NCBI RefSeq assembly: GCF_900089495.1
Contig: NZ_LT605203.1
Span: 62,001 to 126,000 of the forward strand
Direction of reading: 5' to 3'
Length of the DNA: 64,000 bases
From: Thiomonas sp. X19
GTDB taxonomy: Bacteria; Pseudomonadota; Gammaproteobacteria; Burkholderiales; Burkholderiaceae_C
This document shows, one piece after another, positions 1 to 64,000 of the stretch. The notes under the pieces are model-generated. The model saw only the letters and a program-made list of their open reading frames with translations, did no database searches and was not told the DNA's origin. Position 1 is the first letter of the stretch, and the number at the start of each line of letters is the position of its first letter. A program made the translations under genes and the position numbers.

Positions 1-1007
1 AGCACCTTGCCGCCGCTGATCTTCGTGCCCGGACACAGCCCCAACCAAGAACAGAAGTGCTTGACGTTGGCAAAGCGACTCAGGTTGGGGCCGACCTCCG
101 AGAGGATCTTCATCACCGCAGCCAGACCCAGGCCGTTGATGCGCGTGAGATCGACGCCGGCCCAGTTGGCCAGAATCTGGCGTGCGTCGAACTGCGCGCG
201 CAGCTTGCTGCCTGCACGAGGCGTCTTGCCCAGATCGACCTTGGCCGCGCCAAGCTGGCTCAGCAGTCCTTGCAGCTTGGCGTCGCATTCGCCCAGGTGC
301 CGGGCAATGTCGTCATACATCGCCAGCGCCTGGCGCAGCACGAACAGGTGCTCATCGCGCCAATTGCCCGTCAAGGCCTTGGCAATCTCCGTCTCACTGG
401 CCTTGACACGAGCGTTGCGATACCGGGCCAGCGTCTTGGGGTCGCGCTCGCCAGCGACGATGGCGCGGATGATGGCTTGTCCCGTCAGTCCCATGACATC
501 GGTCAGAACCTCGGTGAGCTGGATGTTCATCTGCACCAGCGCCTTTTGCATGCGCTGCACCCAACTGGCCTGCTCGGCCAAGAGCACGTCGCGCTGACGG
601 GCCACGGCACGCACCACACAGACCTCATCGGTCGGGCGGAACGCCGCGCGCAAGAACCCCAGGCTCATCAACTTCTGCAACCACTGGCAGTCCTGCACAT
701 CGCTCTTGCGCCCAGGCACATACTTCATCTGCCGCGCATCGACCAAAAACACCGTCAAGCCGCGTTGCTCCAGCACCTCGAACACCGGGATCCAGTACAC
801 CCCGGTGGACTCCAGCGCCACGGTGTCGACCCCACACGCGAGCAGCCAGTCGGCCATGGCGTGCAGATCGTCGGTCATCGCACCGAACTCGCGCACCGGT
901 TCGTCGCAGGCTTGCCGGGGTACCGCCACCCAGTGGCTCGACCCTCCTACGTCGATACCCGCCGCGTTGGGGAAGACCAGATCATCATCTCGCTTGCGCA
1001 TCGCCAT
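1..1007 (-). CDS. IS110-family transposase, C-terminus cut by window edge
   Basis: The minus-strand frame is open from an ATG at 1007 to base 1, about 335 residues, and has no stop in the window. It begins MAMRKRDDDLVF and shows the IS110 N-terminal DEDD signature: GIDVGGSSHWVAV, then ALESTGVYWIPVFEVLEQRG, then DARQMKYVPGRKSDVQDCQW. Near the cut end is the transposase_20 motif (RINGLGLAAVMKILSEVGP, then FCSWLGLCPG). A GGAG ribosome site lies 7 bases before the ATG. IS110 enzymes are RNA-guided-type DEDD recombinases whose guide RNA is usually encoded in the flanking non-coding end. Here the upstream flank is 1008 to about 1250. The start was chosen by ribosome site and motif position. Whether the element is intact cannot be judged because its other end is outside the window. 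Confidence 0.9.
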   Translation of the reverse strand, partial: MAMRKRDDDLVFPNAAGIDVGGSSHWVAVPRQACDEPVREFGAMTDDLHAMADWLLACGVDTVALESTGVYWIPVFEVLEQRGLTVFLVDARQMKYVPGRKSDVQDCQWLQKLMSLGFLRAAFRPTDEVCVVRAVARQRDVLLAEQASWVQRMQKALVQMNIQLTEVLTDVMGLTGQAIIRAIVAGERDPKTLARYRNARVKASETEIAKALTGNWRDEHLFVLRQALAMYDDIARHLGECDAKLQGLLSQLGAAKVDLGKTPRAGSKLRAQFDARQILANWAGVDLTRINGLGLAAVMKILSEVGPNLSRFANVKHFCSWLGLCPGTKISGGKV

Positions 1008-1418
1008 CGTTTGCTCCAAGATTGTCAACGAACGGCAGCGCCATGGGAGTCGTCGAATTCGACTCGATCTCTCAAACGGGATGCACATCGCTGTGCTCAC
1101 CACTGTCGCCGACGATTCCCGGACCATGCTCACGAGCGGGCTCACCTCACGGCGTCCTACAACGCCGCAGGCTCGCACCAATGACTTGTCGGTCATCTCG
1201 GCACTGCCGTTCACCTTGTAGCCCAAAGATCGTTTCTTCGCGAACGCCGGGCGCCCCCAGGGGCTTGGGATGCTCATGAGAAAACGCACCGCCCCCCGAA
1301 GTTTTCTCATCCCCCTCGGGAGGCCTGAAGCGAAGCGGCAGGTCTGGGGGCGCGCACCGGCCGGGAGAACTTTCGCGCCGTCCAACACGACGAAGGCTGG
1401 ATTGTGGAACCGCAGCGC
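1008..1418. other. Non-coding: upstream end of IS110 element plus repeat
   Basis: About 410 bases separate the transposase start from the EAL gene stop. Bases 1008 to roughly 1220 are probably the left non-coding end of the IS110 element, where the family usually encodes its guide (bridge) RNA; the exact element end is not visible. Bases 1256-1352 hold a dispersed repeat, listed separately. I see no convincing gene. Open frames running through this stretch are extensions of shadows of the EAL gene. Confidence 0.5.
1256..1352 (-). repeat. Dispersed G/C-rich repeat, copy 1
   Basis: Read on the minus strand this segment runs GCCCCCAGACC, a short palindromic block, CGAGGGGGATGAGAAAAC, a G-rich block, then GTTTTCTCATGAG and CCCAAGCCCC. 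The same order of blocks occurs at 56149-56226 inside the glycosyltransferase gene. The paired GAGAAAAC / GTTTTCTC segments can form a hairpin. It lies just past the 3' end of the EAL gene and might also act as a terminator. The repeat relationship is seen by eye; the exact boundaries are approximate. Confidence 0.65.
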
Positions 1419-3554
1419 TCAGCCCGCCGGCAGGCCGTTGGCCTGGCGCACATGGGCGGCGAGCAGGGCGCGCAGGGTGTTGCGGGCGTGGCTGTAGGCC
1501 TGGCTCGCAGGGCCTTGCGGCGCGGCGGCGAGCACTGCCAGGCGGGCGCGCTCCAGCGCGTCGCCCCGCAGATTCTGCGCGGCGAGGTAATGGCCCAGGG
1601 CACAGGGCACGTGGACGAAGCGATGCAGCAGGTCGGGCCAGGGCGCGAGGGCGCCGAGCTGGGCCTCCCACAGCAGATAGGCGGCGTAGGCGCCCAGGGC
1701 GGTGCGCGGTTGCTGCGGGTCGAGGTCGAGTCGCCAGCGGGCCGCCCAGGCCGGTATTTCGGCCGCGGGCATGGGCCGGGCGATGCCCCAGCCCTGACCG
1801 AAATCGGCGCCGAGCAGGGCAGCGGCCTCGATCAGCCCCGGGGTCTCCAGCCCTTCGACCGTGACCGGAATGTTCAGGTCCTGACTGAGCCGTGCCAGGT
1901 GGCGGATGAAGTCCAGCGCCTTTTGCGGCGCCAGCGTGGCACGGCGCACCAGGCCCTGGTCGATCTTGACCTCGTCGAACGCCAGGCTGTCCAGGCGCAG
2001 CAGCGAGCTGTAGCCGGAGCCGAGGTCGTCCTCGGCCAATTGCACGCCCAGGGCCTGCAGCCGCGCCATCAGTGGCTCGCGCACGGTGGCTTCGCCCAGT
2101 TCGCCGCTTTCGAGCAACTCCAGGGTCAGGCGTGCGGGCGGCACGCCGCTGGTGTGCAACTGGGTCTGCACCACGCGCACGAAGGCGGGGTCGCTCAGAC
2201 CCTGCGGCGGCAGGTTGATGGATACGCCCAGATCCAGCCCCTGCGCCGCCCAGGTGCGCTGCGCGGCGAGCGCCTGTTGCAGGCCGAGTTCGAACAGCAG
2301 CAGCAACTGGCGCGCATCGAACGCGGGCAGGAATTCCGCCGGGCCGATGAGCCGACCGCCATCGGTCTCGCGCAGGCGCGCCAGGGCTTCGCATTTCACT
2401 GGCAGGCCGCTGCGCAGATCGACCACCGGCTGCATCAGCATCTGCAGCGCGCCGCTCTCCAGGCCCAGGCGGTAGAGCCGGCGGCTTTGATAAGGAATGA
2501 CGCGGCTGCCCGCCAGCCCGCGCGACAGCGCCAGGCTCAGGCTGCGCTGCACATGCCCGAGCAAGGGGCGGCGCATCGGCGCGCTGAAATAGCCCGGCCA
2601 GGCAGCGTACAGGTCGACCATGGCAAAGGGTTGGCCATCGGCGTCGAGCAAGGGAATGGCGACGTTGCTGCGAATGCCCAGCGCCCGCGCCTCCTCGCGC
2701 CAGGGGGCGATGCGCGGGTCGGTGGCGTAGGAGACGACATGCTGCGGCTGCCCGCTGCGCCAGGCCAGCCCGGAAGCGCCGGCGCCGATGGCTTGGTCGG
2801 CATGCACGCCGACCGGCTGCGCCTGACCCTGCGCCACGCGCCGCACATAGGACTCGAAGCCGTCACCGCGCACCACCTCGAACTGCAGATGGCCGTCGGC
2901 ATCGGGCCGCCCCAGTGTGGCGGCCACCATGCCGTCCAGTTCATGCAGGGCATCGAGCGCGCCGGCGGCCAGGTCCGGTGGCGCCAGTCCGTGCGCCAGC
3001 AAGTCGTCGAGCCGTGCCATGGCATCAACCTGCTGCGCCTCGACCGCCTGGTGCGCCACGACCTGATCGTGCAGATCCTGCATCAAGCGCTGGCCGAGCA
3101 CCAAGCGGGCGGCCTCGCGCGCCGAAGCGTCGAGGGTTTGCGCGGCGCGTTGCAGACCTCGCAGCATGAGGTCTTGCAACAGCGCGGTTCCGCGCACCAG
3201 CCAGGCGACCGGCACCCCGGTCATCGCACGCATGCGCCCGGCATGCATGGACGCCACGCGCACCGCATCGGCCTGGCTGGCCGGGTCGAGCAGCAGGCGC
3301 AGATGCGTGGCCTGGTGCCGCGCGAGCGCGGCGAAATCGTCCTCCCCGAACAGCGCCAGCAAGTTCGCCGGCCCTTCGAGCAGCCGCAATTGGGCATAGA
3401 AGGCGTCGACCCACGGCCCGACCTGCTCGATCAGCGCAGGGGCCACGGCGCGCAAGCAGGCGTCGGCCTCGGGGCCATAGGCGGCCGGCAGATCGGAGCG
3501 CGTGGATGCGGCGGATGGGGGCATGGGCCGAATGATGGATGCGCATCGCGGCAT
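1419..3554 (-). CDS. Globin-like/GAF/EAL c-di-GMP phosphodiesterase
   Basis: This 711-residue soluble protein has no membrane segment. Residues about 30-140 resemble a globin-coupled sensor fold (TGVPVAWLV near 112-120), but I cannot place a proximal histidine and an arginine may replace it. Residues about 195-345 look like a GAF domain. Residues about 360-605 form an EAL domain with EAL at 389-391, SINLPP, LELLES, EDDLGSGYSS, KIDQGLV and EGLET, so the metal and catalytic residues look intact and c-di-GMP hydrolysis is expected. The C-terminal 120 residues weakly resemble a CZB zinc-binding domain (LLWEAQL and CALGHYL), without its first histidine. A second in-frame start is at 3524; neither has a strong ribosome site. 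It lies alone next to an IS110 element, away from the flagellar genes. Confidence 0.85.
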   Translation of the reverse strand: MPRCASIIRPMPPSAASTRSDLPAAYGPEADACLRAVAPALIEQVGPWVDAFYAQLRLLEGPANLLALFGEDDFAALARHQATHLRLLLDPASQADAVRVASMHAGRMRAMTGVPVAWLVRGTALLQDLMLRGLQRAAQTLDASAREAARLVLGQRLMQDLHDQVVAHQAVEAQQVDAMARLDDLLAHGLAPPDLAAGALDALHELDGMVAATLGRPDADGHLQFEVVRGDGFESYVRRVAQGQAQPVGVHADQAIGAGASGLAWRSGQPQHVVSYATDPRIAPWREEARALGIRSNVAIPLLDADGQPFAMVDLYAAWPGYFSAPMRRPLLGHVQRSLSLALSRGLAGSRVIPYQSRRLYRLGLESGALQMLMQPVVDLRSGLPVKCEALARLRETDGGRLIGPAEFLPAFDARQLLLLFELGLQQALAAQRTWAAQGLDLGVSINLPPQGLSDPAFVRVVQTQLHTSGVPPARLTLELLESGELGEATVREPLMARLQALGVQLAEDDLGSGYSSLLRLDSLAFDEVKIDQGLVRRATLAPQKALDFIRHLARLSQDLNIPVTVEGLETPGLIEAAALLGADFGQGWGIARPMPAAEIPAWAARWRLDLDPQQPRTALGAYAAYLLWEAQLGALAPWPDLLHRFVHVPCALGHYLAAQNLRGDALERARLAVLAAAPQGPASQAYSHARNTLRALLAAHVRQANGLPAG

Positions 3555-3787
3555 GCGTCAACGACTTTCCCACGGAATATCGCGCCGAGCTCCGATGCAT
3601 GCGGATTCACGGACGCGCTCATGCCCCTGCGCAGGCATTGCAACACGCGCTTACAACCTTCGCATCCGGGCATGCGCCGCGTGTCGGCAGCGCTCAGGCG
3701 CTGCCGTTATGCCAACCACGCGGAAAGGCTCGCCGAGTTGCACGAGCCGCCCGCCAAGCCCCTCGACCCTTTTCGCGACCGCCCACG

Positions 3788-5515
3788 ATGCAAGCGCCTG
3801 CCGTTGAGTTTTCATCCCAGCGCACTCCGGTACGCCGTGCCGCCACGCTCCTCGCCTTCACCTTGCTCGCAGGCTGCGCGGCGCATGCCCAGACGCAAGC
3901 GACCGCACAGCTCGCGGCGAGGCCGCAGCCCATGCAGCCTGCGGCCTCGGGCGCGCTGGATGCCGCGGCCCGCGCCCATGCGGTGGCCTTTCTCGACCGC
4001 ATCGGCTGGGGCGCCGAAGCCGCGCAACTGCAAACCCTGCAGCGCCTGGGCGCCGCGCGCTATCTCGATGCGCAGTTGCGCCCCGACCCCGATCCGGCGC
4101 TGCCGCCCGAGGTGCAAGCCCAGCTCGCTGCTCTGGCGGTGGACCGGCCGCTCGCCGCACTCGTCCCCCCGCTGGCACGCGCCCAGCGGGCACTGTTCCT
4201 GAGCAAGCGCGAGGGTGGCGACGACGCGACGCAAGCGCAGGCGCGACTGAAAGCGATCCAGGCCGGCAAGAACCAGCTCACCCAGCAGGCCATGGCGCAG
4301 CAACTGTTGCTGGCGGTGTACGCCCCCAACCAGTTGCAGCAGCGGCTCACCTGGTTCTGGCAGAACCATTTCAACGTCTTCCGCGGCGGCAATATCGGGC
4401 CGATGATGGCGGACTACACCCAGCGCGTGATTGCGCCGCACGCGCTCGGGCCTTTCCGCGATCTGCTGCAGGCCACCATGTTCTCGCCGCAGATGCTGCT
4501 GTATCTGAACAACGCGCAAAACGCGCGCGGCCATGTCAACGAAAACTACGCCCGCGAGGTGATGGAACTGCACACCCTGGGTGTGGGCGCCGGCTACACC
4601 CAGGCGGATGTGACCAACCTGGCGCGCGTGCTCACGGGCCTGGGCGTGGACCTGGCCGACCGCCCCGTGCGTGTGCGCCCTGCCCTGCGCGATGAGCTCT
4701 GGCAGCGCGGCCTGGTGGTGTTCAACCCCGCGCGCCACGACCCCGACCCCAAGCTGGTGCTGGGCCAGACCCTGCATGGGCGCGGGCTGGACGAGATCGA
4801 GCGGGTCATCACCCTGCTGGCTGACGACCCGGCCACGGCGCGGCATGTGAGCTTCGAGCTGGCGCAGTACTTCGTTGCCGACCATCCCGACCCGGTGATG
4901 GTGAACGCGATGGTGCGCACCTGGGCGCAGACGAACGGCGACATCGCCGCCGTGCTGCGCACCATGTTCACCAGCCCGCAATTCGCCGCCAGCTTGGGCG
5001 CGCCGCAGTTCAAGGACCCGATGCGCTATGTGGTGTCGGCGGCGCGCGCGAGTCTGCATGGCCGCGTCATCACCAACCCGCAGCCGCTCATCGGCATGCT
5101 CGACAAGCTGGGCGAGCCGTTGTACGGCCGGCAGACGCCCGACGGCTATCCACTCAACAGCGGCGCCTGGGACAGCCCGGGGCAACTGACCACGCGCTTC
5201 GAGGTGGCGCGGTGGATGGGCAGCGGTGCACCCGCCTTGTTCGGCCCGCCGCCGCCCTTCCTGCGCATGGACGCGACGATGGATGCCGCCGACACCATGG
5301 GCGGCATGAGCGGCATGGCCGCTGCCATGCCGCAAACCAACACAGCACCACGTCCAGGCCCCCACCTGCCCCCGCCCGACCTCGCCCGCAGCGCCGTGTT
5401 CCTCGCCGCCGAGCCGACCTTGAGCCGTGCCACGCTGCAGGCCTTGGCTCAGGCCGACCAGCGCGTGAGCTGGAACGCGCTGTGGCTGTCCTCGCCCGAA
5501 TTCATGAACGACTGA
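3788..5515 (+). CDS. DUF1800 family secreted lipoprotein
   Basis: The frame is open from 3539, but the ATG at 3788 gives a signal peptide ending in TLLAFTLLAGC, a lipobox, so I use that start (575 residues). The body matches DUF1800: repeated helices beginning AVAFLDRIGWG, then QNHFNVFRGGNIGPMMADY, then NENYAREVMELHTLGVGAGY and ARVLTGLG. The family has no settled biochemical role. It is nearly always paired with a DUF1501 gene, as here, where the next gene starts 17 bases on. A Met-rich stretch near the C-terminus (MDAADTMGGMSGMAAAMP) resembles metal-binding sequences, but this is only suggestive. Export and lipidation are inferred from the lipobox. Confidence 0.85.
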   Translation: MQAPAVEFSSQRTPVRRAATLLAFTLLAGCAAHAQTQATAQLAARPQPMQPAASGALDAAARAHAVAFLDRIGWGAEAAQLQTLQRLGAARYLDAQLRPDPDPALPPEVQAQLAALAVDRPLAALVPPLARAQRALFLSKREGGDDATQAQARLKAIQAGKNQLTQQAMAQQLLLAVYAPNQLQQRLTWFWQNHFNVFRGGNIGPMMADYTQRVIAPHALGPFRDLLQATMFSPQMLLYLNNAQNARGHVNENYAREVMELHTLGVGAGYTQADVTNLARVLTGLGVDLADRPVRVRPALRDELWQRGLVVFNPARHDPDPKLVLGQTLHGRGLDEIERVITLLADDPATARHVSFELAQYFVADHPDPVMVNAMVRTWAQTNGDIAAVLRTMFTSPQFAASLGAPQFKDPMRYVVSAARASLHGRVITNPQPLIGMLDKLGEPLYGRQTPDGYPLNSGAWDSPGQLTTRFEVARWMGSGAPALFGPPPPFLRMDATMDAADTMGGMSGMAAAMPQTNTAPRPGPHLPPPDLARSAVFLAAEPTLSRATLQALAQADQRVSWNALWLSSPEFMND

Positions 5516-5532
5516 GCGCCAAGGAGACTGCA

Positions 5533-6756
5533 ATGCAACGTCGCCACTTTCTCCAAGCCGCTGCCGCCGCCACACTCGCCGCGCCGATGAGCCGGCTATG
5601 GGCCGCACCCGCGCCGGGCGGCCCCAAGTTCATCCTGGTGTTCCTGCGCGGCGCTTACGACGCCACCAATCTGCTCGTGCCCTACACCAGCGACTTCTAT
5701 TACGAGTCGCGCCCGCATATCGCCGTACCGCGGCCGGCAAGCAGCACGGAAGGCGGACCGGACGGCGCCATCCGGCTCGACGCCGACTGGGCGCTGCACC
5801 CGGCATTGCGCGAAAGCATGCTGCCGCTGTGGCAAGCCGGGCAACTCGCCTTCGTGCCTTTCGCCGGCACGCGCGACATGACCCGCAGCCACTTCGAGAC
5901 GCAAGACCACATCGAACTCGGCCAGGGCCCGCAAACCCGCGACTTCAACGACGGTTTTCTCAACCGCCTGGTGCGGCAACTCGGCGGCCGCGCCCAGCCC
6001 ATGGCCTTCACCGCGCAACTGCCGCTGTCGCTGCGCGGTGCCGAGCGCGTGCCCAATATGGCCATGGGCCAGGTGGGCCGCAGCGGCATCGATGCGCGCC
6101 AGCAAGAGCTGCTGGAGCGCATGTGGGGCGGCACCGCGCAGGGCGCCTCGGTGCGCGAGGGTTTTGCCGTGCACGCCACGGTGATGCGCGACATGCAGGC
6201 GCAAGGCTGGGAGGCCGAGATGGTGGCCGCCAGCCGCGGCGCCATCAATCCGCGCGGCTTCGTGGCCGAGGCCACGCGCGTGGGCGGATTGATGCGCGCC
6301 AGCTTCGACCTCGGCTTCATCGACGTCGGCGGCTGGGACACACATGTGAACGAAGCCGGCGCCAACGGCGCCCAGGGGCAGTTGGCCGACAAGCTCGGTG
6401 CCCTCGGCCAGGGTTTGGCGGCCCTGGCGCAGGCCATGGGCCCGGCCTGGCGCGACACCACCGTGGTGGTGCTGAGCGAATTCGGCCGCACCTTCCGCGA
6501 AAACGGCAACCGCGGCACCGACCACGGCCATGGCACGGTGTACTGGGTGCTGGGCGGCGCGGTGCGCGGCGGGCGCATCGCCGGCGAGCAGGTAGCGCTG
6601 TCGCCGGCCACGCTCAACCAGAACCGTGATGACCCGGTGCTCACCGAAGACCGCGCCCTGCTCGGCGGCCTGTTCGCCCGCCTGTGGGGGCTGAGCCCCG
6701 GGCAGTTGCAGGCGGTGTTCCCCGGCAGCCAGCCGGTGGATTTGCGTCTGGTCTGA
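5533..6756 (+). CDS. DUF1501 family protein with Tat signal
   Basis: The 407-residue protein starts at 5533 behind an AAGGAGA ribosome site. Its N-terminus MQRRHFLQAAAAATLAAP is a twin-arginine signal peptide, so it is likely exported folded. The body has DUF1501 features: FILVFLRGAYDATNLL, FETQDHIELGQG, GFIDVGGWDTHVNEAG, TVVVLSEFGRTFRENG and GTDHGHGTVYWVLGG. The family belongs to the alkaline-phosphatase/sulfatase-like fold, and the conserved D, H and E residues in these motifs are probable metal ligands. It is co-transcribed with the DUF1800 lipoprotein, the usual partner. Substrate and pathway are unknown. Confidence 0.88.
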   Translation: MQRRHFLQAAAAATLAAPMSRLWAAPAPGGPKFILVFLRGAYDATNLLVPYTSDFYYESRPHIAVPRPASSTEGGPDGAIRLDADWALHPALRESMLPLWQAGQLAFVPFAGTRDMTRSHFETQDHIELGQGPQTRDFNDGFLNRLVRQLGGRAQPMAFTAQLPLSLRGAERVPNMAMGQVGRSGIDARQQELLERMWGGTAQGASVREGFAVHATVMRDMQAQGWEAEMVAASRGAINPRGFVAEATRVGGLMRASFDLGFIDVGGWDTHVNEAGANGAQGQLADKLGALGQGLAALAQAMGPAWRDTTVVVLSEFGRTFRENGNRGTDHGHGTVYWVLGGAVRGGRIAGEQVALSPATLNQNRDDPVLTEDRALLGGLFARLWGLSPGQLQAVFPGSQPVDLRLV

Positions 6757-6904
6757 AGGCGGGAAGGGGCCACGCGCGTGCATGGACGCCATAGTCCCGG
6801 GCGACCTCCGCCATAGCGCAACGCTGGTGCTGCATGTCTGCGTCAACGCAAATCGGCGTCGAGCGGACTTGCGTAAGCTTGCACCACGCCAACCGGAGAT
6901 CGCC

Positions 6905-7357
6905 ATGGCCGAAGAAGCCCAACCCAGCGTCACCCTGCGCCAGCAGCAGGCCTACCAGTTCGACATCAGCTTCAGCCCCGACATGCCGCAGCATGTGCTG
7001 TCCGACGAGCCGGCGCCGCTGGGCGCAGGCGCCGGTCCATCGCCTGCGCATCTGCTGCTGGCGGCGGTGGGCAATTGCATGAGTTCGAGCCTGTATTTCG
7101 CGCTGGCCAAGTTCAAGAACGACCCAGGCGGCATCACCACCACGGCGCGCGGCGAGATTGGCCGCAACCCGGCCGGGCGGCTGCGCGTGTTGCACATCGC
7201 GGTGGACATCCGCATGGGCGCCGCGGCCGCCAGCCTCAATCACCTGGAGCGCATCCTCGACCAGTTCGAGCAGTTCTGCACCGTGGGCGAAAGCGTGCGC
7301 CAGGGCATCCCCATCACCGTGTCGGTGTTCGACGGCGGCGGGCAGCAACTCAAGTGA
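6905..7357 (+). CDS. OsmC/Ohr family protein
   Basis: The 150-residue protein starts at 6905 with CCGGAGATCGCC before the ATG; the longer open frame upstream has no ribosome site. It has the OsmC pair of cysteines, C58 in LLLAAVGNCMSS and C125 in QFCTVGESVRQGIP, at family-typical positions. OsmC and Ohr proteins reduce organic or fatty-acid hydroperoxides through this thiol pair. This is the OsmC-like subtype, and a housekeeping role other than peroxide defence cannot be excluded. It is followed by a methyltransferase gene 104 bases on in the same direction. Confidence 0.85.
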   Translation: MAEEAQPSVTLRQQQAYQFDISFSPDMPQHVLSDEPAPLGAGAGPSPAHLLLAAVGNCMSSSLYFALAKFKNDPGGITTTARGEIGRNPAGRLRVLHIAVDIRMGAAAASLNHLERILDQFEQFCTVGESVRQGIPITVSVFDGGGQQLK

Positions 7358-7461
7358 GCAGGAACAATGGCGTCCTTGCCAGGCGCTGCAATGGTCCGCT
7401 GCCCCTGGCCTGATCGACGCCCCAACTTCCCTGCGACACATCGACCGACCACTGCCCCGCC

Positions 7462-8157
7462 ATGACCCATCCCGACCCCGCCGCATCCCCCGCAACTTCC
7501 ACCACCGCACCCGCCCCGGCATCACCCGCCCCGGCCTCCGGCTTCGGCGACGCCAGCAGCATGTGGGACGCCCGCTTCGCCCAGCCCGGCCTGCTGTTCG
7601 GCGCCACAGCCAACGCCTTCCTGCTGCGCGAGGCGCAGCGCATGGCGCCGCGCAGCCGCGTGCTCAGCGTGGCGGACGGCGAGGGCCGCAACTCCATCTG
7701 GCTGGCCGAGCAAGGCCATGCCGTCACCGCCTTCGACCTCTCCCCCGTGGCCGTGACCAAGGCCCGCGCCTGGGCCGCCGAGCGTGGCCAGAGCCTCGAC
7801 TTCCGTGTCGCCGGCGTGGACGACTGGGCCTGGACGCCGCACGCCTACGACGCCGTCGCCGCCATCTTCGTGCAATTCGCCGACCCCGCCATGCGCGCGC
7901 GCCTGTTCGCCGGCATGTGGCAAACCCTCAAGCCCGGCGGCATCCTGCTGCTGCAGGGCTACACGCCGAAGCAGCTCGACTACCGCACCGGCGGCCCCGG
8001 CAAGCTGGAGCATCTCTACACCACGCCCATGCTGCGCGAACTGCTGCCGCAGGCCGACTGGCTGCTGCTGCGCGAACACGAAGACACCCTGCATGAAGGC
8101 CCGGGTCACGCCGGCATCTCGGCGCTGATCGACGCCGTGGCGCGCAAGCCGGCCTGA
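7462..8157 (+). CDS. Class I SAM-dependent methyltransferase
   Basis: The 231-residue protein starts with an Ala/Pro-rich stretch of about 35 residues, then WDARFAQPGLLFGATANAFL and the SAM-binding motif I RVLSVADGEGRNSIWLA, followed by AFDLSPVAVTKA (motif II acidic end). The C-terminal half has LKPGGILLLQGYTPKQLDYR, typical of TehB-like and thiopurine-type small methyltransferases. The substrate is unknown. The gene downstream on the opposite strand is a pseudogene. Confidence 0.85.
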   Translation: MTHPDPAASPATSTTAPAPASPAPASGFGDASSMWDARFAQPGLLFGATANAFLLREAQRMAPRSRVLSVADGEGRNSIWLAEQGHAVTAFDLSPVAVTKARAWAAERGQSLDFRVAGVDDWAWTPHAYDAVAAIFVQFADPAMRARLFAGMWQTLKPGGILLLQGYTPKQLDYRTGGPGKLEHLYTTPMLRELLPQADWLLLREHEDTLHEGPGHAGISALIDAVARKPA

Positions 8158-8159
8158 GG

Positions 8160-8940
8160 CAAGGCCGCCCGCAGGATGTCGAGGTCGATGCGCTGCCCCT
8201 CGGTGCCTGATTCAAGGTGGCGCAACGGTGATGGAGATGGGGTCGTTCCTGCGGCGAACGGACTGTGAGGGGCGGGGTTGAGTGCGTCGGTGGCGGCGTT
8301 GACGCCGTAGACAGGGAACCTGTCCTGTGCCTGGGCAGCCAGGGCCCGAACGATGCCGAGGCGAAAGTCGGCATCCTGGTCGCAGGGTGCGATGATCTCG
8401 GCCGCCGGGATGACCCGGGGTTCGCAATCATCCTCGCAGCGAGCCGAGTCAGGGTGCCGTCCCGTTTCGGAAAAGATGGCAATCTCGCCGAAGAACTGGC
8501 CGGGCAAGCGTTCCCTGTTCGATTCGGCCAGTTTCACCCGCCCGCGCACGATTCGAACCATCGCGTGCGCAACGTCACCCTTGTGGCGCAGCCATTGCCC
8601 TCGCGTGGCGTGCTCGACACGCTCGTCCGCCAACCCGCGAGCAGCCGATGAAGGACCGCGTGCCTCGGCACACGCCCTGCCGGACGAGGACTTGATCTGA
8701 CTGAGGCGATGGATGTTCAAGGGCGGCAGCGCGCCATGCAGCCTCGCCGGCGTCAGTCCGAGACGGCCGGCGATGACTTTCTTCACTGTCGCCGTTGAGC
8801 AGTTCCGGGACGAGGCGGCGCTCGGCCGGCGTGAGCGGCTCTGCGCACAGCCCCAGCCCGTGCGCAGACAGCAACTGGCGGTAGAACCACCTGATGCCGC
8901 GCAGCGCTTCGGACGCACGCGCGATGTCGGTTGGCAACAC
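8160..8940 (-). pseudogene. Decayed regulator: LuxR-type HTH plus cyclic-nucleotide-binding remnants
   Basis: Two minus-strand frames together preserve recognisable pieces. One carries PLTPAERRLVPELLNGDS, the first half of a LuxR/GerE helix-turn-helix. The other continues it as VKKVIAGRLGLTPARLHG, so a frameshift lies near 8790. Downstream, the second frame has a cyclic-nucleotide-binding-like stretch: MVRIVRGRVKLAESNRERLP, then GQFFGEIAIFSETGRHPDSA, then CEDDCEPRVI. No single frame has a proper start and all conserved blocks, so I read it as a pseudogene of one or two regulators. Boundaries are approximate. Confidence 0.6.
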
Positions 8941-8944
8941 CCAT

Positions 8945-8972
8945 ACAAAAAACCCAGCATTTACGCTGGGTT
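8945..8972 (-). terminator. Rho-independent terminator of ssb
   Basis: On the minus strand an 8-bp perfect stem (AACCCAGC / GCTGGGTT) with loop GTAAAT is followed by a run of T residues. It lies 37 bases past the ssb stop codon. Confidence 0.9.
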
Positions 8973-9008
8973 GAAAGTCAAGTGCTACAGAACTTATGAC
9001 GGTAGCGT

Positions 9009-9503
9009 CTAGAACGGAATGTCGTCGTCCATGTCGTCGAAATTCCCCGCCGGTTTGCTGGCTGCAGGCGCCGGGGCGCGGCTGGGTGCGGCACGGCCGG
9101 AGGCAGCCTCACGGCTGCGGCTGTGACTGCCTTCGTCATCGCCACCACCGCCGCCTCCACCCCCACCCCCTTCACGGCCGCCGAGCAGCTGCATTTCGGT
9201 GGCGACGATGTCGGTGGTGTAGCGCTCGATGCCGTCCTTGTCGGTGTATTTGCCATATTTCAGACGGCCTTCCACGTACACCGGGCGGCCTTTTTTCAGG
9301 TACTCACCGGCAATTTCCGCCAGGCGGTCGTAGAACACCACGCGGTGCCATTCGGTTTCTTCCTTTTTCTCGCCGGCCTTGTCTTTCCACTGCCGCGTGG
9401 TGGCAATGGCGACGTTGCACACCGCCGCGCCCGAAGGGGCGTAGCGAATTTCGGGGTCACGGCCGAGGTTGCCGATGAGGATGACTTTGTTGACGGAGGC
9501 CAT
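9009..9503 (-). CDS. ssb: Single-stranded DNA-binding protein
   Basis: The 164-residue protein starts [18 protein letters not shown] at 9503. Residues 1 to about 110 are the OB fold, with the conserved [20 protein letters not shown] and [17 protein letters not shown] linker with a run of glycines follows, and the acidic tail DDMDDDIPF ends the protein; this tail binds partner proteins at replication and repair sites. SSB coats single-stranded DNA during replication, recombination and repair. The gene sits downstream of an MFS gene and divergent to uvrA, the common Burkholderiales arrangement. A strong terminator follows. Confidence 0.97.
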
Positions 9504-9693
9504 AGCGAATCCTGATGCAGGGTAAGTTGCCCGCGCGGCGGGTTTTTGCCGACGGCGCGCACGGCCGCCGGGATGTCGGGGAGCAAGGATAGCGCCAAGC
9601 AGCGCCGCGCCACCCAAGCGCCGGCCTGACGCGGTTGCTGTGGACCAGCCTGGTCGAGCCAGCGCAGCAGCGCAGGCATGCGGCGCGGGTCAA

Positions 9694-10950
9694 TCAGCCA
9701 GCCTCGGCGGGCTCGGGCATCATGTGGCGCGGCGCTGGCGGGGTGATCGTCAGGGACACCAGCAGCCACACCATGGCCAGCAGCGCAGCGGCCAGGAACA
9801 CCGCCTCGCGGCTGAAGTTCTGCGCCAGAAGACCACCGGTGGCGCCACCGGCGAACAGCCCGAGCGACTGCCCGGTGTTGTAGAAGCCCATGGCCAGGCC
9901 CTTGCGGCTGGGCGGCGCGGTGCGCGACACCAGCGAGGGCAGCAGCGCCTCCATCACATTGAAGGCGAGGAAGAAGAAGAACAGCGCGGCGATCAGCCCC
10001 AGCGGATGCTTGTAGCCAAGGGCGAAGCCCACCATGGTCAGCACCAGCAGCGCCACGGAACCGACGAACACCGGTTTCATATAGCCGTATTTCTCGGCCC
10101 AGATGATGCCGGGAATGGCCAGGGCGAAGGACATCAGCGTGACGGGCAGGTAGACCATCCAGTGGTGCAGCAGCGGAATGCCGGCGTACTTCACCAGGGC
10201 GACCGGGACCACCACGAACATGCTGACCTGCAGGAAATTGACCACGAAGATGGAGAAGTTCAGCTTGATGAGCGCGGGCGTGAGCACGGCGCGCGCCCAA
10301 TGGCCTTGCAACTCCTCGGCGCTGCGCACCATGGGGGCGCTGGGCACGACCCAGATGACCACGGCAATCGCCAGCAGCGCCAGGATGCCGGTGAGATTGA
10401 ACATGCCGGGGACGGAGATGGCGTGGTAGATGGGCGGCCCGAAGATGAGCGAGACGATGAAGGACAGGCCGATGGTCATGCCGACCATGGCCATGGCCTT
10501 GGTGCGATGCTGCTCGCGGGTGGAGTCGGCGATCATGGCCGAGATGGCGGCGGAAATCGCCCCGGCGCCCTGGATGGCGCGGCCGGCGATGATGAGATGA
10601 AGGTCGTTGCTATGCCCGGCGACGAAGGAGCCGATGGCGAAGATGATCAGCCCGAACACCATCACCGGCTTGCGCCCGAAATGGTCGCTGGCCATGCCGA
10701 AGGGAATCTGCATCAGCGCCTGGGTCAGGCCGTACACCCCGAGGGCGAGCCCGACCAGCAGCTTGTCGTGGCCCTGCGGCAGGGTCTGGGCATACACCGC
10801 GAACACCGGCAGGATGAAAAACAGCCCCAGCATGCGCAGGCCGTAGATGGAGGCCAGGGTGAGGCTGGCGCGGCGCTCCAGCGAGGTCATGCCGGAGGGC
10901 AGTGGCGGCACGGAAGTGGCTTGGTTGTTGGTGGTGGTGGTGGCGGACAT
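9694..10950 (-). CDS. MFS transporter, YajR-like efflux family
   Basis: The protein is about 418 residues from the ATG at 10950; a GTG at 10980 would add ten residues and neither has a clear ribosome site. Twelve hydrophobic segments are visible. Motif A is [13 protein letters not shown] in the loop after segment 2, and [20 protein letters not shown] matches the drug:H+ antiporter type motif in segment 4. [20 protein letters not shown] is the motif A repeat region in the second half. It is probably an inner-membrane proton-coupled exporter with unknown substrate. The position between ssb and divergent uvrA is conserved in Burkholderiales but says nothing about substrate. Confidence 0.88.
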
Positions 10951-11282
10951 GGGGTGATGGGGGTGAGGCGACGAGGCCACCAGGAGAGCGGAGCGGCCTG
11001 CCGGTCGGCGGCGGTTCGGGCGCGGCTGTGGGCTCAGGGGGCGCGACGCCGAAACGGGGTGCAGGCAGGATTTTCGCCCAGTCCACCCATACGCGTGGTC
11101 CGAGTGGTCGGGAAATTCCCCTTTTTTACAGCTCGTTGCATGTATTGAGCGCTTGCAGCGGGGCCAAGCTGCGCCCGATCAAATGTCCCCAGGCCGCTGC
11201 GCACAGCGCTTGCTGCTCAGCCGCAAGGGTGCGCGGGGAGGGCCTGCGCGCCTATAGTTGCATGTTGTCCCGCCCTGACGCC
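10951..11282. promoter_or_regulatory. Divergent intergenic region between MFS gene and uvrA
   Basis: About 330 bases separate the divergent starts. The half nearest uvrA contains an A/T-richer patch (AAATTCCCCTTTTTTACAG, around 11113-11131) that could be promoter sequence. I looked for a LexA box (CTGT-N8-ACAG) and did not find one, so SOS control of uvrA is not supported here. No gene is visible. Confidence 0.4.
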
Positions 11283-14219
11283 ATGAACGCCCAAGACCGC
11301 CTCGCCCTCATCGCCCCGCAGTCCGCCACGCCGCCGCACGGCGCGCCGGCCGAGGCAGAAACGGCGCCATCGACGCCGCCGCCGGAGGCGGCTTGCATTC
11401 GCGTGCGCGGGGCGCGCACCCACAACCTGAAAAACATCTCGCTCGACATTCCGCGCAACCAGCTCGTGGTCATCACCGGACTGTCGGGTTCGGGCAAGTC
11501 CTCGCTGGCGTTCGACACGCTCTATGCCGAAGGCCAGCGGCGCTATGTGGAAAGCCTCTCGGCCTATGCGCGGCAGTTCTTGCAGCGCATGGACAAACCC
11601 GACGTGGACGTGATCGAGGGCCTGGCGCCGGCCATTTCCATCGAGCAGAAGTCCGCCAGCCACAACCCGCGCTCCACCGTGGGCACCGTCACCGAGATTT
11701 ACGACTACGTGCGGCTGCTGTGGGCGCGCGCCGGCACGCCGCATTGCCCCAACCATCCCGAGCAGGCCTTGCAGGCGCAGACCGTGTCGCAAATGGTGGA
11801 TGCGCTGATGGCGCGCCCGCCGGGGCGGAAACTGGCACTGCTGGCCTCGGTGGTGGACGGGCGCAAGGGCGGCCATGCCGAGTTGCTGGCGGCGCTGCGG
11901 GCGCAGGGCTATGTGCGCTTTCGCGTCGATGGCGTCGTCGTCGAGGCCGAGCACCTGCCGCCGCTGGACGATGGCAGCCGGCACGACGTGGAAGTGGTGG
12001 TGGACCGCGTGAAAACCGGCGGCGACATTCGCCAGCGCCTGGCCGAAAGCCTGGAAGCCGCGCTGCGCCTGAGCGACGGCCGCGCCATTGCGCTCGACCT
12101 GGACAGCGGCGCGGAGCAGAGCTTCAACAGCCGCTTCGCCTGCCCCATTTGCGCCACCGCCCTGCCCGAGCTGGAGCCGCGGCTGTTCTCCTTCAACAAC
12201 CCGGTGGGCGCCTGCCCGCGTTGCGACGGCCTGGGGCAACTGGACGTGTTCGACGCCGCGCTGGTGGTGGCCCATCCCGAGCTGAGCCTGGCCAGCGGCG
12301 CGATCCGCGGCTGGGACCGGCGCAACCGCTTCTACTACGAGCAGTTGCAGGCGCTGGCGATGCACGACGGGTTCAACCTCGACACCGCGTTCGAGCAACT
12401 GCCAGACGCCGCGCGCCAGCGCCTGCTGCATGGCACGGGCAGCGAGGCCATCGCCTTCACCAGCCTGGACCCCAAGGGCAAGGCGGTGAGCCGCAAGCAT
12501 CCGTTCGAAGGTGTGCTGCCGAACCTGGAACGGCGCTGGCGCGAGACCGACACGGTGGCGGTGCGCGAAGAGCTGTCGCGCCTGCGCAGCGTGCATGTCT
12601 GCCCCGACTGTGGCGGCAGCCGGCTCAAGCGCGAAGCGCGGCTGGTGCGCGTAGGCGGCCTGGCGCTGCCCGAGCTGGGACGCATGACGCTGAAGCAGGC
12701 GCAGACCTGGTTCGACGCGCTGGCGCTGGAAGGCGCCAAGGCCGAGATCGCAGCGCGCATCGTGCGCGAAATCGCCACCCGGCTGCGCTTTCTCAACGAC
12801 GTCGGCCTGAGCTATCTGACCCTGGAGCGCAGCGCCGACACGCTCTCGGGCGGCGAGGCGCAGCGCATTCGCCTGGCGTCGCAAATCGGCTCCGGCCTGA
12901 CCGGGGTGATGTATGTGCTCGACGAGCCCAGCATCGGCCTGCACCAGCGCGACAACGACCGGCTCATCGCCATGCTCAAGCGCCTGCGCGACCTCGGCAA
13001 CAGCGTGCTGGTGGTGGAGCACGACGAAGACATGATCCGCGCCGCCGACCACGTCATCGACATGGGCCCGGGTGCCGGCGTGCATGGCGGCGTGGTGGTG
13101 TCACAGGGCACCGCGGCGCACATCACGCACGACCCGGCCTCGCTCACCGGCGCCTATCTGTCCGGGCGCAAGCGCATCGCCCCCGGCGGCAGCCGCTGCC
13201 CGCCGGGCGAGCACTGGCTGGAGCTGAGCGGGGCGCGCGGCAACAATCTGCAGGACGTCACCGCGCGCATTCCGCTGGGCCTGTTCACGGCGGTGGCCGG
13301 CGTGTCCGGCTCGGGCAAATCCACCCTGGTGAACGACACGCTGTACGCCGCCTGCGCCGCCGCACTGAATGGCGCCCACACCGAGCCCGCGCCGTTCGAC
13401 GCGCTGCATGGACTGGAGCGGTTGGACAAGGTCATCGCCGTCGATCAATCGCCGCTGGGCCGCACGCCGCGCAGCAACCCGGCCACCTACACCGGCCTGT
13501 TCACGCCGCTGCGCGAGCTGTTCGCCCAAACCAATGTGTCGCGCGAGCGCGGCTACGACGCCGGGCGCTTTTCCTTCAACGTGAAAGGCGGGCGCTGCGA
13601 AGCCTGCCAGGGCGACGGCCTGGTGAAGGTGGAGATGCATTTCCTGCCCGACCTGTATGTGCCGTGCGACGTCTGCCACGGCAAGCGCTACAACCGCGAA
13701 ACCCTGGACGTGACCTGGCATGGGCTGAACATCGCCCAGGTGCTGGACCTCACCGTGGACCAGGGGCTGGAGCATTTCAGCGCGCTGCCGGCGATCGCCC
13801 GCAAGCTGCAAACCTTGCAGGAAGTGGGCTTGGGCTATATCCGCCTCGGGCAGAGCGCCACCACCTTGTCGGGCGGCGAGGCGCAGCGCGTCAAGCTGGC
13901 GCTGGAACTCTCCAAACGCGACACCGGCCGCACCCTCTACATCCTCGATGAGCCCACCACCGGTCTGCACTTCGCCGACATCGACCTGCTGCTCAAGGTG
14001 CTGCTGCGCCTGCGCGATGCCGGCAACACCATCGTCGTCATCGAGCACAACCTCGACGTCATCGCCAGCGCCGACTGGGTTCTCGACCTCGGCCCCGAGG
14101 GCGGCTCGGGCGGTGGCCGCATCGTCGCCGCGGGAACGCCGGCGGCGCTGGTGGACAGCAGCGAGTCGCTCACCGGGCGCTACCTCGCACGCCTGCTGCG
14201 GCAGCAGGCCGCGGCCTGA
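11283..14219 (+). CDS. uvrA: Excinuclease ABC subunit A
   Basis: The 978-residue protein is slightly longer than the usual 940 because of a Pro/Ala-rich N-terminal extension of about 37 residues. Two ABC ATPase halves are visible. The first has Walker [15 protein letters not shown], a zinc-finger region ([26 protein letters not shown], later CPDCGGSRL), and [19 protein letters not shown]. The second has [16 protein letters not shown], the CEACQGDG and [10 protein letters not shown] zinc site, [15 protein letters not shown] and the Walker [13 protein letters not shown]. UvrA dimers find bulky DNA lesions and load UvrB in nucleotide excision repair. The ATG at 11283 fits the family; one at 11262 is also in frame. 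Confidence 0.97.
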
Positions 14220-14248
14220 GGCGCGCTGCGCCATTGCCGCCGGTCGCC

Positions 14249-15142
14249 ATGAGCCCGCATGAGGCTGCCGACTCCCTGCACCGCGGCCTGGGTGGCGCCT
14301 GGACGCTGCAGGCGTTGAACACCAGCAACTTTTGCGACACCTAGCAGGCGCGCGACGGCGGCGGCGCGCGCCTGTTCGTCAAGACTGCGGCCGCGAATGC
14401 CGCAACCCTGTTGCGCGCCGAGGGCGAGGGCCTGCTCAGCATGGCCGCCACCCACACCATCGCCGTGCCCAGGCTGGCTGCATTCGAGGCCTCCGCTGCC
14501 GGGGCCATGCTGGCGCTGGACTGGCTGGACTTCGCCGCGCCCGACCCCGGCTTCGGCGCGCGCCTGGGCGAACGCCTCGCCGCGCTGCATGCCTGGCCGC
14601 AGCCACGCTTCGGCTGGGAGCACGACAACTACATCGGCGCCACCCTGCAGCGCAACGGCTGGACCCTGGCCGACACTCTGGCCGACTGGATCGGCTTCTG
14701 GCGCGACAAGCACCTGGTGCCGATGCGCGCGGCGCTGGCGCGGCGAGGCGCGGGCATCGCCTTGCTGGAGGAGGTGGACGCGGTGGGCGACAGCCTGCTG
14801 ACGCTGTTCGCCGACGGCCACCAGCCACGCCCCAGCCTGATTCACGGCGACTTGTGGAGCGGCAACCGGGCCATGCTGGCCAACGGTGAGCCGGTGATCT
14901 ACGACCCCGCCGTGTCGGTGTCGGACGCCGAGGCGGAACTGGCGATGATGGAGCTGTTCGGCAGCCCGCCGGCCGGGTTCTGGCCCGCTTACCAGGCCGG
15001 CTTCGCGCTGCACGAGGGCTATGTGCGGCGGCGCGGGCTGTACCAGCTCTACCACCTGCTCAACCACGCCCTGCTGTTCGGCGGCGGCTATGCCCAGCAA
15101 GCCCTGCGCTGCGCCCGCGCCCTGCGCTCCACCATGTCCTGA
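14249..15142 (+). pseudogene. Fructosamine kinase family gene interrupted by an in-frame amber codon
   Basis: Reading from the ATG at 14249, the frame encodes MSPHEAADSLHRGLGGAWTL then NTSNFCDT, hits TAG at 14342-14344 (codon 32), and continues in the same frame as ARLFVKTAAANAATLLRAE to a stop at 15142. Everything after the TAG looks intact: FGWEHDNYIGATLQ, the kinase catalytic loop LIHGDLWSGN and YDPAVSVSDAEAELAMMELF. FN3K-family enzymes phosphorylate ketoamines to reverse protein glycation. The missing part is the nucleotide-loop region, where a tyrosine codon may have mutated. Either it is a recent nonsense mutation, a sequence error, or translation starts at a downstream codon such as the ATG at 14441, which would lose the N-lobe. 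Confidence 0.8.
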
Positions 15143-15272
15143 CTGTGCGCCGCTCAAGGCAGCAAACCATGGGCCTATGCGACGTGACATCTGCACACAA
15201 TCGCCCGGCCCGCGAGAATTCTGGATGGACCACCCGCATGGTGCGGGCCACAACCTGACGGAGACCTTCTTC

Positions 15273-15935
15273 ATGGGCAAGATCATCGAACTCGACACGA
15301 CCGACGGACAACACCTGAGCGCCTACCTGGCCGAGCCCGGCGGCCCATCGAAAGGCGGCATCGTCGTCGTGCAGGAAATTTTCGGCGTCAACGCGCACAT
15401 TCGCAGCGTGGCCGACCGCTACGCGCAAGCCGGCTACACCGCCATCGCCCCGGCGGTGTTCGACTCCGCGGAAAAAGGCGTGGAACTGGGCTACGACCAG
15501 GCCGGCGTGCAAAAAGGCCTGGATCTCGTGAGCAAAATCGGTTTCGACAAGGCCTTGGCCAGCGTCCAGGCAGCCGCCAAGGCCGTGGCCGGGGCAGGCA
15601 AGGTCGGCGTCGTCGGCTACTGCTGGGGCGGCTCCATCGCCTACCTCTCGGCCATCCGCCTGAATCTGCCGGCCGTGAGCTATTACGGCGGTCGCAACGT
15701 GCAGCTCGTCGGCGAGAAAGCCACCGCGCCGCTGCTGTTCCACTACGGCCTGAAAGATGCCCACATCACCGAGGCCGACCGCGAAGCGGTGCGCGCCGCC
15801 AACCCCACGGCCGAGTTCCACGTGTACGACGCCGACCACGGTTTCAACTGCGATGCCCGCGGCAGCTTCGACGCCCACAGCGCCAAGCTGGCGATGGAAC
15901 GCAGCCTGGCGTTTTTCGCCAGGCATCTTGGGTAA
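15273..15935 (+). CDS. Dienelactone hydrolase family protein
   Basis: The 220-residue alpha/beta hydrolase starts at 15273 with GGAG 9 bases upstream. The DLH triad is visible: C117 in the nucleophile elbow GYCWGG, D162 in YGLKDAHI and H189 in DADHGFNCD. EIFGVNAHIRSVADRYAQAG is the conserved N-terminal family block. Members cleave dienelactones in chlorocatechol degradation, but most are general esterases of unknown substrate. No aromatic-degradation genes are nearby, so the substrate here is open. Confidence 0.9.
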   Translation: MGKIIELDTTDGQHLSAYLAEPGGPSKGGIVVVQEIFGVNAHIRSVADRYAQAGYTAIAPAVFDSAEKGVELGYDQAGVQKGLDLVSKIGFDKALASVQAAAKAVAGAGKVGVVGYCWGGSIAYLSAIRLNLPAVSYYGGRNVQLVGEKATAPLLFHYGLKDAHITEADREAVRAANPTAEFHVYDADHGFNCDARGSFDAHSAKLAMERSLAFFARHLG

Positions 15936-16697
15936 GGGCTTGCGTTTTCCGGTTTCGCTGCACCGGTGCATCCGAGGCGCGCACCCTGCCGCCCTTGCCC
16001 TCCCGCAGGCCGCGGTCGCGTCGCATCTGCCAAGGGCTATTGGTTCACCTTCCCTGATGGCTGACGACGAGCGGGGCGCTGGGCGCCAGGCTGCCGGCCG
16101 CACCCACGGCGGCGGGCGTTGGTGGAGTCAGGTGCTCATGATGACGCAAGTACCCTAGAACAGGAGCGTCATCGCCGCAATCGCCCCCAACGGAGCACCC
16201 TCAGAAAAGGTCCTCACTCTGGAGGTGACCCCGCCGCACCAGCACCCGAGAGCTGTCACAGTCCGACGCCGTATTGACGTCAACGTGAAGCCACGCGCTA
16301 TTGGCATGCAGACACAGTCACGGCAGTGCGCGCGCCACCATTTCCGCCTGCGCCACGAAGCACTGAAAGCTCTCGAATCCTTCGGCGGTTAGAGTCCGTC
16401 CTGAAAGTTTACAGTCGGCGTAGAACATCCCAATGACCTTCTGGTCCACGGTCAAAGTGGCCATGAAACCGTCTTGGGAGTCACCGGCTTGTTTCAGAAA
16501 ATTGGGGTTCGGGACCTCGGCCGCGCTCCGTCGAACCTACAGTTGCCTGTCCGGGAGCCTCGGCGCCGCGCACTTCGGCCACGGGTTCTTTCTCTGCCAG
16601 GCGCCCTGCCGACTCGCTTGGTGGTGCAGCGCCAGTTCCGTCATCCGGAAATCAGACCTTCATGCTGCAGGAAACCGGATCCATCGATTGGAGTGGT
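15936..16697. other. Non-coding stretch between the DLH gene and fliN
   Basis: About 760 bases without an intact gene. The part nearest fliN holds a GAF-like remnant on the minus strand (16318-16536, listed separately). The rest shows only short frames with no recognisable motifs and no clear terminator for fliN. It marks the left edge of the flagellar locus and looks like eroded DNA. Confidence 0.5.
16318..16536 (-). pseudogene. GAF-domain C-terminal remnant
   Basis: A minus-strand frame of about 70 codons reads NFLKQAGDSQDGFMATLTVD, then QKVIGMFYADCKLSGRTL, then GFESFQCFVAQAEM, and stops at 16318. This resembles the last strands and helix of GAF domains found at the end of HDOD-GAF proteins (pattern: hydrophobic strand, G-x-FYAD, then FxxF-x-QA helix). 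No N-terminal part is found in any frame upstream, so it is probably the leftover end of a deleted gene. Identification is by pattern only. Confidence 0.4.
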
Positions 16698-17153
16698 TCA
16701 GGCCAGACGCCGCGCGCGCTCGGTCGGACTGACGATGTCGGTGAGGCGGATACCGAATTTGTCATTCACCAGCACGACTTCCCCACGCGCGATGAGGAAA
16801 CCGTTGACCAGCACATCCATCGGCTCGCCGGCAAGCCGGTCGAGGTCGACGACTGAGCCCTGGGCCAGTTGCAGCAGTTCGCGGATCTGAATTTTGGTGC
16901 GCCCGAGTTCCACGGATAGCGTGACAGGAATATCCATCACGAGATCCAGTTGATCCGCGTATGCGGCATGACCAACGTCCGGACGAAGTTCGGGGAAAGG
17001 TGCGCGCTGCGCGGCGGCTTCAGGTGCAAGCTCAACTTCCGGTGGCGCTGTTGCCGCCCCAGGCGTTTGCTCCGCCATCGCTGCAGCCCAATCGTCCGCG
17101 TCTGCTCCTGGCTCGGTCTGGGTCATCTCAGCGGTCTGCGTTTCGTCGGCCAT
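16698..17153 (-). CDS. fliN: Flagellar motor switch protein FliN
   Basis: The 151-residue protein has a variable acidic/Ala-rich N-terminus (1-65), then the SpoA/SURF domain from about residue 70: LVMDIPVTLSVELGRTKIQI, LLQLAQGSVVDLDRLAGEP, VLVNGFLIARGEVVLVND and FGIRLTDIVSP. FliN forms the lower C-ring with FliM and docks the FliH-FliI export complex. It is the last gene of the fliE-to-fliN series. fliO, fliP, fliQ and fliR, which often follow, are absent here. Confidence 0.96.
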   Translation of the reverse strand: MADETQTAEMTQTEPGADADDWAAAMAEQTPGAATAPPEVELAPEAAAQRAPFPELRPDVGHAAYADQLDLVMDIPVTLSVELGRTKIQIRELLQLAQGSVVDLDRLAGEPMDVLVNGFLIARGEVVLVNDKFGIRLTDIVSPTERARRLA

Positions 17154-17196
17154 GATCGGTGTCTGAAGATCTCGTCGTTAAGTTCGATTTGGCTCA

Positions 17197-18204
17197 TCAA
17201 CGAGCCAGAGCCAGGGAAGACCGCTCTTTGACAACCTCGGGCATCAGGCGCTGGCGCACCTTAAGCGCCATGTGGTCATCATGCTGACCGAATTCACCGG
17301 CGAGCACGGGGATGCCGTCCACGCGCGCCACGACGGTCTCCGGCATATCAACCGGCAACACGTCGCCCACGCGCATCTGCAACAGTTCACGCACGAGGAT
17401 GGAACGCTGCAGCAACTCAACTCGCATTTCCACCTCGGCCTCGCGCATCTCGCTTTGCAGCGCCTGCATCCAGCGATGATCGACCTCGTTGCGATCAGTG
17501 GTCATGCCGGTGGTCATTTGATCGCGTATCGGCTCGATCATGCTGTAAGGAATGCAAATATGCAGGCTACCGCCGCCGCCCTCGATTTCGACGTCAAAGG
17601 TGGAGACGATGACCACTTCGGTCGGCGTGGCAATGTTGACGAACTGCGGGTTGACCTCCGAGCGCGTGACCTCAATCTCCAGCGGCAGCACCGGGTTCCA
17701 GGCGATTTTGTATTCCTTGAACACCATATCCAGCATGCGTGAGATGATGCGCTGCTCCAACGGCGTGAAGTCGCGCCCCTCAATGCGCGCCTGGAAACGG
17801 CCATCGCCCCCGAAATAATTGTCGACCACGCTGAATATCAGACGTGGATCGAAAATGAACAGAGCGGTACCCCGTAGCGGCTTGAGCTGCACGAGGTTGA
17901 GATTGCTCGGCACTACAAGGGTGCGGATGAATTCGCTGTACTTCATCAGGCGGACCGAAGCCACCGAAATTTCGGACGACCGGCGCAGAAAGTTGAATAG
18001 CCCCACCCGCCACAGTCGGGCGAAACGCTCATTGATGACCTCCAGCGTGGGCATGCGCCCGCGCACGATGCGGTCCTGGCTGGCAAGGTCGTAGGGACGC
18101 ACGCCGCTGGAATCGGCCGGCACTTCTTCGGCTGCGGCGTCTTCGCCGCTCAGCCCTTGAAGCAGCGCATCAACCTCGTCTTGCGACAGAACGTCCTTGA
18201 CCAT
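17197..18204 (-). CDS. fliM: Flagellar motor switch protein FliM
   Basis: The 335-residue protein starts at the ATG at 18204, which overlaps the fliL stop (TGATG), indicating translational coupling. The N-terminal LSQDEVDALLQG is the conserved CheY-P-binding motif. The middle domain has TPLEQRIISRMLDMVF and NPQFVNIATPTEVVIV; the C-terminal SURF-like domain has VGDVLPVDMPETVVARVDGI. FliM is the CheY target in the C-ring and sets rotation direction. cheY lies at the right edge of the window. Confidence 0.97.
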   Translation of the reverse strand: MVKDVLSQDEVDALLQGLSGEDAAAEEVPADSSGVRPYDLASQDRIVRGRMPTLEVINERFARLWRVGLFNFLRRSSEISVASVRLMKYSEFIRTLVVPSNLNLVQLKPLRGTALFIFDPRLIFSVVDNYFGGDGRFQARIEGRDFTPLEQRIISRMLDMVFKEYKIAWNPVLPLEIEVTRSEVNPQFVNIATPTEVVIVSTFDVEIEGGGGSLHICIPYSMIEPIRDQMTTGMTTDRNEVDHRWMQALQSEMREAEVEMRVELLQRSILVRELLQMRVGDVLPVDMPETVVARVDGIPVLAGEFGQHDDHMALKVRQRLMPEVVKERSSLALAR

Positions 18205-18734
18205 CACTGCACCACGAAGGCGGTGAAATACACCCCAGCAATCGGGCCTGCGGGGGTTGCCGCCCGAGCGATGCCGGTGGTGGGCGCGTGCGCCGGCTGA
18301 CTGCTGCCACCCGCCAGGATCTGGTTGATCGCCACCAGGATCTCCTGGCGCAACTGCTCGCGCACCTGCACCGTGCTGACCTTGTCAGCCTGCTGTGCGG
18401 CAAGGATGCGCAAAATCGTGTTGCGTATCTCGGGCGTCATGGTCTTGACCTCTTCATCTGCCTTGGGCTCGTAGGTCTTCAGATCGATCTTGAGTTGCAA
18501 ATAGTGGGTATTGCCATCCTGGCTCAGCACATTGGTGACGAACGGCTCCAGGCTGATGAAATGGGCGAGCTTCTCGCGCTGCGCAGCCAGTTGCTGTGCG
18601 GTGAGTTGGGGTTTGGGCCGAATCAGAAACCACCAAGCACTCCCAGCGCCGCCGCCGAGGATGACCAAAACGACCACTGCAATGATGCTCCGTCTGCCGT
18701 TGCCCGATTTGGCCTTGGCCGGTTTTGCTGCCAT
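18204..18734 (-). CDS. fliL: Flagellar basal-body-associated protein FliL
   Basis: The 176-residue protein starts at 18734 with TGGAG 8 bases upstream. It has a basic N-terminus (MAAKPAKAKSGNGRRS), one membrane segment (SIIAVVVLVILGGGAGSAWW) and the periplasmic FliL domain with FISLEPFVTNVL, HYLQLKIDLKTYE and MTPEIRNTILRILA. The C-terminus carries an extra stretch rich in Ala, Thr and Pro and ends YFTAFVVQ. FliL rings surround the stator units and support torque. It overlaps fliM by one base. Confidence 0.93.
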   Translation of the reverse strand: MAAKPAKAKSGNGRRSIIAVVVLVILGGGAGSAWWFLIRPKPQLTAQQLAAQREKLAHFISLEPFVTNVLSQDGNTHYLQLKIDLKTYEPKADEEVKTMTPEIRNTILRILAAQQADKVSTVQVREQLRQEILVAINQILAGGSSQPAHAPTTGIARAATPAGPIAGVYFTAFVVQ

Positions 18735-18838
18735 GTAGAGACTCCAGAAGTCATGCCGAACTTGACACTGTAAACGGCACGGATTCCAGGAAATTGAGCC
18801 ATGGGTCTGCCGCAAGGGTCGGCTGGACGAATGCGAAT

Positions 18839-20173
18839 TCAGACATAGGTATTGACCAGCCCCTGTTTCCAGCTTGGCAACTGTGAGGCTGGAACCTGCG
18901 TATTGGACCGTGCGGAGTTGCCAGAAGCGGAGACGCCGCCGATGCCTTCGGAATCTGATGGCCGATCTTGAGACATATTTCGCCCAGTTCCGCCCGAATC
19001 GACTGATGTTTGCATCAAGGTCAAACCTGCGCCGGTGAAGAGATCGTGCAATTGCGGCATCGCACTTTCCAGAGCCTGGCGTACCGCCTGATGCGGTGAG
19101 ACGAATTGAGCGTTCACCTGCCCATCGTGCAGTTGCAGATGCACTTCGAGCGGTCCGAGCTGTGGCGGATTCAGGTGCAAGGTGGCCAACTGCTGCTGAC
19201 CGTTGACCGCGAACAACATCTGCCTCCCGAGTTCTTGGCCCCAGGGAGCAGCGCCGACGGGAACATGCAGGGCTGCCGTGTAGGTTTGGGCCGGCGGCGA
19301 GGCTGACTGCAACTGCAAAGCGCCCGGCATCAATGCGCCGGGAAAGGTATTGGATGCTGCCCCCGAAGCCAGCGATGTGTCTGATCTTTGCAGGGACGCC
19401 CCGCCATTCAGAGGCTGTTCCCCTGTGGCCTTGGCAAGCAGGGCACCTTTCGGTGCGACTGGTTGATCCGTGTTGTCACTGCCTGAAAGACGCGCCGCAT
19501 CTTCAGGTCCGAGCCGACCTTTGCTCCAGGCATTCAGCAATGCCTGAGCATCCTGGTGGGTCGCATCCTTGCCTAAAAATTTCGATACCGCCATGCCATT
19601 CGCCAAACCGGCATTGGCATCCGCGGTACCTGCCCCGCTCTCCGAAGACGCGAGCGAATGGGTCGCCGGAAGGATGGACTGCGGCCATTCGGTGCGTGAA
19701 AGCGGTGACGCGGCCGCCGCCATTGCGGCAGTGAGCGGCAAGGTTTTGCCGCTCACTGCCGCAATGGCGGCATTCGGATTGGCACGCGATGCCACTTCTT
19801 GCGCAGACGTCTGAGGATCAAGCATCGCGCCAGGAGCCAGCACTGGACCCGTCGGCACGGCCGTCTGGCCCGGGCCCACAGCGGTGGTTTGGCCCTCCGC
19901 TTTCGGATCGTGTTTCGCCTTCGTGGTTTGAGCGTCTTTCGTTGCAGATCCGGGCGTTGACGTTGCCGCAGATGCTCCGACTTGGGCTGCGTTGGCTGCC
20001 TGAGCCGTGCTCGCGTCCTGCCTTGGCGCTGACGGCTCCCGACCTTGAGCCTGGGATAAGGCCGAGGAAAACGTCGGCTGCCCCGCCTCGTTCGATGCTG
20101 GGCCCTGGGCCGCGCTGGTGGCTGCCCCTTGTCCGGAATTGGCAGGAGGGGCGATGGATGGGATGGGTGTCAT
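18839..20173 (-). CDS. fliK: Flagellar hook-length control protein FliK
   Basis: FliK is a secreted molecular ruler that ends hook growth by switching export specificity. The C-terminal Flg_hook domain is clear: PWGQELGRQMLFAVNGQQQL, LHLNPPQLGPLEVHLQLHDG and FVSPHQAVRQALESAMPQL. The N-terminal 300 residues are Ala/Gln/Thr-rich and low-complexity, as usual for the ruler. The frame stays open to 20251, but a sigma-54 promoter lies at 20208-20222, inside that extension, so I use the ATG at 20173 (444 residues). No good ribosome site is seen. A perfect 26-bp inverted repeat lies inside the gene at 19716-19771. Confidence 0.9.
   Translation of the reverse strand: MTPIPSIAPPANSGQGAATSAAQGPASNEAGQPTFSSALSQAQGREPSAPRQDASTAQAANAAQVGASAATSTPGSATKDAQTTKAKHDPKAEGQTTAVGPGQTAVPTGPVLAPGAMLDPQTSAQEVASRANPNAAIAAVSGKTLPLTAAMAAAASPLSRTEWPQSILPATHSLASSESGAGTADANAGLANGMAVSKFLGKDATHQDAQALLNAWSKGRLGPEDAARLSGSDNTDQPVAPKGALLAKATGEQPLNGGASLQRSDTSLASGAASNTFPGALMPGALQLQSASPPAQTYTAALHVPVGAAPWGQELGRQMLFAVNGQQQLATLHLNPPQLGPLEVHLQLHDGQVNAQFVSPHQAVRQALESAMPQLHDLFTGAGLTLMQTSVDSGGTGRNMSQDRPSDSEGIGGVSASGNSARSNTQVPASQLPSWKQGLVNTYV
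19716..19771. repeat. Perfect 26-bp inverted repeat inside fliK
   Basis: The left arm 19716-19741 (starting GCCGCCATTGCGGCAGTGAG) and the right arm 19746-19771 are exact reverse complements separated by GGTT. The transcript could form a 26-bp hairpin within the FliK ruler coding sequence. It encodes an AAIAAVSGK ... LPLTAAMAA peptide in the gene and a near-identical peptide on the other strand. Confidence 0.97.
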
Positions 20174-20207
20174 GCTGTGGCGCGTCTGTGGCTTTACCCC
20201 AATACAA

Positions 20208-20222
20208 GCAAAAGCCACGCCA
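20208..20222 (-). promoter_or_regulatory. Sigma-54 promoter of fliKLMN
   Basis: The minus strand reads TGGCGTGGCTTTTGC, with GG and GC exactly 10 bases apart, the -24/-12 geometry. Transcription would start near 20197, about 25 bases before the fliK ATG at 20173. The sequence after it (TTGTATTGGG) resembles that after the fliE promoter. Confidence 0.7.
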
Positions 20223-20290
20223 GCTCGGTTAGCACTCGCAGGGCACATCATTCCCGAGCCAGTTTCGCCAACCTTGCCGTGCCGGCAAGA

Positions 20291-20776
20291 CTAAAACTTG
20301 GTCGGCTGATTGGTGTTCACGAATTGCGACTGGGGATTCAGCGCCCAGTCCTGCATCTCGGCCAGGGCCCTTTTTTGCGCTAGCGATTTGACATGAACAT
20401 GCTGCTGTGCAAGCAAAAGCTCATAGGCCTTCTCTCGCTGGCGCGCTGCGGCCCAGGCCTTGGACTTTTCGGCGTGCAAGGCTTGAATCCGATTGATCTC
20501 CGCAAGCTGAGCTGTTTGGGCGGCATCAACCTTGGCGATGAAACCACGCAGATCGCGCACGTTGCTCCAATCGCCGCCTTGCGATTCCAGCGCCTGAAGC
20601 TGCCGTCGATATTCAGAGGCGTAGTTCTGCAGGTTGTGCAATTTGTCTCGGGCCTGGCCGTGCTGAGCCTGGATCTGCTTGAGGTCCAGCGCCAGATGCT
20701 GGCCTGTCTCGACCGCCTGGGAATGAAGCGATCGCAGGGCTTCGATGCGCTGAGGCGTCGCTGATGTTTGCGGCAT
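20291..20776 (-). CDS. fliJ: Flagellar export chaperone FliJ
   Basis: The 161-residue protein is almost entirely alpha-helical and coiled-coil-forming: AVETGQHLALDLKQIQAQHG, LHNLQNYASEYRRQLQALES and a second helix with EKSKAWAAARQREKAYELLL. FliJ sits in the centre of the FliI hexamer, couples it to FlhA and recycles late-substrate chaperones. It begins 30 bases after the fliI stop and is followed by the fliK promoter. Confidence 0.92.
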   Translation of the reverse strand: MPQTSATPQRIEALRSLHSQAVETGQHLALDLKQIQAQHGQARDKLHNLQNYASEYRRQLQALESQGGDWSNVRDLRGFIAKVDAAQTAQLAEINRIQALHAEKSKAWAAARQREKAYELLLAQQHVHVKSLAQKRALAEMQDWALNPQSQFVNTNQPTKF

Positions 20777-20806
20777 ATCTTGAGTTTTGTTGTTTTGCGC
20801 GTCCCA

Positions 20807-22279
20807 TTATGCGGCCCCCGTCGGTCGCAGATACGGCGCCATGAGCTGTCCCAGCATATCCTGGCTCGTCGAAAGATTGACGGCCTCATGCATTCCTTGA
20901 CATAAAAACGACCGAATCCCGGCATGCGCCTGCACCGCGAGGTCGAGGGTGGGGTCGCTACCCGGCGTATAAGCGCCGACCGCGATCAAGTCCTGTTGGC
21001 TGGTGTAGCGCGACTGCAGCTCTTTGAGCTTGTACATGCGTCGCAATTGTTCCGCATCGACCATGTTGGGCATCACCCGGCTGATCGACGCCTGCAGGTC
21101 GATGGCCGGGAAATGCCCCTGCTCAGCCAGACGGCGGCTGAGCACGATATGTCCGTCGAGAATAGCGCGGGTGTTGTCGGCAATGGGGTCTTGCTGATCG
21201 TCACCCTCCATCAAGATGGTGTAAAACGCTGTGACGCTGCCACCACCATCCCGACCGTTTCCCGCGCGCTCCACCAAGGCCGGCAACTTCGCGAATACCG
21301 AGGGCGGGAAACCACGCGCGGCGGGTGGTTCACCCGCCGCCAGCGCCACTTCGCGCAAGGCCAAAGCGTAACGTGTGAGCGAATCCATCAACAGCAGCAC
21401 ATGCTTGCCCTGATCGCGGAAATATTCAGCCAGTGCCGTTGCCAGGCGTGCTCCACGGATCCGCGACAGTGCCGGGGCGTCGGCTGGGGCGGCCACCACC
21501 ACGGCACGCCGCAAACCCTCCTCGCCCAGGATGTCTTCGATGAACTCCTTGACCTCGCGGCCGCGTTCGCCGATCAGGCCGACGACGATCACGTCGGCAT
21601 CGGTGTTGCGCGCCATCATGCCCAGCAGCACGCTCTTGCCCACACCGCTGCCAGCGAACAGGCCCATACGCGCGCCACGTCCAACAGTAAACAAGGCGTT
21701 GATGGCGCGCACACCGGCATCCAACGGCTTGCGCACCAAGGCTCGCTCAAGTGGGTTGATGGGTGCACTGGTGAGTGTGGTGAACGCCGAGGCCAGCAAG
21801 GGGCCCAGGTTGTCCAACGGCTTGCCACTACCGTCGAGCACCCGACCACATAGTTCCATTCCAGCGGGAATGCGGAGGTCGCCGGGAATAGGGCTCACGC
21901 GCGCCCCCGGCGCCAGACCCTGCATATCACCCGAGGCCATCAGTTGAACGTGGTCGCCGTTAAAACCGACCACCTCGGCAGCCACTCGCCTGTGGCCTTC
22001 TGCGCTGATGATGCAGCGCGTGCCAAGGCTGATGTCCAACCCCTGTGCTTCAAGGATCAAGCCGCGCACACGCACCAGACTACCGCTGGGCTGGAGCGGC
22101 AGATCACCCGCCGCCTGCAGCCGTTTGTGGAGTGTGCGCAAACGCGTCAAGGCCGGCAGCGGTGCGAAGCAAGCCGGGGTTTCCTGGCCACGGGCAAGCA
22201 AAGACCCCACGGGATGCAGCTCAGGTTGATCCGATCGATTGCGCTCTGGAGAACCCGATGGCGTCCCTGGAGCGCTCAC
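20807..22279 (-). CDS. fliI: Flagellum-specific export ATPase FliI
   Basis: The 490-residue protein begins with a GTG at 22279 whose last bases overlap the fliH stop (GTGA). Walker A AGSGVGKS is at about 209-216, with GLIGERGREVKEFIED, Walker B VLLLMDSLTRYA and ARGFPPSVFAKLPALVERAG, all of the F1-beta-like export ATPase family. The N-terminus is extended by about 40 residues relative to shorter homologues. FliI forms a hexamer at the cytoplasmic export gate, with FliH as regulator and FliJ as stalk. Confidence 0.96.
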   Translation of the reverse strand: MSAPGTPSGSPERNRSDQPELHPVGSLLARGQETPACFAPLPALTRLRTLHKRLQAAGDLPLQPSGSLVRVRGLILEAQGLDISLGTRCIISAEGHRRVAAEVVGFNGDHVQLMASGDMQGLAPGARVSPIPGDLRIPAGMELCGRVLDGSGKPLDNLGPLLASAFTTLTSAPINPLERALVRKPLDAGVRAINALFTVGRGARMGLFAGSGVGKSVLLGMMARNTDADVIVVGLIGERGREVKEFIEDILGEEGLRRAVVVAAPADAPALSRIRGARLATALAEYFRDQGKHVLLLMDSLTRYALALREVALAAGEPPAARGFPPSVFAKLPALVERAGNGRDGGGSVTAFYTILMEGDDQQDPIADNTRAILDGHIVLSRRLAEQGHFPAIDLQASISRVMPNMVDAEQLRRMYKLKELQSRYTSQQDLIAVGAYTPGSDPTLDLAVQAHAGIRSFLCQGMHEAVNLSTSQDMLGQLMAPYLRPTGAA

Positions 22280-23001
22280 AGCGACCCTTCCTCAAACAGC
22301 CGTGCCATCACCTGTCTCCAGCGCTCATCGATGCGCAAATCGAGTTCCGAGTGGGCGTCGTGCCCACCGCGCGGGCGCCAGCGACGCTCCGGAGTGGCAC
22401 GCTGCTGCTCGCCACCCGCGGCAAGAATCAGGTCGCCGCGGTGCAACGCTTCGTCTGCAATCAGGCTCATGCCGCCAGCTTCCAATTCGGGAGCCAGTTC
22501 ATGCAGCAATTTCACGTCTTCCGGATGAAGGCGCACCCAGGGCATTCCGGCGTGCACCGGGAACGCGGTGAGTGCGCGATGCAGTAAATCCACCAAGTCC
22601 TCAGGGTGCGTATGCAGCTCACGCACAACCACCTGCCGGGCGATTTCGAGCGCCAGTGCGACCACCGCGGCCTCAACATCGGCATCAAGCCGGCTGGTGG
22701 GGCCCTTGAGCCGCAGCAGCACATTGCGCAAGGCAGCGACGTCCGCCTCGGCCTGAGCGCGGCCGGCCGTCAACCCCGCGGCCTGCCCCTCGTCCCAGCC
22801 CTGGCGTCGGCCCGCCTCATACCCCTGGGCCTGGGCCTGGTCGAACACCGTCTCCAGGCTTTGAGCCGTTGGCAGTTTGATTTTCGGTTGCTCCTGCTGG
22901 CCAGCGGACGCCGACTGCGTGGGGTTGGTGCCCCGCCCCAATTCCGGAGCGAGCCATGTTCTGGCCTGGGATGCGTCTGCCTTGGGGATGATCGCGCTCA
23001 T
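22276..23001 (-). CDS. fliH: Flagellar assembly protein FliH
   Basis: The 241-residue protein has a variable N-terminus, a FliH-type glycine-rich helical block (AQAQGYEAGRRQGWDEGQAA) with G-x3-G-x3-G spacing, and the C-terminal V-ATPase E-like domain with ALALEIARQVVVRELHTHPE and WVRLHPEDVKLL. FliH dimers bind the FliI N-terminus and FliN and hold the ATPase near the export gate. Its stop overlaps the fliI start. Confidence 0.93.
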   Translation of the reverse strand: MSAIIPKADASQARTWLAPELGRGTNPTQSASAGQQEQPKIKLPTAQSLETVFDQAQAQGYEAGRRQGWDEGQAAGLTAGRAQAEADVAALRNVLLRLKGPTSRLDADVEAAVVALALEIARQVVVRELHTHPEDLVDLLHRALTAFPVHAGMPWVRLHPEDVKLLHELAPELEAGGMSLIADEALHRGDLILAAGGEQQRATPERRWRPRGGHDAHSELDLRIDERWRQVMARLFEEGSL

Positions 23002-23031
23002 CGGACTTTAGGTTCGGCCAGACGTTGTCAA

Positions 23032-24045
23032 TCAAGAAACCAGAGTCTCGGCGCTACCGCCACCAAGCTGAATCTGTCCAGCCGATTCCAGCCGGGTGGC
23101 GATCTGCAGGATTTCCTTCTGCGCGGCCTCCACTTCGGTCAGCCGTACAGGGCCTTTGGCCTCCATGTCGTCACGCAACATCTCGGCTGCGCGCTTTGAC
23201 ATATTGCCGAGAAATTTCTCCTTCAAGCCGGCGTTGGAGCCTTTCAGCGCGAGAATCAGCACGTCGGACGAGATCTCGCGCAGCAAGGCCTGCATGCTGC
23301 GATCATCGACATTGATCAGGTCATCGAACACGAACATCTGCTCCTGCACCTTGTTCGCCAGTTCCTCATCCTGTGAGCGCAGGTGCTCCATGATGCCGTT
23401 GGACAAAGTGGTGTCGAGGCGATTGAGAATTTCAGCCGCCACTTTCGGCCCACCCATGGCGCTGACCTGGACGCTCTGCGAATCACCCGACAGCAACTCA
23501 TCGAGTGCATCGTTGAGTTCACGCAGCGCGCTCGGCTGCAGTCCGTCGAGATTGGCCAGACGCAGCAGTGCCTCGCCCGATACGCGCTCGGGCAGAAAAT
23601 GCAGCACCTCGCCCGCCTGGTCGGGTTCGATATACGACAACACCAGGGCGATAACCTGGGGATGTTCCAGCTTGATCAGTTCGGCAATCGCACGTGGCTC
23701 CAACCATTTCAAGTTTTCCAACCCGCTGGATTCGCCGCCGTGAAGAATGCGCTCGATCAGCGAATTGGCGCGGTCGCCACCCAAGGCCTTGGTCAGCGCC
23801 CCACGCAAGAACTGGTCTGCGCCGAGACCGAGCGAAGTCTGTTGTTCGAGTTTTTCCCGAAACTCTCGCATCACTGCATGGGCCTGGTCGGTGCTGACCC
23901 GGCTCAGCTTGGACATGGCAACACCCAGGCGCTGCACTTCGCGAGGGGCGAGGTGTTTCATCACTTCGGCCGCCTGGTCCTCGCCCAGGCTCAGCATCAG
24001 CACGGCAGCGCGATCCAGGCCCTTGAATGCCTCGTCACTGGCCAT
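23032..24045 (-). CDS. fliG: Flagellar motor switch protein FliG
   Basis: The 337-residue protein starts at the ATG at 24045 and overlaps the end of fliF by 11 bases. The three FliG domains are visible: the N-terminal FliF-binding domain (AAVLMLSLGEDQAAEVMKHL), the middle armadillo domain with LIKLEHPQVIALVLSYIEPD, and the C-terminal domain with MFVFDDLINVDDRSMQALLR, LKGSNAGLKEKFLGNMSKRA and the charged MLRDDMEAKGPVRLTEVEAA that contacts MotA. FliG couples stator torque to the rotor. Confidence 0.97.
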   Translation of the reverse strand: MASDEAFKGLDRAAVLMLSLGEDQAAEVMKHLAPREVQRLGVAMSKLSRVSTDQAHAVMREFREKLEQQTSLGLGADQFLRGALTKALGGDRANSLIERILHGGESSGLENLKWLEPRAIAELIKLEHPQVIALVLSYIEPDQAGEVLHFLPERVSGEALLRLANLDGLQPSALRELNDALDELLSGDSQSVQVSAMGGPKVAAEILNRLDTTLSNGIMEHLRSQDEELANKVQEQMFVFDDLINVDDRSMQALLREISSDVLILALKGSNAGLKEKFLGNMSKRAAEMLRDDMEAKGPVRLTEVEAAQKEILQIATRLESAGQIQLGGGSAETLVS

Positions 24046-25720
24046 TGGCAATCCACTCCTTCACGACCTGCGCTGCGCGCCGCGCGTCCTGTTTAACCAG
24101 TTCACGCGATACGGTCGCATCGTTTTCGAAGGTATTGCTCAGACGGACCACGTCCGGCGCGAGTTCAGCCTCGCTTGAAGAGCGTGACGGGCGCCCGCCA
24201 GCACCCCTGCTCGCGTCCGACTCCGCCCCTCCGGGCTCGTTCGCTGTAGGGCCGCCTGCACCCCCCAATTTGCGCACGGCGCGGTAAATGAACAGGCCAA
24301 GGATCAGCGCCACCAGATAGGGTACGGTCTGCTTCACGCCATTCCAAAGCCAGGACGAACGCCACCAAGGCAATGCCTTCTCGGCCGCAACGATCTGGGC
24401 CGAGAAGGGCATGTTGACCACTGAGACCTGATCACCGCGCTTTGCGTTGAAGCCGATGGCATTTTCCACAAGCTGCTTGATTTGCGCCAATTGCTGCGCA
24501 TTCATCGCTCGCGGTTTGGAAGCACCGCCCGTCCCAGGGCCAGGTTGGTCGTTCACCAGGACCGAAACCGAGATGCGCTTGAGCGAGCCCACCGGCTGCC
24601 GCGTGTGGCTGACGGTCTTGTCAAGGTCGTAGTTGATCGTGGCTGAACTGCTCGCGGCTGCTGGCGCCAGAGTTTTGAGGCTAGGGGTGATTTGCGCGAA
24701 TTGCTGCGGCGTGAGCGGTGCCGAGGCCGACCCCACCGTGAATGGTGCTGTCGCACCACCCGGTGGCTGATTGCTCAGTGCTCCCGGTACGCCAGCCGGC
24801 AGGTTGGCGCTGCCAGAACTGGTGGTGGACTGCGTCTGCTGGCTGAGTAGATGACCCTGGCCATAGAACACGGAACTTGTCTCCGTTTTGCCGAAATCCA
24901 CATCGGCCGAAACCGCGACGCGCACACCATCACTGCCCACCAGAGGGGCGAGGAGGGATTCAATCTGCTTGCGATACTCCTGCTCAATGGCGCTGCGATA
25001 GGCCAGCTGACCGGGTTCAATGCCCAGGTCGCCATGTGTCGAGGCCGTCAGCAGATTGCCGTCCTGATCGACCACCGTCACGTTCTTGTCGCTCAGCCCC
25101 GCCACGCCAGACGACACCAGATGCACGATGCCTGCAACCTGGGCACCACTGAGCACGCGGCCCGGGTAGAGCTTGAGCAGGACCGAGGCAGAGGGCTTTT
25201 CTTCCTGACTGAGGAACACCGACGGCTTGGGAATGGCCAGATGCACCGTGGCCGATTCCACCGCCGAGAGCGATTCGATGGTGCGGGCCAGCGAACCCTG
25301 TAGCGCACGCTGGTAATTGATCTGCTCGACAAACTGGCTAGTACCCATGGGCTCGTTGTCGAGCACTTCAAAACCGACACCAGCGCCTTTTGGCAGGCCA
25401 CTGGCTGCGAGCTTCATGCGTGTGGCGTAGACCTGGTCCGAAGGTACCTGGATCACGCCGCCACCATCGGTGATCTTGTAGCGGATGTTGAGCTTTTGCA
25501 GCTCCGCGATCACCGCCCCCCCATCACGCTCGGACAGATTGGTATAGAGCACCTCGTAGCCCTGACTCCGGCTCCACAGCAAGATGGCCACGATCAACGC
25601 CACCAGCGCGGCCAAGCCAGCCAGCAGGGCGAAGCGCTGATTCATGCTCAGCCTGCGGAAAGCCCCGAGCGGGTCTTGCAGCATGGGTGGCGCGGGCATG
25701 GCGGGATTGGTTGTGGCCAT
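24035..25720 (-). CDS. fliF: Flagellar MS-ring protein FliF
   Basis: The 561-residue protein has a first membrane helix (FALLAGLAALVALIVAILLW), the periplasmic ring-building motifs (YEVLYTNLSERDGGAVIAEL, YKITDGGGVIQVPSDQVYAT, SVFLSQEEKPSASVLLKLYP), a second helix near residue 450 (VPYLVALILGLFIYRAV) and the cytoplasmic C-terminal tail that binds FliG (VVKEWIANG). FliF polymerises into the MS ring, the base for the rod and export gate. Between fliF and fliE are 108 bases without another gene. Confidence 0.97.
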   Translation of the reverse strand: MATTNPAMPAPPMLQDPLGAFRRLSMNQRFALLAGLAALVALIVAILLWSRSQGYEVLYTNLSERDGGAVIAELQKLNIRYKITDGGGVIQVPSDQVYATRMKLAASGLPKGAGVGFEVLDNEPMGTSQFVEQINYQRALQGSLARTIESLSAVESATVHLAIPKPSVFLSQEEKPSASVLLKLYPGRVLSGAQVAGIVHLVSSGVAGLSDKNVTVVDQDGNLLTASTHGDLGIEPGQLAYRSAIEQEYRKQIESLLAPLVGSDGVRVAVSADVDFGKTETSSVFYGQGHLLSQQTQSTTSSGSANLPAGVPGALSNQPPGGATAPFTVGSASAPLTPQQFAQITPSLKTLAPAAASSSATINYDLDKTVSHTRQPVGSLKRISVSVLVNDQPGPGTGGASKPRAMNAQQLAQIKQLVENAIGFNAKRGDQVSVVNMPFSAQIVAAEKALPWWRSSWLWNGVKQTVPYLVALILGLFIYRAVRKLGGAGGPTANEPGGAESDASRGAGGRPSRSSSEAELAPDVVRLSNTFENDATVSRELVKQDARRAAQVVKEWIANGQ

Positions 25721-25828
25721 GGGTCAAGTGCTGATCGAGTAGCTCGAAGCGAAGGGGGATGGGCGCGGGCGCAGCTGTCAAAGCGCGGCAGGATACTTGG
25801 CAAGATTTGCGGCAGAAACGCCGCTCTA

Positions 25829-26164
25829 TCAGGCCTGAATGTTCATGATGTCCTGGTAAGCCGAAACCAGTTTGTTGCGCACCTGCAGCACAGCCTGGAA
25901 GGACAGGCTTGCTTTTTGGCCAGCCAGCATCACGTCGCTCAGGCTGAGGTCGGAACGGCCTGCGGAAAATTGCTGCTGTAGTTTGCCGGCCTGCTGCATT
26001 TGCTGGTTGACGCCGTCGAGCGCGGATTGAAGCGTGGCCGCGAAATCGGTCTGCTGCGTCGAGGGCGCACCTGCCATGCCCTCTCCCGCCTGCGGCTTGG
26101 CCGCAGCTTCGGCCGCCAGTGAGCGCATCTGGCCGACGAGTTCCTGCATGCGATCAACATTCAT
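25829..26164 (-). CDS. fliE: Flagellar hook-basal body protein FliE
   Basis: The 111-residue protein has the family C-terminal block LSDVMLAGQKASLSFQAVLQ then VRNKLVSAYQDIMNIQA, and DFAATLQSALDGVNQQM before it. FliE links the MS ring to the proximal rod and is one of the first exported substrates. It heads the fliE-F-G-H-I-J series and follows a sigma-54 promoter at 26229-26243. Confidence 0.95.
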   Translation of the reverse strand: MNVDRMQELVGQMRSLAAEAAAKPQAGEGMAGAPSTQQTDFAATLQSALDGVNQQMQQAGKLQQQFSAGRSDLSLSDVMLAGQKASLSFQAVLQVRNKLVSAYQDIMNIQA

Positions 26165-26228
26165 CAGTGCTCTCTCCCGCAGGGTTATTGGTTGGTCCGT
26201 CGGAAATCCGGCGATATGCCCAATAAAA

Positions 26229-26243
26229 GCAAAACTCGTTCCA
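26229..26243 (-). promoter_or_regulatory. Sigma-54 promoter of the fliE operon
   Basis: The minus strand reads TGGAACGAGTTTTGC, with the GG and GC pairs 10 bases apart as in -24/-12 promoters. The start would be near 26217, about 50 bases before the fliE ATG. It lies between the upstream activator gene and fliE. Confidence 0.7.
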
Positions 26244-26263
26244 GGCGCTCACCAGCCCCGGCC

Positions 26264-27325
26264 TCAACCATCGTGCGTTGGAGGAAGCTCGACACCGGCC
26301 TCGCGCAAGCGCTGCAGCTTGTGCCTCAGAGTGCGTGGGCTGATCCCAAGCCGCTCGGCCGTCAGCTTTTTCGAGCCGTGGCTGTCTCGCAGTGCGTCGG
26401 CGATCAATTGGCGCTCATTGTCAGCCAGCTCGGCGTCCAGGTCGCGCCTCACGGGGGCACGCGCCGCTTCCATGGCCGCTTGATCGCCAGCAGGCAACTG
26501 TGGCAAGCTTGGTGCAACAGCCTCGAAAGTTTGCAAGAACAGGTCAGAAACGGTGATCACCCCTTGCGAGCAAAGAATCGCCGAACGCTGGATGACGTTC
26601 TCCAGCTCGCGTACATTGCCGGGCCATTGGTGACTCTGCAAGCTTTGCTTTGCCCCCGCATCTAGTTGTGGTGCTGGCCCAAGGCCAAAGCGGGCTGCAT
26701 AGTGCTCCAACATAGAGGTTGCCAACGGCAGGATGTCTTCGCGCCGTTCACGCAACGGCGGAATGCGAAGCGGAAACACACTTAGACGGTAGTACAGATC
26801 TTCCCGCAACACGCCCTGCTTCACCGCCAGTTGCAGCTCGCGGTTACTGGTGGCCACGATGCGCAAATCGAGCGCAATGCGCTTGCGGCCGCCCACGCGC
26901 TCGATTTCACGCTCCTGCAGGACGCGTAACAACTTGGCCTGCAACCCGGCCGCCATTTCCGTCACCTCGTCCAGCATCAGTGTGCCGCCCTGCGCCTGCT
27001 CGAATTTGCCCGGCGCCGACTGCAAAGCGCCGGTGAATGCGCCCTTCTCAAAACCGAACAATGTGGCTTCGAGCAGGGTTTCGGGAATGGCGGCGCAGTT
27101 GATGGCGATGAACGGCGCTTGGGCGCGCGGCGAACTGCGGTGCACGAAGCGCGACACCACTTCCTTGCCCACTCCGCTCTCTCCCAGAAGCATGATGCTG
27201 ACATCCGTTTGCGCGGCTCGTCGCGCCATCTCCAACACTTGCTGCATCGCTGGCGACTGGGCAATCAGACCAGCCCGACCCACAGGTGCTGGTTGGGCTT
27301 CGGAGGAGCAATCCTCATGCATCAT
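26264..27325 (-). CDS. Sigma-54 activator, FleR/FlrC-like but without receiver domain
   Basis: From the ATG at 27325 (353 residues; GTG at 27364 also in frame) the protein has only about 25 residues before the AAA+ domain: Walker A GESGVGKE, the sigma-54-contacting GAFTGA loop, Walker B TLMLDEVTEM, and the R-finger region VFPLRIPPLRERREDILP. The C-terminal Fis-type helix-turn-helix (LTAERLGISPRTLRHKLQRL) matches FlrC/FleR. FlrC and FleR normally carry an N-terminal receiver phosphorylated by FlrB/FleS; here it is missing and no kinase gene is adjacent. It probably activates the fliE, fliK and flgB promoters. I give no gene symbol because of the missing domain. Confidence 0.88.
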   Translation of the reverse strand: MMHEDCSSEAQPAPVGRAGLIAQSPAMQQVLEMARRAAQTDVSIMLLGESGVGKEVVSRFVHRSSPRAQAPFIAINCAAIPETLLEATLFGFEKGAFTGALQSAPGKFEQAQGGTLMLDEVTEMAAGLQAKLLRVLQEREIERVGGRKRIALDLRIVATSNRELQLAVKQGVLREDLYYRLSVFPLRIPPLRERREDILPLATSMLEHYAARFGLGPAPQLDAGAKQSLQSHQWPGNVRELENVIQRSAILCSQGVITVSDLFLQTFEAVAPSLPQLPAGDQAAMEAARAPVRRDLDAELADNERQLIADALRDSHGSKKLTAERLGISPRTLRHKLQRLREAGVELPPTHDG

Positions 27326-27818
27326 TCGATGGCCGCGTCGGGAAGAAGAGGCGCAGCGCGACACCCAGGTTTCTCGGCACCCATCGGGGCGAACATCGCA
27401 TGGATCGTCCTGGGCGCACGCAGGGCCAAGCGCATGTCCAAGTCAGTTTGCAGCCCCAAAGCGGCTGAAGGAACTCGCAAAAATGGGGTCAAGATCGGCA
27501 TCCAGGTCAGTCGCGACGGGACAAGAAGCACCCACCGAGCATTCTGCTTCGGCAGGCATCTGTCCCATGCTAAGCAATTCCAGTGCCCACTGAACCAGTG
27601 GCTTGAGACGAGGGACGCCTTGGGCCGAAACCTCGGGGTTCATCCACCCAGCCTGGACGTCGGCGTCAAAGTCTTGACTCGGACGGCTGCGCCTTAGGCC
27701 CGAAATTTGACGCCATCCTCAGACTGCAAATCGTGCATAGCGTGCGGCATCGTCGGCGCAGATGACTCGCCAACTGGGGCCTGGGGGTGTGGAAACAGCC
27801 CGCGATGCATCTGGACAT
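27326..27818. other. Intergenic region between the two sigma-54 activators
   Basis: About 490 bases without a convincing gene. A minus-strand frame at 27443-27643 could encode 66 residues (starting MNPEVSAQGVPRLKPLVQWA), but it has no ribosome site and no family resemblance. A longer open frame in another register covers the same DNA. It may be a long leader for the downstream activator or the relic of a deleted gene, possibly the kinase or receiver part of a FleSR-type pair. Confidence 0.4.
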
Positions 27819-28898
27819 TCAGGAAATTTCTATCCCACCGGAGTCGTCACGCAATCCGTATTTTTTGATTTTCTCGACCAAGGTGGTGCGCCGCAGGCCC
27901 AGCTTGCTGGCCGCATGTGCGATCACATGACCGCTGACCCCAAGCGCTTGCTTGATGAGCGATCGTTCGATCCGTTCAAGGTAGCTCCGCAAATCGATGC
28001 CTTGTGCCGGCAGCACAGACTCGGGCGGCTCAGCCATCAACTGCATCAGATCGTGCAACCCATCTTCTGTGTCGGCAGCAAGTTCGACAGACAACGTTTG
28101 TGCGCCGGGCGTCAGCATTTTGGCCGGAAGGTCGCGCAGTTGCACCGTGGAGCCGGCATGCATGACAACCAGCCGCTCCATCAAATTGTGCAACTCGCGC
28201 ACATTACCTGGCCAGCGATAGCTCAGCAAGGCCTGCTGCACTCCGTCACCCATTCGGATATGGCCCAGGCCAATTTCTTCGAGGTTCAGTAGCGCCTGCT
28301 CGGCTAGCAGCAGAATGTCTTCGCCACGCGAGCGCAGCGGCGGAATCTGGATGGGAACAACGTGCAACCTGTAAAACAAGTCCTCACGGAAACGCCCAAG
28401 TTGGATTTGCTGTTCCAGATCGCGGTGCGTTGCCGCGACGATACGGGCGTGGGCCTGCAGCGTTTCAGAGCCGCCCACCCGCTCGAACGAGCGTTCTTGC
28501 AGAACTCGCAATATTTTCACTTGCAGCGGGGGGCTCATTTCAGCGATTTCATCAAGAAATAACGAGCCACGTCCCGCGAGTTCGAAACGCCCTTTCCTGG
28601 CCGCCTGCGCTCCGGTAAAAGCGCCGCGCTCGTGGCCAAACAACTCGCTTTCCATCAGTTCGCCCGGGATCGCGCCGCAATTGACCGCGACAAATGGCCG
28701 AAATGCGCGCGACGACCAGGCATGCAGCAAGCGCGCCACCAGTTCCTTGCCAGTGCCGGACTCGCCCTGGATCAGCACTGTGCTGTCCGTGGTGGCGACG
28801 CGGCGGATCAGTGTGCGCAACGCCACCATCGCCGAACTTTCGCCAAGGAGTTGCGGCTCGCGTTCCGCCTCGTCAATCTGTAGGGGTTTGGCTGTCAT
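27819..28898 (-). CDS. Sigma-54 activator, FleQ/FlrA-like but without N-terminal FleQ domain
   Basis: From the ATG at 28898 (359 residues) the AAA+ domain starts almost at once: LLGESSAMVALRTLIRRVAT, Walker A GESGTGKE, GAFTGA, Walker B SLFLDEIAEM, and VVPIQIPPLRSRGEDIL. The C-terminal helix-turn-helix (AASKLGLRRTTLVEKIKKYG) matches FleQ/FlrA master regulators. Full FleQ has about 130 further N-terminal residues, absent here. In Pseudomonas, FleQ binds c-di-GMP through its AAA+ domain; whether this protein does is unknown. It lies downstream of the fliD-to-SPOR genes and upstream of the second activator. Confidence 0.88.
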   Translation of the reverse strand: MTAKPLQIDEAEREPQLLGESSAMVALRTLIRRVATTDSTVLIQGESGTGKELVARLLHAWSSRAFRPFVAVNCGAIPGELMESELFGHERGAFTGAQAARKGRFELAGRGSLFLDEIAEMSPPLQVKILRVLQERSFERVGGSETLQAHARIVAATHRDLEQQIQLGRFREDLFYRLHVVPIQIPPLRSRGEDILLLAEQALLNLEEIGLGHIRMGDGVQQALLSYRWPGNVRELHNLMERLVVMHAGSTVQLRDLPAKMLTPGAQTLSVELAADTEDGLHDLMQLMAEPPESVLPAQGIDLRSYLERIERSLIKQALGVSGHVIAHAASKLGLRRTTLVEKIKKYGLRDDSGGIEIS

Positions 28899-28982
28899 TT
28901 GCAGCGCATTTTCGCATCCGAGACGGTGATGCTCCACACACCATGCGAGCACTGGCGGGGTTTTTGACTTGGCTAGCGCCGC

Positions 28983-29804
28983 CTAGCGTGCCAGCAGGTG
29001 GCGCAAATAATTGTCGGTTCCCAACAATTTTTTGATGCGCAACTGGGCGCGGCGGGCGCTATCGCGCGTCGGATAAGCGCCGACCAACAACAGGCTCAGA
29101 TCCATGGGTGTTTGCGGCGCCTTGCATGTCGCAAAGCCGTCGTGCCGCATGCGGATTCGCAATCGTTCGAAACGCCAGTCCTCGGCGAAAGCGCCAACCT
29201 GCACGTACCAACCCGGCCGGTGGCACATCGCTGATTTCGACGCTAGCCTGTGTCGTACGTTGGCACGCGCCTCCGTTGGGACCGGATTGGTCTTGATACG
29301 GCGCGCTTGCCTGGGGTGAAGACGCAGGCGATCAGTCTTGACCTTGTGCTCCAGATTTGCGAAATGCACGATAGGAGAATGGGCGGCCGGCTCAGCAGGC
29401 GCTGCAGAACCCGCATGATTGACATCGACGGCTTTCAATGGCTTAGACGCAGCATTCGCCAGCGTGTGCGCGGACGAGCTTGCGCTCGTGGGAGCCTGTG
29501 GGGTTGGACGTGATGCGGAAGCCGCATGTGCCGCGCCAGGAATCGCAGCCGCTGGATTCGGCGCATTTGGCTCGGCCGCAGATGCTGAAGTCGCGGGCTT
29601 GCTCGTAGCAATATGGGCTCCTGGGGCCTTGGCGCCTGGCTGGTTCACGACGACCGTCTTGATCTGGACCGCAGAGGTTCTGCCTGCCTGCAAAGAGCGG
29701 AGCGCGAACACGAGCAAGCCAACAAGCACCAGCACGGCCATCAGCAAAATGCCCCGATTGATCCAACGCAGGCGGTTTTGAATGGCGTCAAGTGAGTCGG
29801 TCAC
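28983..29804 (-). CDS. SPOR-domain membrane protein
   Basis: The 273-residue protein starts with a GTG at 29804 that overlaps the motD stop (GTGA), so it is coupled to motD. It has one membrane helix (ILLMAVLVLVGLLVFALRSL), a long Ala/Pro/Thr-rich periplasmic linker and a C-terminal SPOR-like domain: GWYVQVGAFAEDWRFERLRI and LSLLLVGAYPTRDSARRAQL. SPOR domains bind denuded glycan strands of peptidoglycan. Coupling to MotD, itself a peptidoglycan-binding stator-type protein, suggests a role in anchoring or placing the motor in the wall. No experimentally named homologue is recognised. Confidence 0.75.
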   Translation of the reverse strand: MTDSLDAIQNRLRWINRGILLMAVLVLVGLLVFALRSLQAGRTSAVQIKTVVVNQPGAKAPGAHIATSKPATSASAAEPNAPNPAAAIPGAAHAASASRPTPQAPTSASSSAHTLANAASKPLKAVDVNHAGSAAPAEPAAHSPIVHFANLEHKVKTDRLRLHPRQARRIKTNPVPTEARANVRHRLASKSAMCHRPGWYVQVGAFAEDWRFERLRIRMRHDGFATCKAPQTPMDLSLLLVGAYPTRDSARRAQLRIKKLLGTDNYLRHLLAR

Positions 29805-30694
29805 GAAGGATTTCCTGGATGGGTGGCCTTTGCTGGTATCGGTGCGGCGGGTGGCGCTATGCCGCCCACTGGTAATGCGGTGTCTGCGTTTTTGGGTTGC
29901 TCAGGGGACACGATCACGATGCTGACGCGTCGATTCGCGGCACGGCCTTCAGGTGTGGCGTTCGAAGCGATCGGATGATATTGCCCATACCCTGCAGCAA
30001 CCAGCCGTCCAGGGGAAACATTTTGTTGGATCAACATGTCCACGACCGAGACGGCGCGCATGGCCGATAACGCCCAATTGGACTGAAACTGCGCTGTGTG
30101 GATGGGCTTGTCATCGGTGTAGCCGTTAATCCGGACCTGGTAAGGCAAGCCGGCGAGCACACCAGCCACCTCCTGCAGCAGACCCTGAGCCACTGACGAC
30201 AACGCCGCCTGGCCGGAGGCGAACAACAGGTCGTCATGGATGTCGATAGCCACGCCCATCGGCGTCATGCGCACTTGCACTTCGCCTTGGCGAATTTGAC
30301 TGGCAAGGCGTGCCGCCATGGCCTGGGCGATGGCCTCGAGCTGTTGCCCAACCGGGTCGACCGGCGGTGATGCCGCACCTGACTTGGGCCCATGCGCTGC
30401 ATGTGCCATCGTCGGAATCGGCGCGATGTTTGTCGGCCTGGGCAGTGGCGGGAGGTCGATGACACTGGGCGTATTGGAGTAGGGCTGCCCGGTTTGAATC
30501 GGCTCTGGTGAGTTCGGCTGCCCCGTGAATGCTGTCACGAGGGTTTGCGACAGCACCTTGTACTTGCCTTCATTCAGCGAGGAGATGGAGTACATCACCA
30601 CGAAAAAGGCGAATAGCAGCGTGATGAAGTCAGCATACGAGACCAACCATCGCTCGTGGTTTTCGTGCTCCTCCTGTTGTTTTTTGCGCGCCAT
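29801..30694 (-). CDS. motD: MotB-like stator protein, MotD type
   Basis: The 297-residue protein starts MARKKQQEEHENHERWLVSY and has one membrane helix SYADFITLLFAFFVVMYSIS with the proton-carrying aspartate in YADF. A Pro-rich linker leads to an OmpA-like peptidoglycan-binding domain with INGYTDDKPIHTAQFQSNWA, GYGQYHPIASNATPEGRAAN and RRVSIVIV. These features are those of MotD, the second MotB of the MotCD stator. Its partner MotC, normally directly upstream, is not in the window; upstream is a PilZ gene. The classical motA-motB pair is at 61483-63330, so MotD may share MotA or pair with a distant MotC. Confidence 0.85.
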   Translation of the reverse strand: MARKKQQEEHENHERWLVSYADFITLLFAFFVVMYSISSLNEGKYKVLSQTLVTAFTGQPNSPEPIQTGQPYSNTPSVIDLPPLPRPTNIAPIPTMAHAAHGPKSGAASPPVDPVGQQLEAIAQAMAARLASQIRQGEVQVRMTPMGVAIDIHDDLLFASGQAALSSVAQGLLQEVAGVLAGLPYQVRINGYTDDKPIHTAQFQSNWALSAMRAVSVVDMLIQQNVSPGRLVAAGYGQYHPIASNATPEGRAANRRVSIVIVSPEQPKNADTALPVGGIAPPAAPIPAKATHPGNPS

Positions 30695-30767
30695 GTGAAC
30701 GGATCTCCGAATTGAGCAATGGCCTCGGTTCATCGCACCGATTCGGATGTTGCCGCGCACGACAGCG

Positions 30768-31349
30768 TCATAGCCCTGAGCGCTGCCGCGCGATCTGCCT
30801 GCGGTGATGGCGAAAGATGAAACGCTCCAGGTCGTTTTGCAAGGCTTCGTCCAACGGCTCGATCTGCAGACGGTGCCACAGCAAATCGTTTTCCACCGAC
30901 TCTTCCACGATCTGACCCGGAAGCATCAGCGGCAAGGCAATGCGGTGGCGCAGATAGATGCGCGCCCAAACCCGCCGGCCAACGCCAACCGCCTCCTCGC
31001 TGCCCCAGTGCAAATACCGCGCCGACAACACGCATGGCCTTTCCTCGGGGATGGTGTTCATGCCGCGAAGCGCCGTACTGGCCATGATCAACAGCAGGTC
31101 GATACGCCGTTCGAGCTGTTGGATGGCATCGTTGCGGCCATGTTCCGTGTCCACGCCCGCACGCGGATCATCCAGCATCAGCAGAGCACGGAGCAGGGTT
31201 GTGTTGTCGATCATCACGTCGGCCAATGCAGACGCCGGTGTGATCGTGTCCACCCAATCCAGTGGCATGCGGCCTTCCAAGCGCACCGCATCGGCGTGCG
31301 GCAACCTGGAAGGCGTATCGAGCGGTTCTGGCGTACCGGTTGCGGTCAT
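30768..31349 (-). CDS. Atypical (tPilZ-like) PilZ domain protein
   Basis: The 193-residue protein has RNDAIQQLERRIDLLLIMAS, a long helix, before a PilZ-like beta region: CVLSARYLHWGSEEAVGVGR, VWARIYLRHRIALPLMLPGQ and ERFIFRHHRRQIARQR. This layout and the position directly after fliS match the atypical tetrameric PilZ proteins of Xanthomonas flagellar clusters. The canonical c-di-GMP motifs RxxxR and D/NxSxxG are not obvious, so c-di-GMP binding is not certain. It probably acts in the cytoplasm on flagellar assembly or the nearby regulators. Confidence 0.7.
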   Translation of the reverse strand: MTATGTPEPLDTPSRLPHADAVRLEGRMPLDWVDTITPASALADVMIDNTTLLRALLMLDDPRAGVDTEHGRNDAIQQLERRIDLLLIMASTALRGMNTIPEERPCVLSARYLHWGSEEAVGVGRRVWARIYLRHRIALPLMLPGQIVEESVENDLLWHRLQIEPLDEALQNDLERFIFRHHRRQIARQRSGL

Positions 31350-31430
31350 GGCATGGCTTCACCTGCGAGCTAGCGCGACAACTGCGCTGCGCACAGCATA
31401 ACCCGCTGCGACAACCGTGCATGGGCAGCT

Positions 31431-31808
31431 TCAGCCCCGGCGCAGACCTTCAAGCCAGGAGTCGCGCAGAGCGGTGACCACAGCATCGCAATCATCGATG
31501 GCTTGCACGTCGTCGAAGATATTGGCCTGGCCCAGACGCTCCAATAAATAGCGATAAATACCCTCAAGCCGATGCCCCAACGGCGTAACTTCTGGCGCGC
31601 CGGGCAAGGCCACCAAGAGATGCTCAACGATCTGGTAAGACTTGTTCAGGGCCAGCAGCTTGCGGTCGGTCGCGCTGTCAGCAATGGCTGCTCTGGCACG
31701 CCGCAAATATTCCAGAATCCCGTCCAGACCCAATACGAGAAGCTTGTCTTCGGGCACGCCCTGCTGCCCGACCTGACGATAAGCCTGTACAGCCAATCCT
31801 GCGCTCAT
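31431..31808 (-). CDS. fliS: Flagellin chaperone FliS
   Basis: The 125-residue helical protein has the FliS pattern: AYRQVG at the N-terminus, LLVLGLDGILEYLRRARAAI (helix 2), LNKSYQIVEHLLVALPGAP and RLEGIYRYLLERLGQANI. FliS binds the flagellin C-terminus in the cytoplasm and delivers it to FlhA. In FliW-bearing bacteria it competes with FliW for flagellin, and fliW is present in this window. It follows fliD by 18 bases. Confidence 0.93.
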   Translation of the reverse strand: MSAGLAVQAYRQVGQQGVPEDKLLVLGLDGILEYLRRARAAIADSATDRKLLALNKSYQIVEHLLVALPGAPEVTPLGHRLEGIYRYLLERLGQANIFDDVQAIDDCDAVVTALRDSWLEGLRRG

Positions 31809-31826
31809 AGACGTCTCCTAAATTTT

Positions 31827-33788
31827 TCAACCACTGGTTGACGAAGAACTGCTGGAACTGCCGGTATTGAAAAATGCCGTCAGATATTGACCCACCGACT
31901 GTAGTTGCGCCACCTGGGTCTGCATGGCGTTGAACTGTTGCTGCAGCAAGGCGGTCTGGGCCGTCGCGCTGCTTTGCAACTGGGTGATCTGCTGGTTGAT
32001 GCTGGTGATGGTGCTGTTGATGCCACTGGTGGCCGCCGAAACAAAGCCGCTCTGCGTGTTGAGGGCCTGCGTCAGGATGGCATTCATTTGCTGGTAGATG
32101 CCCTGGCTGACAGTGACAGTCCCGAGGCTTCCCGTGCCTTGGCCAGTCACGCTCACTTGCAATCCGAGCGCCGCACCCGGCCCGGTGGCCGTGAGTTGCT
32201 GGCCAGCGCCGCTGCCGGTCTGGCCGTTGATCGAGCCAAGCACGTCCATCCCCTTGCCCGTGAGCAATGTGGTGCCAATGCCAGTGCTACCACTTGATGC
32301 CGCCTGGGTGGACACCACCGTGAAACTTTGCGCACTACCGTAGCCGGACGATTGGAATTGCAAGCTGCCGTTATTGTTGATGGCCGCGATGTTGCTTAGA
32401 CCTTGCTGAGTCAACGTGGCATTGATGGTGGCAACGATGGCGCTGATCGTTGCACCCGAGGCCAGTTGCACCGATACGCTGGTCGCTCCCGAGCCAATCA
32501 CCAGGGTTTCGGCGCTGCTCAAACCGCCACTTGCAATCGGGTTGGCCGCCGTGACGCTAGCCTGCGCTGCGGGTGTTGTCACGTTCACCGCATAGGTTCC
32601 GGGTTGGGTGCTGTTGCCGGCGCCGATGTACTGCACGTTGGCGTTGGTCGCGCTACCCACTTGGCCGAACAAGCCGGCCACGGCGTTGTAATTGCTCGAA
32701 AGCGCCTGGTTCAAGGTGCCCGAGTTCAGCACCAGAGTGCCGTTCTGCGCCAAGCTCAGGCCCACCGCTCCCAACGAGGTGTAAGAACTGCCGGGCGTCG
32801 TGCCAATGCCCTGGCCACTGATCAGATTGAGCAACTGCGTGCGCAGCGTCTGGATGCCGGCGTTACCAATCAACGGACCGCTCTGGCCGGACGATCCACT
32901 CGTGCCAGTTCCACCGTTGAAAGCGGTGAGCTGGTTCAAGGTGCTCATGGTCGAGTTGAACGCCGTGACGAAACTCTGCACCGAGGTGACAAAGGCGCTG
33001 GAATCATTGGCCACGGTCAGCGTTGTCGAACCACTTGCTTGCAACAGGTTCAGACTCACTCCCGGTATCGCACCACTCACCGTGTTCGTGGCGCTCGTGA
33101 TGGCCAGGCCGTTGATGCTGACTGAAGCGTTTTGCGCCGTCTGGCTCTGGGTCATGCCACCGGACGCACCGGCGCTGTAACTCAGGGCCGCCAGCGCACC
33201 TGTCGCACCGCTGGTGCTCACGGTAAACGCATTGGCTGCGCCGGTATTGTTGCCGGTGAGAGTCAGGCGGTAACCCGTGCCGTCGTAAATGACTGCGGCG
33301 TTCACACCGCTATTCGACCCATTGATGGCCGCGGCAATGCCATTGAGCGTGTTGTTGCCGCTTCCAATACTGATATTGGTGACCGATCCACTGCCCACCT
33401 GGATTTGCAAAGTACCCGTGCCAACTGCCGTGTTGGTGGCCGATGTGAAGTCCTGCGAGTACACGCTCTGCGTCTGTGCCAGAACGATGTTGCTCAATGA
33501 ATAGCTGCCCAGCGGTGCGTTCGCGCTGGCCGTTCCTGAGACTGCACTGGTGTTGTTCAGATTGACCGTGCGATTGTTCAGGCTGGTGACGTTTTGCAAA
33601 CTGCCCACGGCCGACTGCAGGCTTGAGAGACTGTTCTGCACCGAGCCCCAGGCGCTCAGGGTCGTCTGGTAGGACTGTTCCTGGTTCTGCAACAGGGTGA
33701 TGGGTTGCTGGTAAGCCGCGCTGAGCGTGGTGATCAGCGACTGCACATTGATTCCACTCACCAAACCCGAAATGGACACCGACGACAT
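31827..33788 (-). CDS. fliD: Flagellar filament cap protein FliD
   Basis: The 653-residue protein begins MSSVSISGLVSGINVQSLIT, the family N-terminus, with ITLLQNQEQSYQTTLSAWGS. The C-terminus has the coiled coil INQQITQLQSSATAQTALLQ then QQFNAMQTQVAQLQSVGQYL and ends in a serine run. It is longer than the usual 450-480 residues because the outer domains are expanded and Gly/Ser/Thr/Asn-rich. FliD caps the filament and folds incoming flagellin. It follows a sigma-28 promoter at 33822-33848 and precedes fliS. Confidence 0.95.
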   Translation of the reverse strand: MSSVSISGLVSGINVQSLITTLSAAYQQPITLLQNQEQSYQTTLSAWGSVQNSLSSLQSAVGSLQNVTSLNNRTVNLNNTSAVSGTASANAPLGSYSLSNIVLAQTQSVYSQDFTSATNTAVGTGTLQIQVGSGSVTNISIGSGNNTLNGIAAAINGSNSGVNAAVIYDGTGYRLTLTGNNTGAANAFTVSTSGATGALAALSYSAGASGGMTQSQTAQNASVSINGLAITSATNTVSGAIPGVSLNLLQASGSTTLTVANDSSAFVTSVQSFVTAFNSTMSTLNQLTAFNGGTGTSGSSGQSGPLIGNAGIQTLRTQLLNLISGQGIGTTPGSSYTSLGAVGLSLAQNGTLVLNSGTLNQALSSNYNAVAGLFGQVGSATNANVQYIGAGNSTQPGTYAVNVTTPAAQASVTAANPIASGGLSSAETLVIGSGATSVSVQLASGATISAIVATINATLTQQGLSNIAAINNNGSLQFQSSGYGSAQSFTVVSTQAASSGSTGIGTTLLTGKGMDVLGSINGQTGSGAGQQLTATGPGAALGLQVSVTGQGTGSLGTVTVSQGIYQQMNAILTQALNTQSGFVSAATSGINSTITSINQQITQLQSSATAQTALLQQQFNAMQTQVAQLQSVGQYLTAFFNTGSSSSSSSTSG

Positions 33789-33821
33789 GGTTGACTCCGA
33801 ATGCGTATTCGCTTGTCTGAC

Positions 33822-33848
33822 TTAACGGCGCAGCCGCCGCAAACTTGA
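33822..33848 (-). promoter_or_regulatory. Sigma-28 promoter of fliD
   Basis: On the minus strand TCAAGTTT and GCCGTTAA are separated by exactly 11 bases, close to the FliA consensus (TAAAGTTT-N11-GCCGATAA). Start expected about 30 bases before fliD. Confidence 0.8.
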
Positions 33849-33872
33849 AGCACAGCAAGCACAAGCCCTTGC

Positions 33873-34301
33873 TCAGGCTTTTCCTTTCAGCAAAGTGCCT
33901 GGTGGCACACCCTGAGCCGTGCCCTGCGTCGCGGCCTTCGCAACCTGTTCCGCCGGAAGGTAATAGTGGAAAAAAACTTGCTGCGTCACATTGTCTTTGA
34001 GCTCCACAAGCACCTGCCCCGGATGATCGCCACCAGGGTCGAGTCCCGCGGTCAGCGCGACCGAAGACTCCTGCGCACTGAGCTGCTTCTGCGCTTTGTC
34101 CACAGCCTGGGCCGATTTTGCAGCCGGTGCCGTGTCGGGACTCGCCGGTGGCGTTGCGCCGCCAGCCGGAGCATGCGCTGGTCCAGGCAATGACGCGTCA
34201 GCACCAGCAGGCGGTTTGGCTGCGATGGGGGGCAGATCGCCCGCTGACCGTTTTTGCACACCGCCCGCATCGGGCAGTCCTGCCACACCTTGAATGTTCA
34301 T
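33873..34301 (-). CDS. flaG: FlaG-like flagellar protein
   Basis: The 142-residue protein has a Pro/Ala-rich N-terminus and a C-terminal FlaG-type fold: QAVDKAQKQLSAQESSVALT, then VLVELKDNVTQQVFFHYYLP and AEQVAKAA. The pattern of a helix, two strands and a final I/LPxE helix is that of FlaG. It lies between fliC and fliD, the usual place. FlaG influences filament length in several bacteria; its molecular role is not settled. Sequence similarity is modest, so the symbol rests on position and fold pattern. Confidence 0.75.
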   Translation of the reverse strand: MNIQGVAGLPDAGGVQKRSAGDLPPIAAKPPAGADASLPGPAHAPAGGATPPASPDTAPAAKSAQAVDKAQKQLSAQESSVALTAGLDPGGDHPGQVLVELKDNVTQQVFFHYYLPAEQVAKAATQGTAQGVPPGTLLKGKA

Positions 34302-34368
34302 GATGCCCCCGCCAAGAACCGGTTAAAAACGCGAACAACTCCCCAAACAAAACCACCTTTCAGATGGC

Positions 34369-34401
34369 AAAACCCCCGGGACGCCTTGCAGCCCCCGGGG
34401 G
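34369..34401 (-). terminator. Rho-independent terminator of fliC
   Basis: On the minus strand CCCCCGGG and CCCGGGGG form an 8-bp GC stem, followed by TTTT, 27 bases past the fliC stop. Confidence 0.8.
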
Positions 34402-34427
34402 AAGTCTTGGTCAAGCCTCAGACTGGT

Positions 34428-35903
34428 TTACGGCAGCAGCTTCAAGTAGCTCTGCTGCAGCGAGTTGGCCTGCGCCAGAGTGGAGATGCCGGCTTGCTGA
34501 AGAATTTGATACTTCGACAGTTGCGTCGTCGCCTGGGCGATGTTCGCATCCTGCACCACGGACTGGGCCGCCTGCAGATTGGTCGCGGTGGTCTGCGAGT
34601 TCTGCACCGAGGCTTGAATCCGGTTTTGAATCGCACCTAGCGCACCACCTTGCTGGTTCAGGGCATTGATGGCGTTATCGATGATCGAGATGGCCTGATT
34701 CGAACCTTGGACTGTGGACACATTCACGGTCGAGGCGGCGTTCAGCGAACTGATGTTGGCCAGGCCGATACTGGTGCCGCCGCTCAGCGAGTAGCCCTGG
34801 GTGGACTGCAACTGGACGAAGCCCTGCACCAGTGCCGTGCCCGAGCCGCTGCTAATGGCTGTCGCCGAACCTGCTTGCAGGGTGCCACTGCCGCCGAAAC
34901 CAGAAACCAGGATGTTCTGTCCTTGGTTCTGGCTCAACACCAACTGGTTGCTGGAATTCACACTGGCCGCGATACCGGTTTGTGCCGTGCTGTTGTTGAT
35001 CGACGCGACCAGTCCGCTCAGGCCAGTGGGGTCGGTGCTGGTCACGTTGGCCGAGATGTTGACGGTATTGGTCGGGCTGCCGGAGGTGCCGTTGCTCAGC
35101 GAGAACGAGAACGAACCCGTGGTCACGGTGAAAGCCACGCTGGTATTGGCCGTTGCGCTCACCCCGGTTTGCTGGGTGATCGCATTGAACGCGGCGGCGA
35201 TGTTGGACGCCGATTCGTCAGCCGTGACGGCAACGCCGCTTGCACCCGCCGATCCTGAAATTGAGACGGTACCTGCAGTGAAGCCGCCAGCCCCGGTGTT
35301 GATGGTGTAAGCGGAGCCGTAGCCGTTATTGGTGACCGATCCGCTGGCACCTGCGTAAACCGTGCCGCTTGTGCCGATCGTGTTGACGCCAATGGAGTTG
35401 GCCTGCGAGTTCGCGATGGAAACATTGATCACCTGATTGGCATTCGCGCCGACCTGGAACTGCTGGCCGGAGAAGCTGCCGTCGAGGATGTTCTGCCCGT
35501 TGAACTGGGTTTGCGTCGCAATCGTTTGAACCTGGGCCAGCAGTTGAGACACCACGCCTTGCAGGGAAGCCCGGTCCGACGAGGTGTTGGAGCCGTTGGC
35601 CGACTGAACGGCGATGGTGCGGATCTGCTGCAGCAGGTTGGTTTCGTTTTGCAGCGCGCCGGTGGCGGTTTGCACGAGCGAAACGGCCTGGTTGCCGTTC
35701 GACACCGCTTGGTTCAAGCCGTTGATCTGGGTCTGGAAGCGCTGGGCGATGGCGTAGCCAGCAGGATTGTCGGACGGGCCGTTGATCTGCTTGCCGGTGG
35801 AGAGTTGCTGGATGTAGGTGCTGAGGCTGCTTGATGTGCTGCCGAGGGCGTTGAGTGTATTCAGCGCGTTGACGTTGGTGTTGATGATGCCGGAAATGGC
35901 CAT
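34428..35903 (-). CDS. fliC: Flagellin FliC
   Basis: The 491-residue protein starts MAISGIINTNVNALNTLNAL, the conserved D0 N-terminus, with SSSLSTYIQQLSTGKQINGP and QTATGALQNETNLLQQIRTI. The C-terminal D0/D1 helices include DNAINALNQQGGALGAIQNR and ANIAQATTQLSKYQILQQAG. The middle 250 residues (D2/D3) are Gly/Ser/Thr/Asn-rich and variable, with many possible glycosylation serines and threonines. A GGAG site lies 8 bases upstream of the ATG. An in-frame upstream ATG exists 24 bases earlier. Transcription is from a sigma-28 promoter at 35974-36000, and the leader carries hairpins that look like CsrA sites. It is the only flagellin gene in the window. Confidence 0.97.
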   Translation of the reverse strand: MAISGIINTNVNALNTLNALGSTSSSLSTYIQQLSTGKQINGPSDNPAGYAIAQRFQTQINGLNQAVSNGNQAVSLVQTATGALQNETNLLQQIRTIAVQSANGSNTSSDRASLQGVVSQLLAQVQTIATQTQFNGQNILDGSFSGQQFQVGANANQVINVSIANSQANSIGVNTIGTSGTVYAGASGSVTNNGYGSAYTINTGAGGFTAGTVSISGSAGASGVAVTADESASNIAAAFNAITQQTGVSATANTSVAFTVTTGSFSFSLSNGTSGSPTNTVNISANVTSTDPTGLSGLVASINNSTAQTGIAASVNSSNQLVLSQNQGQNILVSGFGGSGTLQAGSATAISSGSGTALVQGFVQLQSTQGYSLSGGTSIGLANISSLNAASTVNVSTVQGSNQAISIIDNAINALNQQGGALGAIQNRIQASVQNSQTTATNLQAAQSVVQDANIAQATTQLSKYQILQQAGISTLAQANSLQQSYLKLLP

Positions 35904-35909
35904 TTTGTT

Positions 35910-35962
35910 GCTCCTGTGGATGGACATGATCCGGCGTCCCTGCCGGATGCAGGCAAACCTGC
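35910..35962 (-). promoter_or_regulatory. fliC leader hairpins with two putative CsrA sites
   Basis: On the minus strand the leader has two adjacent hairpins: GCAGG-TTTG-CCTGC (35949-35962), then ATCCGGC-AGGGAC-GCCGGAT (35929-35948). The hexaloop AGGGAC fits ANGGAN, the CsrA/RsmA recognition loop. A second GGA lies in the Shine-Dalgarno ACAGGAGC (near 35910-35918). The two GGA motifs are about 25 bases apart, within the range in which one CsrA dimer bridges two sites. csrA and fliW are at 59674-60472. Function is inferred. Confidence 0.6.
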
Positions 35963-35973
35963 CCGCACCTGGG

Positions 35974-36000
35974 TTGACGGCACGCCACCGCCAGACTTTA
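35974..36000 (-). promoter_or_regulatory. Sigma-28 promoter of fliC
   Basis: TAAAGTCT and GCCGTCAA are 11 bases apart on the minus strand. The first TAA of the -35 box is also the stop codon of the upstream gene (35998-36000). Confidence 0.85.
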
Positions 36001-37272
36001 GCCCTCTCCTTGAGCCTCCCTGTGGCGGCTGGACGCATCCGGCGGGAAAGGACTCGGGATGACTGCGTCGGGCGCCGGCGTGGTCATCTCCGACGGGGCG
36101 AATTCCATCCGCCCTTGCTGCAGCGCAAGCGATAGACGCTGTGACATCGCACCCAGCGTCGTTCGCAAGGAGTCTTGGGCGGATTCCGAATTGCCCCATT
36201 CGGTCGTATCCCGCTCCAGCGCAGAGTGCGTTTGCTGCAATGCAGCAGTCATGGTTTGTAGCTCCAGCGCAGCCTGCTGCAGGAATGCGACCAACACCTG
36301 CCGGGTCTGCGGCCCCGGCAGTGGCCATGCAGACGGCTCGCCAGCGCTCGGGGCTGGCTCCGGCTCGAACCAGGTCCGTTCTGCTGCACGAACCTGATCC
36401 TGCAAAACCGCAGCCTCGGCGCATAAGGGCTCCAGATCCTCGACCACCGAGGCCAATTCTGGGTTCTCGTCACGCTCCAGGCTGATGCGCTCCAGTGTGA
36501 GACGGAAATTCAGCCCCAACAATTGCATGGATTCGGCAAGCCGCGTCGCCGTTTGCACGAAGGCACGCTTCGTCTCGGCGGCATGCGTTCGCCCTTCGTG
36601 TTTTTCAGTTAAAGACGTAGGCGCCATCTCCGCAGCTTTCAACAGTGCTGAGACGGGCTGCAGTGCGGTTTCGAGAGAGGCGACACTGGCCTTCAGGCTG
36701 AGCTGTAACGGTTCCAGGCTCGAACGGACGCGTGCTTGACGATCCGCTTGCGCCGCCCCCTGAAGCGGCATGCCGGCGAGCATCCGCTCGACCTCCGCAA
36801 GAGTGCTGAGGATGGTCCGATGCATCGCAACTGCCATTGAGTTGGCGGCTAGGGCACGGGCTTGGCCAACGGCAAGGTCATGCTGACAAGCATGCCATTT
36901 CTTGTTGGTATCGGCCAGTTCCTGTTGCTGGCGACGGGAGACGACGCGCAAATCGTCGAGCAGGCCGCGCCACTCGGGCGCGACATCGACATCAGTACCC
37001 GGTGGCGCAGCCCCACGCATCAGGGCTTGGGCCGTGATGCGCAAACGGCCCTGTTCGATCTTGATGCTCAGGCCGAGATAGAGGGCCAAAAACAGCGCGA
37101 GCACGGCCCCTCCCCCTAGGGCGAGGTTCAGCATCGATCCATTGGCCGTGGCCGCGGATGCGCCGATCAGGCCAGGAGCGAGCGCACCACGCGCCAGCCA
37201 CCACAAACCGACCATCCACGCGCTGCACAGCAGCCACATCAGGAACAAGGCCCGCATCGGGGAGATTTTCAC
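35998..37272 (-). CDS. Two-TM helical membrane protein of the four-gene operon, MCP-like layout without hairpin tip
   Basis: The 424-residue protein starts with a GTG at 37272 that overlaps the upstream stop (GTGA). It has membrane helices at about 8-30 and 50-70 with a very short periplasmic loop, then a long cytoplasmic helical region: LRVVSRRQQQELADTNKKWH, AVAMHRTILSTLAEVERMLA, LKASVASLETALQPVSALLK and FVQTATRLAESMQLLGLNFR. The plan resembles a chemoreceptor, but the conserved glutamate-rich signalling tip (E-x-R-x-AEQ-x-GFAVVA) is absent, and so is a HAMP signature. The C-terminus is a Pro-rich tail. It is encoded after two CheW-domain proteins, so it may be their membrane anchor. I do not recognise a named family. 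Confidence 0.6.
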   Translation of the reverse strand: MKISPMRALFLMWLLCSAWMVGLWWLARGALAPGLIGASAATANGSMLNLALGGGAVLALFLALYLGLSIKIEQGRLRITAQALMRGAAPPGTDVDVAPEWRGLLDDLRVVSRRQQQELADTNKKWHACQHDLAVGQARALAANSMAVAMHRTILSTLAEVERMLAGMPLQGAAQADRQARVRSSLEPLQLSLKASVASLETALQPVSALLKAAEMAPTSLTEKHEGRTHAAETKRAFVQTATRLAESMQLLGLNFRLTLERISLERDENPELASVVEDLEPLCAEAAVLQDQVRAAERTWFEPEPAPSAGEPSAWPLPGPQTRQVLVAFLQQAALELQTMTAALQQTHSALERDTTEWGNSESAQDSLRTTLGAMSQRLSLALQQGRMEFAPSEMTTPAPDAVIPSPFPPDASSRHREAQGEG

Positions 37273-37865
37273 GTTTCAAACTCCGGGAAGACATGCAGCC
37301 GCCGCGCATCTGCGGCCGCGCCGAACTCGGACATGACGGCAAGGCAGCCGTGCCATAGAGCCGGCGCATGCAGCAAGGCACAGACCTCGCCATCGGGCGC
37401 CGATGCCAGCGGCAACAAGGCGAACATGGCGTTCCAAGGCGGCGATAAGCCGGGGCTCACAGGGATCCACTCCGGCGCGAGGGCCGAGTCGCGGTGGAAC
37501 CCTCGCACCGCGTCGACCGCCACGGCCCAGGCATGCGCCGGTCCCTGACACACCAGCAGGCGTGTCTGCGGCTGACCCAGGCTCGCGCGCCTGCCAAGGC
37601 TGAAACCAAGATCGAGCACGACCAAAACTCTCCCCTGCCACGCCAGCAAGCCGGGGCAATGTGGGTTGTGGCCAGGCAGGGGGAAAAGGCCGGAGGGCAA
37701 GAGAATCTGCCGCACTTGGCGGCTGTCGATGGCACATAGCTGGCCATCGGCCTCGAACAGCAACCAACTCCCGAAACCCTGCGCAACAGCGGGTTCTGCA
37801 TCACGCGTCTGCACCCCTGGCGGGAGATGCGATCCGACATGCAGGGAGGCCGGGGCTGGATTCAT
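37269..37865 (-). CDS. CheW-like protein
   Basis: The 198-residue protein starts at the ATG at 37865, overlapping the previous stop (ATGA). The CheW fold is indicated by SWLLFEADGQLCAIDSRQVR, QILLPSGLFPLPGHNPHCPG, LLAWQGRVLVVLDLGFSLG and LLVCQGPAHAWAVAVDAVRG. CheW proteins bridge CheA and receptors. No CheA kinase is in the window, and this CheW is divergent at the usual GxxxxVxDL region, where VVLDLG is kept. It probably works with the adjacent HPt-CheW and two-TM proteins rather than with the main chemotaxis array. Confidence 0.75.
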   Translation of the reverse strand: MNPAPASLHVGSHLPPGVQTRDAEPAVAQGFGSWLLFEADGQLCAIDSRQVRQILLPSGLFPLPGHNPHCPGLLAWQGRVLVVLDLGFSLGRRASLGQPQTRLLVCQGPAHAWAVAVDAVRGFHRDSALAPEWIPVSPGLSPPWNAMFALLPLASAPDGEVCALLHAPALWHGCLAVMSEFGAAADARRLHVFPEFET

Positions 37866-39388
37866 CGCCGCTTGCCACGGACCTGCCCCTGAAGGCGCGA
37901 CAGAAACCTCAGCGAGAGCAAAAACGCCATCGAACTCGCCGCCTGCGGCATCACCGCGGCCGCCTCGATGCCATACGGCGCTCCGATCTGCGGCGGAATG
38001 GACCAGAAATGCAGAGTCTGGACGGGAGCACATGTATCCACGCGCAGCGCGAAAAACTGCTCACGGTACTGCAGCAACAACATGCGCGAGGTCTCGGCGG
38101 GCAATGCGCCCCAGGCGGATTCGAGGCTCAGCACCGGTACGGCGCCAACATCCGTGAACAGCAGCGCTTCGCCACGAGGCAGGCTCAAACTGCGGTTATC
38201 CATGGGAACAACGCCCAGCACACACGTAGCAGGCAAGGCAAGCGACCAAGCGCCGATGCGCGCCAAACGCACTTCGATACCGGCATCCCAGGGTTGATGC
38301 CGGCGGACTTGTGGTGCGCCTTTCTCCATCTGACTTGAGCTGTCGGCCGCTTTGACGTCAGGATTCATGTCGGCAACTTTCATCGGCGCGATGGGCACCG
38401 ATGAAAGTTCAGGCTCAGCAATGACTGGGGATGCGGCGACTACTTTGACTTGCCATGGCTCCCAGGCTTCGCGCAATTCCCGCCAGCTCTTGATCTGCTC
38501 GCGCAACAAGCCCGGGATCTCCGCCAGCAGCTGTAAAAACGGTTCTGTAGCAAACGCGCTGCCACCCGAAATGTCTTGTTTTCCCTCGGTGGGAGGCGGC
38601 GGCTGCAAGTCAGCTACGGGACCGGAGGGGTGCGCGCCGTCCCTTGACGCCTGCGCTGCTTCGGGTGCCATGGTCGCCGATGCTGGTGAAGGAGCCACGA
38701 CTTCCGCGAGAGGTGGTCCTGGTTCGGGTGGATCGAGGTCGGCGGCCTTGATTGCTGGCGGCTCAATGTCGGGCCGTTTGACGGGTGGATCCTGATCGAT
38801 TGCGGTCGCGGGCTGGGCCGCAATCGAGAACCCAACCGATGTAGCCGCCTGGTCGGAGCCAGACGTCATGGATTCCGCTGCTGCAACCACCGTGGGCGCC
38901 GACGCTGCCTCGGCGACTTGAGCAAGCAGTATTTCCGCAGCCGGAGATGCAGCCGGAGATGCAGCCGGGTCCGGTCGCTCAGGGGAGCCTTGGGCCAGCC
39001 CGACGACATGATCCTGTAGCGGCTCAGTCTCAAGATCCCCCAGGGGCTGAAGCGTGCGGCGCAACCCAGTCACCACCACCCGCAGGACGTCCCAGCGCAC
39101 AGGCATTCCTGCGCTGACGCCAGGCAGTTGCACCAGCAATTCCTGCTCGCCTTGCCGGCAGAGTTGGCGTACGGCCTCCAGCCCAAGAAAATCAGCGCCG
39201 ATGCGAATGCCTCGCAGCGCCTCGCCGGCATGGCCAAGCGCTTGCATGGACTCGACGCCCACGGCAACATCGGCCAGGGCTTGCTCGAACTGGGCGAGAA
39301 AGACGCCGGCATCGCGCGCGAAGGCCGCCATCAACTCGTCCGCAGAGGCTTGGGCGAGATTCACCACCAGCTCCGTGGCAGGCAACAC
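37862..39388 (-). CDS. CheA-like fusion: degenerate HPt domain plus CheW domain, no kinase
   Basis: The 508-residue protein (GTG start at 39388) has three parts. Residues about 10-110 resemble the CheA P1/HPt helical bundle, with LGHAGEALRGIRIGADFLGL where HPt domains have HTLKG-xxG-x-FG; the phospho-accepting histidine position is E56, with a histidine three residues earlier. Residues about 115-350 are a Pro/Ala/acidic low-complexity linker. Residues about 365-500 are a CheW-like domain (IGAWSLALPATCVLGVVPMD, GAVPVLSLESAWGALPAE, LLLQYREQFFALRVDTCA). There is no dimerisation or ATP-binding domain, so it cannot be a kinase. It overlaps the CheW-like gene downstream and follows a diguanylate-cyclase gene by 60 bases. 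It may be a non-phosphorylatable adaptor. Confidence 0.7.
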   Translation of the reverse strand: MLPATELVVNLAQASADELMAAFARDAGVFLAQFEQALADVAVGVESMQALGHAGEALRGIRIGADFLGLEAVRQLCRQGEQELLVQLPGVSAGMPVRWDVLRVVVTGLRRTLQPLGDLETEPLQDHVVGLAQGSPERPDPAASPAASPAAEILLAQVAEAASAPTVVAAAESMTSGSDQAATSVGFSIAAQPATAIDQDPPVKRPDIEPPAIKAADLDPPEPGPPLAEVVAPSPASATMAPEAAQASRDGAHPSGPVADLQPPPPTEGKQDISGGSAFATEPFLQLLAEIPGLLREQIKSWRELREAWEPWQVKVVAASPVIAEPELSSVPIAPMKVADMNPDVKAADSSSQMEKGAPQVRRHQPWDAGIEVRLARIGAWSLALPATCVLGVVPMDNRSLSLPRGEALLFTDVGAVPVLSLESAWGALPAETSRMLLLQYREQFFALRVDTCAPVQTLHFWSIPPQIGAPYGIEAAAVMPQAASSMAFLLSLRFLSRLQGQVRGKRR

Positions 39389-39448
39389 GGGTTCGGCCCG
39401 GACTTCATGGCGTCAGGACCTTCGATGTTTCCGCACTGGTGCTTCAGT

Positions 39449-40441
39449 TCAGGCCCCACTTGAACCTGTCTTGGCCCAGCGGAACTCGCCCATCTGCTGC
39501 GATCGCGCTTTGGCGGCATAGAGCGAAGTGTCAGCCTCGCACAGGATCTGGGGGATGGCGGCGTTTGGGTCCAACGCGGCGATTCCGGCGGAAAACTGCG
39601 CCGACAAGGCTTGGCTCTGCACCTGCAGCAGGGGTTCTCGTTGCGGTCGGCTGCGAATGCGTTCAACAACCGTGTTCGCCTGCTCGTCTGTGGTCCGGGG
39701 CGGGCAGATCACGCATTCGTCACCGCCGTAGCGAAAAGCGGCGTCGTCAGGCCGAAATTCCGCCTGCAGCATCGTGACGGAGGCCCCCAGAGAGCGGTCG
39801 CCAGCGAGATGACCATAACGGTCGTTGACAAGTTTGAACTGGTCAAGATCGATGAGCGCAAGCGCGCAAGAATGATCATGCCGCCTCATCACCCCTGCAT
39901 GTTCAGCGAGCAGTCGCTGCGGCGGCGCTCGGCGTCCCGGTAGACCGGTGAGCGGGTCGGGGCCAGTTCGCTGTGCCGTGAGTTCGGCCTCGATTTCAGC
40001 GATCTGCAGCAGGGAGGCCAGGCCGCTGTCCACGATGGCGTCGTGGATGCGCAAAGCCTCGGGTTGGGATTTGCTCGCAGCCGCCAGGCTGGAGACCCGT
40101 CCATCGAGACCCTGGAACTCTGCCATCAGCGCGGCGCTTGCAGTGGTCAGTGTGCCCGTGCGAAGCGCCGGCTCCATCGCCGGACGCAAATGCTGCTCGA
40201 TGGCCTCAATCGGCAGCGCCGCCACGGCTCTCGGCTTCTGGCGATAGGCGCCCTGGCGCAGGCAGCGTTGCAGCCATGAAGACAGCAAGCTTCGAGCCAT
40301 ACGAATGGCTACAGAGTCAGGGCTCTCAGCACCTTCATTTGGCCATGAATCCACAGCGTCCAGCCTGTCTCCCGCAGCACCGATCATGACCGGGTGCGGG
40401 GTGCTGGCTTCGATATTCGTTGTGATTGCCGCAGCCGACAT
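39449..40441 (-). CDS. Diguanylate cyclase with GGDEC signature
   Basis: The 330-residue protein starts at the ATG at 40441 (AGGAG 8 bases upstream; an in-frame GTG is too close to it). Residues 1-155 are helical without a recognised sensor domain. Residues about 160-320 form a GGDEF domain: DPLTGLPGRRA, LIDLDQFKLVNDRYGHLAGD, the active loop YGGDEC at 238-243 (Cys replaces the last Phe), and an inhibitory RxxD site at 230-233, five residues before GGDEC. The changed last residue is outside the catalytic core, so activity is plausible. It is the first gene of the four-gene operon and follows a perfect -24/-12 promoter, so c-di-GMP synthesis is tied to flagellar expression. Confidence 0.85.
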   Translation of the reverse strand: MSAAAITTNIEASTPHPVMIGAAGDRLDAVDSWPNEGAESPDSVAIRMARSLLSSWLQRCLRQGAYRQKPRAVAALPIEAIEQHLRPAMEPALRTGTLTTASAALMAEFQGLDGRVSSLAAASKSQPEALRIHDAIVDSGLASLLQIAEIEAELTAQRTGPDPLTGLPGRRAPPQRLLAEHAGVMRRHDHSCALALIDLDQFKLVNDRYGHLAGDRSLGASVTMLQAEFRPDDAAFRYGGDECVICPPRTTDEQANTVVERIRSRPQREPLLQVQSQALSAQFSAGIAALDPNAAIPQILCEADTSLYAAKARSQQMGEFRWAKTGSSGA

Positions 40442-40475
40442 GGGCACAGCTCCTAGGGATGATTGCTCAAAACAA

Positions 40476-40490
40476 GCAAACCTGGTGCCA
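40476..40490 (-). promoter_or_regulatory. Perfect sigma-54 promoter of the GGDEC-HPt-CheW operon
   Basis: The minus strand reads TGGCACCAGGTTTGC followed by T, an exact match to TGGCAC-N5-TTGCT. Start expected near 40464, about 23 bases before the ATG at 40441. Confidence 0.85.
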
Positions 40491-40525
40491 GCCCAAGTCT
40501 TTACATAAGACAGCTTTGTTCTAAA

Positions 40526-40575
40526 AAATAGAATTATTGATGGTTATTTTAAAAATTTTCCAATCAATATTCTAT
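40526..40575. promoter_or_regulatory. A/T-rich inverted repeat upstream of the sigma-54 promoter
   Basis: The segment ATAGAATTATTGATGG (40528-40543) and, on the other strand, ATAGAATATTGATTGG (right arm 40560-40575) form a near-palindrome around TTATTTTAAAAATTTT. It is strikingly A/T-rich in G+C-rich surroundings and lies about 40-85 bases upstream of the -24 box, the usual enhancer distance. It may be an upstream activating sequence for a FleQ-like activator or an H-NS-type binding site. No gene is visible in 40491-40660. Confidence 0.6.
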
Positions 40576-40660
40576 TCGACGCAAATTTCCGGCGCCTGCG
40601 TCATGGATTTGACGGAATATGACTGGCCGACTTGGCATGACGATCGATTGCCCTGATTCG

Positions 40661-41449
40661 TCAAGGCCCCATCGCCACCATGATTTGTCCAGCCCCGTCG
40701 ACAACGCCGGTGACGACCTTGCCGGATTGGACATTACGCGCCAGGATGGTTTGCCCCTGGCGCCCGTTTTCCATGGCCATACCCAAGGCCACCAGTCTCA
40801 CCCCCTGACCCAGTGCGACCAAGGAAACCGACTGCCCATAGTGAATCAACTGCGGTCCGGCGAGCATGCCTTGGGTGACGCTCTGCCCGGCCGCCACGCT
40901 GTATTGCAGAACCCTGCCGATGGCCTGCGCCGGCTTGGTGATCGCGCCTGCGGGCAGGCTCGACAGGTCACGCTGCACGATGGCCAGATCGCCCTCGGTC
41001 AGCACATGCCCGGCACCAAGCGCCCGCGCTGCAACCACCGCCCCCTGCGGCCAAGCCACCTGAACCGGTAGATAGAGAGACCAGACCTGAGGTGTCAAAC
41101 AGGCCACCTCGACGGTCTGCGCGCCGAAAGGGTTGGCAGCGCCGAAGTCACGCGCCTGCATATGCCCGCAGCGGGGAAAATGCAGGCCCTCCACAGGCCC
41201 CTGAACGGTGATGCGCGCATCTTGCGATTGTTGTGGCAGGCGACTTCGGACGAAATGCTCGACGACCTGGCGAATGCTTTCGGCGGGCTCCCAGGCCGTG
41301 GCATCAGCCGCTGCGGCCATGCTGGAAGCCCATAAACCTGCGCCAAAGACGGTGAACGTGACGAGCAGCAAGCAGCGCACTCCACGCCAAAGACCGGAGC
41401 ACTGTTGCGAAGCTCTCGCCTGAACGCTCATCCAACCCACACCGCACAT
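40661..41449 (-). CDS. flgA: Flagellar P-ring assembly chaperone FlgA
   Basis: I use the ATG at 41449 (262 residues), 9 bases after an AAGGAA ribosome site; 41455 is also possible. A signal peptide (CLLLVTFTVFGAGLWASSMA) targets it to the periplasm. The SAF and C-terminal domains are clear: VLTEGDLAIVQRDLSSLPAG, AGQSVTQGMLAGPQLIHYGQ and MENGRQGQTILARNVQSGKV then VTGVVDGAGQIMV. FlgA assists FlgI polymerisation into the P ring; flgI is at 47065. It is divergent to flgB. Confidence 0.92.
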   Translation of the reverse strand: MCGVGWMSVQARASQQCSGLWRGVRCLLLVTFTVFGAGLWASSMAAAADATAWEPAESIRQVVEHFVRSRLPQQSQDARITVQGPVEGLHFPRCGHMQARDFGAANPFGAQTVEVACLTPQVWSLYLPVQVAWPQGAVVAARALGAGHVLTEGDLAIVQRDLSSLPAGAITKPAQAIGRVLQYSVAAGQSVTQGMLAGPQLIHYGQSVSLVALGQGVRLVALGMAMENGRQGQTILARNVQSGKVVTGVVDGAGQIMVAMGP

Positions 41450-41554
41450 CTTCATGCTTCCTTTCGTCGCCAGCCAGCCTTCAATGGTTCGCAAGGCCGC
41501 GTCGATCCCGACCCGATTCCACCCCATGCGGGATTGACCATCCACCTCCATGCT

Positions 41555-41569
41555 GCAAGGTCCATACCA
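41555..41569 (-). promoter_or_regulatory. Candidate sigma-54 promoter of flgA
   Basis: The minus strand reads TGGTATGGACCTTGC, with GG and GC 10 bases apart. The -24 half is weaker than in the other promoters. Start expected near 41543, giving a leader of about 95 bases. Confidence 0.45.
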
Positions 41570-41628
41570 CTGGAGCGCCAAGGTATTCGACTGGTGACCC
41601 AGTCCAGGAAGAAGCCGGAGTGAACCCA

Positions 41629-41652
41629 GCTTTGCCGCCGAAGCGGCAAAGC
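41629..41652. repeat. Perfect hairpin between flgA and flgB
   Basis: GCTTTGCCGC, the tetraloop CGAA and GCGGCAAAGC form a 10-bp perfect stem. No T run follows on either strand, so it is not a typical terminator. It lies midway between the two candidate promoters. Confidence 0.8.
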
Positions 41653-41723
41653 CTTGCCGCTCCTGTTGGGTGCCGCTGGCACGGATGGCCGCATGCAGGC
41701 AAGGGCTGACGTGGCGGAGGCAC

Positions 41724-41738
41724 TGGCACGCTTCGTGC
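41724..41738 (+). promoter_or_regulatory. Sigma-54 promoter of the flgB operon
   Basis: TGGCACGCTTCGTGC has a perfect -24 box (TGGCAC) and GC 10 bases after GG. Start expected near 41750, about 22 bases before the flgB ATG. Confidence 0.7.
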
Positions 41739-41771
41739 AGAAGACATGGCATCCACCGCCACGACCTGACC

Positions 41772-42191
41772 ATGAACTCCGCCCTCGACCGCGCATTCGC
41801 ACCGCTGCAAACCGCGCTGGACCTGCGCGCGTATCGACAGCAACTGCTGGCGGCGAACATGGCCAATGCCAATACGCCGCATTACAAGGCTGTGGACCTT
41901 GACTTCTCCGCTGCGCTTCAAAGTGCGCTCCAACAAACGCCCGGCCAGACCCAGGGTTCCCTGGCGCTGAAAGTTGAGCAATCCGGCCAACAACAAGGCA
42001 CCCAGACCGCGAGCCCGGCAGCCGCCTTCGTCGCCTACCAGGCAGGCAATTCCGTGAGGCTCGATGGCAACTCGGTCGACATGAGCCGAGAACAGGCCTC
42101 ATTCCAAAAGAACAGCATCCAGTACGAGGCCGATCTGACCTTCCTCACCGGCAAGATCAAGACGCTGACCTCTGCCATCACTGGCAACTGA
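41772..42191 (+). CDS. flgB: Proximal rod protein FlgB
   Basis: The 139-residue protein has the rod-protein N-terminus [20 protein letters not shown] (the N-x-AN-x-xTP motif) and [20 protein letters not shown] near the C-terminus. FlgB is a proximal rod subunit exported by the flagellar type III system. The ATG at 41772 fits the family start; the longer frame upstream is promoter DNA. It heads the flgBCDEFGHIJ operon. Confidence 0.95.
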
Positions 42192-42226
42192 ACCCGAACT
42201 CCAAACTCCGGCCGCCGATCCCCGCC

Positions 42227-42643
42227 ATGTCCCTGTTCACAGCACTCGATGTCGCCAACTCCGGCCTGAACGCCGAGAGCTACCGTCTCAACGTCGTGGC
42301 CAGCAACCTGGCGAACGCGAATTCGGCCACCAGCTCCAACGGCCAACCCTACCGTGCCCGCGAAGTGGTGTTCGCCGCGCAGCCGCTGTCCGGCCCGGGC
42401 GTTCCAGCGGGCGTCAATGGCGTGCAAGTGGCAGGGGTGGTGGAAAAGCCGGGTCCGATGAAAATGGTCTATGACCCGGGCAACCCGCTGGCCGACAAGC
42501 AAGGCTATGTGGCTTATCCGAACGTGAACCCGGTGGACGAGATGGTCAACATGATTTCCGCTTCGCGCGCTTACCAGGCCGACGTGAACGTGATGAACAC
42601 CACCAAGAACCTGCTACTCAAAACCCTAGCCCTGGGCCAATGA
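42227..42643 (+). CDS. flgC: Proximal rod protein FlgC
   Basis: The 138-residue protein has the rod motif [25 protein letters not shown], the FlgC block [20 protein letters not shown] and the C-terminal [20 protein letters not shown]. FlgC forms part of the proximal rod with FlgB and FlgF. It starts 35 bases after flgB. Confidence 0.97.
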
Positions 42644-42668
42644 GCCTGAACGCTTGAAGGACAACACC

Positions 42669-43367
42669 ATGAGCATCCCTTCCATCGGCAGCAACACCTT
42701 TCTCTCATCGCTGCAGACGAGCAGCAGCAGCGGCACCTCCGGCAGCGGCACCAGCGGCGTGAGTGGACTGAGCAACGTCAATACCTTCTACAACCTGCTG
42801 GTCACGCAATTGACCAACCAGGACCCACTCAACCCGATGAGCAATTCAGACTTGTCGGCGCAATTGGCGCAGTTCAGCACCGCCAGCGGGGTGCAGTCCA
42901 TCCAGCAATCCATGGCAGCGCTGACCGCGCAACTGGCGCAGTCGCAAGGTCTTCAAGCCGCCAATCTGGTCGGGCAAAACGTGGTGTTCGACAACAACTC
43001 GGTCAGTCTGGGAGCAAGTGGCGGCACCGCCGGGGGCTTCACCCTGGCCAACGCCGCGCAGAATGTGCAGGTTCAGATTCAGAACAGCGCGGGACAAGTC
43101 ATCCAGACTTTGCAGCTCGGAGCCTTGCCTACCGGCGTGCAAACGTTCAACTGGAATGGAACCGATTCCAGCGGCAAACCCGCTCCAGCCGGCAATTACA
43201 GCTTCAACGTTCAGGCGACGGACTCTGGCGGCCAGAGCGTGGCCGCGATTCCCTTCGGGACAGGCAAGGTGCAGTCGGTGTACCTGAACGCCAGCAGTGG
43301 CCCCGCCCTGCAAATTCAAGGTCAGAGCGGCACGATTCCACTTGCGAGCATTCAAGGCGTGATGTAA
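42669..43367 (+). CDS. flgD: Hook-cap protein FlgD
   Basis: The 232-residue protein starts at 42669 behind GAAGGA. VNTFYNLLVTQLTNQDPLNP is the conserved N-terminal block, followed by LAQFSTASGVQSIQQSM. The C-terminal tudor/Fn3-like part has GVQTFNWNGTDSSGKPAPAG. FlgD caps the growing hook and is then discarded. A TTG at 42654 is in frame but has no ribosome site. Confidence 0.95.
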   Translation: MSIPSIGSNTFLSSLQTSSSSGTSGSGTSGVSGLSNVNTFYNLLVTQLTNQDPLNPMSNSDLSAQLAQFSTASGVQSIQQSMAALTAQLAQSQGLQAANLVGQNVVFDNNSVSLGASGGTAGGFTLANAAQNVQVQIQNSAGQVIQTLQLGALPTGVQTFNWNGTDSSGKPAPAGNYSFNVQATDSGGQSVAAIPFGTGKVQSVYLNASSGPALQIQGQSGTIPLASIQGVM

Positions 43368-43421
43368 GCGCCGGCAAAGCATCCCAGTACAGCACTGCAC
43401 ACCACCCATCCGGGAATATCG

Positions 43422-44657
43422 ATGAGCACTTTTCAAACGGCACTCTCTGGCCTGCAAGCCGCCTCCACCGACCTGCAGGTGATGGGCAACAATATTTCCA
43501 ACGCCAACACCGTGGGCTTCAAGGAGTCGAACGCTCAGTTCGCCGACGCCTACGCCTCGGCGATTGCAGGGACCGCACCAGCTGCTGGGCAGATCGGTAT
43601 TGGCACGACCGTGCAGACCGTGGCCCAACAATTCTCGCAGGGCAATATCCAGACCACCAGCAACCCGCTGGACGTCGCCATCAATGGCACGGGTTTTTTC
43701 CAGTTCAACTACAACGGCGCAACCGTCTATGGCCGCAACGGCCAGTTCCAGATCGATCAAAACGGCCATATCGTGGATGCTGCGGGCGGCAAGCTCATCG
43801 GCACCCCTGCCGTGAGCGGCGCGCTGACCGGGGGTGCCGGCCCGTTGCGCGTCACGGCAACAATCCTGGCGCCGCAAGCGACATCAGGCTTGAGCATCGG
43901 CCTCAATCTGGACGCCGGAGCCACGCCGATTGCCAGCGGCACGGCATTCAACATCAACGACCCCACCAGCTACAACTACTCGACGAGTACGACGGTTTAT
44001 GACAGCCTGGGGGCATCGCATTTACTGACGAGCTACTACCAGCTCACCTCCGGTGCGACGCCAACCTGGAACGTCTACTACTCGGCCAACGGCACAACGG
44101 CCTCGGGAGGCACCACCTCAGGATCGTTCGGAACCTTGCCGTTCACGTCCGCCGGAGCAGTCAGCGGCACGGTCAGCGGCACCATTGCCGGGCTGAACTG
44201 GGCCGATGGCGCTTCGAGCAGCACGATTGCCATCAATTTCGCCGGCTCGACCAATTACAGCGCGCCGTCGGCGGTGAGCAGCATCACCGATAACGGCTAT
44301 GGCGTCGGCCAGCTCAGCAATCTGTCCATCAACCCCGGCGGGGTGGTCTATGGCGTCTACAGCAACGGCCAGTCGTCCATCCTGGGCCAGATCACGCTGA
44401 CCAACTTCGCGGCACCGCAGAATCTGCAGCGCGTGGGCAACAATTACTACGCTGCGACCTACCAGTCTGGCCAACCGCTCACCGGGCAACCCAGTTCCAA
44501 CGGATTGGGCACGCTCCAGGCCAGCGCAGTGGAACAGTCCAACGTCAACTTGTCGACACAATTGGTCGATCTGATCGTCGCTCAACAGGCCTACCAAGCC
44601 AATGCCCAGACCATCAAGACACAGAATCAGGTGGTCCAGACCTTGCTTGCTTTGTAA
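43422..44657 (+). CDS. flgE: Flagellar hook protein FlgE
   Basis: The 411-residue protein has the family N-terminus FQTALSGLQAASTDLQVMGN then NISNANTVGFKESNAQFADA, the central FlgE block TVYDSLGASHLLTSYYQLT, and the C-terminus NVNLSTQLVDLIVAQQAYQA then NAQTIKTQNQVVQTLLAL. FlgE builds the universal joint between rod and filament. Length is typical. Confidence 0.97.
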   Translation: MSTFQTALSGLQAASTDLQVMGNNISNANTVGFKESNAQFADAYASAIAGTAPAAGQIGIGTTVQTVAQQFSQGNIQTTSNPLDVAINGTGFFQFNYNGATVYGRNGQFQIDQNGHIVDAAGGKLIGTPAVSGALTGGAGPLRVTATILAPQATSGLSIGLNLDAGATPIASGTAFNINDPTSYNYSTSTTVYDSLGASHLLTSYYQLTSGATPTWNVYYSANGTTASGGTTSGSFGTLPFTSAGAVSGTVSGTIAGLNWADGASSSTIAINFAGSTNYSAPSAVSSITDNGYGVGQLSNLSINPGGVVYGVYSNGQSSILGQITLTNFAAPQNLQRVGNNYYAATYQSGQPLTGQPSSNGLGTLQASAVEQSNVNLSTQLVDLIVAQQAYQANAQTIKTQNQVVQTLLAL

Positions 44658-44759
44658 GCGAGCAGCCCCGGAACGCCGCAAGCGGCGCCAGCCCCAATCG
44701 AATCTCGATCCTTGGGGTGGCTCTTCGATTCAATCGCAAGCCCGACCGAAACTTGACTC

Positions 44760-45497
44760 ATGGATACCCTTTGGATTGCCGCCAACGGCGCTCGCGCCAT
44801 CCTGCAGCGGCAGGACGTGGTCACCAACAATCTGGCCAATGTCAACACCACCGGCTACCGCGCAGCGGAGGCCCAGTTTCGCGCCTTGCCCGTGTATGGC
44901 GAACCACTGCCGAGCAATGCCTACGTGACCACGCAAGGCAATCGTGCTGACTTCCAGCAAGGTCCGGTCAATCACACCGGGCGCAATCTCGATGTCGCGA
45001 TCAAGGGGCCCGGTTGGATTGCGGTGCAGGCCCAAAACGGCGATGCCGCCTACACCCGCAACGGCGATCTGCAGGTATCCAGCAGCGGCATCCTGAGCAC
45101 GAGCGACGGTCACCCGGTTCTCGGCCAGGGAGGCGCACCGATTTCACTGCCGCCGCTGCAATCGGTGCAGATCGGCGCCGACGGCACCATCTCCGGCGTA
45201 CCTGTCGGTGGCCAGCCCAACGCCTTGGTTGTGGTCAACCGCATCCAACTCGTCAATCCGCCTGCCACGCAAATGCAGCGTGGGGCCGACGGCCTGTTCC
45301 GCGACGCCAAGGGCCCTGCCCAGCAGGACGGTTCAATGCAACTGGACGTGGGTGCGCTTGAAGGCAGCAACGTCAATCCGGTACAGGCCCTGATCCAGAT
45401 TCTCGACAACTCCCGCGCCTTCGAAATCCAAACCAAATTGATGCAGACGGTGGACCAGAACCAGCAGGCCGCAACGCAGTTGCTGAATGTGAGCTGA
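44760..45497 (+). CDS. flgF: Rod protein FlgF
   Basis: The 245-residue protein starts MDTLWIAANGARAILQRQDV with [20 protein letters not shown], has NLDVAIKGPGWIAVQAQNGD, AYTRNGDLQVSSSGILST, and ends with NPVQALIQILDNSRAFEIQT. FlgF is a proximal rod subunit. The order flgE-flgF-flgG is canonical. Confidence 0.95.
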   Translation: MDTLWIAANGARAILQRQDVVTNNLANVNTTGYRAAEAQFRALPVYGEPLPSNAYVTTQGNRADFQQGPVNHTGRNLDVAIKGPGWIAVQAQNGDAAYTRNGDLQVSSSGILSTSDGHPVLGQGGAPISLPPLQSVQIGADGTISGVPVGGQPNALVVVNRIQLVNPPATQMQRGADGLFRDAKGPAQQDGSMQLDVGALEGSNVNPVQALIQILDNSRAFEIQTKLMQTVDQNQQAATQLLNVS

Positions 45498-45554
45498 TGG
45501 CGGCTTCGCCTCAAGTCCTGTCCTTATCGACGCCCTTCGAATGAGACCTCTCCC

Positions 45555-46340
45555 ATGATCCGCTCCCTCTATATCGCCGCCACCGGTCTGCAAGCCCAGC
45601 AGACGAGCATGGATGTGATTTCCAACAATCTGGCCAACGTCAACACCACGGGCTTCAAGAGTGCGCGGACCGTGTTTCAGGACCTGCTCTATCAAAACCT
45701 GACGCAGCCCGGGGCGCAGTCATCGCAGACCACGCAATACCCTTCGGGCCTGCAACTCGGCACCGGCGTGACCCCGATCGCCACCGAACGGCTGATGACC
45801 GAGGGCAATCTGACGCAAACCGGCAACTCGCTCGACGTGGCGATCAACGGTCAGGGGTTCTTTCAGGTGCTGCAGCCTAATGGCACCATTGCCTACACCC
45901 GGGACGGGACCTTCCAACTCAGCAACCAGGGGCAGCTCGTCACGTCCAACGGTTACCTGATACAGCCCACCGTCACCATTCCTGCAAGTGCACAGAGCAT
46001 CACCATTGGCAACGATGGCACGGTGTCAGTCACCTTGCCTGGGCAAGCGGCGCCGCAGCAGGTCGGCACCTTGCAGCTCGCCAGCTTTGTCAACCCCACT
46101 GGGCTGCAAAGCATAGGCACCAACCTCTATCTGCAAACAGGCTCCTCCGGCAGCCCCAATACCGGTCAGCCCACACTCAATGGCCTGGGTTCGGTGCAAC
46201 AGGGTTATCTCGAATCGTCGAACGTGAACGTGGTCTCTGCACTGGTGGACATGATCTCCACGCAGCGTGCTTACGAGATCAACAGCAAAGCAGTGCAGGC
46301 CTCTGACCAGATGCTGCAGTACGCCGAGCAGAACATCTGA
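45555..46340 (+). CDS. flgG: Distal rod protein FlgG
   Basis: The 261-residue protein starts [20 protein letters not shown] with [20 protein letters not shown], then [20 protein letters not shown] and [20 protein letters not shown], and ends [20 protein letters not shown]. FlgG forms the distal rod that crosses the P and L rings. Length (261) is exactly the usual size. Confidence 0.98.
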
Positions 46341-46353
46341 GCCGGCTCCGCAT

Positions 46354-47040
46354 ATGCGCACCCATGTCGGCACTGTTGTCGTATCGTTGCTGGCGCTGCT
46401 GCTCGGCGCTTGCGCCGACATGCCCGGCCGCATGGCCAACGAACAGCTCAAGCCCCTGCCCGTTCCGGCGATGCCCGAGGCCATGAACGCGCACGCCGCC
46501 AATGGCTCGATCTGGCAACCCGGAACGAACGTGACTTTGTTCGAGGACACGCGCGCGCACCGCGTGGGCGATCTGATCACGGTGTTGATCCAGGAAAATG
46601 CCAACGCCACCAAGTCCACCAACACCACCATCAACAAGTCCGACAGCGTGAGTGCCGGTCTCACCAGCTTTTTCGGCGTCGTTCCAACCATCGGTGCTTA
46701 CAGCCCCAGCATTGGCGCCACCTCGGCACAGAAGTTCGGCGGTAACGGCGCCACCGCGCAAAGCAACACCTTCACCACCACCTTGCAAGCCACTGTGGTT
46801 CAGGTGATGAGCAACGGCAACCTGGAAATTTCCGGCCAGAAGGAAGTGATGCTCAACGGCGGACACGAATTCGTTCGCGTGGTCGGCGTCGTGCGCGCGG
46901 CCGACGTCTCGCCGCAAAACACCGTTTCCAGCACACAGATTGCCAATGCTCGCGTCGAATACAGCGGCAACGGCAGCGTCTACGCCGCGGCCAAGGTGCC
47001 CTGGTTGACCAGTTTCTTCCTCTCGCTATGGCCGTTCTGA
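46354..47040 (+). CDS. flgH: Flagellar L-ring lipoprotein FlgH
   Basis: The 228-residue protein starts at the ATG at 46354 and has a lipoprotein signal ending in LLALLLGAC. The L-ring block TLFEDTRAHRVGDLITVLIQ then ENANATKSTNTTINK follows, with VMSNGNLEISGQKEVMLNGG and EFVRVVGVVRAADVSPQNTV. FlgH forms the outer-membrane L ring. Confidence 0.96.
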   Translation: MRTHVGTVVVSLLALLLGACADMPGRMANEQLKPLPVPAMPEAMNAHAANGSIWQPGTNVTLFEDTRAHRVGDLITVLIQENANATKSTNTTINKSDSVSAGLTSFFGVVPTIGAYSPSIGATSAQKFGGNGATAQSNTFTTTLQATVVQVMSNGNLEISGQKEVMLNGGHEFVRVVGVVRAADVSPQNTVSSTQIANARVEYSGNGSVYAAAKVPWLTSFFLSLWPF

Positions 47041-47064
47041 ACGACACGTGACCAACACGATCTC

Positions 47065-48207
47065 ATGCAAATCCTAAGCGCACCGTCTCGCTCGCGTTCC
47101 GGCCTTCTGAACCGGCTGCTGTTCGCCCTGACCCTGCTTGCTGCCAGCACGACGGCCCAGGCCATGGCGATTCGCGACCTCACCAGCGTGCAAGGCGTGC
47201 GGGTCAATCAGCTGGTGGGCTACGGGCTGGTGGTGGGCCTGTCGGGTACCGGCGATCAGGCGACCCAGGTCCCTTTCACGACCCAGTCGCTGCTCAACAT
47301 GTTCCAGCGTCTGGGCATCAATCTGCCGCCGAGCGTGGCGTCGAACCTGCAGCCCAAAGACGTGGCCGCGGTGATCGTGACCGCCCAGCTTCCGCCCTTC
47401 TCTCAACCTGGACAGACCATCAACGTCACGGTCTCGGCCGTTGGCAATGCATCCAGCCTCGCCGGAGGCACCTTGCTGATGACTCCGCTCAAGGGCGCCG
47501 ACAGCCAGACTTACGCGGTGGCGCAGGGCAATGTGGTGGTCAGCGGTTTTGGCGCCTCATCGGGGGGCAACAGCACACAAGTCAACTTTCTCACTGCCGG
47601 CACGGTGGCCAACGGCGCCACCGTGGAACGCGCGGTCGCCAATCATTTCGACCAGCCCGGGCCGCTCACCCTGGCGCTCAATACCCCGAGCTTCGGCACG
47701 GCAAGCCGCATTGCCGACCGCATCAACCAGCAATATGGCGCTAATACGGCCGTGGCCTTGAATGCGGGCATGGTGCAAGTCAGCGCACCCGCCAATCCGG
47801 GTGCGCGTACCGGTTTTCTAGGCAGTCTGGAAGCGCTCGACGTTTCCCCGGAAACCCCGCCAGCCAAGGTGGTGATCGACGCTCGCAGTGGAACCGTGGT
47901 GCTGGGGCAGAACGTGACGCTGGGGTCCTGCGCGGTGGCGCACGGCAATTTGTCGGTGACGATCAACACCCAATATGAGGTGAGTCAGCCCAACCCGCTT
48001 GGTGCCGGGCAGACCGCCGTGGTACCGACGACCAACGTGAAAGCGAAGGTGGACAAGGCCAACTTGCTGATGTTCAACCCTGGCGTGACGCTGGAGGCTG
48101 TCGTGCGTGCCCTCAATGCCGTGGGCGCCACGCCGAATGACCTGATCGCCATCCTGCAGGCGATGAAGGCCGCGGGAGCCCTGCATGCGCAACTCGACGT
48201 GATCTGA
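47065..48207 (+). CDS. flgI: Flagellar P-ring protein FlgI
   Basis: The 380-residue protein has a signal peptide ending TTAQAMA and the conserved IRDLTSVQGVRVNQLVGYGL, VVGLSGTGDQ, TTQSLLNMFQRLGINLPPSV and KDVAAVIVTAQLPPFSQPGQ. It forms the periplasmic P ring with help from FlgA. Length is typical and it precedes flgJ by 8 bases. Confidence 0.97.
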   Translation: MQILSAPSRSRSGLLNRLLFALTLLAASTTAQAMAIRDLTSVQGVRVNQLVGYGLVVGLSGTGDQATQVPFTTQSLLNMFQRLGINLPPSVASNLQPKDVAAVIVTAQLPPFSQPGQTINVTVSAVGNASSLAGGTLLMTPLKGADSQTYAVAQGNVVVSGFGASSGGNSTQVNFLTAGTVANGATVERAVANHFDQPGPLTLALNTPSFGTASRIADRINQQYGANTAVALNAGMVQVSAPANPGARTGFLGSLEALDVSPETPPAKVVIDARSGTVVLGQNVTLGSCAVAHGNLSVTINTQYEVSQPNPLGAGQTAVVPTTNVKAKVDKANLLMFNPGVTLEAVVRALNAVGATPNDLIAILQAMKAAGALHAQLDVI

Positions 48208-48215
48208 GGCCGGCG

Positions 48216-49283
48216 ATGCAAACCCCTATCCTGCCCCTGGCCCCTCTGCCGCCAACGATTCCAGCGGCCGCCAACAGCCTCTCGTTCCAGGGGCTGAACC
48301 AGCTTTCAGCCGCAGCCAAGGCCGACCCGCACAACCCGCAGGCGATCAAGGCCGTGGCGCAGCAGTTCGAGGCGCTGCTGATGCAGCAGATGCTCACCGT
48401 GATGAACGCCACCAGCCTTGGTCCCGATCTGCTCGGTGACACTTCCGGGCCGATGTTCAAGTCACTCTTCACGCAGCAGCTCGCCACCACCATCAGCCAG
48501 GGGCAAGGCATTGGTCTGGCCAGCTTTCTGGCCAAGGAACTGGCCACGCGCTACGGCACTGCACACCCAGTCCACCCGGGCAAGGCGAGCGGCCCGACAT
48601 CCGGCACGAACATGCCCGGCGCTCTGCCGCAGGCCGCCGAGTCGACGCCACGGCCCCACGCCACCACCGCATCCGCAACCGCCACGACGCCGTCGCGCGG
48701 CACAGTCCGTCCAGGCAGCGCCGTTGCGATCACGCACGCGCCAGGCAATGGGACGCAAACATCCGAGGGCAACACAGCCCCGCCCACGCTACTGGACAAG
48801 GCGCAGGCTTTCATCCAGTCCATCCTGCCCAGCGTGCAGTCGGCGGCCACGGCGCTGAAGGTCAGCCCGATTGCAATTCTGGCCCAGGCAGCTCTGGAAA
48901 CGGGTTGGGGCAGCCACGCTCCGGGCAATAACCTGTTCGGTATCAAGGCGGGTGCCAGTTGGCAAGGCGGGACATTGACATCGATCACCAGCGAAGTGAG
49001 CGATGGAGTCTCGCACCTGGGCGAAGCCGCCTTCCGCGCCTATCAGAGCGCCTCCGACAGCGTGCAGAACTACGCGCAGATGCTGCTCGGCTCTTCACGC
49101 TTTCAGAACGTGCGCGGCCAAGGCGGCGATATTGCCGGCTTTGCCGCAGCCTTGCAGCGCAGCGGCTACGCCACCGACCCGCATTACGCCAGCAAACTGC
49201 TGGCCGTGGCGCAAAGCCCGACCATGCGCGGGGCGCTCGCGGCGCTTGGCCTGCAGGACGGCTCAAGTTTGGCCGCACGGTGA
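48216..49283 (+). CDS. flgJ: Rod-cap and peptidoglycan hydrolase FlgJ
   Basis: The 355-residue protein joins two domains. The N-terminal rod-binding part has AVAQQFEALLMQQMLTVMNA and SGPMFKSLFTQQLATTISQG. A Thr/Ala/Pro linker (about 115-190) leads to a glucosaminidase-type muramidase with ILAQAALETGWGSHAPGNNL (catalytic Glu in ALETGWG), FGIKAGASWQGG and AFRAYQSASDSVQNYAQMLL. It opens the peptidoglycan for the rod. The fused form is typical of beta- and gammaproteobacteria. Confidence 0.95.
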   Translation: MQTPILPLAPLPPTIPAAANSLSFQGLNQLSAAAKADPHNPQAIKAVAQQFEALLMQQMLTVMNATSLGPDLLGDTSGPMFKSLFTQQLATTISQGQGIGLASFLAKELATRYGTAHPVHPGKASGPTSGTNMPGALPQAAESTPRPHATTASATATTPSRGTVRPGSAVAITHAPGNGTQTSEGNTAPPTLLDKAQAFIQSILPSVQSAATALKVSPIAILAQAALETGWGSHAPGNNLFGIKAGASWQGGTLTSITSEVSDGVSHLGEAAFRAYQSASDSVQNYAQMLLGSSRFQNVRGQGGDIAGFAAALQRSGYATDPHYASKLLAVAQSPTMRGALAALGLQDGSSLAAR

Positions 49284-49348
49284 CGTTAGAACAGCCAAAG
49301 TACCGACTCAATGCGACCCGCAATCCAGCGACTCCCGGCCCGGCAGCA

Positions 49349-49774
49349 ATGACGAACACCCCTCCCTTGGACGAAGCCCGCTTGGTTGCAGCGCTCGCCG
49401 ACGTGCTGCGCCAGAAGCGGCAAGCCCTGCTGGACGACGATCCGGCGCTTCAAGCCTCAACGGCATCCGCTGCCGCAAGAGTGACGCCCGATTGGCTCGC
49501 ACCCATCTGGCAACCCCTGCTCGACGAGCTTGATCGCTGTACAGCGCGCCGGCAACAGGCCGGGGACAAACCTGCGGTGTCGACCGAACTCGCAGCGCGG
49601 GTGAACGCACTGCGCCAGGAATATGAAGGGTTGCAGCACACCCTGACGGTGTGGAGCGCAGCCATTCGGCAGGCACTGGAGCAATCGTCGCAGCGCCTGC
49701 CAGAGCCGGTGTACGGCCCGGCCTACGGCCGTTTCCATTCTTCCACGCAGCGCCAAACTCTGGGGCGAGGCTGA
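49349..49774 (+). CDS. Small helical FlgN-like protein between flgJ and flgK
   Basis: The 141-residue protein starts at 49349. It is helical (ARLVAALADVLRQKRQALLD, LAPIWQPLLDELDRCTARRQ, VNALRQEYEGLQHTLTVWSA) and ends with VYGPAYGRFHSS, close to the C-terminal YGPxG motif of FlgN chaperones. It abuts flgK, the main FlgN client. A better FlgN match, with VYGPYGQ, is at 60488-60952, so this could be a second, diverged chaperone or an unrelated small helical protein. No gene symbol is given because of that doubt. Confidence 0.55.
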   Translation: MTNTPPLDEARLVAALADVLRQKRQALLDDDPALQASTASAAARVTPDWLAPIWQPLLDELDRCTARRQQAGDKPAVSTELAARVNALRQEYEGLQHTLTVWSAAIRQALEQSSQRLPEPVYGPAYGRFHSSTQRQTLGRG

Positions 49775-49775
49775 A

Positions 49776-51779
49776 ATGTCCGGCATCAGCGGCCTCGTCA
49801 GCAACTCCCTTACTGGCCTGCAAGCGGCGCAGGAGGCGCTGCAGGTCACGGGCAACAATATTGCCAACGTCAACACCCCCGGCTACAGCCGTGAACAGGC
49901 GATCCAGTCCGCCCAGCCGCCCACGCTGCTGGGCGGGCTGTATCTGGGCAACGGCACCCAGGTTGAAACCGTCACTCGCAGCTACAGCAGCTATCTGCAG
50001 TCCCAGGTCTGGAGCACCACGGCCACGGCCAGTGGTGCCAACACCTTGAACACCCAACTGCAACCCATCGTCAATCTGCTGGCTGGAACCGGCTCGGGCC
50101 TGAGTACGGCAATCAACCAATTCTTTGGCAGCGGCGTCGCGCAAGTGGCGGCCAACCCATCGGACATCCCCTCGCGCCAAAACCTCATCAGCCAGGCGCA
50201 AGGACTGGCTCAGGCCATGCAGGGTTCGGCCCGGCAGTTGCAGGACGCGGCCAGCGGCGTGAACCAGCAAATCGGGCAGAGCATCACCACGATCAACAGC
50301 TTGACGCAGCAGATCGCCCAGCTCAACATCCAGATCAACAACCTGTCGGGCTCGGGGCAGGCACCCAACACCTTGCTCGACCAGCAAAACCAACTGGTCA
50401 CCCAACTCTCGGCCCAGGTCGGCATCAACGTGCTGCAACAGGGCAACCAGGTGAATGTGTACACCGGGAATGGCCAGGTCTTGGTGGCCGGCAACCAGTC
50501 CTACGCGCTCAAGACGGCACCAAATTCCTATGACCCGACGCAGATCGAGGTGGCCTATGCCAGTAGCGGCGCCATCATCTCCTCGGGCTTGCAAGGCGGC
50601 AACCTCGGTGGCCTGCTGCAGTTCCGCAGCCAGGTGCTGCAACCGGCACAGAACGCTCTCGGGCAGATTGCCGATGGGTTGGCGCAGGCCATGAATTCGC
50701 AACAGGCGCAGGGGCTGAACCTGAGCGGCACGTTCGGAGCGGCAATGTTCTCGACGGGGAACCCGCAAGTTCTGTCCAGCAGCAGCAACACCGGCTCCGC
50801 CCAGATCTCGGCCAGCATCGTCAACACCAGCGGATTGACCGCATCCGATTATCTGGCACGCTTTGACGGCGCAAACTGGACGGTGACGAACCTCTCGAGT
50901 AAGCAGGTCATCACCTCGGGCAGCGCCTTGCCCCTGAGTTTCGATGGTGTGCAACTCACCCAAGCCAGTGGCACGCCAAAGAATGGTGACAGTTTTCTGA
51001 TTGAACCCACGCGTTACGGCGCGCTGAATTTCCAGTCGCTCTTGACAGCCCCATCCGCCATCGCTGCAGCCTCGCCCTATGTCAGCAGTGCCGGATCCGT
51101 TCAAAGCGGTGGCGTGCTGGCCAACTCCAACCTCGGCAATCTGACACTATCTGCGGGCAGCTTTACAGCCACGAGCGGCAGCGCCAGCGTCAATCTCTCG
51201 AACACGCTCGCCAGTCCGCCCGTGCCACTGCAGCTCACACTCACCAGCAGCGGAGTCAGCGGCGGCACGGTCACCTTTCAGGTCACATCGGGCAGCGGCG
51301 CCACATCCGGCGTGGTCGGCTCAGGGAACCTGACCCTGGGCACCAGCGGTACGACCCTCGGCATCAACTACCCGAACACCCCCCCAGGGGGGCAGTGGCA
51401 GGTCACCTTGAGCGGCAGCACCGCCGCATCCGGCGATGCTTTTACTCTCACGCCCAGTGGCCCAGGCAATGGCAACAACGCCCAGGCCATGGCTGCACTG
51501 CAAACGGCCAAATCCTTGAACGGCGGCACAACCTCGTTGGAGGGTGCCTACGGTCAACTCGTCAGTCAGGTTGCGAGCCAAGGCAGCCAAGCGCAAAGCT
51601 CGTTGTCCGCAGCAGCAGCCGTGGTGCAACAGGCAAGCGCGGCGCAGCAATCTGTTTCCGGCGTGAATCTTGACCAAGAGGCGACAAACCTCATTCAGTA
51701 CCAGCAGGCTTATCAGGCCGCAGCCAAGGCCATCCAGGTCGGCAACAGCCTGTTTCAGTCGCTGATCCAGGCGCTGTAG
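49776..51779 (+). CDS. flgK: Hook-filament junction protein FlgK (HAP1)
   Basis: The 667-residue protein starts MSGISGLVSNSLTGLQAAQE then ALQVTGNNIANVNTPGYSRE, and ends GVNLDQEATNLIQYQQAYQA then AAKAIQVGNSLFQSLIQAL. The middle is expanded and Gly/Ser/Thr-rich. FlgK is the first junction zone between hook and filament. It lies 1 base after the FlgN-like gene and 20 bases before flgL. Confidence 0.97.
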   Translation: MSGISGLVSNSLTGLQAAQEALQVTGNNIANVNTPGYSREQAIQSAQPPTLLGGLYLGNGTQVETVTRSYSSYLQSQVWSTTATASGANTLNTQLQPIVNLLAGTGSGLSTAINQFFGSGVAQVAANPSDIPSRQNLISQAQGLAQAMQGSARQLQDAASGVNQQIGQSITTINSLTQQIAQLNIQINNLSGSGQAPNTLLDQQNQLVTQLSAQVGINVLQQGNQVNVYTGNGQVLVAGNQSYALKTAPNSYDPTQIEVAYASSGAIISSGLQGGNLGGLLQFRSQVLQPAQNALGQIADGLAQAMNSQQAQGLNLSGTFGAAMFSTGNPQVLSSSSNTGSAQISASIVNTSGLTASDYLARFDGANWTVTNLSSKQVITSGSALPLSFDGVQLTQASGTPKNGDSFLIEPTRYGALNFQSLLTAPSAIAAASPYVSSAGSVQSGGVLANSNLGNLTLSAGSFTATSGSASVNLSNTLASPPVPLQLTLTSSGVSGGTVTFQVTSGSGATSGVVGSGNLTLGTSGTTLGINYPNTPPGGQWQVTLSGSTAASGDAFTLTPSGPGNGNNAQAMAALQTAKSLNGGTTSLEGAYGQLVSQVASQGSQAQSSLSAAAAVVQQASAAQQSVSGVNLDQEATNLIQYQQAYQAAAKAIQVGNSLFQSLIQAL

Positions 51780-51799
51780 AGCGAGCCGGGGAGCACGTC

Positions 51800-53065
51800 A
51801 TGCGCATCAGCACACCGCAGTTCTACGCCGCCAGCCTGAGCGGCATCCTCAACCAGCAGAACACGCTCAATACCCTGAGCCAGCAGCTGTCGACCGGCAA
51901 CGCCCTGGTCAACCCGTCCGACCAACCCGTGGCCGCGGCGCAGAACATCACGCTCACCGGGCAGATCAACCGCCTGGCCAGCTACCAGCAGAACGGCCAG
52001 AACGCGCAGAACGCGCTGCAGCTCGAAAGCTCGACCCTGCAAAGCGTGGGCACCCTGGTCGACCAGGTGCGGCAACTCGCCGTGCAGATGAACAACGCAA
52101 CCGTCAACACGCAGGATCTGCAAAACGCCGCCGCCACCATGCAGGGCTATCTGCAGCAGTTGGTGCAGTACGGCAATACCCAGGACGGCCAGGGCAACTA
52201 TCTCTTCGCCGGCAGCAAGAGCCAGGCCCAGCCCTTTTCCCTGCAGCCCAATGGCCAGGTGCAGTATCTGGGCGACGGCAGCCAGAACCAACTGGCCCTT
52301 GGCCCCAGCCTTCAAACCTCCGTGGGCGACCCCGGCAATGCGCTGTTCATGAACGTGCCGGGCGGCAACGGAACCTTCTCCGTGGCCGCCTCCGGCGGCA
52401 ACACCGGAAACGCCACCGCAGGCCCGGGCAGCGTGAACAACCCGGCGCTTGCGCAGCAGGTGCTGCTGGTCGACGGCACGCAATACCAGATCAGCTTCAG
52501 CGGCACGGCCGCAAGCGGCGGCGCCATCAGCTATACGGTCACCAGCGGCACCGGCTCGAGCATGGCCGGCTCCGGGGTGGTCAGCAGCGGCACGTATACC
52601 GACGGCATGAGCATCAGTCTGCCACCTGGCAGCGGCGCGGCCATCAGCGTCCCCATCCAGGGCACGCCAGCGGCAGGAGACACGTTCACCATCGCGGGCG
52701 CCGGTCCGCAAAGCCTGTTCGCCACCTTCCAGGCGCTGCAGCAGGCGTTCACCACCACGGCGCAAACCCCCGGCGCCAACGCCCAGCGCGCCCAGGCCAT
52801 CAGCAACGTCCTGGCCAGTCTGGACCAGAACCAGACCCATCTGCTCAGTGCCCAGGCCGCCATCGGCAGCCGGCTGCAGCAGGTGCAGGCGGTGCAGACC
52901 CAGAACGCCAGCCTGACCCTGCAACTGCAAACCCAGCAGTCGCAACTGGCCGACATCAACTACCCTCAGGTCATCTCCCAGTACCAGCAAAGCCTCACCG
53001 CGCTGCAGGCGGCGCAAAAGGCTTTCGTGCAGGTGCAAGGGCTCAGCCTGTTCCAATACATCTGA
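51800..53065 (+). CDS. flgL: Hook-filament junction protein FlgL (HAP3)
   Basis: The 421-residue protein begins MRISTPQFYAASLSGILNQQ with LNTLSQQLSTGNALVNPSDQ and VAAAQNITLTGQINRLASYQ, the flagellin-like D0/D1 helices. The C-terminus has DINYPQVISQYQQSLTALQA then AQKAFVQVQGLSLFQYI. FlgL connects FlgK to the filament. A giant glycosyltransferase gene starts 4 bases after its stop, so the two are probably co-transcribed. Confidence 0.96.
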   Translation: MRISTPQFYAASLSGILNQQNTLNTLSQQLSTGNALVNPSDQPVAAAQNITLTGQINRLASYQQNGQNAQNALQLESSTLQSVGTLVDQVRQLAVQMNNATVNTQDLQNAAATMQGYLQQLVQYGNTQDGQGNYLFAGSKSQAQPFSLQPNGQVQYLGDGSQNQLALGPSLQTSVGDPGNALFMNVPGGNGTFSVAASGGNTGNATAGPGSVNNPALAQQVLLVDGTQYQISFSGTAASGGAISYTVTSGTGSSMAGSGVVSSGTYTDGMSISLPPGSGAAISVPIQGTPAAGDTFTIAGAGPQSLFATFQALQQAFTTTAQTPGANAQRAQAISNVLASLDQNQTHLLSAQAAIGSRLQQVQAVQTQNASLTLQLQTQQSQLADINYPQVISQYQQSLTALQAAQKAFVQVQGLSLFQYI

Positions 53066-53068
53066 CAC

Positions 53069-56000
53069 ATGACATCGAGCCAGACCCATCTTTGGGAGTC
53101 CATCGACAGCGCTGAAGAGACCGGGATCGGGGCTTATCACAGCAACCCACGCGCTGATCTGCTGAGTCTATTGCGGCAGCCACCACGCCGAGTCCTCGAC
53201 GTCGGCTGCGCATCCGGCGCGATGGGGGCTTGGCTCAAACGCCAATTTCCCAAAGTGGAACTCTGGGGCATCGAGGCCAACCCCCATGTCGCCCGCCAGG
53301 CGCAGGCGCACTACCACCGTGTCATGCCGGGCTTGCTGGAAGACGTCGATCTGGCGGCCCAGGGGCTGCAGGCCGCGAGCCTCGACACCCTGGTTCTGGC
53401 CGATGTCCTCGAACACATGCGCAACCCATGGCGCGCGCTGCACGCCCTGCGGCCCTGGCTGTCCGGTGACGCGCAGGTCCTGATCAGCCTTCCCAACGCC
53501 CGCAACCTCTGGCTGCTCAACGAGCTGGCCGAGGGCCGCCTGACCTACGAGCCATCCGGCATTCTCGACATCACCCATCTGCGGTTCTTCACCCGCGACG
53601 AGGGCCAGCGCATGCTGGAGCAGACGGGGTACACGGTCGAGGCCGTCAGCTACGGACCCGACAGCCGTTTTTTCCAGACCCCGCGCCCAGCCGCCTTCCC
53701 CGCCAACCTCGAAACCGAGCATCTGGTGCTCAAGAACGTCGATGCCGACGAGTACCAGCAACTCATCAGCCTGCAGATTTTTTATCGCGCCCGCTCGCAA
53801 CCCGCCGAATCCCGCGTGTTCATTCCCACCCGCGCAGCCATGCCGGCGTCCGCGGCCGGCCATGCCGAATCCCGCGTGTTGCGCGCCGGCCAGCAGCAAG
53901 GCACGGGAACGGCCGTCCTGCTGCACCTCTACTACCCCGAACTCTGGCCCGAATTCGCCCGGATGCTGGCCGCGCTGCCCGAGCCCAAGGATCTGTATAT
54001 CTCGCTCAGCGCGGGGCGTGAGGATGTTCTGGACGACATCGCACGCGACGCCCCGCAGGCTTTTGTTCTCAGCCACCCTAACCGGGGCCGCGACATCGCG
54101 CCGCGTCTGGCCTTGTTGCGCCATGCACGCACGAAGCGTTATGACCAGTTGCTGTTTCTTCACGGCAAAAAATCCCCCCATCTACGCGAAGTCCAGAACA
54201 TCCAGATCCCGTTCCTCCAGCATCGGGATGGTGATCGCTGGCGCCAGGAACTGATGGCCGCGTTGCTGGGAGCGCCGCTGCAGGTCCAGTCCGCTTTCGC
54301 GCGTAACCCCAGGCTTGGATTGATCGGGCCTTCGGGCTTCTGGCTCGGCCTGCGCGGCGACCCCAATCTGCCACGCCTGGCCGGGCTGACCCAACGCATG
54401 GGCATCGCCCCCGATGTCTCGCGCCATGGCTATTTCGCCGGGTCCATGTTCTGGTGCCGTCCTCAGGCGCTGGATCCCTTGCTGGCGCTGAATCTGAGCG
54501 AAGCCGATTTCGACGCGGAGGAAGGCCAGATCGATGCGACCTTGGCGCATGCCGTGGAGCGCTTGTTCGCGCTGAGCGCCGAGAAAGCCGGCTTTCAGAT
54601 TGCCGATACCGCCGGCAACATCCTGGCCGAACCTCCGCGGCCCATCCATCCCTGGCTGCCCGAAGGCCGCTGGCTGCCCCGGGAAAAGGACTGGGCGCTG
54701 CAGACCATCGGCGGCTGGGCCAGCGCCAAGCCGCCGCCGCGATTCGCCCTCGCCTTGCTCCCGCATGCCACCCAGCCTGCCCAGGCCACGGCCGCCAGCC
54801 TCGACGCGCAGTGGCTCGGCGCACAGGCTCTGAACCTTCCGCAAGCGGAATCGGCTGTTGCATTGCTGCATGCGGCCAACCAAGCGCTGAAAGACAACGG
54901 CGCGGATTGGCTTGGCCTGGTCGACGCCGGCGACCAACTCGCGCCCGACGCGCTGTTCCGCATAGCCCATGCCGTGCGCGAGCATCCGGAATGGCAACTG
55001 GTCTACACCGACGAGGACAACCTCACGCCCGACGGCCAGCATGTCAACCCGCATTGCAAGCCGGACTTCAATCTGGACTATCTGCGCAGCCTGCCCTACG
55101 TCGGCGGACTGATGCTGGTGCGGCGCGACCTGTTCGCGGCCCTGGGGGGATTCGACGCCGCGCACGAAGGCGCCGAGGACTACGACCTCGCGCTGCGCGC
55201 CTGGGAGCATCTGCACGCCACGGGGGCGGGGGATGCCGCGATTGGCCATGTGCCCGAGGTGCTGTACCACCGGCTGCAGGGTTCCGGGCACACGCGCAAA
55301 TCGGTCCCGGAGATTCTGGCTGCGGGCCAGGCTGCGCTGGAGCGGCATTTCCAGCGCCTGGGCATCGCCGCGACGGTCCAGCCCGGACCTTTCCCGCCCG
55401 CGTTCCGCGTCCACTGGCCCTTGCCCGAAGTCAAGCCGCTGGTGTCCATTCTGGTGCCGACGCGCGACCAGTTGCCCATGCTGCAGCGCTGCATCGAGTC
55501 CTTGATCGAGAAGACGCGCTGGCCGCGCTATGAAATCCTCATCATCGACAACGACAGCCAGGCTGACGATGCTTGCAAATACCTGGCCGCGATCGAGGCC
55601 AAGGAGGCCGAACTCGGCGACCGTCTGCGCGTGATCCGCCAGCCCGGTCCGTTCAATTTCTCGGCGATGAACAACACCGCGGCGCGTGCGGCGCGCGGCG
55701 ACTATCTGCTGCTGCTGAACAACGACACCGCGGTGCTGCACGAGGACTGGCTCGACGAGATGATGGGCCATGCCCTGCGCCCGGACGTGGGCATCGTCGG
55801 CGCCAAGCTGCTGTACCCGGACGGCAAGATCCAGCATGCCGGCGTCATCCTCGGCATGCGGGGCCCGGCCGAACATCCCTTCATCGCCCGCGCGCCCGAA
55901 GACCGCGGTTATTTCGGTCGCGCCCAATTGACGCAGAACTATTCCGCCGTCACAGGTGCATGCCTGCTCGTGCGCAAGAGCGTGTACGGGCAAGTTGGCG

Positions 56001-57385
56001 GACTGGACGAAAACGACTTCAAGGTGTCGTACAACGACATCGACCTGTGCCTGAAGGTGCGCGAAGCCGGCCTGCGCGTCGTCTGGACACCCTATGCCCT
56101 GCTGATGCACGAAGGCTCGGCGAGTCAGAAAGGCAAGGTGGAACAAGAGGCCCCCAGCCCGCCGCAAGCGGCGGTCGCCCCACGAGGGGGTGAGAAAACC
56201 TTGGGACGGCCCGGCGGTTTTCTCCAAGCCAAGAAGCCGGACGAGGCCAAGCTCAGGCGCTTTGCTGCCGAGAAGGATGCGATGTACGCCAAATGGCTGC
56301 CGAAGCTGGCGTTCGACCCGGCCTACAACCGCCACCTCAGCCTGGCCAGCACCGACTTTCTGCTGGAAGATCAGCCGCCCCTGAGCTGGGATCCGGCCTG
56401 GCACCCGCGTCCGCGCATCCTGGTACACCCCGCTGACCGCGAAGGTTGCGGCGAATATCGAATCATCGCGCCGATGCGTGCGCTCAACCGCGCTGGCGTC
56501 ACTCAGGGCTGGGAAACCATGCGCCTGTACGAGCCCGCGGAAATGGAGCGCATGCAGCCCGACAGCCTGGTGGTGCAACGCCAGATGGAATGGCCGCAGA
56601 TCGAGGCGCTGGAACGACACGCGCGCACCAGCAAGGCATTTCGCGTGTTCGAGATTGACGATCTCATCACCAATCTACCGCTCAAGAGCGTGCACAAAAG
56701 TAGCATCCATAAAGACATCGCCAAGCGCTTCCGCAAGGCCGCCGGCCTGTGCAACCGCTTGGTCGTGGCCACTGAGCCACTGGCGAAGGCCTATGCCGGG
56801 TTCAGTGACGAGGTGGTGGTCATGCCCAACTATCTGGAAGCCGCGCGCTGGGGTGCCCTGCAGCCGGTTCGCGCCGAGCGAGCCCGGCCGCGTGTGGGCT
56901 GGGCGGGCGGCATCGGGCACACCGGAGATTTGGAACTCATCGTCGATGTCGTGCGGGAAACAGCCGCCGAGGTGGACTGGGTGTTCTTCGGCCTGTGCCC
57001 GGAGGCACTCAAGCCGCTGGTGAAGGAATTTCACCCGGGCGTGCCGCTGGACCAGTACGCGGCCAAGCTCTCCAGCCTGGATCTGGACCTCGCTGTCGCT
57101 CCCCTTGAAGACAACGCGTTCAACGCAGCCAAGAGTCATTTGCGTCTTCTTGAATACGGCATCCTTGGCTATCCGGTGATCTGCTCGGATCTGCCGCCTT
57201 ATCAGGGGGATTTCCCGGTGACCCGCGTGGCCAATCGCTTCCGCGACTGGAGTCGCGCCCTGCGTGACGCCATCGCCGACCGCGCCGCATTGCGCGCCCA
57301 GGGCGACGCATTGCGCGCCAAGGTACTGGCCCATTGGATGATGGAAGACCACCTCGATGCCTGGCTCAAAACCTGGACGGCCTGA
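53069..57385 (+). CDS. Five-part methyltransferase/glycosyltransferase, probable flagellin glycosylation enzyme
   Basis: The 1438-residue protein is a chain of enzyme domains. Residues about 35-220 are a SAM methyltransferase (RVLDVGCASGAMGAWL, VLADVLEHMRNPW). Residues about 270-520 resemble RgpF rhamnan-synthesis proteins (SHPNRGRDIAPRLALLRHAR). About 560-770 is a GT2-like domain with YTDEDN. About 785-1025 is a full GT2 domain (VSILVPTRDQLPMLQRCIES, LLLNNDTAVLHEDWLDEMMG, GACLLVRKSVYGQVGGLDEN). About 1110-1438 is a GT4-like domain (GCGEYRIIAPMRAL, VGWAGGIGHTGDLELIVDVV, LRLLEYGILGYPVICSDL). Between the last two lies an in-frame copy of a dispersed repeat (about 1027-1052). It follows flgL by 4 bases, and fliC has a Ser/Thr-rich variable region, so filament glycosylation is the natural guess; LPS or capsule sugar synthesis is the alternative. 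Confidence 0.8.
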   Translation: MTSSQTHLWESIDSAEETGIGAYHSNPRADLLSLLRQPPRRVLDVGCASGAMGAWLKRQFPKVELWGIEANPHVARQAQAHYHRVMPGLLEDVDLAAQGLQAASLDTLVLADVLEHMRNPWRALHALRPWLSGDAQVLISLPNARNLWLLNELAEGRLTYEPSGILDITHLRFFTRDEGQRMLEQTGYTVEAVSYGPDSRFFQTPRPAAFPANLETEHLVLKNVDADEYQQLISLQIFYRARSQPAESRVFIPTRAAMPASAAGHAESRVLRAGQQQGTGTAVLLHLYYPELWPEFARMLAALPEPKDLYISLSAGREDVLDDIARDAPQAFVLSHPNRGRDIAPRLALLRHARTKRYDQLLFLHGKKSPHLREVQNIQIPFLQHRDGDRWRQELMAALLGAPLQVQSAFARNPRLGLIGPSGFWLGLRGDPNLPRLAGLTQRMGIAPDVSRHGYFAGSMFWCRPQALDPLLALNLSEADFDAEEGQIDATLAHAVERLFALSAEKAGFQIADTAGNILAEPPRPIHPWLPEGRWLPREKDWALQTIGGWASAKPPPRFALALLPHATQPAQATAASLDAQWLGAQALNLPQAESAVALLHAANQALKDNGADWLGLVDAGDQLAPDALFRIAHAVREHPEWQLVYTDEDNLTPDGQHVNPHCKPDFNLDYLRSLPYVGGLMLVRRDLFAALGGFDAAHEGAEDYDLALRAWEHLHATGAGDAAIGHVPEVLYHRLQGSGHTRKSVPEILAAGQAALERHFQRLGIAATVQPGPFPPAFRVHWPLPEVKPLVSILVPTRDQLPMLQRCIESLIEKTRWPRYEILIIDNDSQADDACKYLAAIEAKEAELGDRLRVIRQPGPFNFSAMNNTAARAARGDYLLLLNNDTAVLHEDWLDEMMGHALRPDVGIVGAKLLYPDGKIQHAGVILGMRGPAEHPFIARAPEDRGYFGRAQLTQNYSAVTGACLLVRKSVYGQVGGLDENDFKVSYNDIDLCLKVREAGLRVVWTPYALLMHEGSASQKGKVEQEAPSPPQAAVAPRGGEKTLGRPGGFLQAKKPDEAKLRRFAAEKDAMYAKWLPKLAFDPAYNRHLSLASTDFLLEDQPPLSWDPAWHPRPRILVHPADREGCGEYRIIAPMRALNRAGVTQGWETMRLYEPAEMERMQPDSLVVQRQMEWPQIEALERHARTSKAFRVFEIDDLITNLPLKSVHKSSIHKDIAKRFRKAAGLCNRLVVATEPLAKAYAGFSDEVVVMPNYLEAARWGALQPVRAERARPRVGWAGGIGHTGDLELIVDVVRETAAEVDWVFFGLCPEALKPLVKEFHPGVPLDQYAAKLSSLDLDLAVAPLEDNAFNAAKSHLRLLEYGILGYPVICSDLPPYQGDFPVTRVANRFRDWSRALRDAIADRAALRAQGDALRAKVLAHWMMEDHLDAWLKTWTA
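56149..56226 (+). repeat. Dispersed G/C-rich repeat, copy 2, in-frame within the glycosyltransferase
   Basis: GGCCCCCAGCCC, then a GCCGC..GCGGC palindrome, CACGAGGGGGTGAGAAAACC, a G/C block and GGTTTTCTCCAAGCC. The same order of blocks occurs on the minus strand at 1256-1352. Here the insert keeps the reading frame and encodes a basic/Pro/Gly linker (PSPPQAAVAPRGGEKTLGRP) between the GT2 and GT4 domains. Confidence 0.75.
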
Positions 57386-57495
57386 GCCCACGAACACCCG
57401 CTCGAGTCTGGCCACTGCGGCGGTGCTGCGGGCTGATAGCATCGAAACCGAACTGAAACTTCCTCACATCGCCAGCATCCCAGCACCATTTCAGC

Positions 57496-58800
57496 ATGCA
57501 GACCCCCGCCGAATCATCTGCCCAATCGACATCGCCAAGCCTCGTCAGCGAGCAGGCTGCTGTCAGTAACGACGATAGTTACACCTATATCGCACGCCAG
57601 CCGATCGTCGACCGGCAGCAGCACATCACAGGTTACGAGTTACTGTCGCGCGCCACGGCCACCAGTACGGAGGCGCCCGCCACCCACACGCGCGCTTCCG
57701 ACACCGCTTTCCTGTTCAACGCGCTGTCGAACATCTCTTCGGAAAATCTGTTTGGCGACAAGCTGGCCTTCATCAACGTGCGGCTGGATGACTTGAGCGG
57801 TGAGCATTTCGACATCGTGCATCCTGAACGCATCGTGCTTGAGTTGCCGCGCGCCACGAGTGATGATGCGCAGCTCATTGCCGAGGCGCTGCCCCGTATG
57901 CTGGCGCTACGCGAACGTGGTTTTCGGTTGGCAGCGGGAACTTTTGCGGCAACGGCCCCCTATGCGGCATGGCTACCGACGCTGAGCTTCCTGGAGGTGG
58001 ATGTGCGAGCACTGCCGGTCGGCGTCGTTCCTGCACTGATGCGCAAGGTCGAGCACCTGCGCAACCTCAAGCTCATTGCCGAGAAAGTGGAAACGGTTCA
58101 GGCTTTCCGTGAATTCTTCGACGCGGGCTTCCATTTGTTCCAGGGCTATTACTTCGCCCGACCACAGACCGTGAGCGCCAAGGTCTTTAACCCGGCCTAC
58201 TCCACGGTCCTGCAGCTCATCAACCTGGTCAACAAGCAAGCCGAGATTCCGCGCATCGAAGAAGTGCTCAAGCGCGACCCGGCTCTGTCGTTCAAGCTGC
58301 TGCGCTACATCAACTCATCGGGATTTGGGCTGATGTCGGAAATCACCTCGTTCCGCCATGCTGTGATGATCCTGGGCTATAAGAAGCTGTTCCGCTGGCT
58401 GGTGCTGTTGATGGCGACAACCCCGGGCAACAGCGCCGCATCCGCCATCGCAGGCAACGCCATCACACGCGGCCGCATGATGGAGCTTCTGGTGCAAGGC
58501 TCCCTTTCGGCGGAAGATGTCGACAACGCATTTGTCGTTGGCGTGTTCTCCATGCTCGACGTCATGCTCGGCGTGCCGTTGGACAAGGCACTCGAGGAAA
58601 TTTCCCTGTCCGAGTCCATCACCATGGCCCTGAAGCGTCATCATGGCATTTTCGGGCCATACCTGCAGATTGTCGAAGCCTGCGAACAACAGAACTGGAT
58701 GGATGTCGATCTTCACATCAGCTTGTTGGGTCTGAGCCGCCAGCGCGTCACCTCTTCTCACCTGGAAGCTCTGGCCTGGTCTGACAGCCTGGGAATCTAG
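57496..58800 (+). CDS. Degenerate EAL-HDOD signalling protein
   Basis: The 434-residue protein has an EAL-like domain at about 28-220 beginning YIARQPIVDRQQHITGYELL, where the EAL triplet is ELL and most catalytic acidic residues are missing, so it is unlikely to hydrolyse c-di-GMP. Residues about 225-420 are an HDOD domain: IPRIEEVLKRDPALSFKLLR, YINSSGFGLMSEITSFRHAV, MILGYKKLFRWLVLLMATTP. This is the YuxH/CdgJ-like family, whose members affect motility in several bacteria. It follows the glycosyltransferase by 110 bases. Its TAG stop overlaps the first base of a MITE-like element. Confidence 0.85.
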   Translation: MQTPAESSAQSTSPSLVSEQAAVSNDDSYTYIARQPIVDRQQHITGYELLSRATATSTEAPATHTRASDTAFLFNALSNISSENLFGDKLAFINVRLDDLSGEHFDIVHPERIVLELPRATSDDAQLIAEALPRMLALRERGFRLAAGTFAATAPYAAWLPTLSFLEVDVRALPVGVVPALMRKVEHLRNLKLIAEKVETVQAFREFFDAGFHLFQGYYFARPQTVSAKVFNPAYSTVLQLINLVNKQAEIPRIEEVLKRDPALSFKLLRYINSSGFGLMSEITSFRHAVMILGYKKLFRWLVLLMATTPGNSAASAIAGNAITRGRMMELLVQGSLSAEDVDNAFVVGVFSMLDVMLGVPLDKALEEISLSESITMALKRHHGIFGPYLQIVEACEQQNWMDVDLHISLLGLSRQRVTSSHLEALAWSDSLGI

Positions 58801-58930
58801 GGCCTGTTAACGCTATTTCTCCACCTGCGACGGGGGACTGGGCAGATGCAGTGCAAGGCGCAAGCCGCAATGCGCTGCCCAGCCCCCCGTCTGGGGGCAA
58901 CGCAGGTGGAGAAATAGCGTGAACAGACCC
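58800..58930. mobile_element. MITE-like palindromic element flanked by TA
   Basis: The 30-base ends GGGCCTGTTAACGCTATTTC... (58800-58829) and its complement at 58901-58930 differ at only two positions. Inside is a second inverted repeat around GACGGGGGACTGGGCAG and its complement. TA dinucleotides flank both sides (58798-58799 and 58931-58932), as expected for a TA target duplication. The element is about 131 bases with no coding capacity. It supplies the G of the TAG stop of the upstream gene; removing it with one TA would leave TAA, also a stop. The mobilising transposase is not in the window. Confidence 0.75.
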
Positions 58931-58953
58931 TAAACCCATTCCCAAGTACGAAG

Positions 58954-59694
58954 ATGCGTGAAGTTGCCAACAAGCTGTTCAAAGACGAGTTCCGTCTGAC
59001 CACGCACCAGAAAGCCGAACATGTTCTGGGCAAGATTGCCCGAACCCGCGAAGCACTGGCCGTGATTCCGAGCGAACACGCCGAGGAGTTCACCTCGCTG
59101 CTGCTGCACCTCGACCGGAAGAATGAAGAACTCATCATTGACGAGCTCAACCCCGCGCACGGCAGCAGGCGCGTGGCTGAAGGTCAGCCCTTTTTCTGCC
59201 TGGGACGCTCGGATGGGGTTTACGTCGGATTTCAGAGTCACTTGATTCAGGCCGTCGACTGGGAAGGCTATGGTGCGCTACGCATCGCCTACCCCGAAAC
59301 CACCTATTACCTGCAGCGACGCGGCCACTACCGTGTGTTGGTGAATGCTGGCGATGCCGGACAGGTTGAATTGCAACGCCGCGGCGCCCGCCCCGTCCGG
59401 GGGCAATGTCACGATCTCAGTGGCAGTGGCATGCGCATCCTGCTCACCTCACCCACGGATTTCGCGCTGACCCAAGGCGAATACATTCCTCTGGTGCGCT
59501 TCGACCTGGACGGTGTGGAGCTGGCCAGCGAGGCGCAAGTCCGATTCGTTGGCGCCATCCGCAGCAACAAGGTGAGACAGCCGGTGCGCCCCGTCGGCAT
59601 CCAGTTCCTGAACATGACCCCAGCGTTCGAACAGCGCATCATGAACTATGTGCAGCACCGCGACCGCCAACTGCTACGGGAAGGTAGAACCTGA
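58954..59694 (+). CDS. ycgR: YcgR-like flagellar brake, PilZ protein
   Basis: The 246-residue protein has the YcgR N-terminal domain (about 1-115, with EEFTSLLLHLDRKNEELIID) and a C-terminal PilZ domain with both c-di-GMP motifs: R123-GHY-R127 in LQRRGHYRVLV and D154-L-S-GS-G in CHDLSGSGMRI. When it binds c-di-GMP, YcgR slows the motor by acting on MotA or FliG. The motor genes motAB are 2 kb away. Its start lies 23 bases after the MITE-like element, so that element now forms its upstream region. Its 3' end overlaps the fliW 3' end by 21 bases, tail to tail. Confidence 0.93.
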   Translation: MREVANKLFKDEFRLTTHQKAEHVLGKIARTREALAVIPSEHAEEFTSLLLHLDRKNEELIIDELNPAHGSRRVAEGQPFFCLGRSDGVYVGFQSHLIQAVDWEGYGALRIAYPETTYYLQRRGHYRVLVNAGDAGQVELQRRGARPVRGQCHDLSGSGMRILLTSPTDFALTQGEYIPLVRFDLDGVELASEAQVRFVGAIRSNKVRQPVRPVGIQFLNMTPAFEQRIMNYVQHRDRQLLREGRT

Positions 59695-60273
59695 TTCACG
59701 TCCGACTTCCCCAGTGCCAACCCCGGCAGCAGCAGGCTCGGCCAGGCACTGCACCTGCACGATACGGGGTTGCATGGTGGCATCCGGCCATGCGCTGGAC
59801 GCCCCCGTCCACAGGCCCTCTCCTAGCACTTGTTCCGGCTCGTACACATATTGCACGAACCTGGCATGCGCCACGTCGAACAAAAGTGGCGCCAAGCGAT
59901 GCACGCGCAGTGCATCGCCCGGTCTGTGCGGCAGGATGACGAGCACGCTTGGCGGCGCATCGAACCCGGCCAGATCGGCATCAGTCGGGGGTTGAAAACT
60001 CAGGCCAAAGCAGGATGCATCCACGATCAGGAAGGCCAGTTCGAGTGCTTCCAGCGACTGCAGCCAGATGAATGGCCCCTGCCCCGCCTGCCGTAACAAC
60101 GCGAACTCGCGCAAGGCCTCGAAACCCGGCATGGGCTGGGCGCAAACCCAGCGTTGCTCGGGGGCAATGTCCTGCGGGCCGAATCGGGTGGAGCAAATCG
60201 TCACGTCAATGGTCTCGGAATGGTCGCCGTAGGGCTGCTCAACGCGGCGTCTTGGTGCCTTCCAGCCAGGCAT
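59674..60273 (-). CDS. fliW: Flagellar assembly factor FliW
   Basis: The FliW core is clear: TICSTRFGPQDIAPEQRW, PMPGFEALREFALLRQAGQG, PFIWLQSLEALELAFLIVDA and VLVILPHR. FliW binds flagellin or CsrA in turn: when flagellin is exported, free FliW sequesters CsrA and relieves repression of the flagellin mRNA. The ATG at 60273 (199 residues) overlaps csrA by 35 bases; a GTG at 60204 is an alternative start nearer the conserved core. A C-terminal extension of about 30 residues is variable. FliW is common in Gram-positives and Epsilonproteobacteria but uncommon in betaproteobacteria. Confidence 0.88.
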   Translation of the reverse strand: MPGWKAPRRRVEQPYGDHSETIDVTICSTRFGPQDIAPEQRWVCAQPMPGFEALREFALLRQAGQGPFIWLQSLEALELAFLIVDASCFGLSFQPPTDADLAGFDAPPSVLVILPHRPGDALRVHRLAPLLFDVAHARFVQYVYEPEQVLGEGLWTGASSAWPDATMQPRIVQVQCLAEPAAAGVGTGEVGRESGSTFP

Positions 60274-60472
60274 CGAGCGTACCCTGGTCCGGAGCCTGCG
60301 CCTGCTGATTAAGATCGCTGACCAAGGTGTAGAGCTCTTCGCGCAGGATGCGCAATTGTTTCGGCCCTTCGATGCCCAACCTCACCTTGCCGCCGCCAAC
60401 ATGGACAACGACGATACGGACGTCCTGCCCGATGCGGATCGCTTCGCCGGCATGACGACTGAGAATGAGCAT
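60239..60472 (-). CDS. csrA: Carbon storage regulator CsrA
   Basis: The 77-residue protein starts MLILSRHAGEAIRIGQDVRI and has the RNA-binding residues R6 and R44 (LRILREELYTL) of CsrA. It carries a C-terminal tail of about 16 residues beyond the 61-residue E. coli protein (APDQGTLDAWLEGTKTPR); longer tails are seen in CsrA proteins that bind FliW, for example in Bacillus. It binds GGA motifs in mRNA leaders, and the fliC leader has two (35910-35962). It is encoded between flgN and fliW. Confidence 0.95.
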   Translation of the reverse strand: MLILSRHAGEAIRIGQDVRIVVVHVGGGKVRLGIEGPKQLRILREELYTLVSDLNQQAQAPDQGTLDAWLEGTKTPR

Positions 60473-60487
60473 GCTGGCTAGCAGCCG

Positions 60488-60952
60488 TCAGGCGCTGGCC
60501 AAGGTCTTGCTGGCCTGATGACCGCCAAGCGCCTGACCATATGGCCCATACACGCCCGCAGCCTCGGCGGCGGGAATGCCACGCAAAATATCGAGCGCGC
60601 CCCGAGTGTTGCGGATAAGCGCGGAAACGACCAGTCCATTACGCTGGTTAGCCGCCGTCACGGCCTGGGCCAGCTCCCGGATTTTGCGGGATCGGGCGGC
60701 ATGGTCCAACGCCATGGGTGCTGGGGGATCGTGTAACAGCCCCGACCCAGCTTCATCTGCGCATCGCGCTCTCGCCAGTTCAAGCTGTTCCAGTTCGCCG
60801 CAAATGGCCAGCTTGCGTGCGGCCAGAGCCGGAAGCTCGGTCGTATTTCCGGCGAGCATGGCCTCCAGCTCAGCTTGCAAAACCTGACCAATGTTTTCAA
60901 GCAACCGATATTGCGATTGCAAGATGGAATCGAGTTGTTCACGCTGCATCAT
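60488..60952 (-). CDS. flgN: Flagellar export chaperone FlgN
   Basis: The 154-residue helical protein starts at 60952 (ATGATG). LDSILQSQYRLLENIGQVLQ then AELEAMLAGNTTELPALAAR and KLAICGELEQLELARARC are the N-terminal helices; NRNGLVVSALIRN-like ANQRNGLVVSALIRNTRGAL and GVYGPYGQALGG are the FlgN C-terminal motifs. FlgN escorts FlgK and FlgL to the export gate. It is 68 bases after flgM and 16 bases before csrA. Confidence 0.9.
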   Translation of the reverse strand: MMQREQLDSILQSQYRLLENIGQVLQAELEAMLAGNTTELPALAARKLAICGELEQLELARARCADEAGSGLLHDPPAPMALDHAARSRKIRELAQAVTAANQRNGLVVSALIRNTRGALDILRGIPAAEAAGVYGPYGQALGGHQASKTLASA

Positions 60953-61019
60953 GGCCGTGCCTGTGGCTGGACTTCTGGCTGCAGCATACCTGCTCACAGT
61001 GGGGAGGCGATTGGATGAT

Positions 61020-61346
61020 TTATTGGCCCGTGGCCTTTTGCAGCGCCTGACTATCGCGCAACAGTCCCTGGGCAATTTTCTGGGTATTGACCGTGTACTG
61101 GCCCGAGGCAACGGCCGCTTTCAGTTCGGAGATGCGCTGGTCTGAAGCGCCTGCGACCGGGGCCGAAGAGGCGGTATTGAGCAAGCGGGCAGAGTTCGAG
61201 ATCGAAACCATATCGCCTCCGGCCGAGACCCCAGCCGCACTGGCGCCCGACGACTTGGCGGCGTCGTTGCCATGTTTGGTGCCAAGTTCGACCTTCCGCG
61301 TGCTTCCACTCGTCGGGCTCGTGATGGAATTCTGGATGGGATTCAT
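61020..61346 (-). CDS. flgM: Anti-sigma-28 factor FlgM
   Basis: The 108-residue protein starts at the ATG at 61346, 10 bases after AGGAG. The C-terminal sigma-28-binding part is recognisable: MVSISNSARLLNTASSAPVA, QRISELKAAVASGQYTVNTQ and KIAQGLLRDSQAL. FlgM holds FliA inactive until it is exported through the finished hook. It follows a sigma-28 promoter at 61372-61398, giving the usual feedback. It leads the flgM-flgN-csrA-fliW operon. Confidence 0.92.
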   Translation of the reverse strand: MNPIQNSITSPTSGSTRKVELGTKHGNDAAKSSGASAAGVSAGGDMVSISNSARLLNTASSAPVAGASDQRISELKAAVASGQYTVNTQKIAQGLLRDSQALQKATGQ

Positions 61347-61371
61347 CGCTGACATACTCCTAGTATCCGAT

Positions 61372-61398
61372 CTGACGACACAATCTGGCAGGACTTGA
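61372..61398 (-). promoter_or_regulatory. Sigma-28 promoter of flgM
   Basis: TCAAGTCC and GTCGTCAG are 11 bases apart on the minus strand, the same geometry as at fliC and fliD. Start expected near 61365, about 19 bases before flgM. Confidence 0.65.
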
Positions 61399-61482
61399 AC
61401 ATAAAGTACATGGCAGGCCGCGCACCGGGCTTCCAGCCGCCGCGGGCGGTGGTGCGGCAATCGCGCCCTGCAAAGCCGGCAA

Positions 61483-62466
61483 TCACACCAACCCTCCTGC
61501 TGCAACTGAAGCTGTCGCCGGAGCGGCTGCCGCAACTCCAGCTGTTTGACCTGCATGCTGGATTTGTGCCTGCGCTTGTGCCGAAGTACCCGCCGTCTGC
61601 TCGGCACCCTGGTCCGCAAGGATACGAGCGTAAGCCTGCTTGGACAAGACCACGATGCTCACCCGCCGATTGAGCGGCGAATTCGGGTTTTTCGGCTCGT
61701 AGGGTGCGGCCGAGCCCATGCCGACAACGCGCAGAACTTTGGCCTCATCCAGGCCAGATTGCACCAACACCTGCCGTACCGCATTCGCCCGATCCGCCGA
61801 CAGGTTGTAATTGCTGTAGCCCTTGCCCTGGTTCTGATAGCTGAGCGCATCGGTATGCCCGGTGATGCTGATGTGGTTGGGCAACCGGTTCAGCGTCGGC
61901 CCGATGTCCTGGAAGATCGTTTGGGCGTAGCTTTCCAGCCCGGCCCCACCCAGGCTGAACATCGGCCGCTTGTCGCTGTCGACCACCTGGATGCGCAAGC
62001 CCTCAGGGGTGATGTCGATCAGGAGTTGCGAACGAAATGCGTTGAGCTGGGGATTGGCTTCGATTTGTGATTCCAAAGCCTTTTTCAACGCTTCGAGGTT
62101 CTGCTTGTCGATCTGTTCCTCGCGCATGGTCGTCGCATTCGGCGCCACGGTTTTTCCCGGCGTTGCGCCATTGCGGATCTGGCCGGCGGTGCGCGTCAAA
62201 TCGGTACCGCCACCCTGGATCACCGAGGTTGCTGAACCAGCGCCCGAACCGCCTTCGAGCGACACCTTCTCCGGGTTCTGGAAATACTCGGCAATGCCCT
62301 GCAGTTGCGCTTTGGTGGTCGAGCCCAGCAGCCACATCAACAAGAAAAACGCCATCATCGCCGTGACGAAGTCGGCATAGGCGATTTTCCAGGCGGTGCC
62401 GTGCCCGCCACCGCTGACCTTCTTGATCTTCTTGATGACGATCGGCCGTGGCTTCGCGTCGGCCAT
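61483..62466 (-). CDS. motB: Flagellar stator protein MotB
   Basis: The 327-residue protein has a basic N-terminus (KPRPIVIKKIKKVSGGGHG), the membrane helix AYADFVTAMMAFFLLMWLLG with the essential aspartate in YADF, a plug/linker, and an OmpA-like domain with ISITGHTDALSYQNQGKGYS and NYNLSADRANAVRQVLVQSG. The tail beyond the OmpA domain is Ala/Gln-rich. MotB anchors the MotA5B2 proton channel to peptidoglycan. It starts 4 bases after motA. Confidence 0.96.
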   Translation of the reverse strand: MADAKPRPIVIKKIKKVSGGGHGTAWKIAYADFVTAMMAFFLLMWLLGSTTKAQLQGIAEYFQNPEKVSLEGGSGAGSATSVIQGGGTDLTRTAGQIRNGATPGKTVAPNATTMREEQIDKQNLEALKKALESQIEANPQLNAFRSQLLIDITPEGLRIQVVDSDKRPMFSLGGAGLESYAQTIFQDIGPTLNRLPNHISITGHTDALSYQNQGKGYSNYNLSADRANAVRQVLVQSGLDEAKVLRVVGMGSAAPYEPKNPNSPLNRRVSIVVLSKQAYARILADQGAEQTAGTSAQAQAQIQHAGQTAGVAAAAPATASVAAGGLV

Positions 62467-62469
62467 GGT

Positions 62470-63330
62470 TCATTTCCCCTTGGCTTCGCGCAGATGCGAT
62501 TCGAGTTCACTGAAGCTCGGCCGCTCACCCGAGAACAGCACCTTACGGCTGAATTCCACGGCCACCTGGGGAGGGTAAGCATTCATCGTCGCCAGCAAGG
62601 CAACCTTGATGCATTCCAGCATTTTGGTGCCTTCATGGGCACGATCCTCCATGCGCGAAGCGACTGGCGCAAGGATGGCATAACCGATCAAGATGCCCAG
62701 GAAGGTTCCTACCAGCGCAGCGCCCACCAACTCGCCCAGAACCGCTGGCGGCTTGTCAACCGAGGCCATGGTATGCACCACGCCCATCACCGCCGCGACG
62801 ATACCGAAGGCCGGCATGCTGTCCGCGGTACGCGTCATGGCGTGGATGGGAATTTCCATCTCGCGGTGATGCGTTTCGATGTTGACGTCCATCAGGTTTT
62901 CCATTTCCATCACGCCCAGGTTGCCACCGATCATCAAGCGCAGGTAATCGGTGATGAATTCCAGCACATGGTGGTCGGCCGAGAGCAGTGGGTATTTTTT
63001 GAAAATCTCGCTGTTCTTCGGATCTTCCACATCGCCTTCAATCGCCATCAAGCCGTTCTGCCGCATGCGGGTGAACAACTCATTGAGCAGCGACAGCAAC
63101 TCCAGATAAGCGGCCTTGGAATAGGTCGTGCCCTTCATCGCCATGGGCAGGGCCTTGAGTGTGGCCTTGAATGATTTCGGGAACGTGGACGCGAAAAATG
63201 CGCCGAAGGCTCCCCCCCCGATCATGAGTAATTCGAAAGGCTGCAGCAACGCCCCGACATGCCCGCCTTCCAGCACATAACCGCCAAAAATCGCGCCGAG
63301 GGACAGGACATAACCGATCAATAAATACAT
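62470..63330 (-). CDS. motA: Flagellar stator protein MotA
   Basis: The 286-residue protein has four membrane segments, for example MYLLIGYVLSLGAIFGGYVL, ELLMIGGGAFGAFFASTFPK, MPAFGIVAAVMGVVHTMAS and GELVGAALVGTFLGILIGYA. The cytoplasmic loop between helices 2 and 3 is the FliG-contacting region. It carries proton-driven torque with MotB. A possible sigma-28 promoter is at 63417-63443. Confidence 0.96.
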   Translation of the reverse strand: MYLLIGYVLSLGAIFGGYVLEGGHVGALLQPFELLMIGGGAFGAFFASTFPKSFKATLKALPMAMKGTTYSKAAYLELLSLLNELFTRMRQNGLMAIEGDVEDPKNSEIFKKYPLLSADHHVLEFITDYLRLMIGGNLGVMEMENLMDVNIETHHREMEIPIHAMTRTADSMPAFGIVAAVMGVVHTMASVDKPPAVLGELVGAALVGTFLGILIGYAILAPVASRMEDRAHEGTKMLECIKVALLATMNAYPPQVAVEFSRKVLFSGERPSFSELESHLREAKGK

Positions 63331-63630
63331 GGCGGCAGCAGCTGGAAAAGTTGTGATTGACGGGTCTGGCGGCCGGTGGCGCAGGCTGTTTCAGCCTTGC
63401 TCGGCCTTCGCGGCAAGTAACGACACGAAACACCGTGGCTTGAGCGCACTCATGGCATCCTAAGCCCAGCTTTTCCCAGTGAGCAAGCCGCGCTTGGTGC
63501 AGAGCGTCGCCTTAGCCCCCTTGCTGCGCAACACCAACACCATTCCTGTCGCACCCGCCATCAAGTCCGCCCGAGTTGTGCCGTCATCACTTGCAAGCCC
63601 ATGTTTCGCGACTTGTCTTGGAGTGCGTCC
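63331..63630. other. Divergent motA/cheY intergenic region
   Basis: About 300 bases contain the candidate motA promoter (63417-63443, minus) and no visible gene. A shadow frame on the minus strand is not supported by any motif. Confidence 0.5.
63417..63443 (-). promoter_or_regulatory. Candidate sigma-28 promoter of motA
   Basis: TCAAGCCA and GTCGTTAC are 11 bases apart on the minus strand. The -35 TCAAG and the -10 GTCGT resemble the flgM promoter, but both boxes are weaker than at fliC. The leader would be about 80 bases. Confidence 0.45.
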
Positions 63631-64000
63631 TTGAAATTTCTTGTTGTTGACGATTTCCCCACGATGCGGCGCATCGTTCGGGGTCTGCTGATGCAGACCG
63701 GACATGTCACCGGCACCATCGACGAGGCCGAGGACGGCGTACAGGCCTTGAAGCGCATCCAGGCCGGAGGCATTGAGTTTGTCGTGACCGACTGGAACAT
63801 GCCCAATATGCAGGGTATCGATCTGCTGCGCCATATTCGCGCCTCGGACGATGCGACCATCCGCGCCTTACCCGTGCTCATGGTGACGGCTGAGGCGAAG
63901 AAAGAGAACATTCTGGTCGCAGCGCAGGCGGGGGTGAACGGCTATATCGTCAAACCCTTCCCGGCCGACACACTGAAAACCAAGATTGACGCCATCCTTC
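63631..64000 (+). CDS. cheY: Chemotaxis response regulator CheY, 3' end cut by window edge
   Basis: The frame runs off the right edge after 123 codons of an expected 128-130. I choose the TTG at 63631, preceded by GGAG at 7 bases, giving [19 protein letters not shown] as the usual CheY start; an ATG at 63601 would add ten atypical residues. The phospho-acceptor is D54 in [11 protein letters not shown]86 is in VTAEAK and K108 is in VKPF. CheY-P binds FliM (17197-18204) to change rotation. It presumably heads a chemotaxis operon beyond the window. Confidence 0.93.

Follow-up and report, generated by a model that had tools for sequence, protein, structure and literature searches.

A conserved operon ahead of fliC encodes chemosensory-like proteins without a kinase

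Introduction

Chemosensory arrays are seen as machines that control a kinase, and a gene set that resembles their structural parts without the kinase raises the question of what such a set does. The window analyzed here, a stretch of 64,000 nucleotides, carries four minus-strand genes of this kind between flgA and fliC, encoding a diguanylate cyclase (DGC), a P1/HPt-CheW fusion (P1W), a CheW-like protein and a receptor-like, coiled-coil membrane protein (TMR). The open reading frame coordinates agreed with an earlier note on this DNA that had placed these genes here. The open-licence literature, with subscription papers and preprints outside the scope of the search, yielded no description of this operon.

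Results and Discussion

Gene order and promoters

The operon and its neighbors are organized as follows.

40661..41872, minus strand: flgA, the upstream neighbor where loci extend that far; open frame from TTG, with the true start probably further in
40475..40490, minus strand: sigma-54-type operon promoter, TGGCACCAGGTTTGCT, 0 mismatches
39449..40447, minus strand: DGC; GTG start, with an ATG alternative two codons in, at 40441
37862..~39364, minus strand: P1W, a pseudo-HPt domain, PE-rich linker and CheW/P5-like domain; GTG start, with alternative in-frame GTGs at 39367 and 39388
37269..37865, minus strand: CheW-like protein, PF01584
35998..37272, minus strand: TMR; hydrophobic helices at the N-terminus, followed by long helices (low-confidence model)
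35974..36000, minus strand: sigma-28-like fliC promoter, TAAAGTCTGGCGGTGGCGTGCCGTCAA, 10/12 consensus bases, beginning on the TMR stop codon
34428..35903, minus strand: fliC (flagellin)

The genes overlap or lie close together, as had been claimed, with 4-base overlaps at both the P1W/CheW and the CheW/TMR junctions and a gap of 60-84 bases between DGC and P1W. The perfect sigma-54 promoter proposed ahead of the operon was recovered without mismatch; one-mismatch sites numbered 8 in the window against an expectation of 4.6, which does not depart from chance. The sequence TGGCA(C/T)N5TTGCT was complete in 22 of 23 stretches between flgA and the operon, including those of four genomes without the DGC gene, and a separate scan detected the site in the remaining one (L026). 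The fliC promoter predicted directly after the operon was also found, as a sigma-28-like site overlapping the TMR stop. Among 16 loci scanned, a site at this place was seen only in the window and in G001; five further loci carry one 84-135 bases past the TMR stop, and none was recognized in the other nine.

The order flgA-[DGC]-P1W-CheW-TMR-fliC was found in three genera, namely the genus of the window, g73 and g50, one of which is presumably Thiomonas; in the compared loci of relatives, only the place of fliC is marked. The system thus extends beyond one genome, and the earlier note's reading of it as chemosensory-like and lacking a kinase is supported, with conservation alongside the flagellum and a position ahead of fliC. 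In the genus of the window, fliD was matched in 16 of 28 genomes and at least one operon gene was detected in all 16. Nine genomes without operon genes gave no fliD match, an absence that is not strict, as the scans scored the best few candidates per genome.

An adaptor without kinase core and phospho-accepting histidine

The reading of P1W as lacking a kinase core held, and it is probably a P1/HPt-CheW fusion, its ends being matched weakly by Pfam and supported by predicted folds, at low confidence for the C-terminal end.

39035..39364, minus strand: P1-like four-helix domain of P1W, residues 1-110
39212..39214, minus strand: Arg51 codon, at the phospho-His position of CheA P1 by profile alignment
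37865..38299, minus strand: C-terminal CheW/P5-like domain of P1W, about residues 356-500 (Foldseek; Pfam 0.0066)

The Pfam matches to Hpt at the N-terminus (0.013) and to CheW at the C-terminus were both below the curated cut-off, and CheW was matched in 2 of 11 members. The predicted fold of the N-terminal domain is a four-helix HPt bundle, with the P1 domain of CheA3 (3kyi/3kyj) among its matches. For the C-terminal domain, a low-confidence stretch of the model predicted to be CheW/P5-like, the best Foldseek matches came from two structures of the core signalling unit of E. coli (chain A of 8c5v, 7.1e-5, and of 6s1k, 9.5e-5, both taken to be CheA), followed by CheA P4-P5 and CheW chains; profile comparison with the four CheW-family domains of the same genome was not significant. 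Matches of the full P1W profile in the PDB, mostly low-complexity and PE-rich proteins, were discounted, as were those in 32 of 44 genomes that were matched only or mainly by PE-rich linker columns. Three P1 matches outside the gene order were judged to be ordinary CheA genes, one (L060) carrying the typical sequence FRAFHTVKGGA near flhF-type genes and the other two by their similar score and genus.

None of the 14 P1W proteins scanned contained a kinase domain (11/11 members of one alignment and three divergent ones, of which L047 was scanned without its N-terminal part), and Pfam recognized no dimerisation/ATPase domain in the P1W of the window, only P1- and P5-like ends. The absence of full-kinase homologues among these proteins supports the view that the lack of the kinase is not a recent truncation. 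Neither of the outcomes that the earlier note had named as refuting its view, folds other than HPt or CheW and homologues with a complete kinase domain, was observed. The glutamate claimed for the phospho-His position was not confirmed: profile alignment placed Arg51 opposite the His of both CheA P1 domains of the genome, and Glu48 lies three residues before it. Arg occupies this position in 12 of 12 aligned P1W rows, and Gly in G012, which is outside that alignment.

Rhodobacter sphaeroides CheA3, the half of a split CheA that acts with CheA4, resembles P1W in having an N-terminal P1, a long middle and a C-terminal P5 without an active kinase. According to the excerpted text of PMC10782961, however, the phospho-His is retained in CheA3, which can be phosphorylated in vitro and forms one functional CheA with a second protein, and the core domains P1, P3, P4 and P5 are present in all CheA homologs surveyed. 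P1W differs from the CheA histidine kinase in lacking both the kinase core and the phospho-accepting His, and from CheA3 in having Arg at that position and no partner kinase in the operon.

It is conceivable, if rather doubtful, that P1W and the CheW-like protein instead enter ordinary chemoreceptor arrays through their CheW-like folds in the manner of ParP, with TMR and/or the pseudo-HPt tethering the arrays to the flagellated pole. The ParP/ParC system features a ParC partner and the LID domain of CheA. The layout of P1W matches that of Vibrio ParP, in which, as outlined in the excerpt of PMC5706961, a long proline-rich linker connects an N-terminal domain that binds an anchor to a CheW/P5-like array domain. 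The genome also carries two full CheA genes less than 13 kb from the end of the window. P1W differs, however, in the HPt fold of its N-terminal domain, and the operon supplies its own CheW-like and receptor-like proteins, the latter speaking against this reading.

A CheW-like protein with an altered Glu-Arg pair

The CheW-like protein was correctly named, since it matched PF01584 above the cut-off (8.7e-15, Pfam), and its profile matched CheW structures (7.5e-6). The Glu38-Arg62 pair of CheW (F7 class; excerpt of PMC3828127), a criterion for that class, is replaced by Gln53 and Gln77. Across 22 CheW-like members, these positions are Gln/Gln in 19 and Ser/His, Gln/Arg and Glu/Arg in one each, so the pair is not kept in 21. 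As the canonical CheW of the same genome retains Glu/Arg, these replacements suggest that the CheW-like protein is insulated from canonical arrays, and they weigh against its entering such arrays with P1W as a ParP-like accessory. The CheW fold is shared with CheV/CheW adaptors, but the operon adaptor differs from them in this pair in most members and in having no receiver domain, and P1W joins its CheW-like domain to a pseudo-HPt. The CheW-like domain and the P1W C-terminal domain occur in one chain in G076 and G019.

A receptor-like protein with a conserved hairpin

TMR had been described as lacking the MCP tip, which was not confirmed.

36421..36522, minus strand: conserved TMR hairpin, LLGLNFRLTLERISLERDENPELASVVEDLEPLC, containing LN(F)RLxLER; possible divergent receptor tip

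Pfam gave no MCPsignal match in the TMR of the window or five divergent members, MCPsignal was not among the best 25 of 30 families listed for 16 TMR members, and no convincing Pfam family was found. The conserved LN(F)RLxLER hairpin may, nevertheless, be a divergent tip: in comparison with the MCP tip, 7/300 and 7/600 heptad-keeping permutations scored as high (p 0.01-0.03). Alignment of TMR with the MCPs of the same genome by hhalign was called non-homologous (probability <1%, P 0.1-0.2), with a score of 19.0 versus 16.5 and 16.6 for reversed controls, and this score fell on adding divergent members (19.0, 16.2, 15.7). The TMR model was poor (pLDDT 57) and its MCP fold matches (E 0.058 and up) were interspersed with unrelated coiled coils; when its profile was searched against the PDB, the sole MCP (0.22) ranked behind a designed bundle (0.00079). 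With no MCPsignal match seen and with weak, non-significant profile and fold matches, TMR was not accepted as an ordinary MCP, a relation rated as possible only. A weak TMR match outside the family in G529 (6.8e-4, first 42 positions) was discounted as a membrane-helix match.

The diguanylate cyclase as a loose part

The GGDEC cyclase with an RxxD inhibitory-site motif was recovered as proposed, with a GGDEF domain at residues 164-317 (PF00990, 4.4e-32, Pfam) and RPDD five residues upstream of GGDEC.

39743..39754, minus strand: RPDD, an RxxD inhibitory-site motif; 18 of the 19 DGCs, all but this one, read R(P/S)YD
39713..39727, minus strand: GGDEC, the active-site signature; 18 of the 19 DGCs, all but this one, read GG(D/E)EF

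Pfam detected no receiver domain, and the N-terminal region (about residues 40-160) had no convincing PDB relative, the best being a designed coiled coil (0.0057). GGDEC is peculiar to the genome of the window among the 19 DGCs compared. It belongs to 12 private changes at otherwise invariant positions, because of which the DGC of the window looks decayed; such changes are concentrated in this gene (12/91 columns versus 3/147 in the other three). Of the 17 genomes of the genus that allowed a decision, four (G005, G012, G022 and G024) have no DGC gene next to P1W, and all four retain P1W-CheW-TMR. Judged from these absences and private changes, the DGC is a loose part of the operon, and c-di-GMP synthesis as its core output, put forward in the earlier note, is unsupported as stated.

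Wsp surface sensing, as presented in the excerpt of PMC8552884, uses the same kinds of parts (receptor, CheW, CheA-like protein and DGC), and the DGC is in the operon in all three genera. The operon might accordingly be a degenerate Wsp-like sensor, descended from an MCP-CheW-CheA-DGC pathway whose kinase and receiver have disappeared and whose receptor still controls the DGC by direct contact, but this seems unlikely. CheB, CheR, REC and kinase are all absent from the four proteins by Pfam, which likewise found no counterpart of the WspE kinase-REC, WspR REC-GGDEF, WspC or WspF among them; the DGC has no receiver domain and is dispensable, and the operon, in contrast to Wsp, is linked to fliC.

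Selection on the operon

Compared with G001, all four operon genes showed dN/dS of 0.38-0.50, whereas values were 0.06 for fliD, 0.11 for the tPilZ gene, 0.14 for a sigma-54 activator and 0.55 for the SPOR gene; MotB was left out of this comparison owing to a frame slip. The operon could thus have a minor role, its values being above those of the first three comparators though not above the SPOR gene. These high values, together with the private changes in the DGC, would also be expected if the genes were decaying leftovers with little function. This is very improbable, however, as dN/dS is below 1, no stop was found in the TMR, CheW-like and P1W matches of the genome scans, three genera preserve the promoter and the gene order, and the private-change excess is confined to the DGC.

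A proposed mechanism

We favor, at a probability of about one half, the reading that the operon encodes a dedicated, non-phosphorylating receptor-CheW-adaptor complex derived from the chemosensory core unit, co-regulated with the flagellum and first serving a DGC. We infer the complex, its docking and its output as follows. TMR would be the membrane-anchored, receptor-like part bearing the helical hairpin; the CheW-like protein would dock near this hairpin, as would P1W through its CheW/P5-like end. The long flexible linker of P1W would carry the pseudo-HPt, which would have lost phosphate transfer and serve instead as a protein-binding arm. The complex would be made from the sigma-54 promoter, just before flagellin. 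Originally, it may have held or switched the neighboring cyclase at the flagellated site. In genomes in which the cyclase is absent (the four above) or looks decayed (that of the window), the scaffold would retain a separate function, for instance in positioning or tuning motility proteins. More tentatively, these proteins may form a full signalling unit, a phosphotransfer-free chemosensory array with core-like geometry (receptor-like hairpin, CheW and P5) that acts by scaffolding, its pseudo-HPt recruiting the DGC or another effector to the flagellum.

Significance

A set of this kind, conserved, linked to the flagellum and equipped with the structural parts of a chemosensory array but not with a kinase, would reveal what the scaffold is capable of by itself, and the operon would represent a natural separation of scaffolding from phosphorylation. 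The finding bears on proteins that public records label 'histidine kinase' or 'CheA' and in whose family no kinase domain was seen. Motility and biofilm gene expression have been studied previously in Thiomonas (excerpt of PMC5481541), and the operon provides a testable set in what is probably that genus.

Organization and promoters of the operon

Four genes between flgA and fliC encode a diguanylate cyclase (DGC), a protein in which a P1/HPt-like domain is followed by a PE-rich linker and a CheW/P5-like end (P1W), a CheW-like protein and a receptor-like membrane coiled-coil protein (TMR).

39449-40447, minus strand, DGC
37862-39364, minus strand, P1W
37269-37865, minus strand, CheW-like protein
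35998-37272, minus strand, TMR
40475-40490, minus strand, perfect sigma-54 site ahead of the operon
from base 36000, minus strand, sigma-28-like fliC promoter found by sequence scan, on the TMR stop codon

The P1W/CheW and CheW/TMR junctions each overlap by 4 bases. Both promoters described in the earlier note, the perfect sigma-54 site in front and the fliC promoter directly after, were located. The motif TGGCA(C/T)N5TTGCT, in which C/T was permitted post hoc after an earlier look at the sites, is intact in 22 of 23 flgA-to-operon stretches from three genera, and the remaining stretch (L026) has the site in a separate scan. When the stretches were shuffled by single bases, scores as high were obtained in 0/200 shuffles for 21 of the 22 and in 1/200 for one. 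Two sigma-54 activators lie inside the flagellar cluster (26264-27364 and 27819-28952, minus strand), fitting a sigma-54 flagellar hierarchy.

Distribution and gene order

TMR was matched in 16 of 28 genomes of the window's genus, and three more (G016, G019 and G025) carry other operon genes without a TMR match, giving operon genes in 19/28. All 16 fliD-positive genomes of the genus carry operon genes, and none of the nine members without them has a fliD match; G014, G024 and G025, whose assemblies are fragmented, have operon genes and no fliD match. The 60-genome sample behind these counts also included 22 fliD-positive genomes from other genera; none of them matched TMR.

Among 399 family genomes, matches to the P1 or CheW-like part of P1W occurred in 12 (six of the window's genus, five of genus g73, one of genus g50); 32 other matches, covering only or mainly the linker, were rejected. 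The complete order flgA-DGC-P1W-CheW-TMR-fliC is present in three g73 genomes (G099, G214, G292) and split over two contigs in a fourth (G417); in the fifth (G359) the contig runs out after flgA-DGC-P1W. The g50 genome, G076, has flgA-DGC-(P1W+CheW)-TMR-like-fliC, with TMR identified by eye only. The g73 P1 domain is 83% and 77% identical to public entries from Thiomonas arsenitoxydans and Thiomonas sp., from which we infer that g73 is Thiomonas. Two tandem flagellin-like matches to an out-of-frame query follow TMR in G099 (L052 3487-6649, minus strand), and likewise two in G214 (L054).

In the wider samples, which are thin and at order level included few genomes of the family, the P1 profile matched the own genome alone among 399 genomes of the order, to which the TMR profile added a single weak match; among 369 genomes of the class, the P1 profile matched the own genome and three others, judged ordinary CheA.

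Absence and possible decay of the cyclase

The DGC is the loose part of the operon. It adjoins flgA in 13 genomes of the window's genus and is absent from that place in four (G005, G012, G022, G024), which retain the sigma-54 site; G004 and G016 were undecidable. The four fall in two places in a CheW+TMR tree, and since support is only 0.75 for the separating branch and 0.30 for its neighbour, one loss may account for all of them.

At 91 positions invariant in seven other DGCs, 12 changes are private to the window's DGC and two to that of its sister G001, with one of these positions altered differently in each; eight further changes are common to both. The other three operon genes have 3 private changes in the window at 147 invariant positions. 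Among the private DGC changes, one turns the Y of the RxxD motif into D and another replaces F by C in GGDEF, giving the GGDEC signature reported in the earlier note; GG(D/E)EF stands in the other 18 of 19 DGCs. With these changes, the window's cyclase may have little or no activity. In all, 37 GGDEF matches, partial ones counted, occur in the genome.

Against G001, all four operon genes have dN/dS values of 0.38-0.50. Values were lower for fliD (0.06), the tPilZ gene (0.11), a sigma-54 activator (0.14) and flaG (0.23). A SPOR-domain gene reached 0.55, indicating that weak constraint, as judged from these ratios, is not peculiar to the operon.

The TMR hairpin

The predicted TMR model, with hydrophobic N-terminal helices followed by long helices, is unreliable because its mean pLDDT is 57. 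The best-conserved stretch is a hairpin motif, L-L-x-L-N-x-R-L-x-L, whose Asn255 is identical in 27/27 alignment rows. TMR had been described as lacking the MCP tip. In favour of this, no MCPsignal match was found in the window's TMR by domain scan, among the matches listed for 16 members (25 of 30 weak families) or in five divergent members; against it, the top local match to seven own MCPs falls exactly on the tip (LLALNAAIEAARAGE...GFAVVA). That alignment score was equalled in 7/300 and 7/600 heptad-keeping column permutations. hhalign against the own MCPs gave P 0.1-0.2 and a probability <1%, with a score of 19.0 versus nearby 16.5 and 16.6 for reversed controls, and adding divergent members lowered the score. 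The relation of hairpin to tip is a hint, not proof.

P1W and the CheW-like protein

To our knowledge, the nearest single protein to P1W in layout is R. sphaeroides CheA3. CheA3 retains the phospho-His (PMC10782961), whereas P1W does not; the CheA core domains (PMC10782961) missing from P1W rule out the operon as CheA. It also does not fit Wsp as described. Nor is it a recent truncation; scans of P1W proteins turned up no kinase domain. Even so, three public relatives of P1W (P0021, P0022, P0028) are labelled 'histidine kinase' or 'CheA'.

In F7-class canonical CheW a salt bridge, Glu38-Arg62, is conserved (PMC3828127). With these E. coli CheW positions transferred onto the alignment, the 22 CheW-like members have Gln/Gln (19), Ser/His (1, G011), Gln/Arg (1, G076) or Glu/Arg (1, G019); the genome's own canonical CheW retains the Glu/Arg pair. 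The members nearest canonical CheW are those of G019 and G076, the two genomes in which the P1W C-terminal domain and the CheW-like domain form one chain.

L047 7239-8417, minus strand, one-chain protein of G019, whose contig stops before the P1 part
L058 9621-11075, plus strand, one-chain protein of G076

These one-chain forms suggest that P1W and the CheW-like protein act together.

A dedicated scaffold without phosphotransfer is favoured by the divergent hairpin, CheW and P5-like end, by the absence of both a kinase and a phospho-His, and by the fused one-chain proteins; we give it a probability of about one half. The main rival, a ParP-like tether of canonical arrays, draws on a shared layout, since ParP (PMC5706961) likewise joins an N-terminal interaction domain to a CheW/P5-like array domain through a long proline-rich linker; we regard this rival as rather unlikely. 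In the dedicated scaffold, the flexible linker would let the P1-like domain of P1W (pseudo-HPt) reach a partner, perhaps originally the cyclase.

Genomic setting

A gene for an atypical PilZ (tPilZ) c-di-GMP receptor (30768-31349, minus strand) follows fliD, also in relatives whose loci reach that far, and its product may read c-di-GMP at the flagellum. A protoglobin-GAF-EAL protein (1419-3554, minus strand) is likely an oxygen-linked c-di-GMP phosphodiesterase; in an HDOD protein (57496-58800, plus strand) the EAL domain is matched in its last part only. The window that carries the flagellar genes also encodes a very long methyltransferase-RgpF-glycosyltransferase protein (53069-57385, plus strand), which has a possible role in glycosylation.

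Chemotaxis genes start directly beyond the window's end (L045, C3:126001-146000). These 20 kb contain two CheA genes, both encoding P1, dimerisation, ATPase and CheW domains, along with one CheW, one CheV-type protein, an ODP-family protein and 6 of the genome's 9 MCP matches; one MCP there carries a CZB domain. A third kinase-dimerisation match sits elsewhere in the genome. With canonical chemotaxis genes so placed, the operon is a supplement to normal chemotaxis, not a substitute for it.
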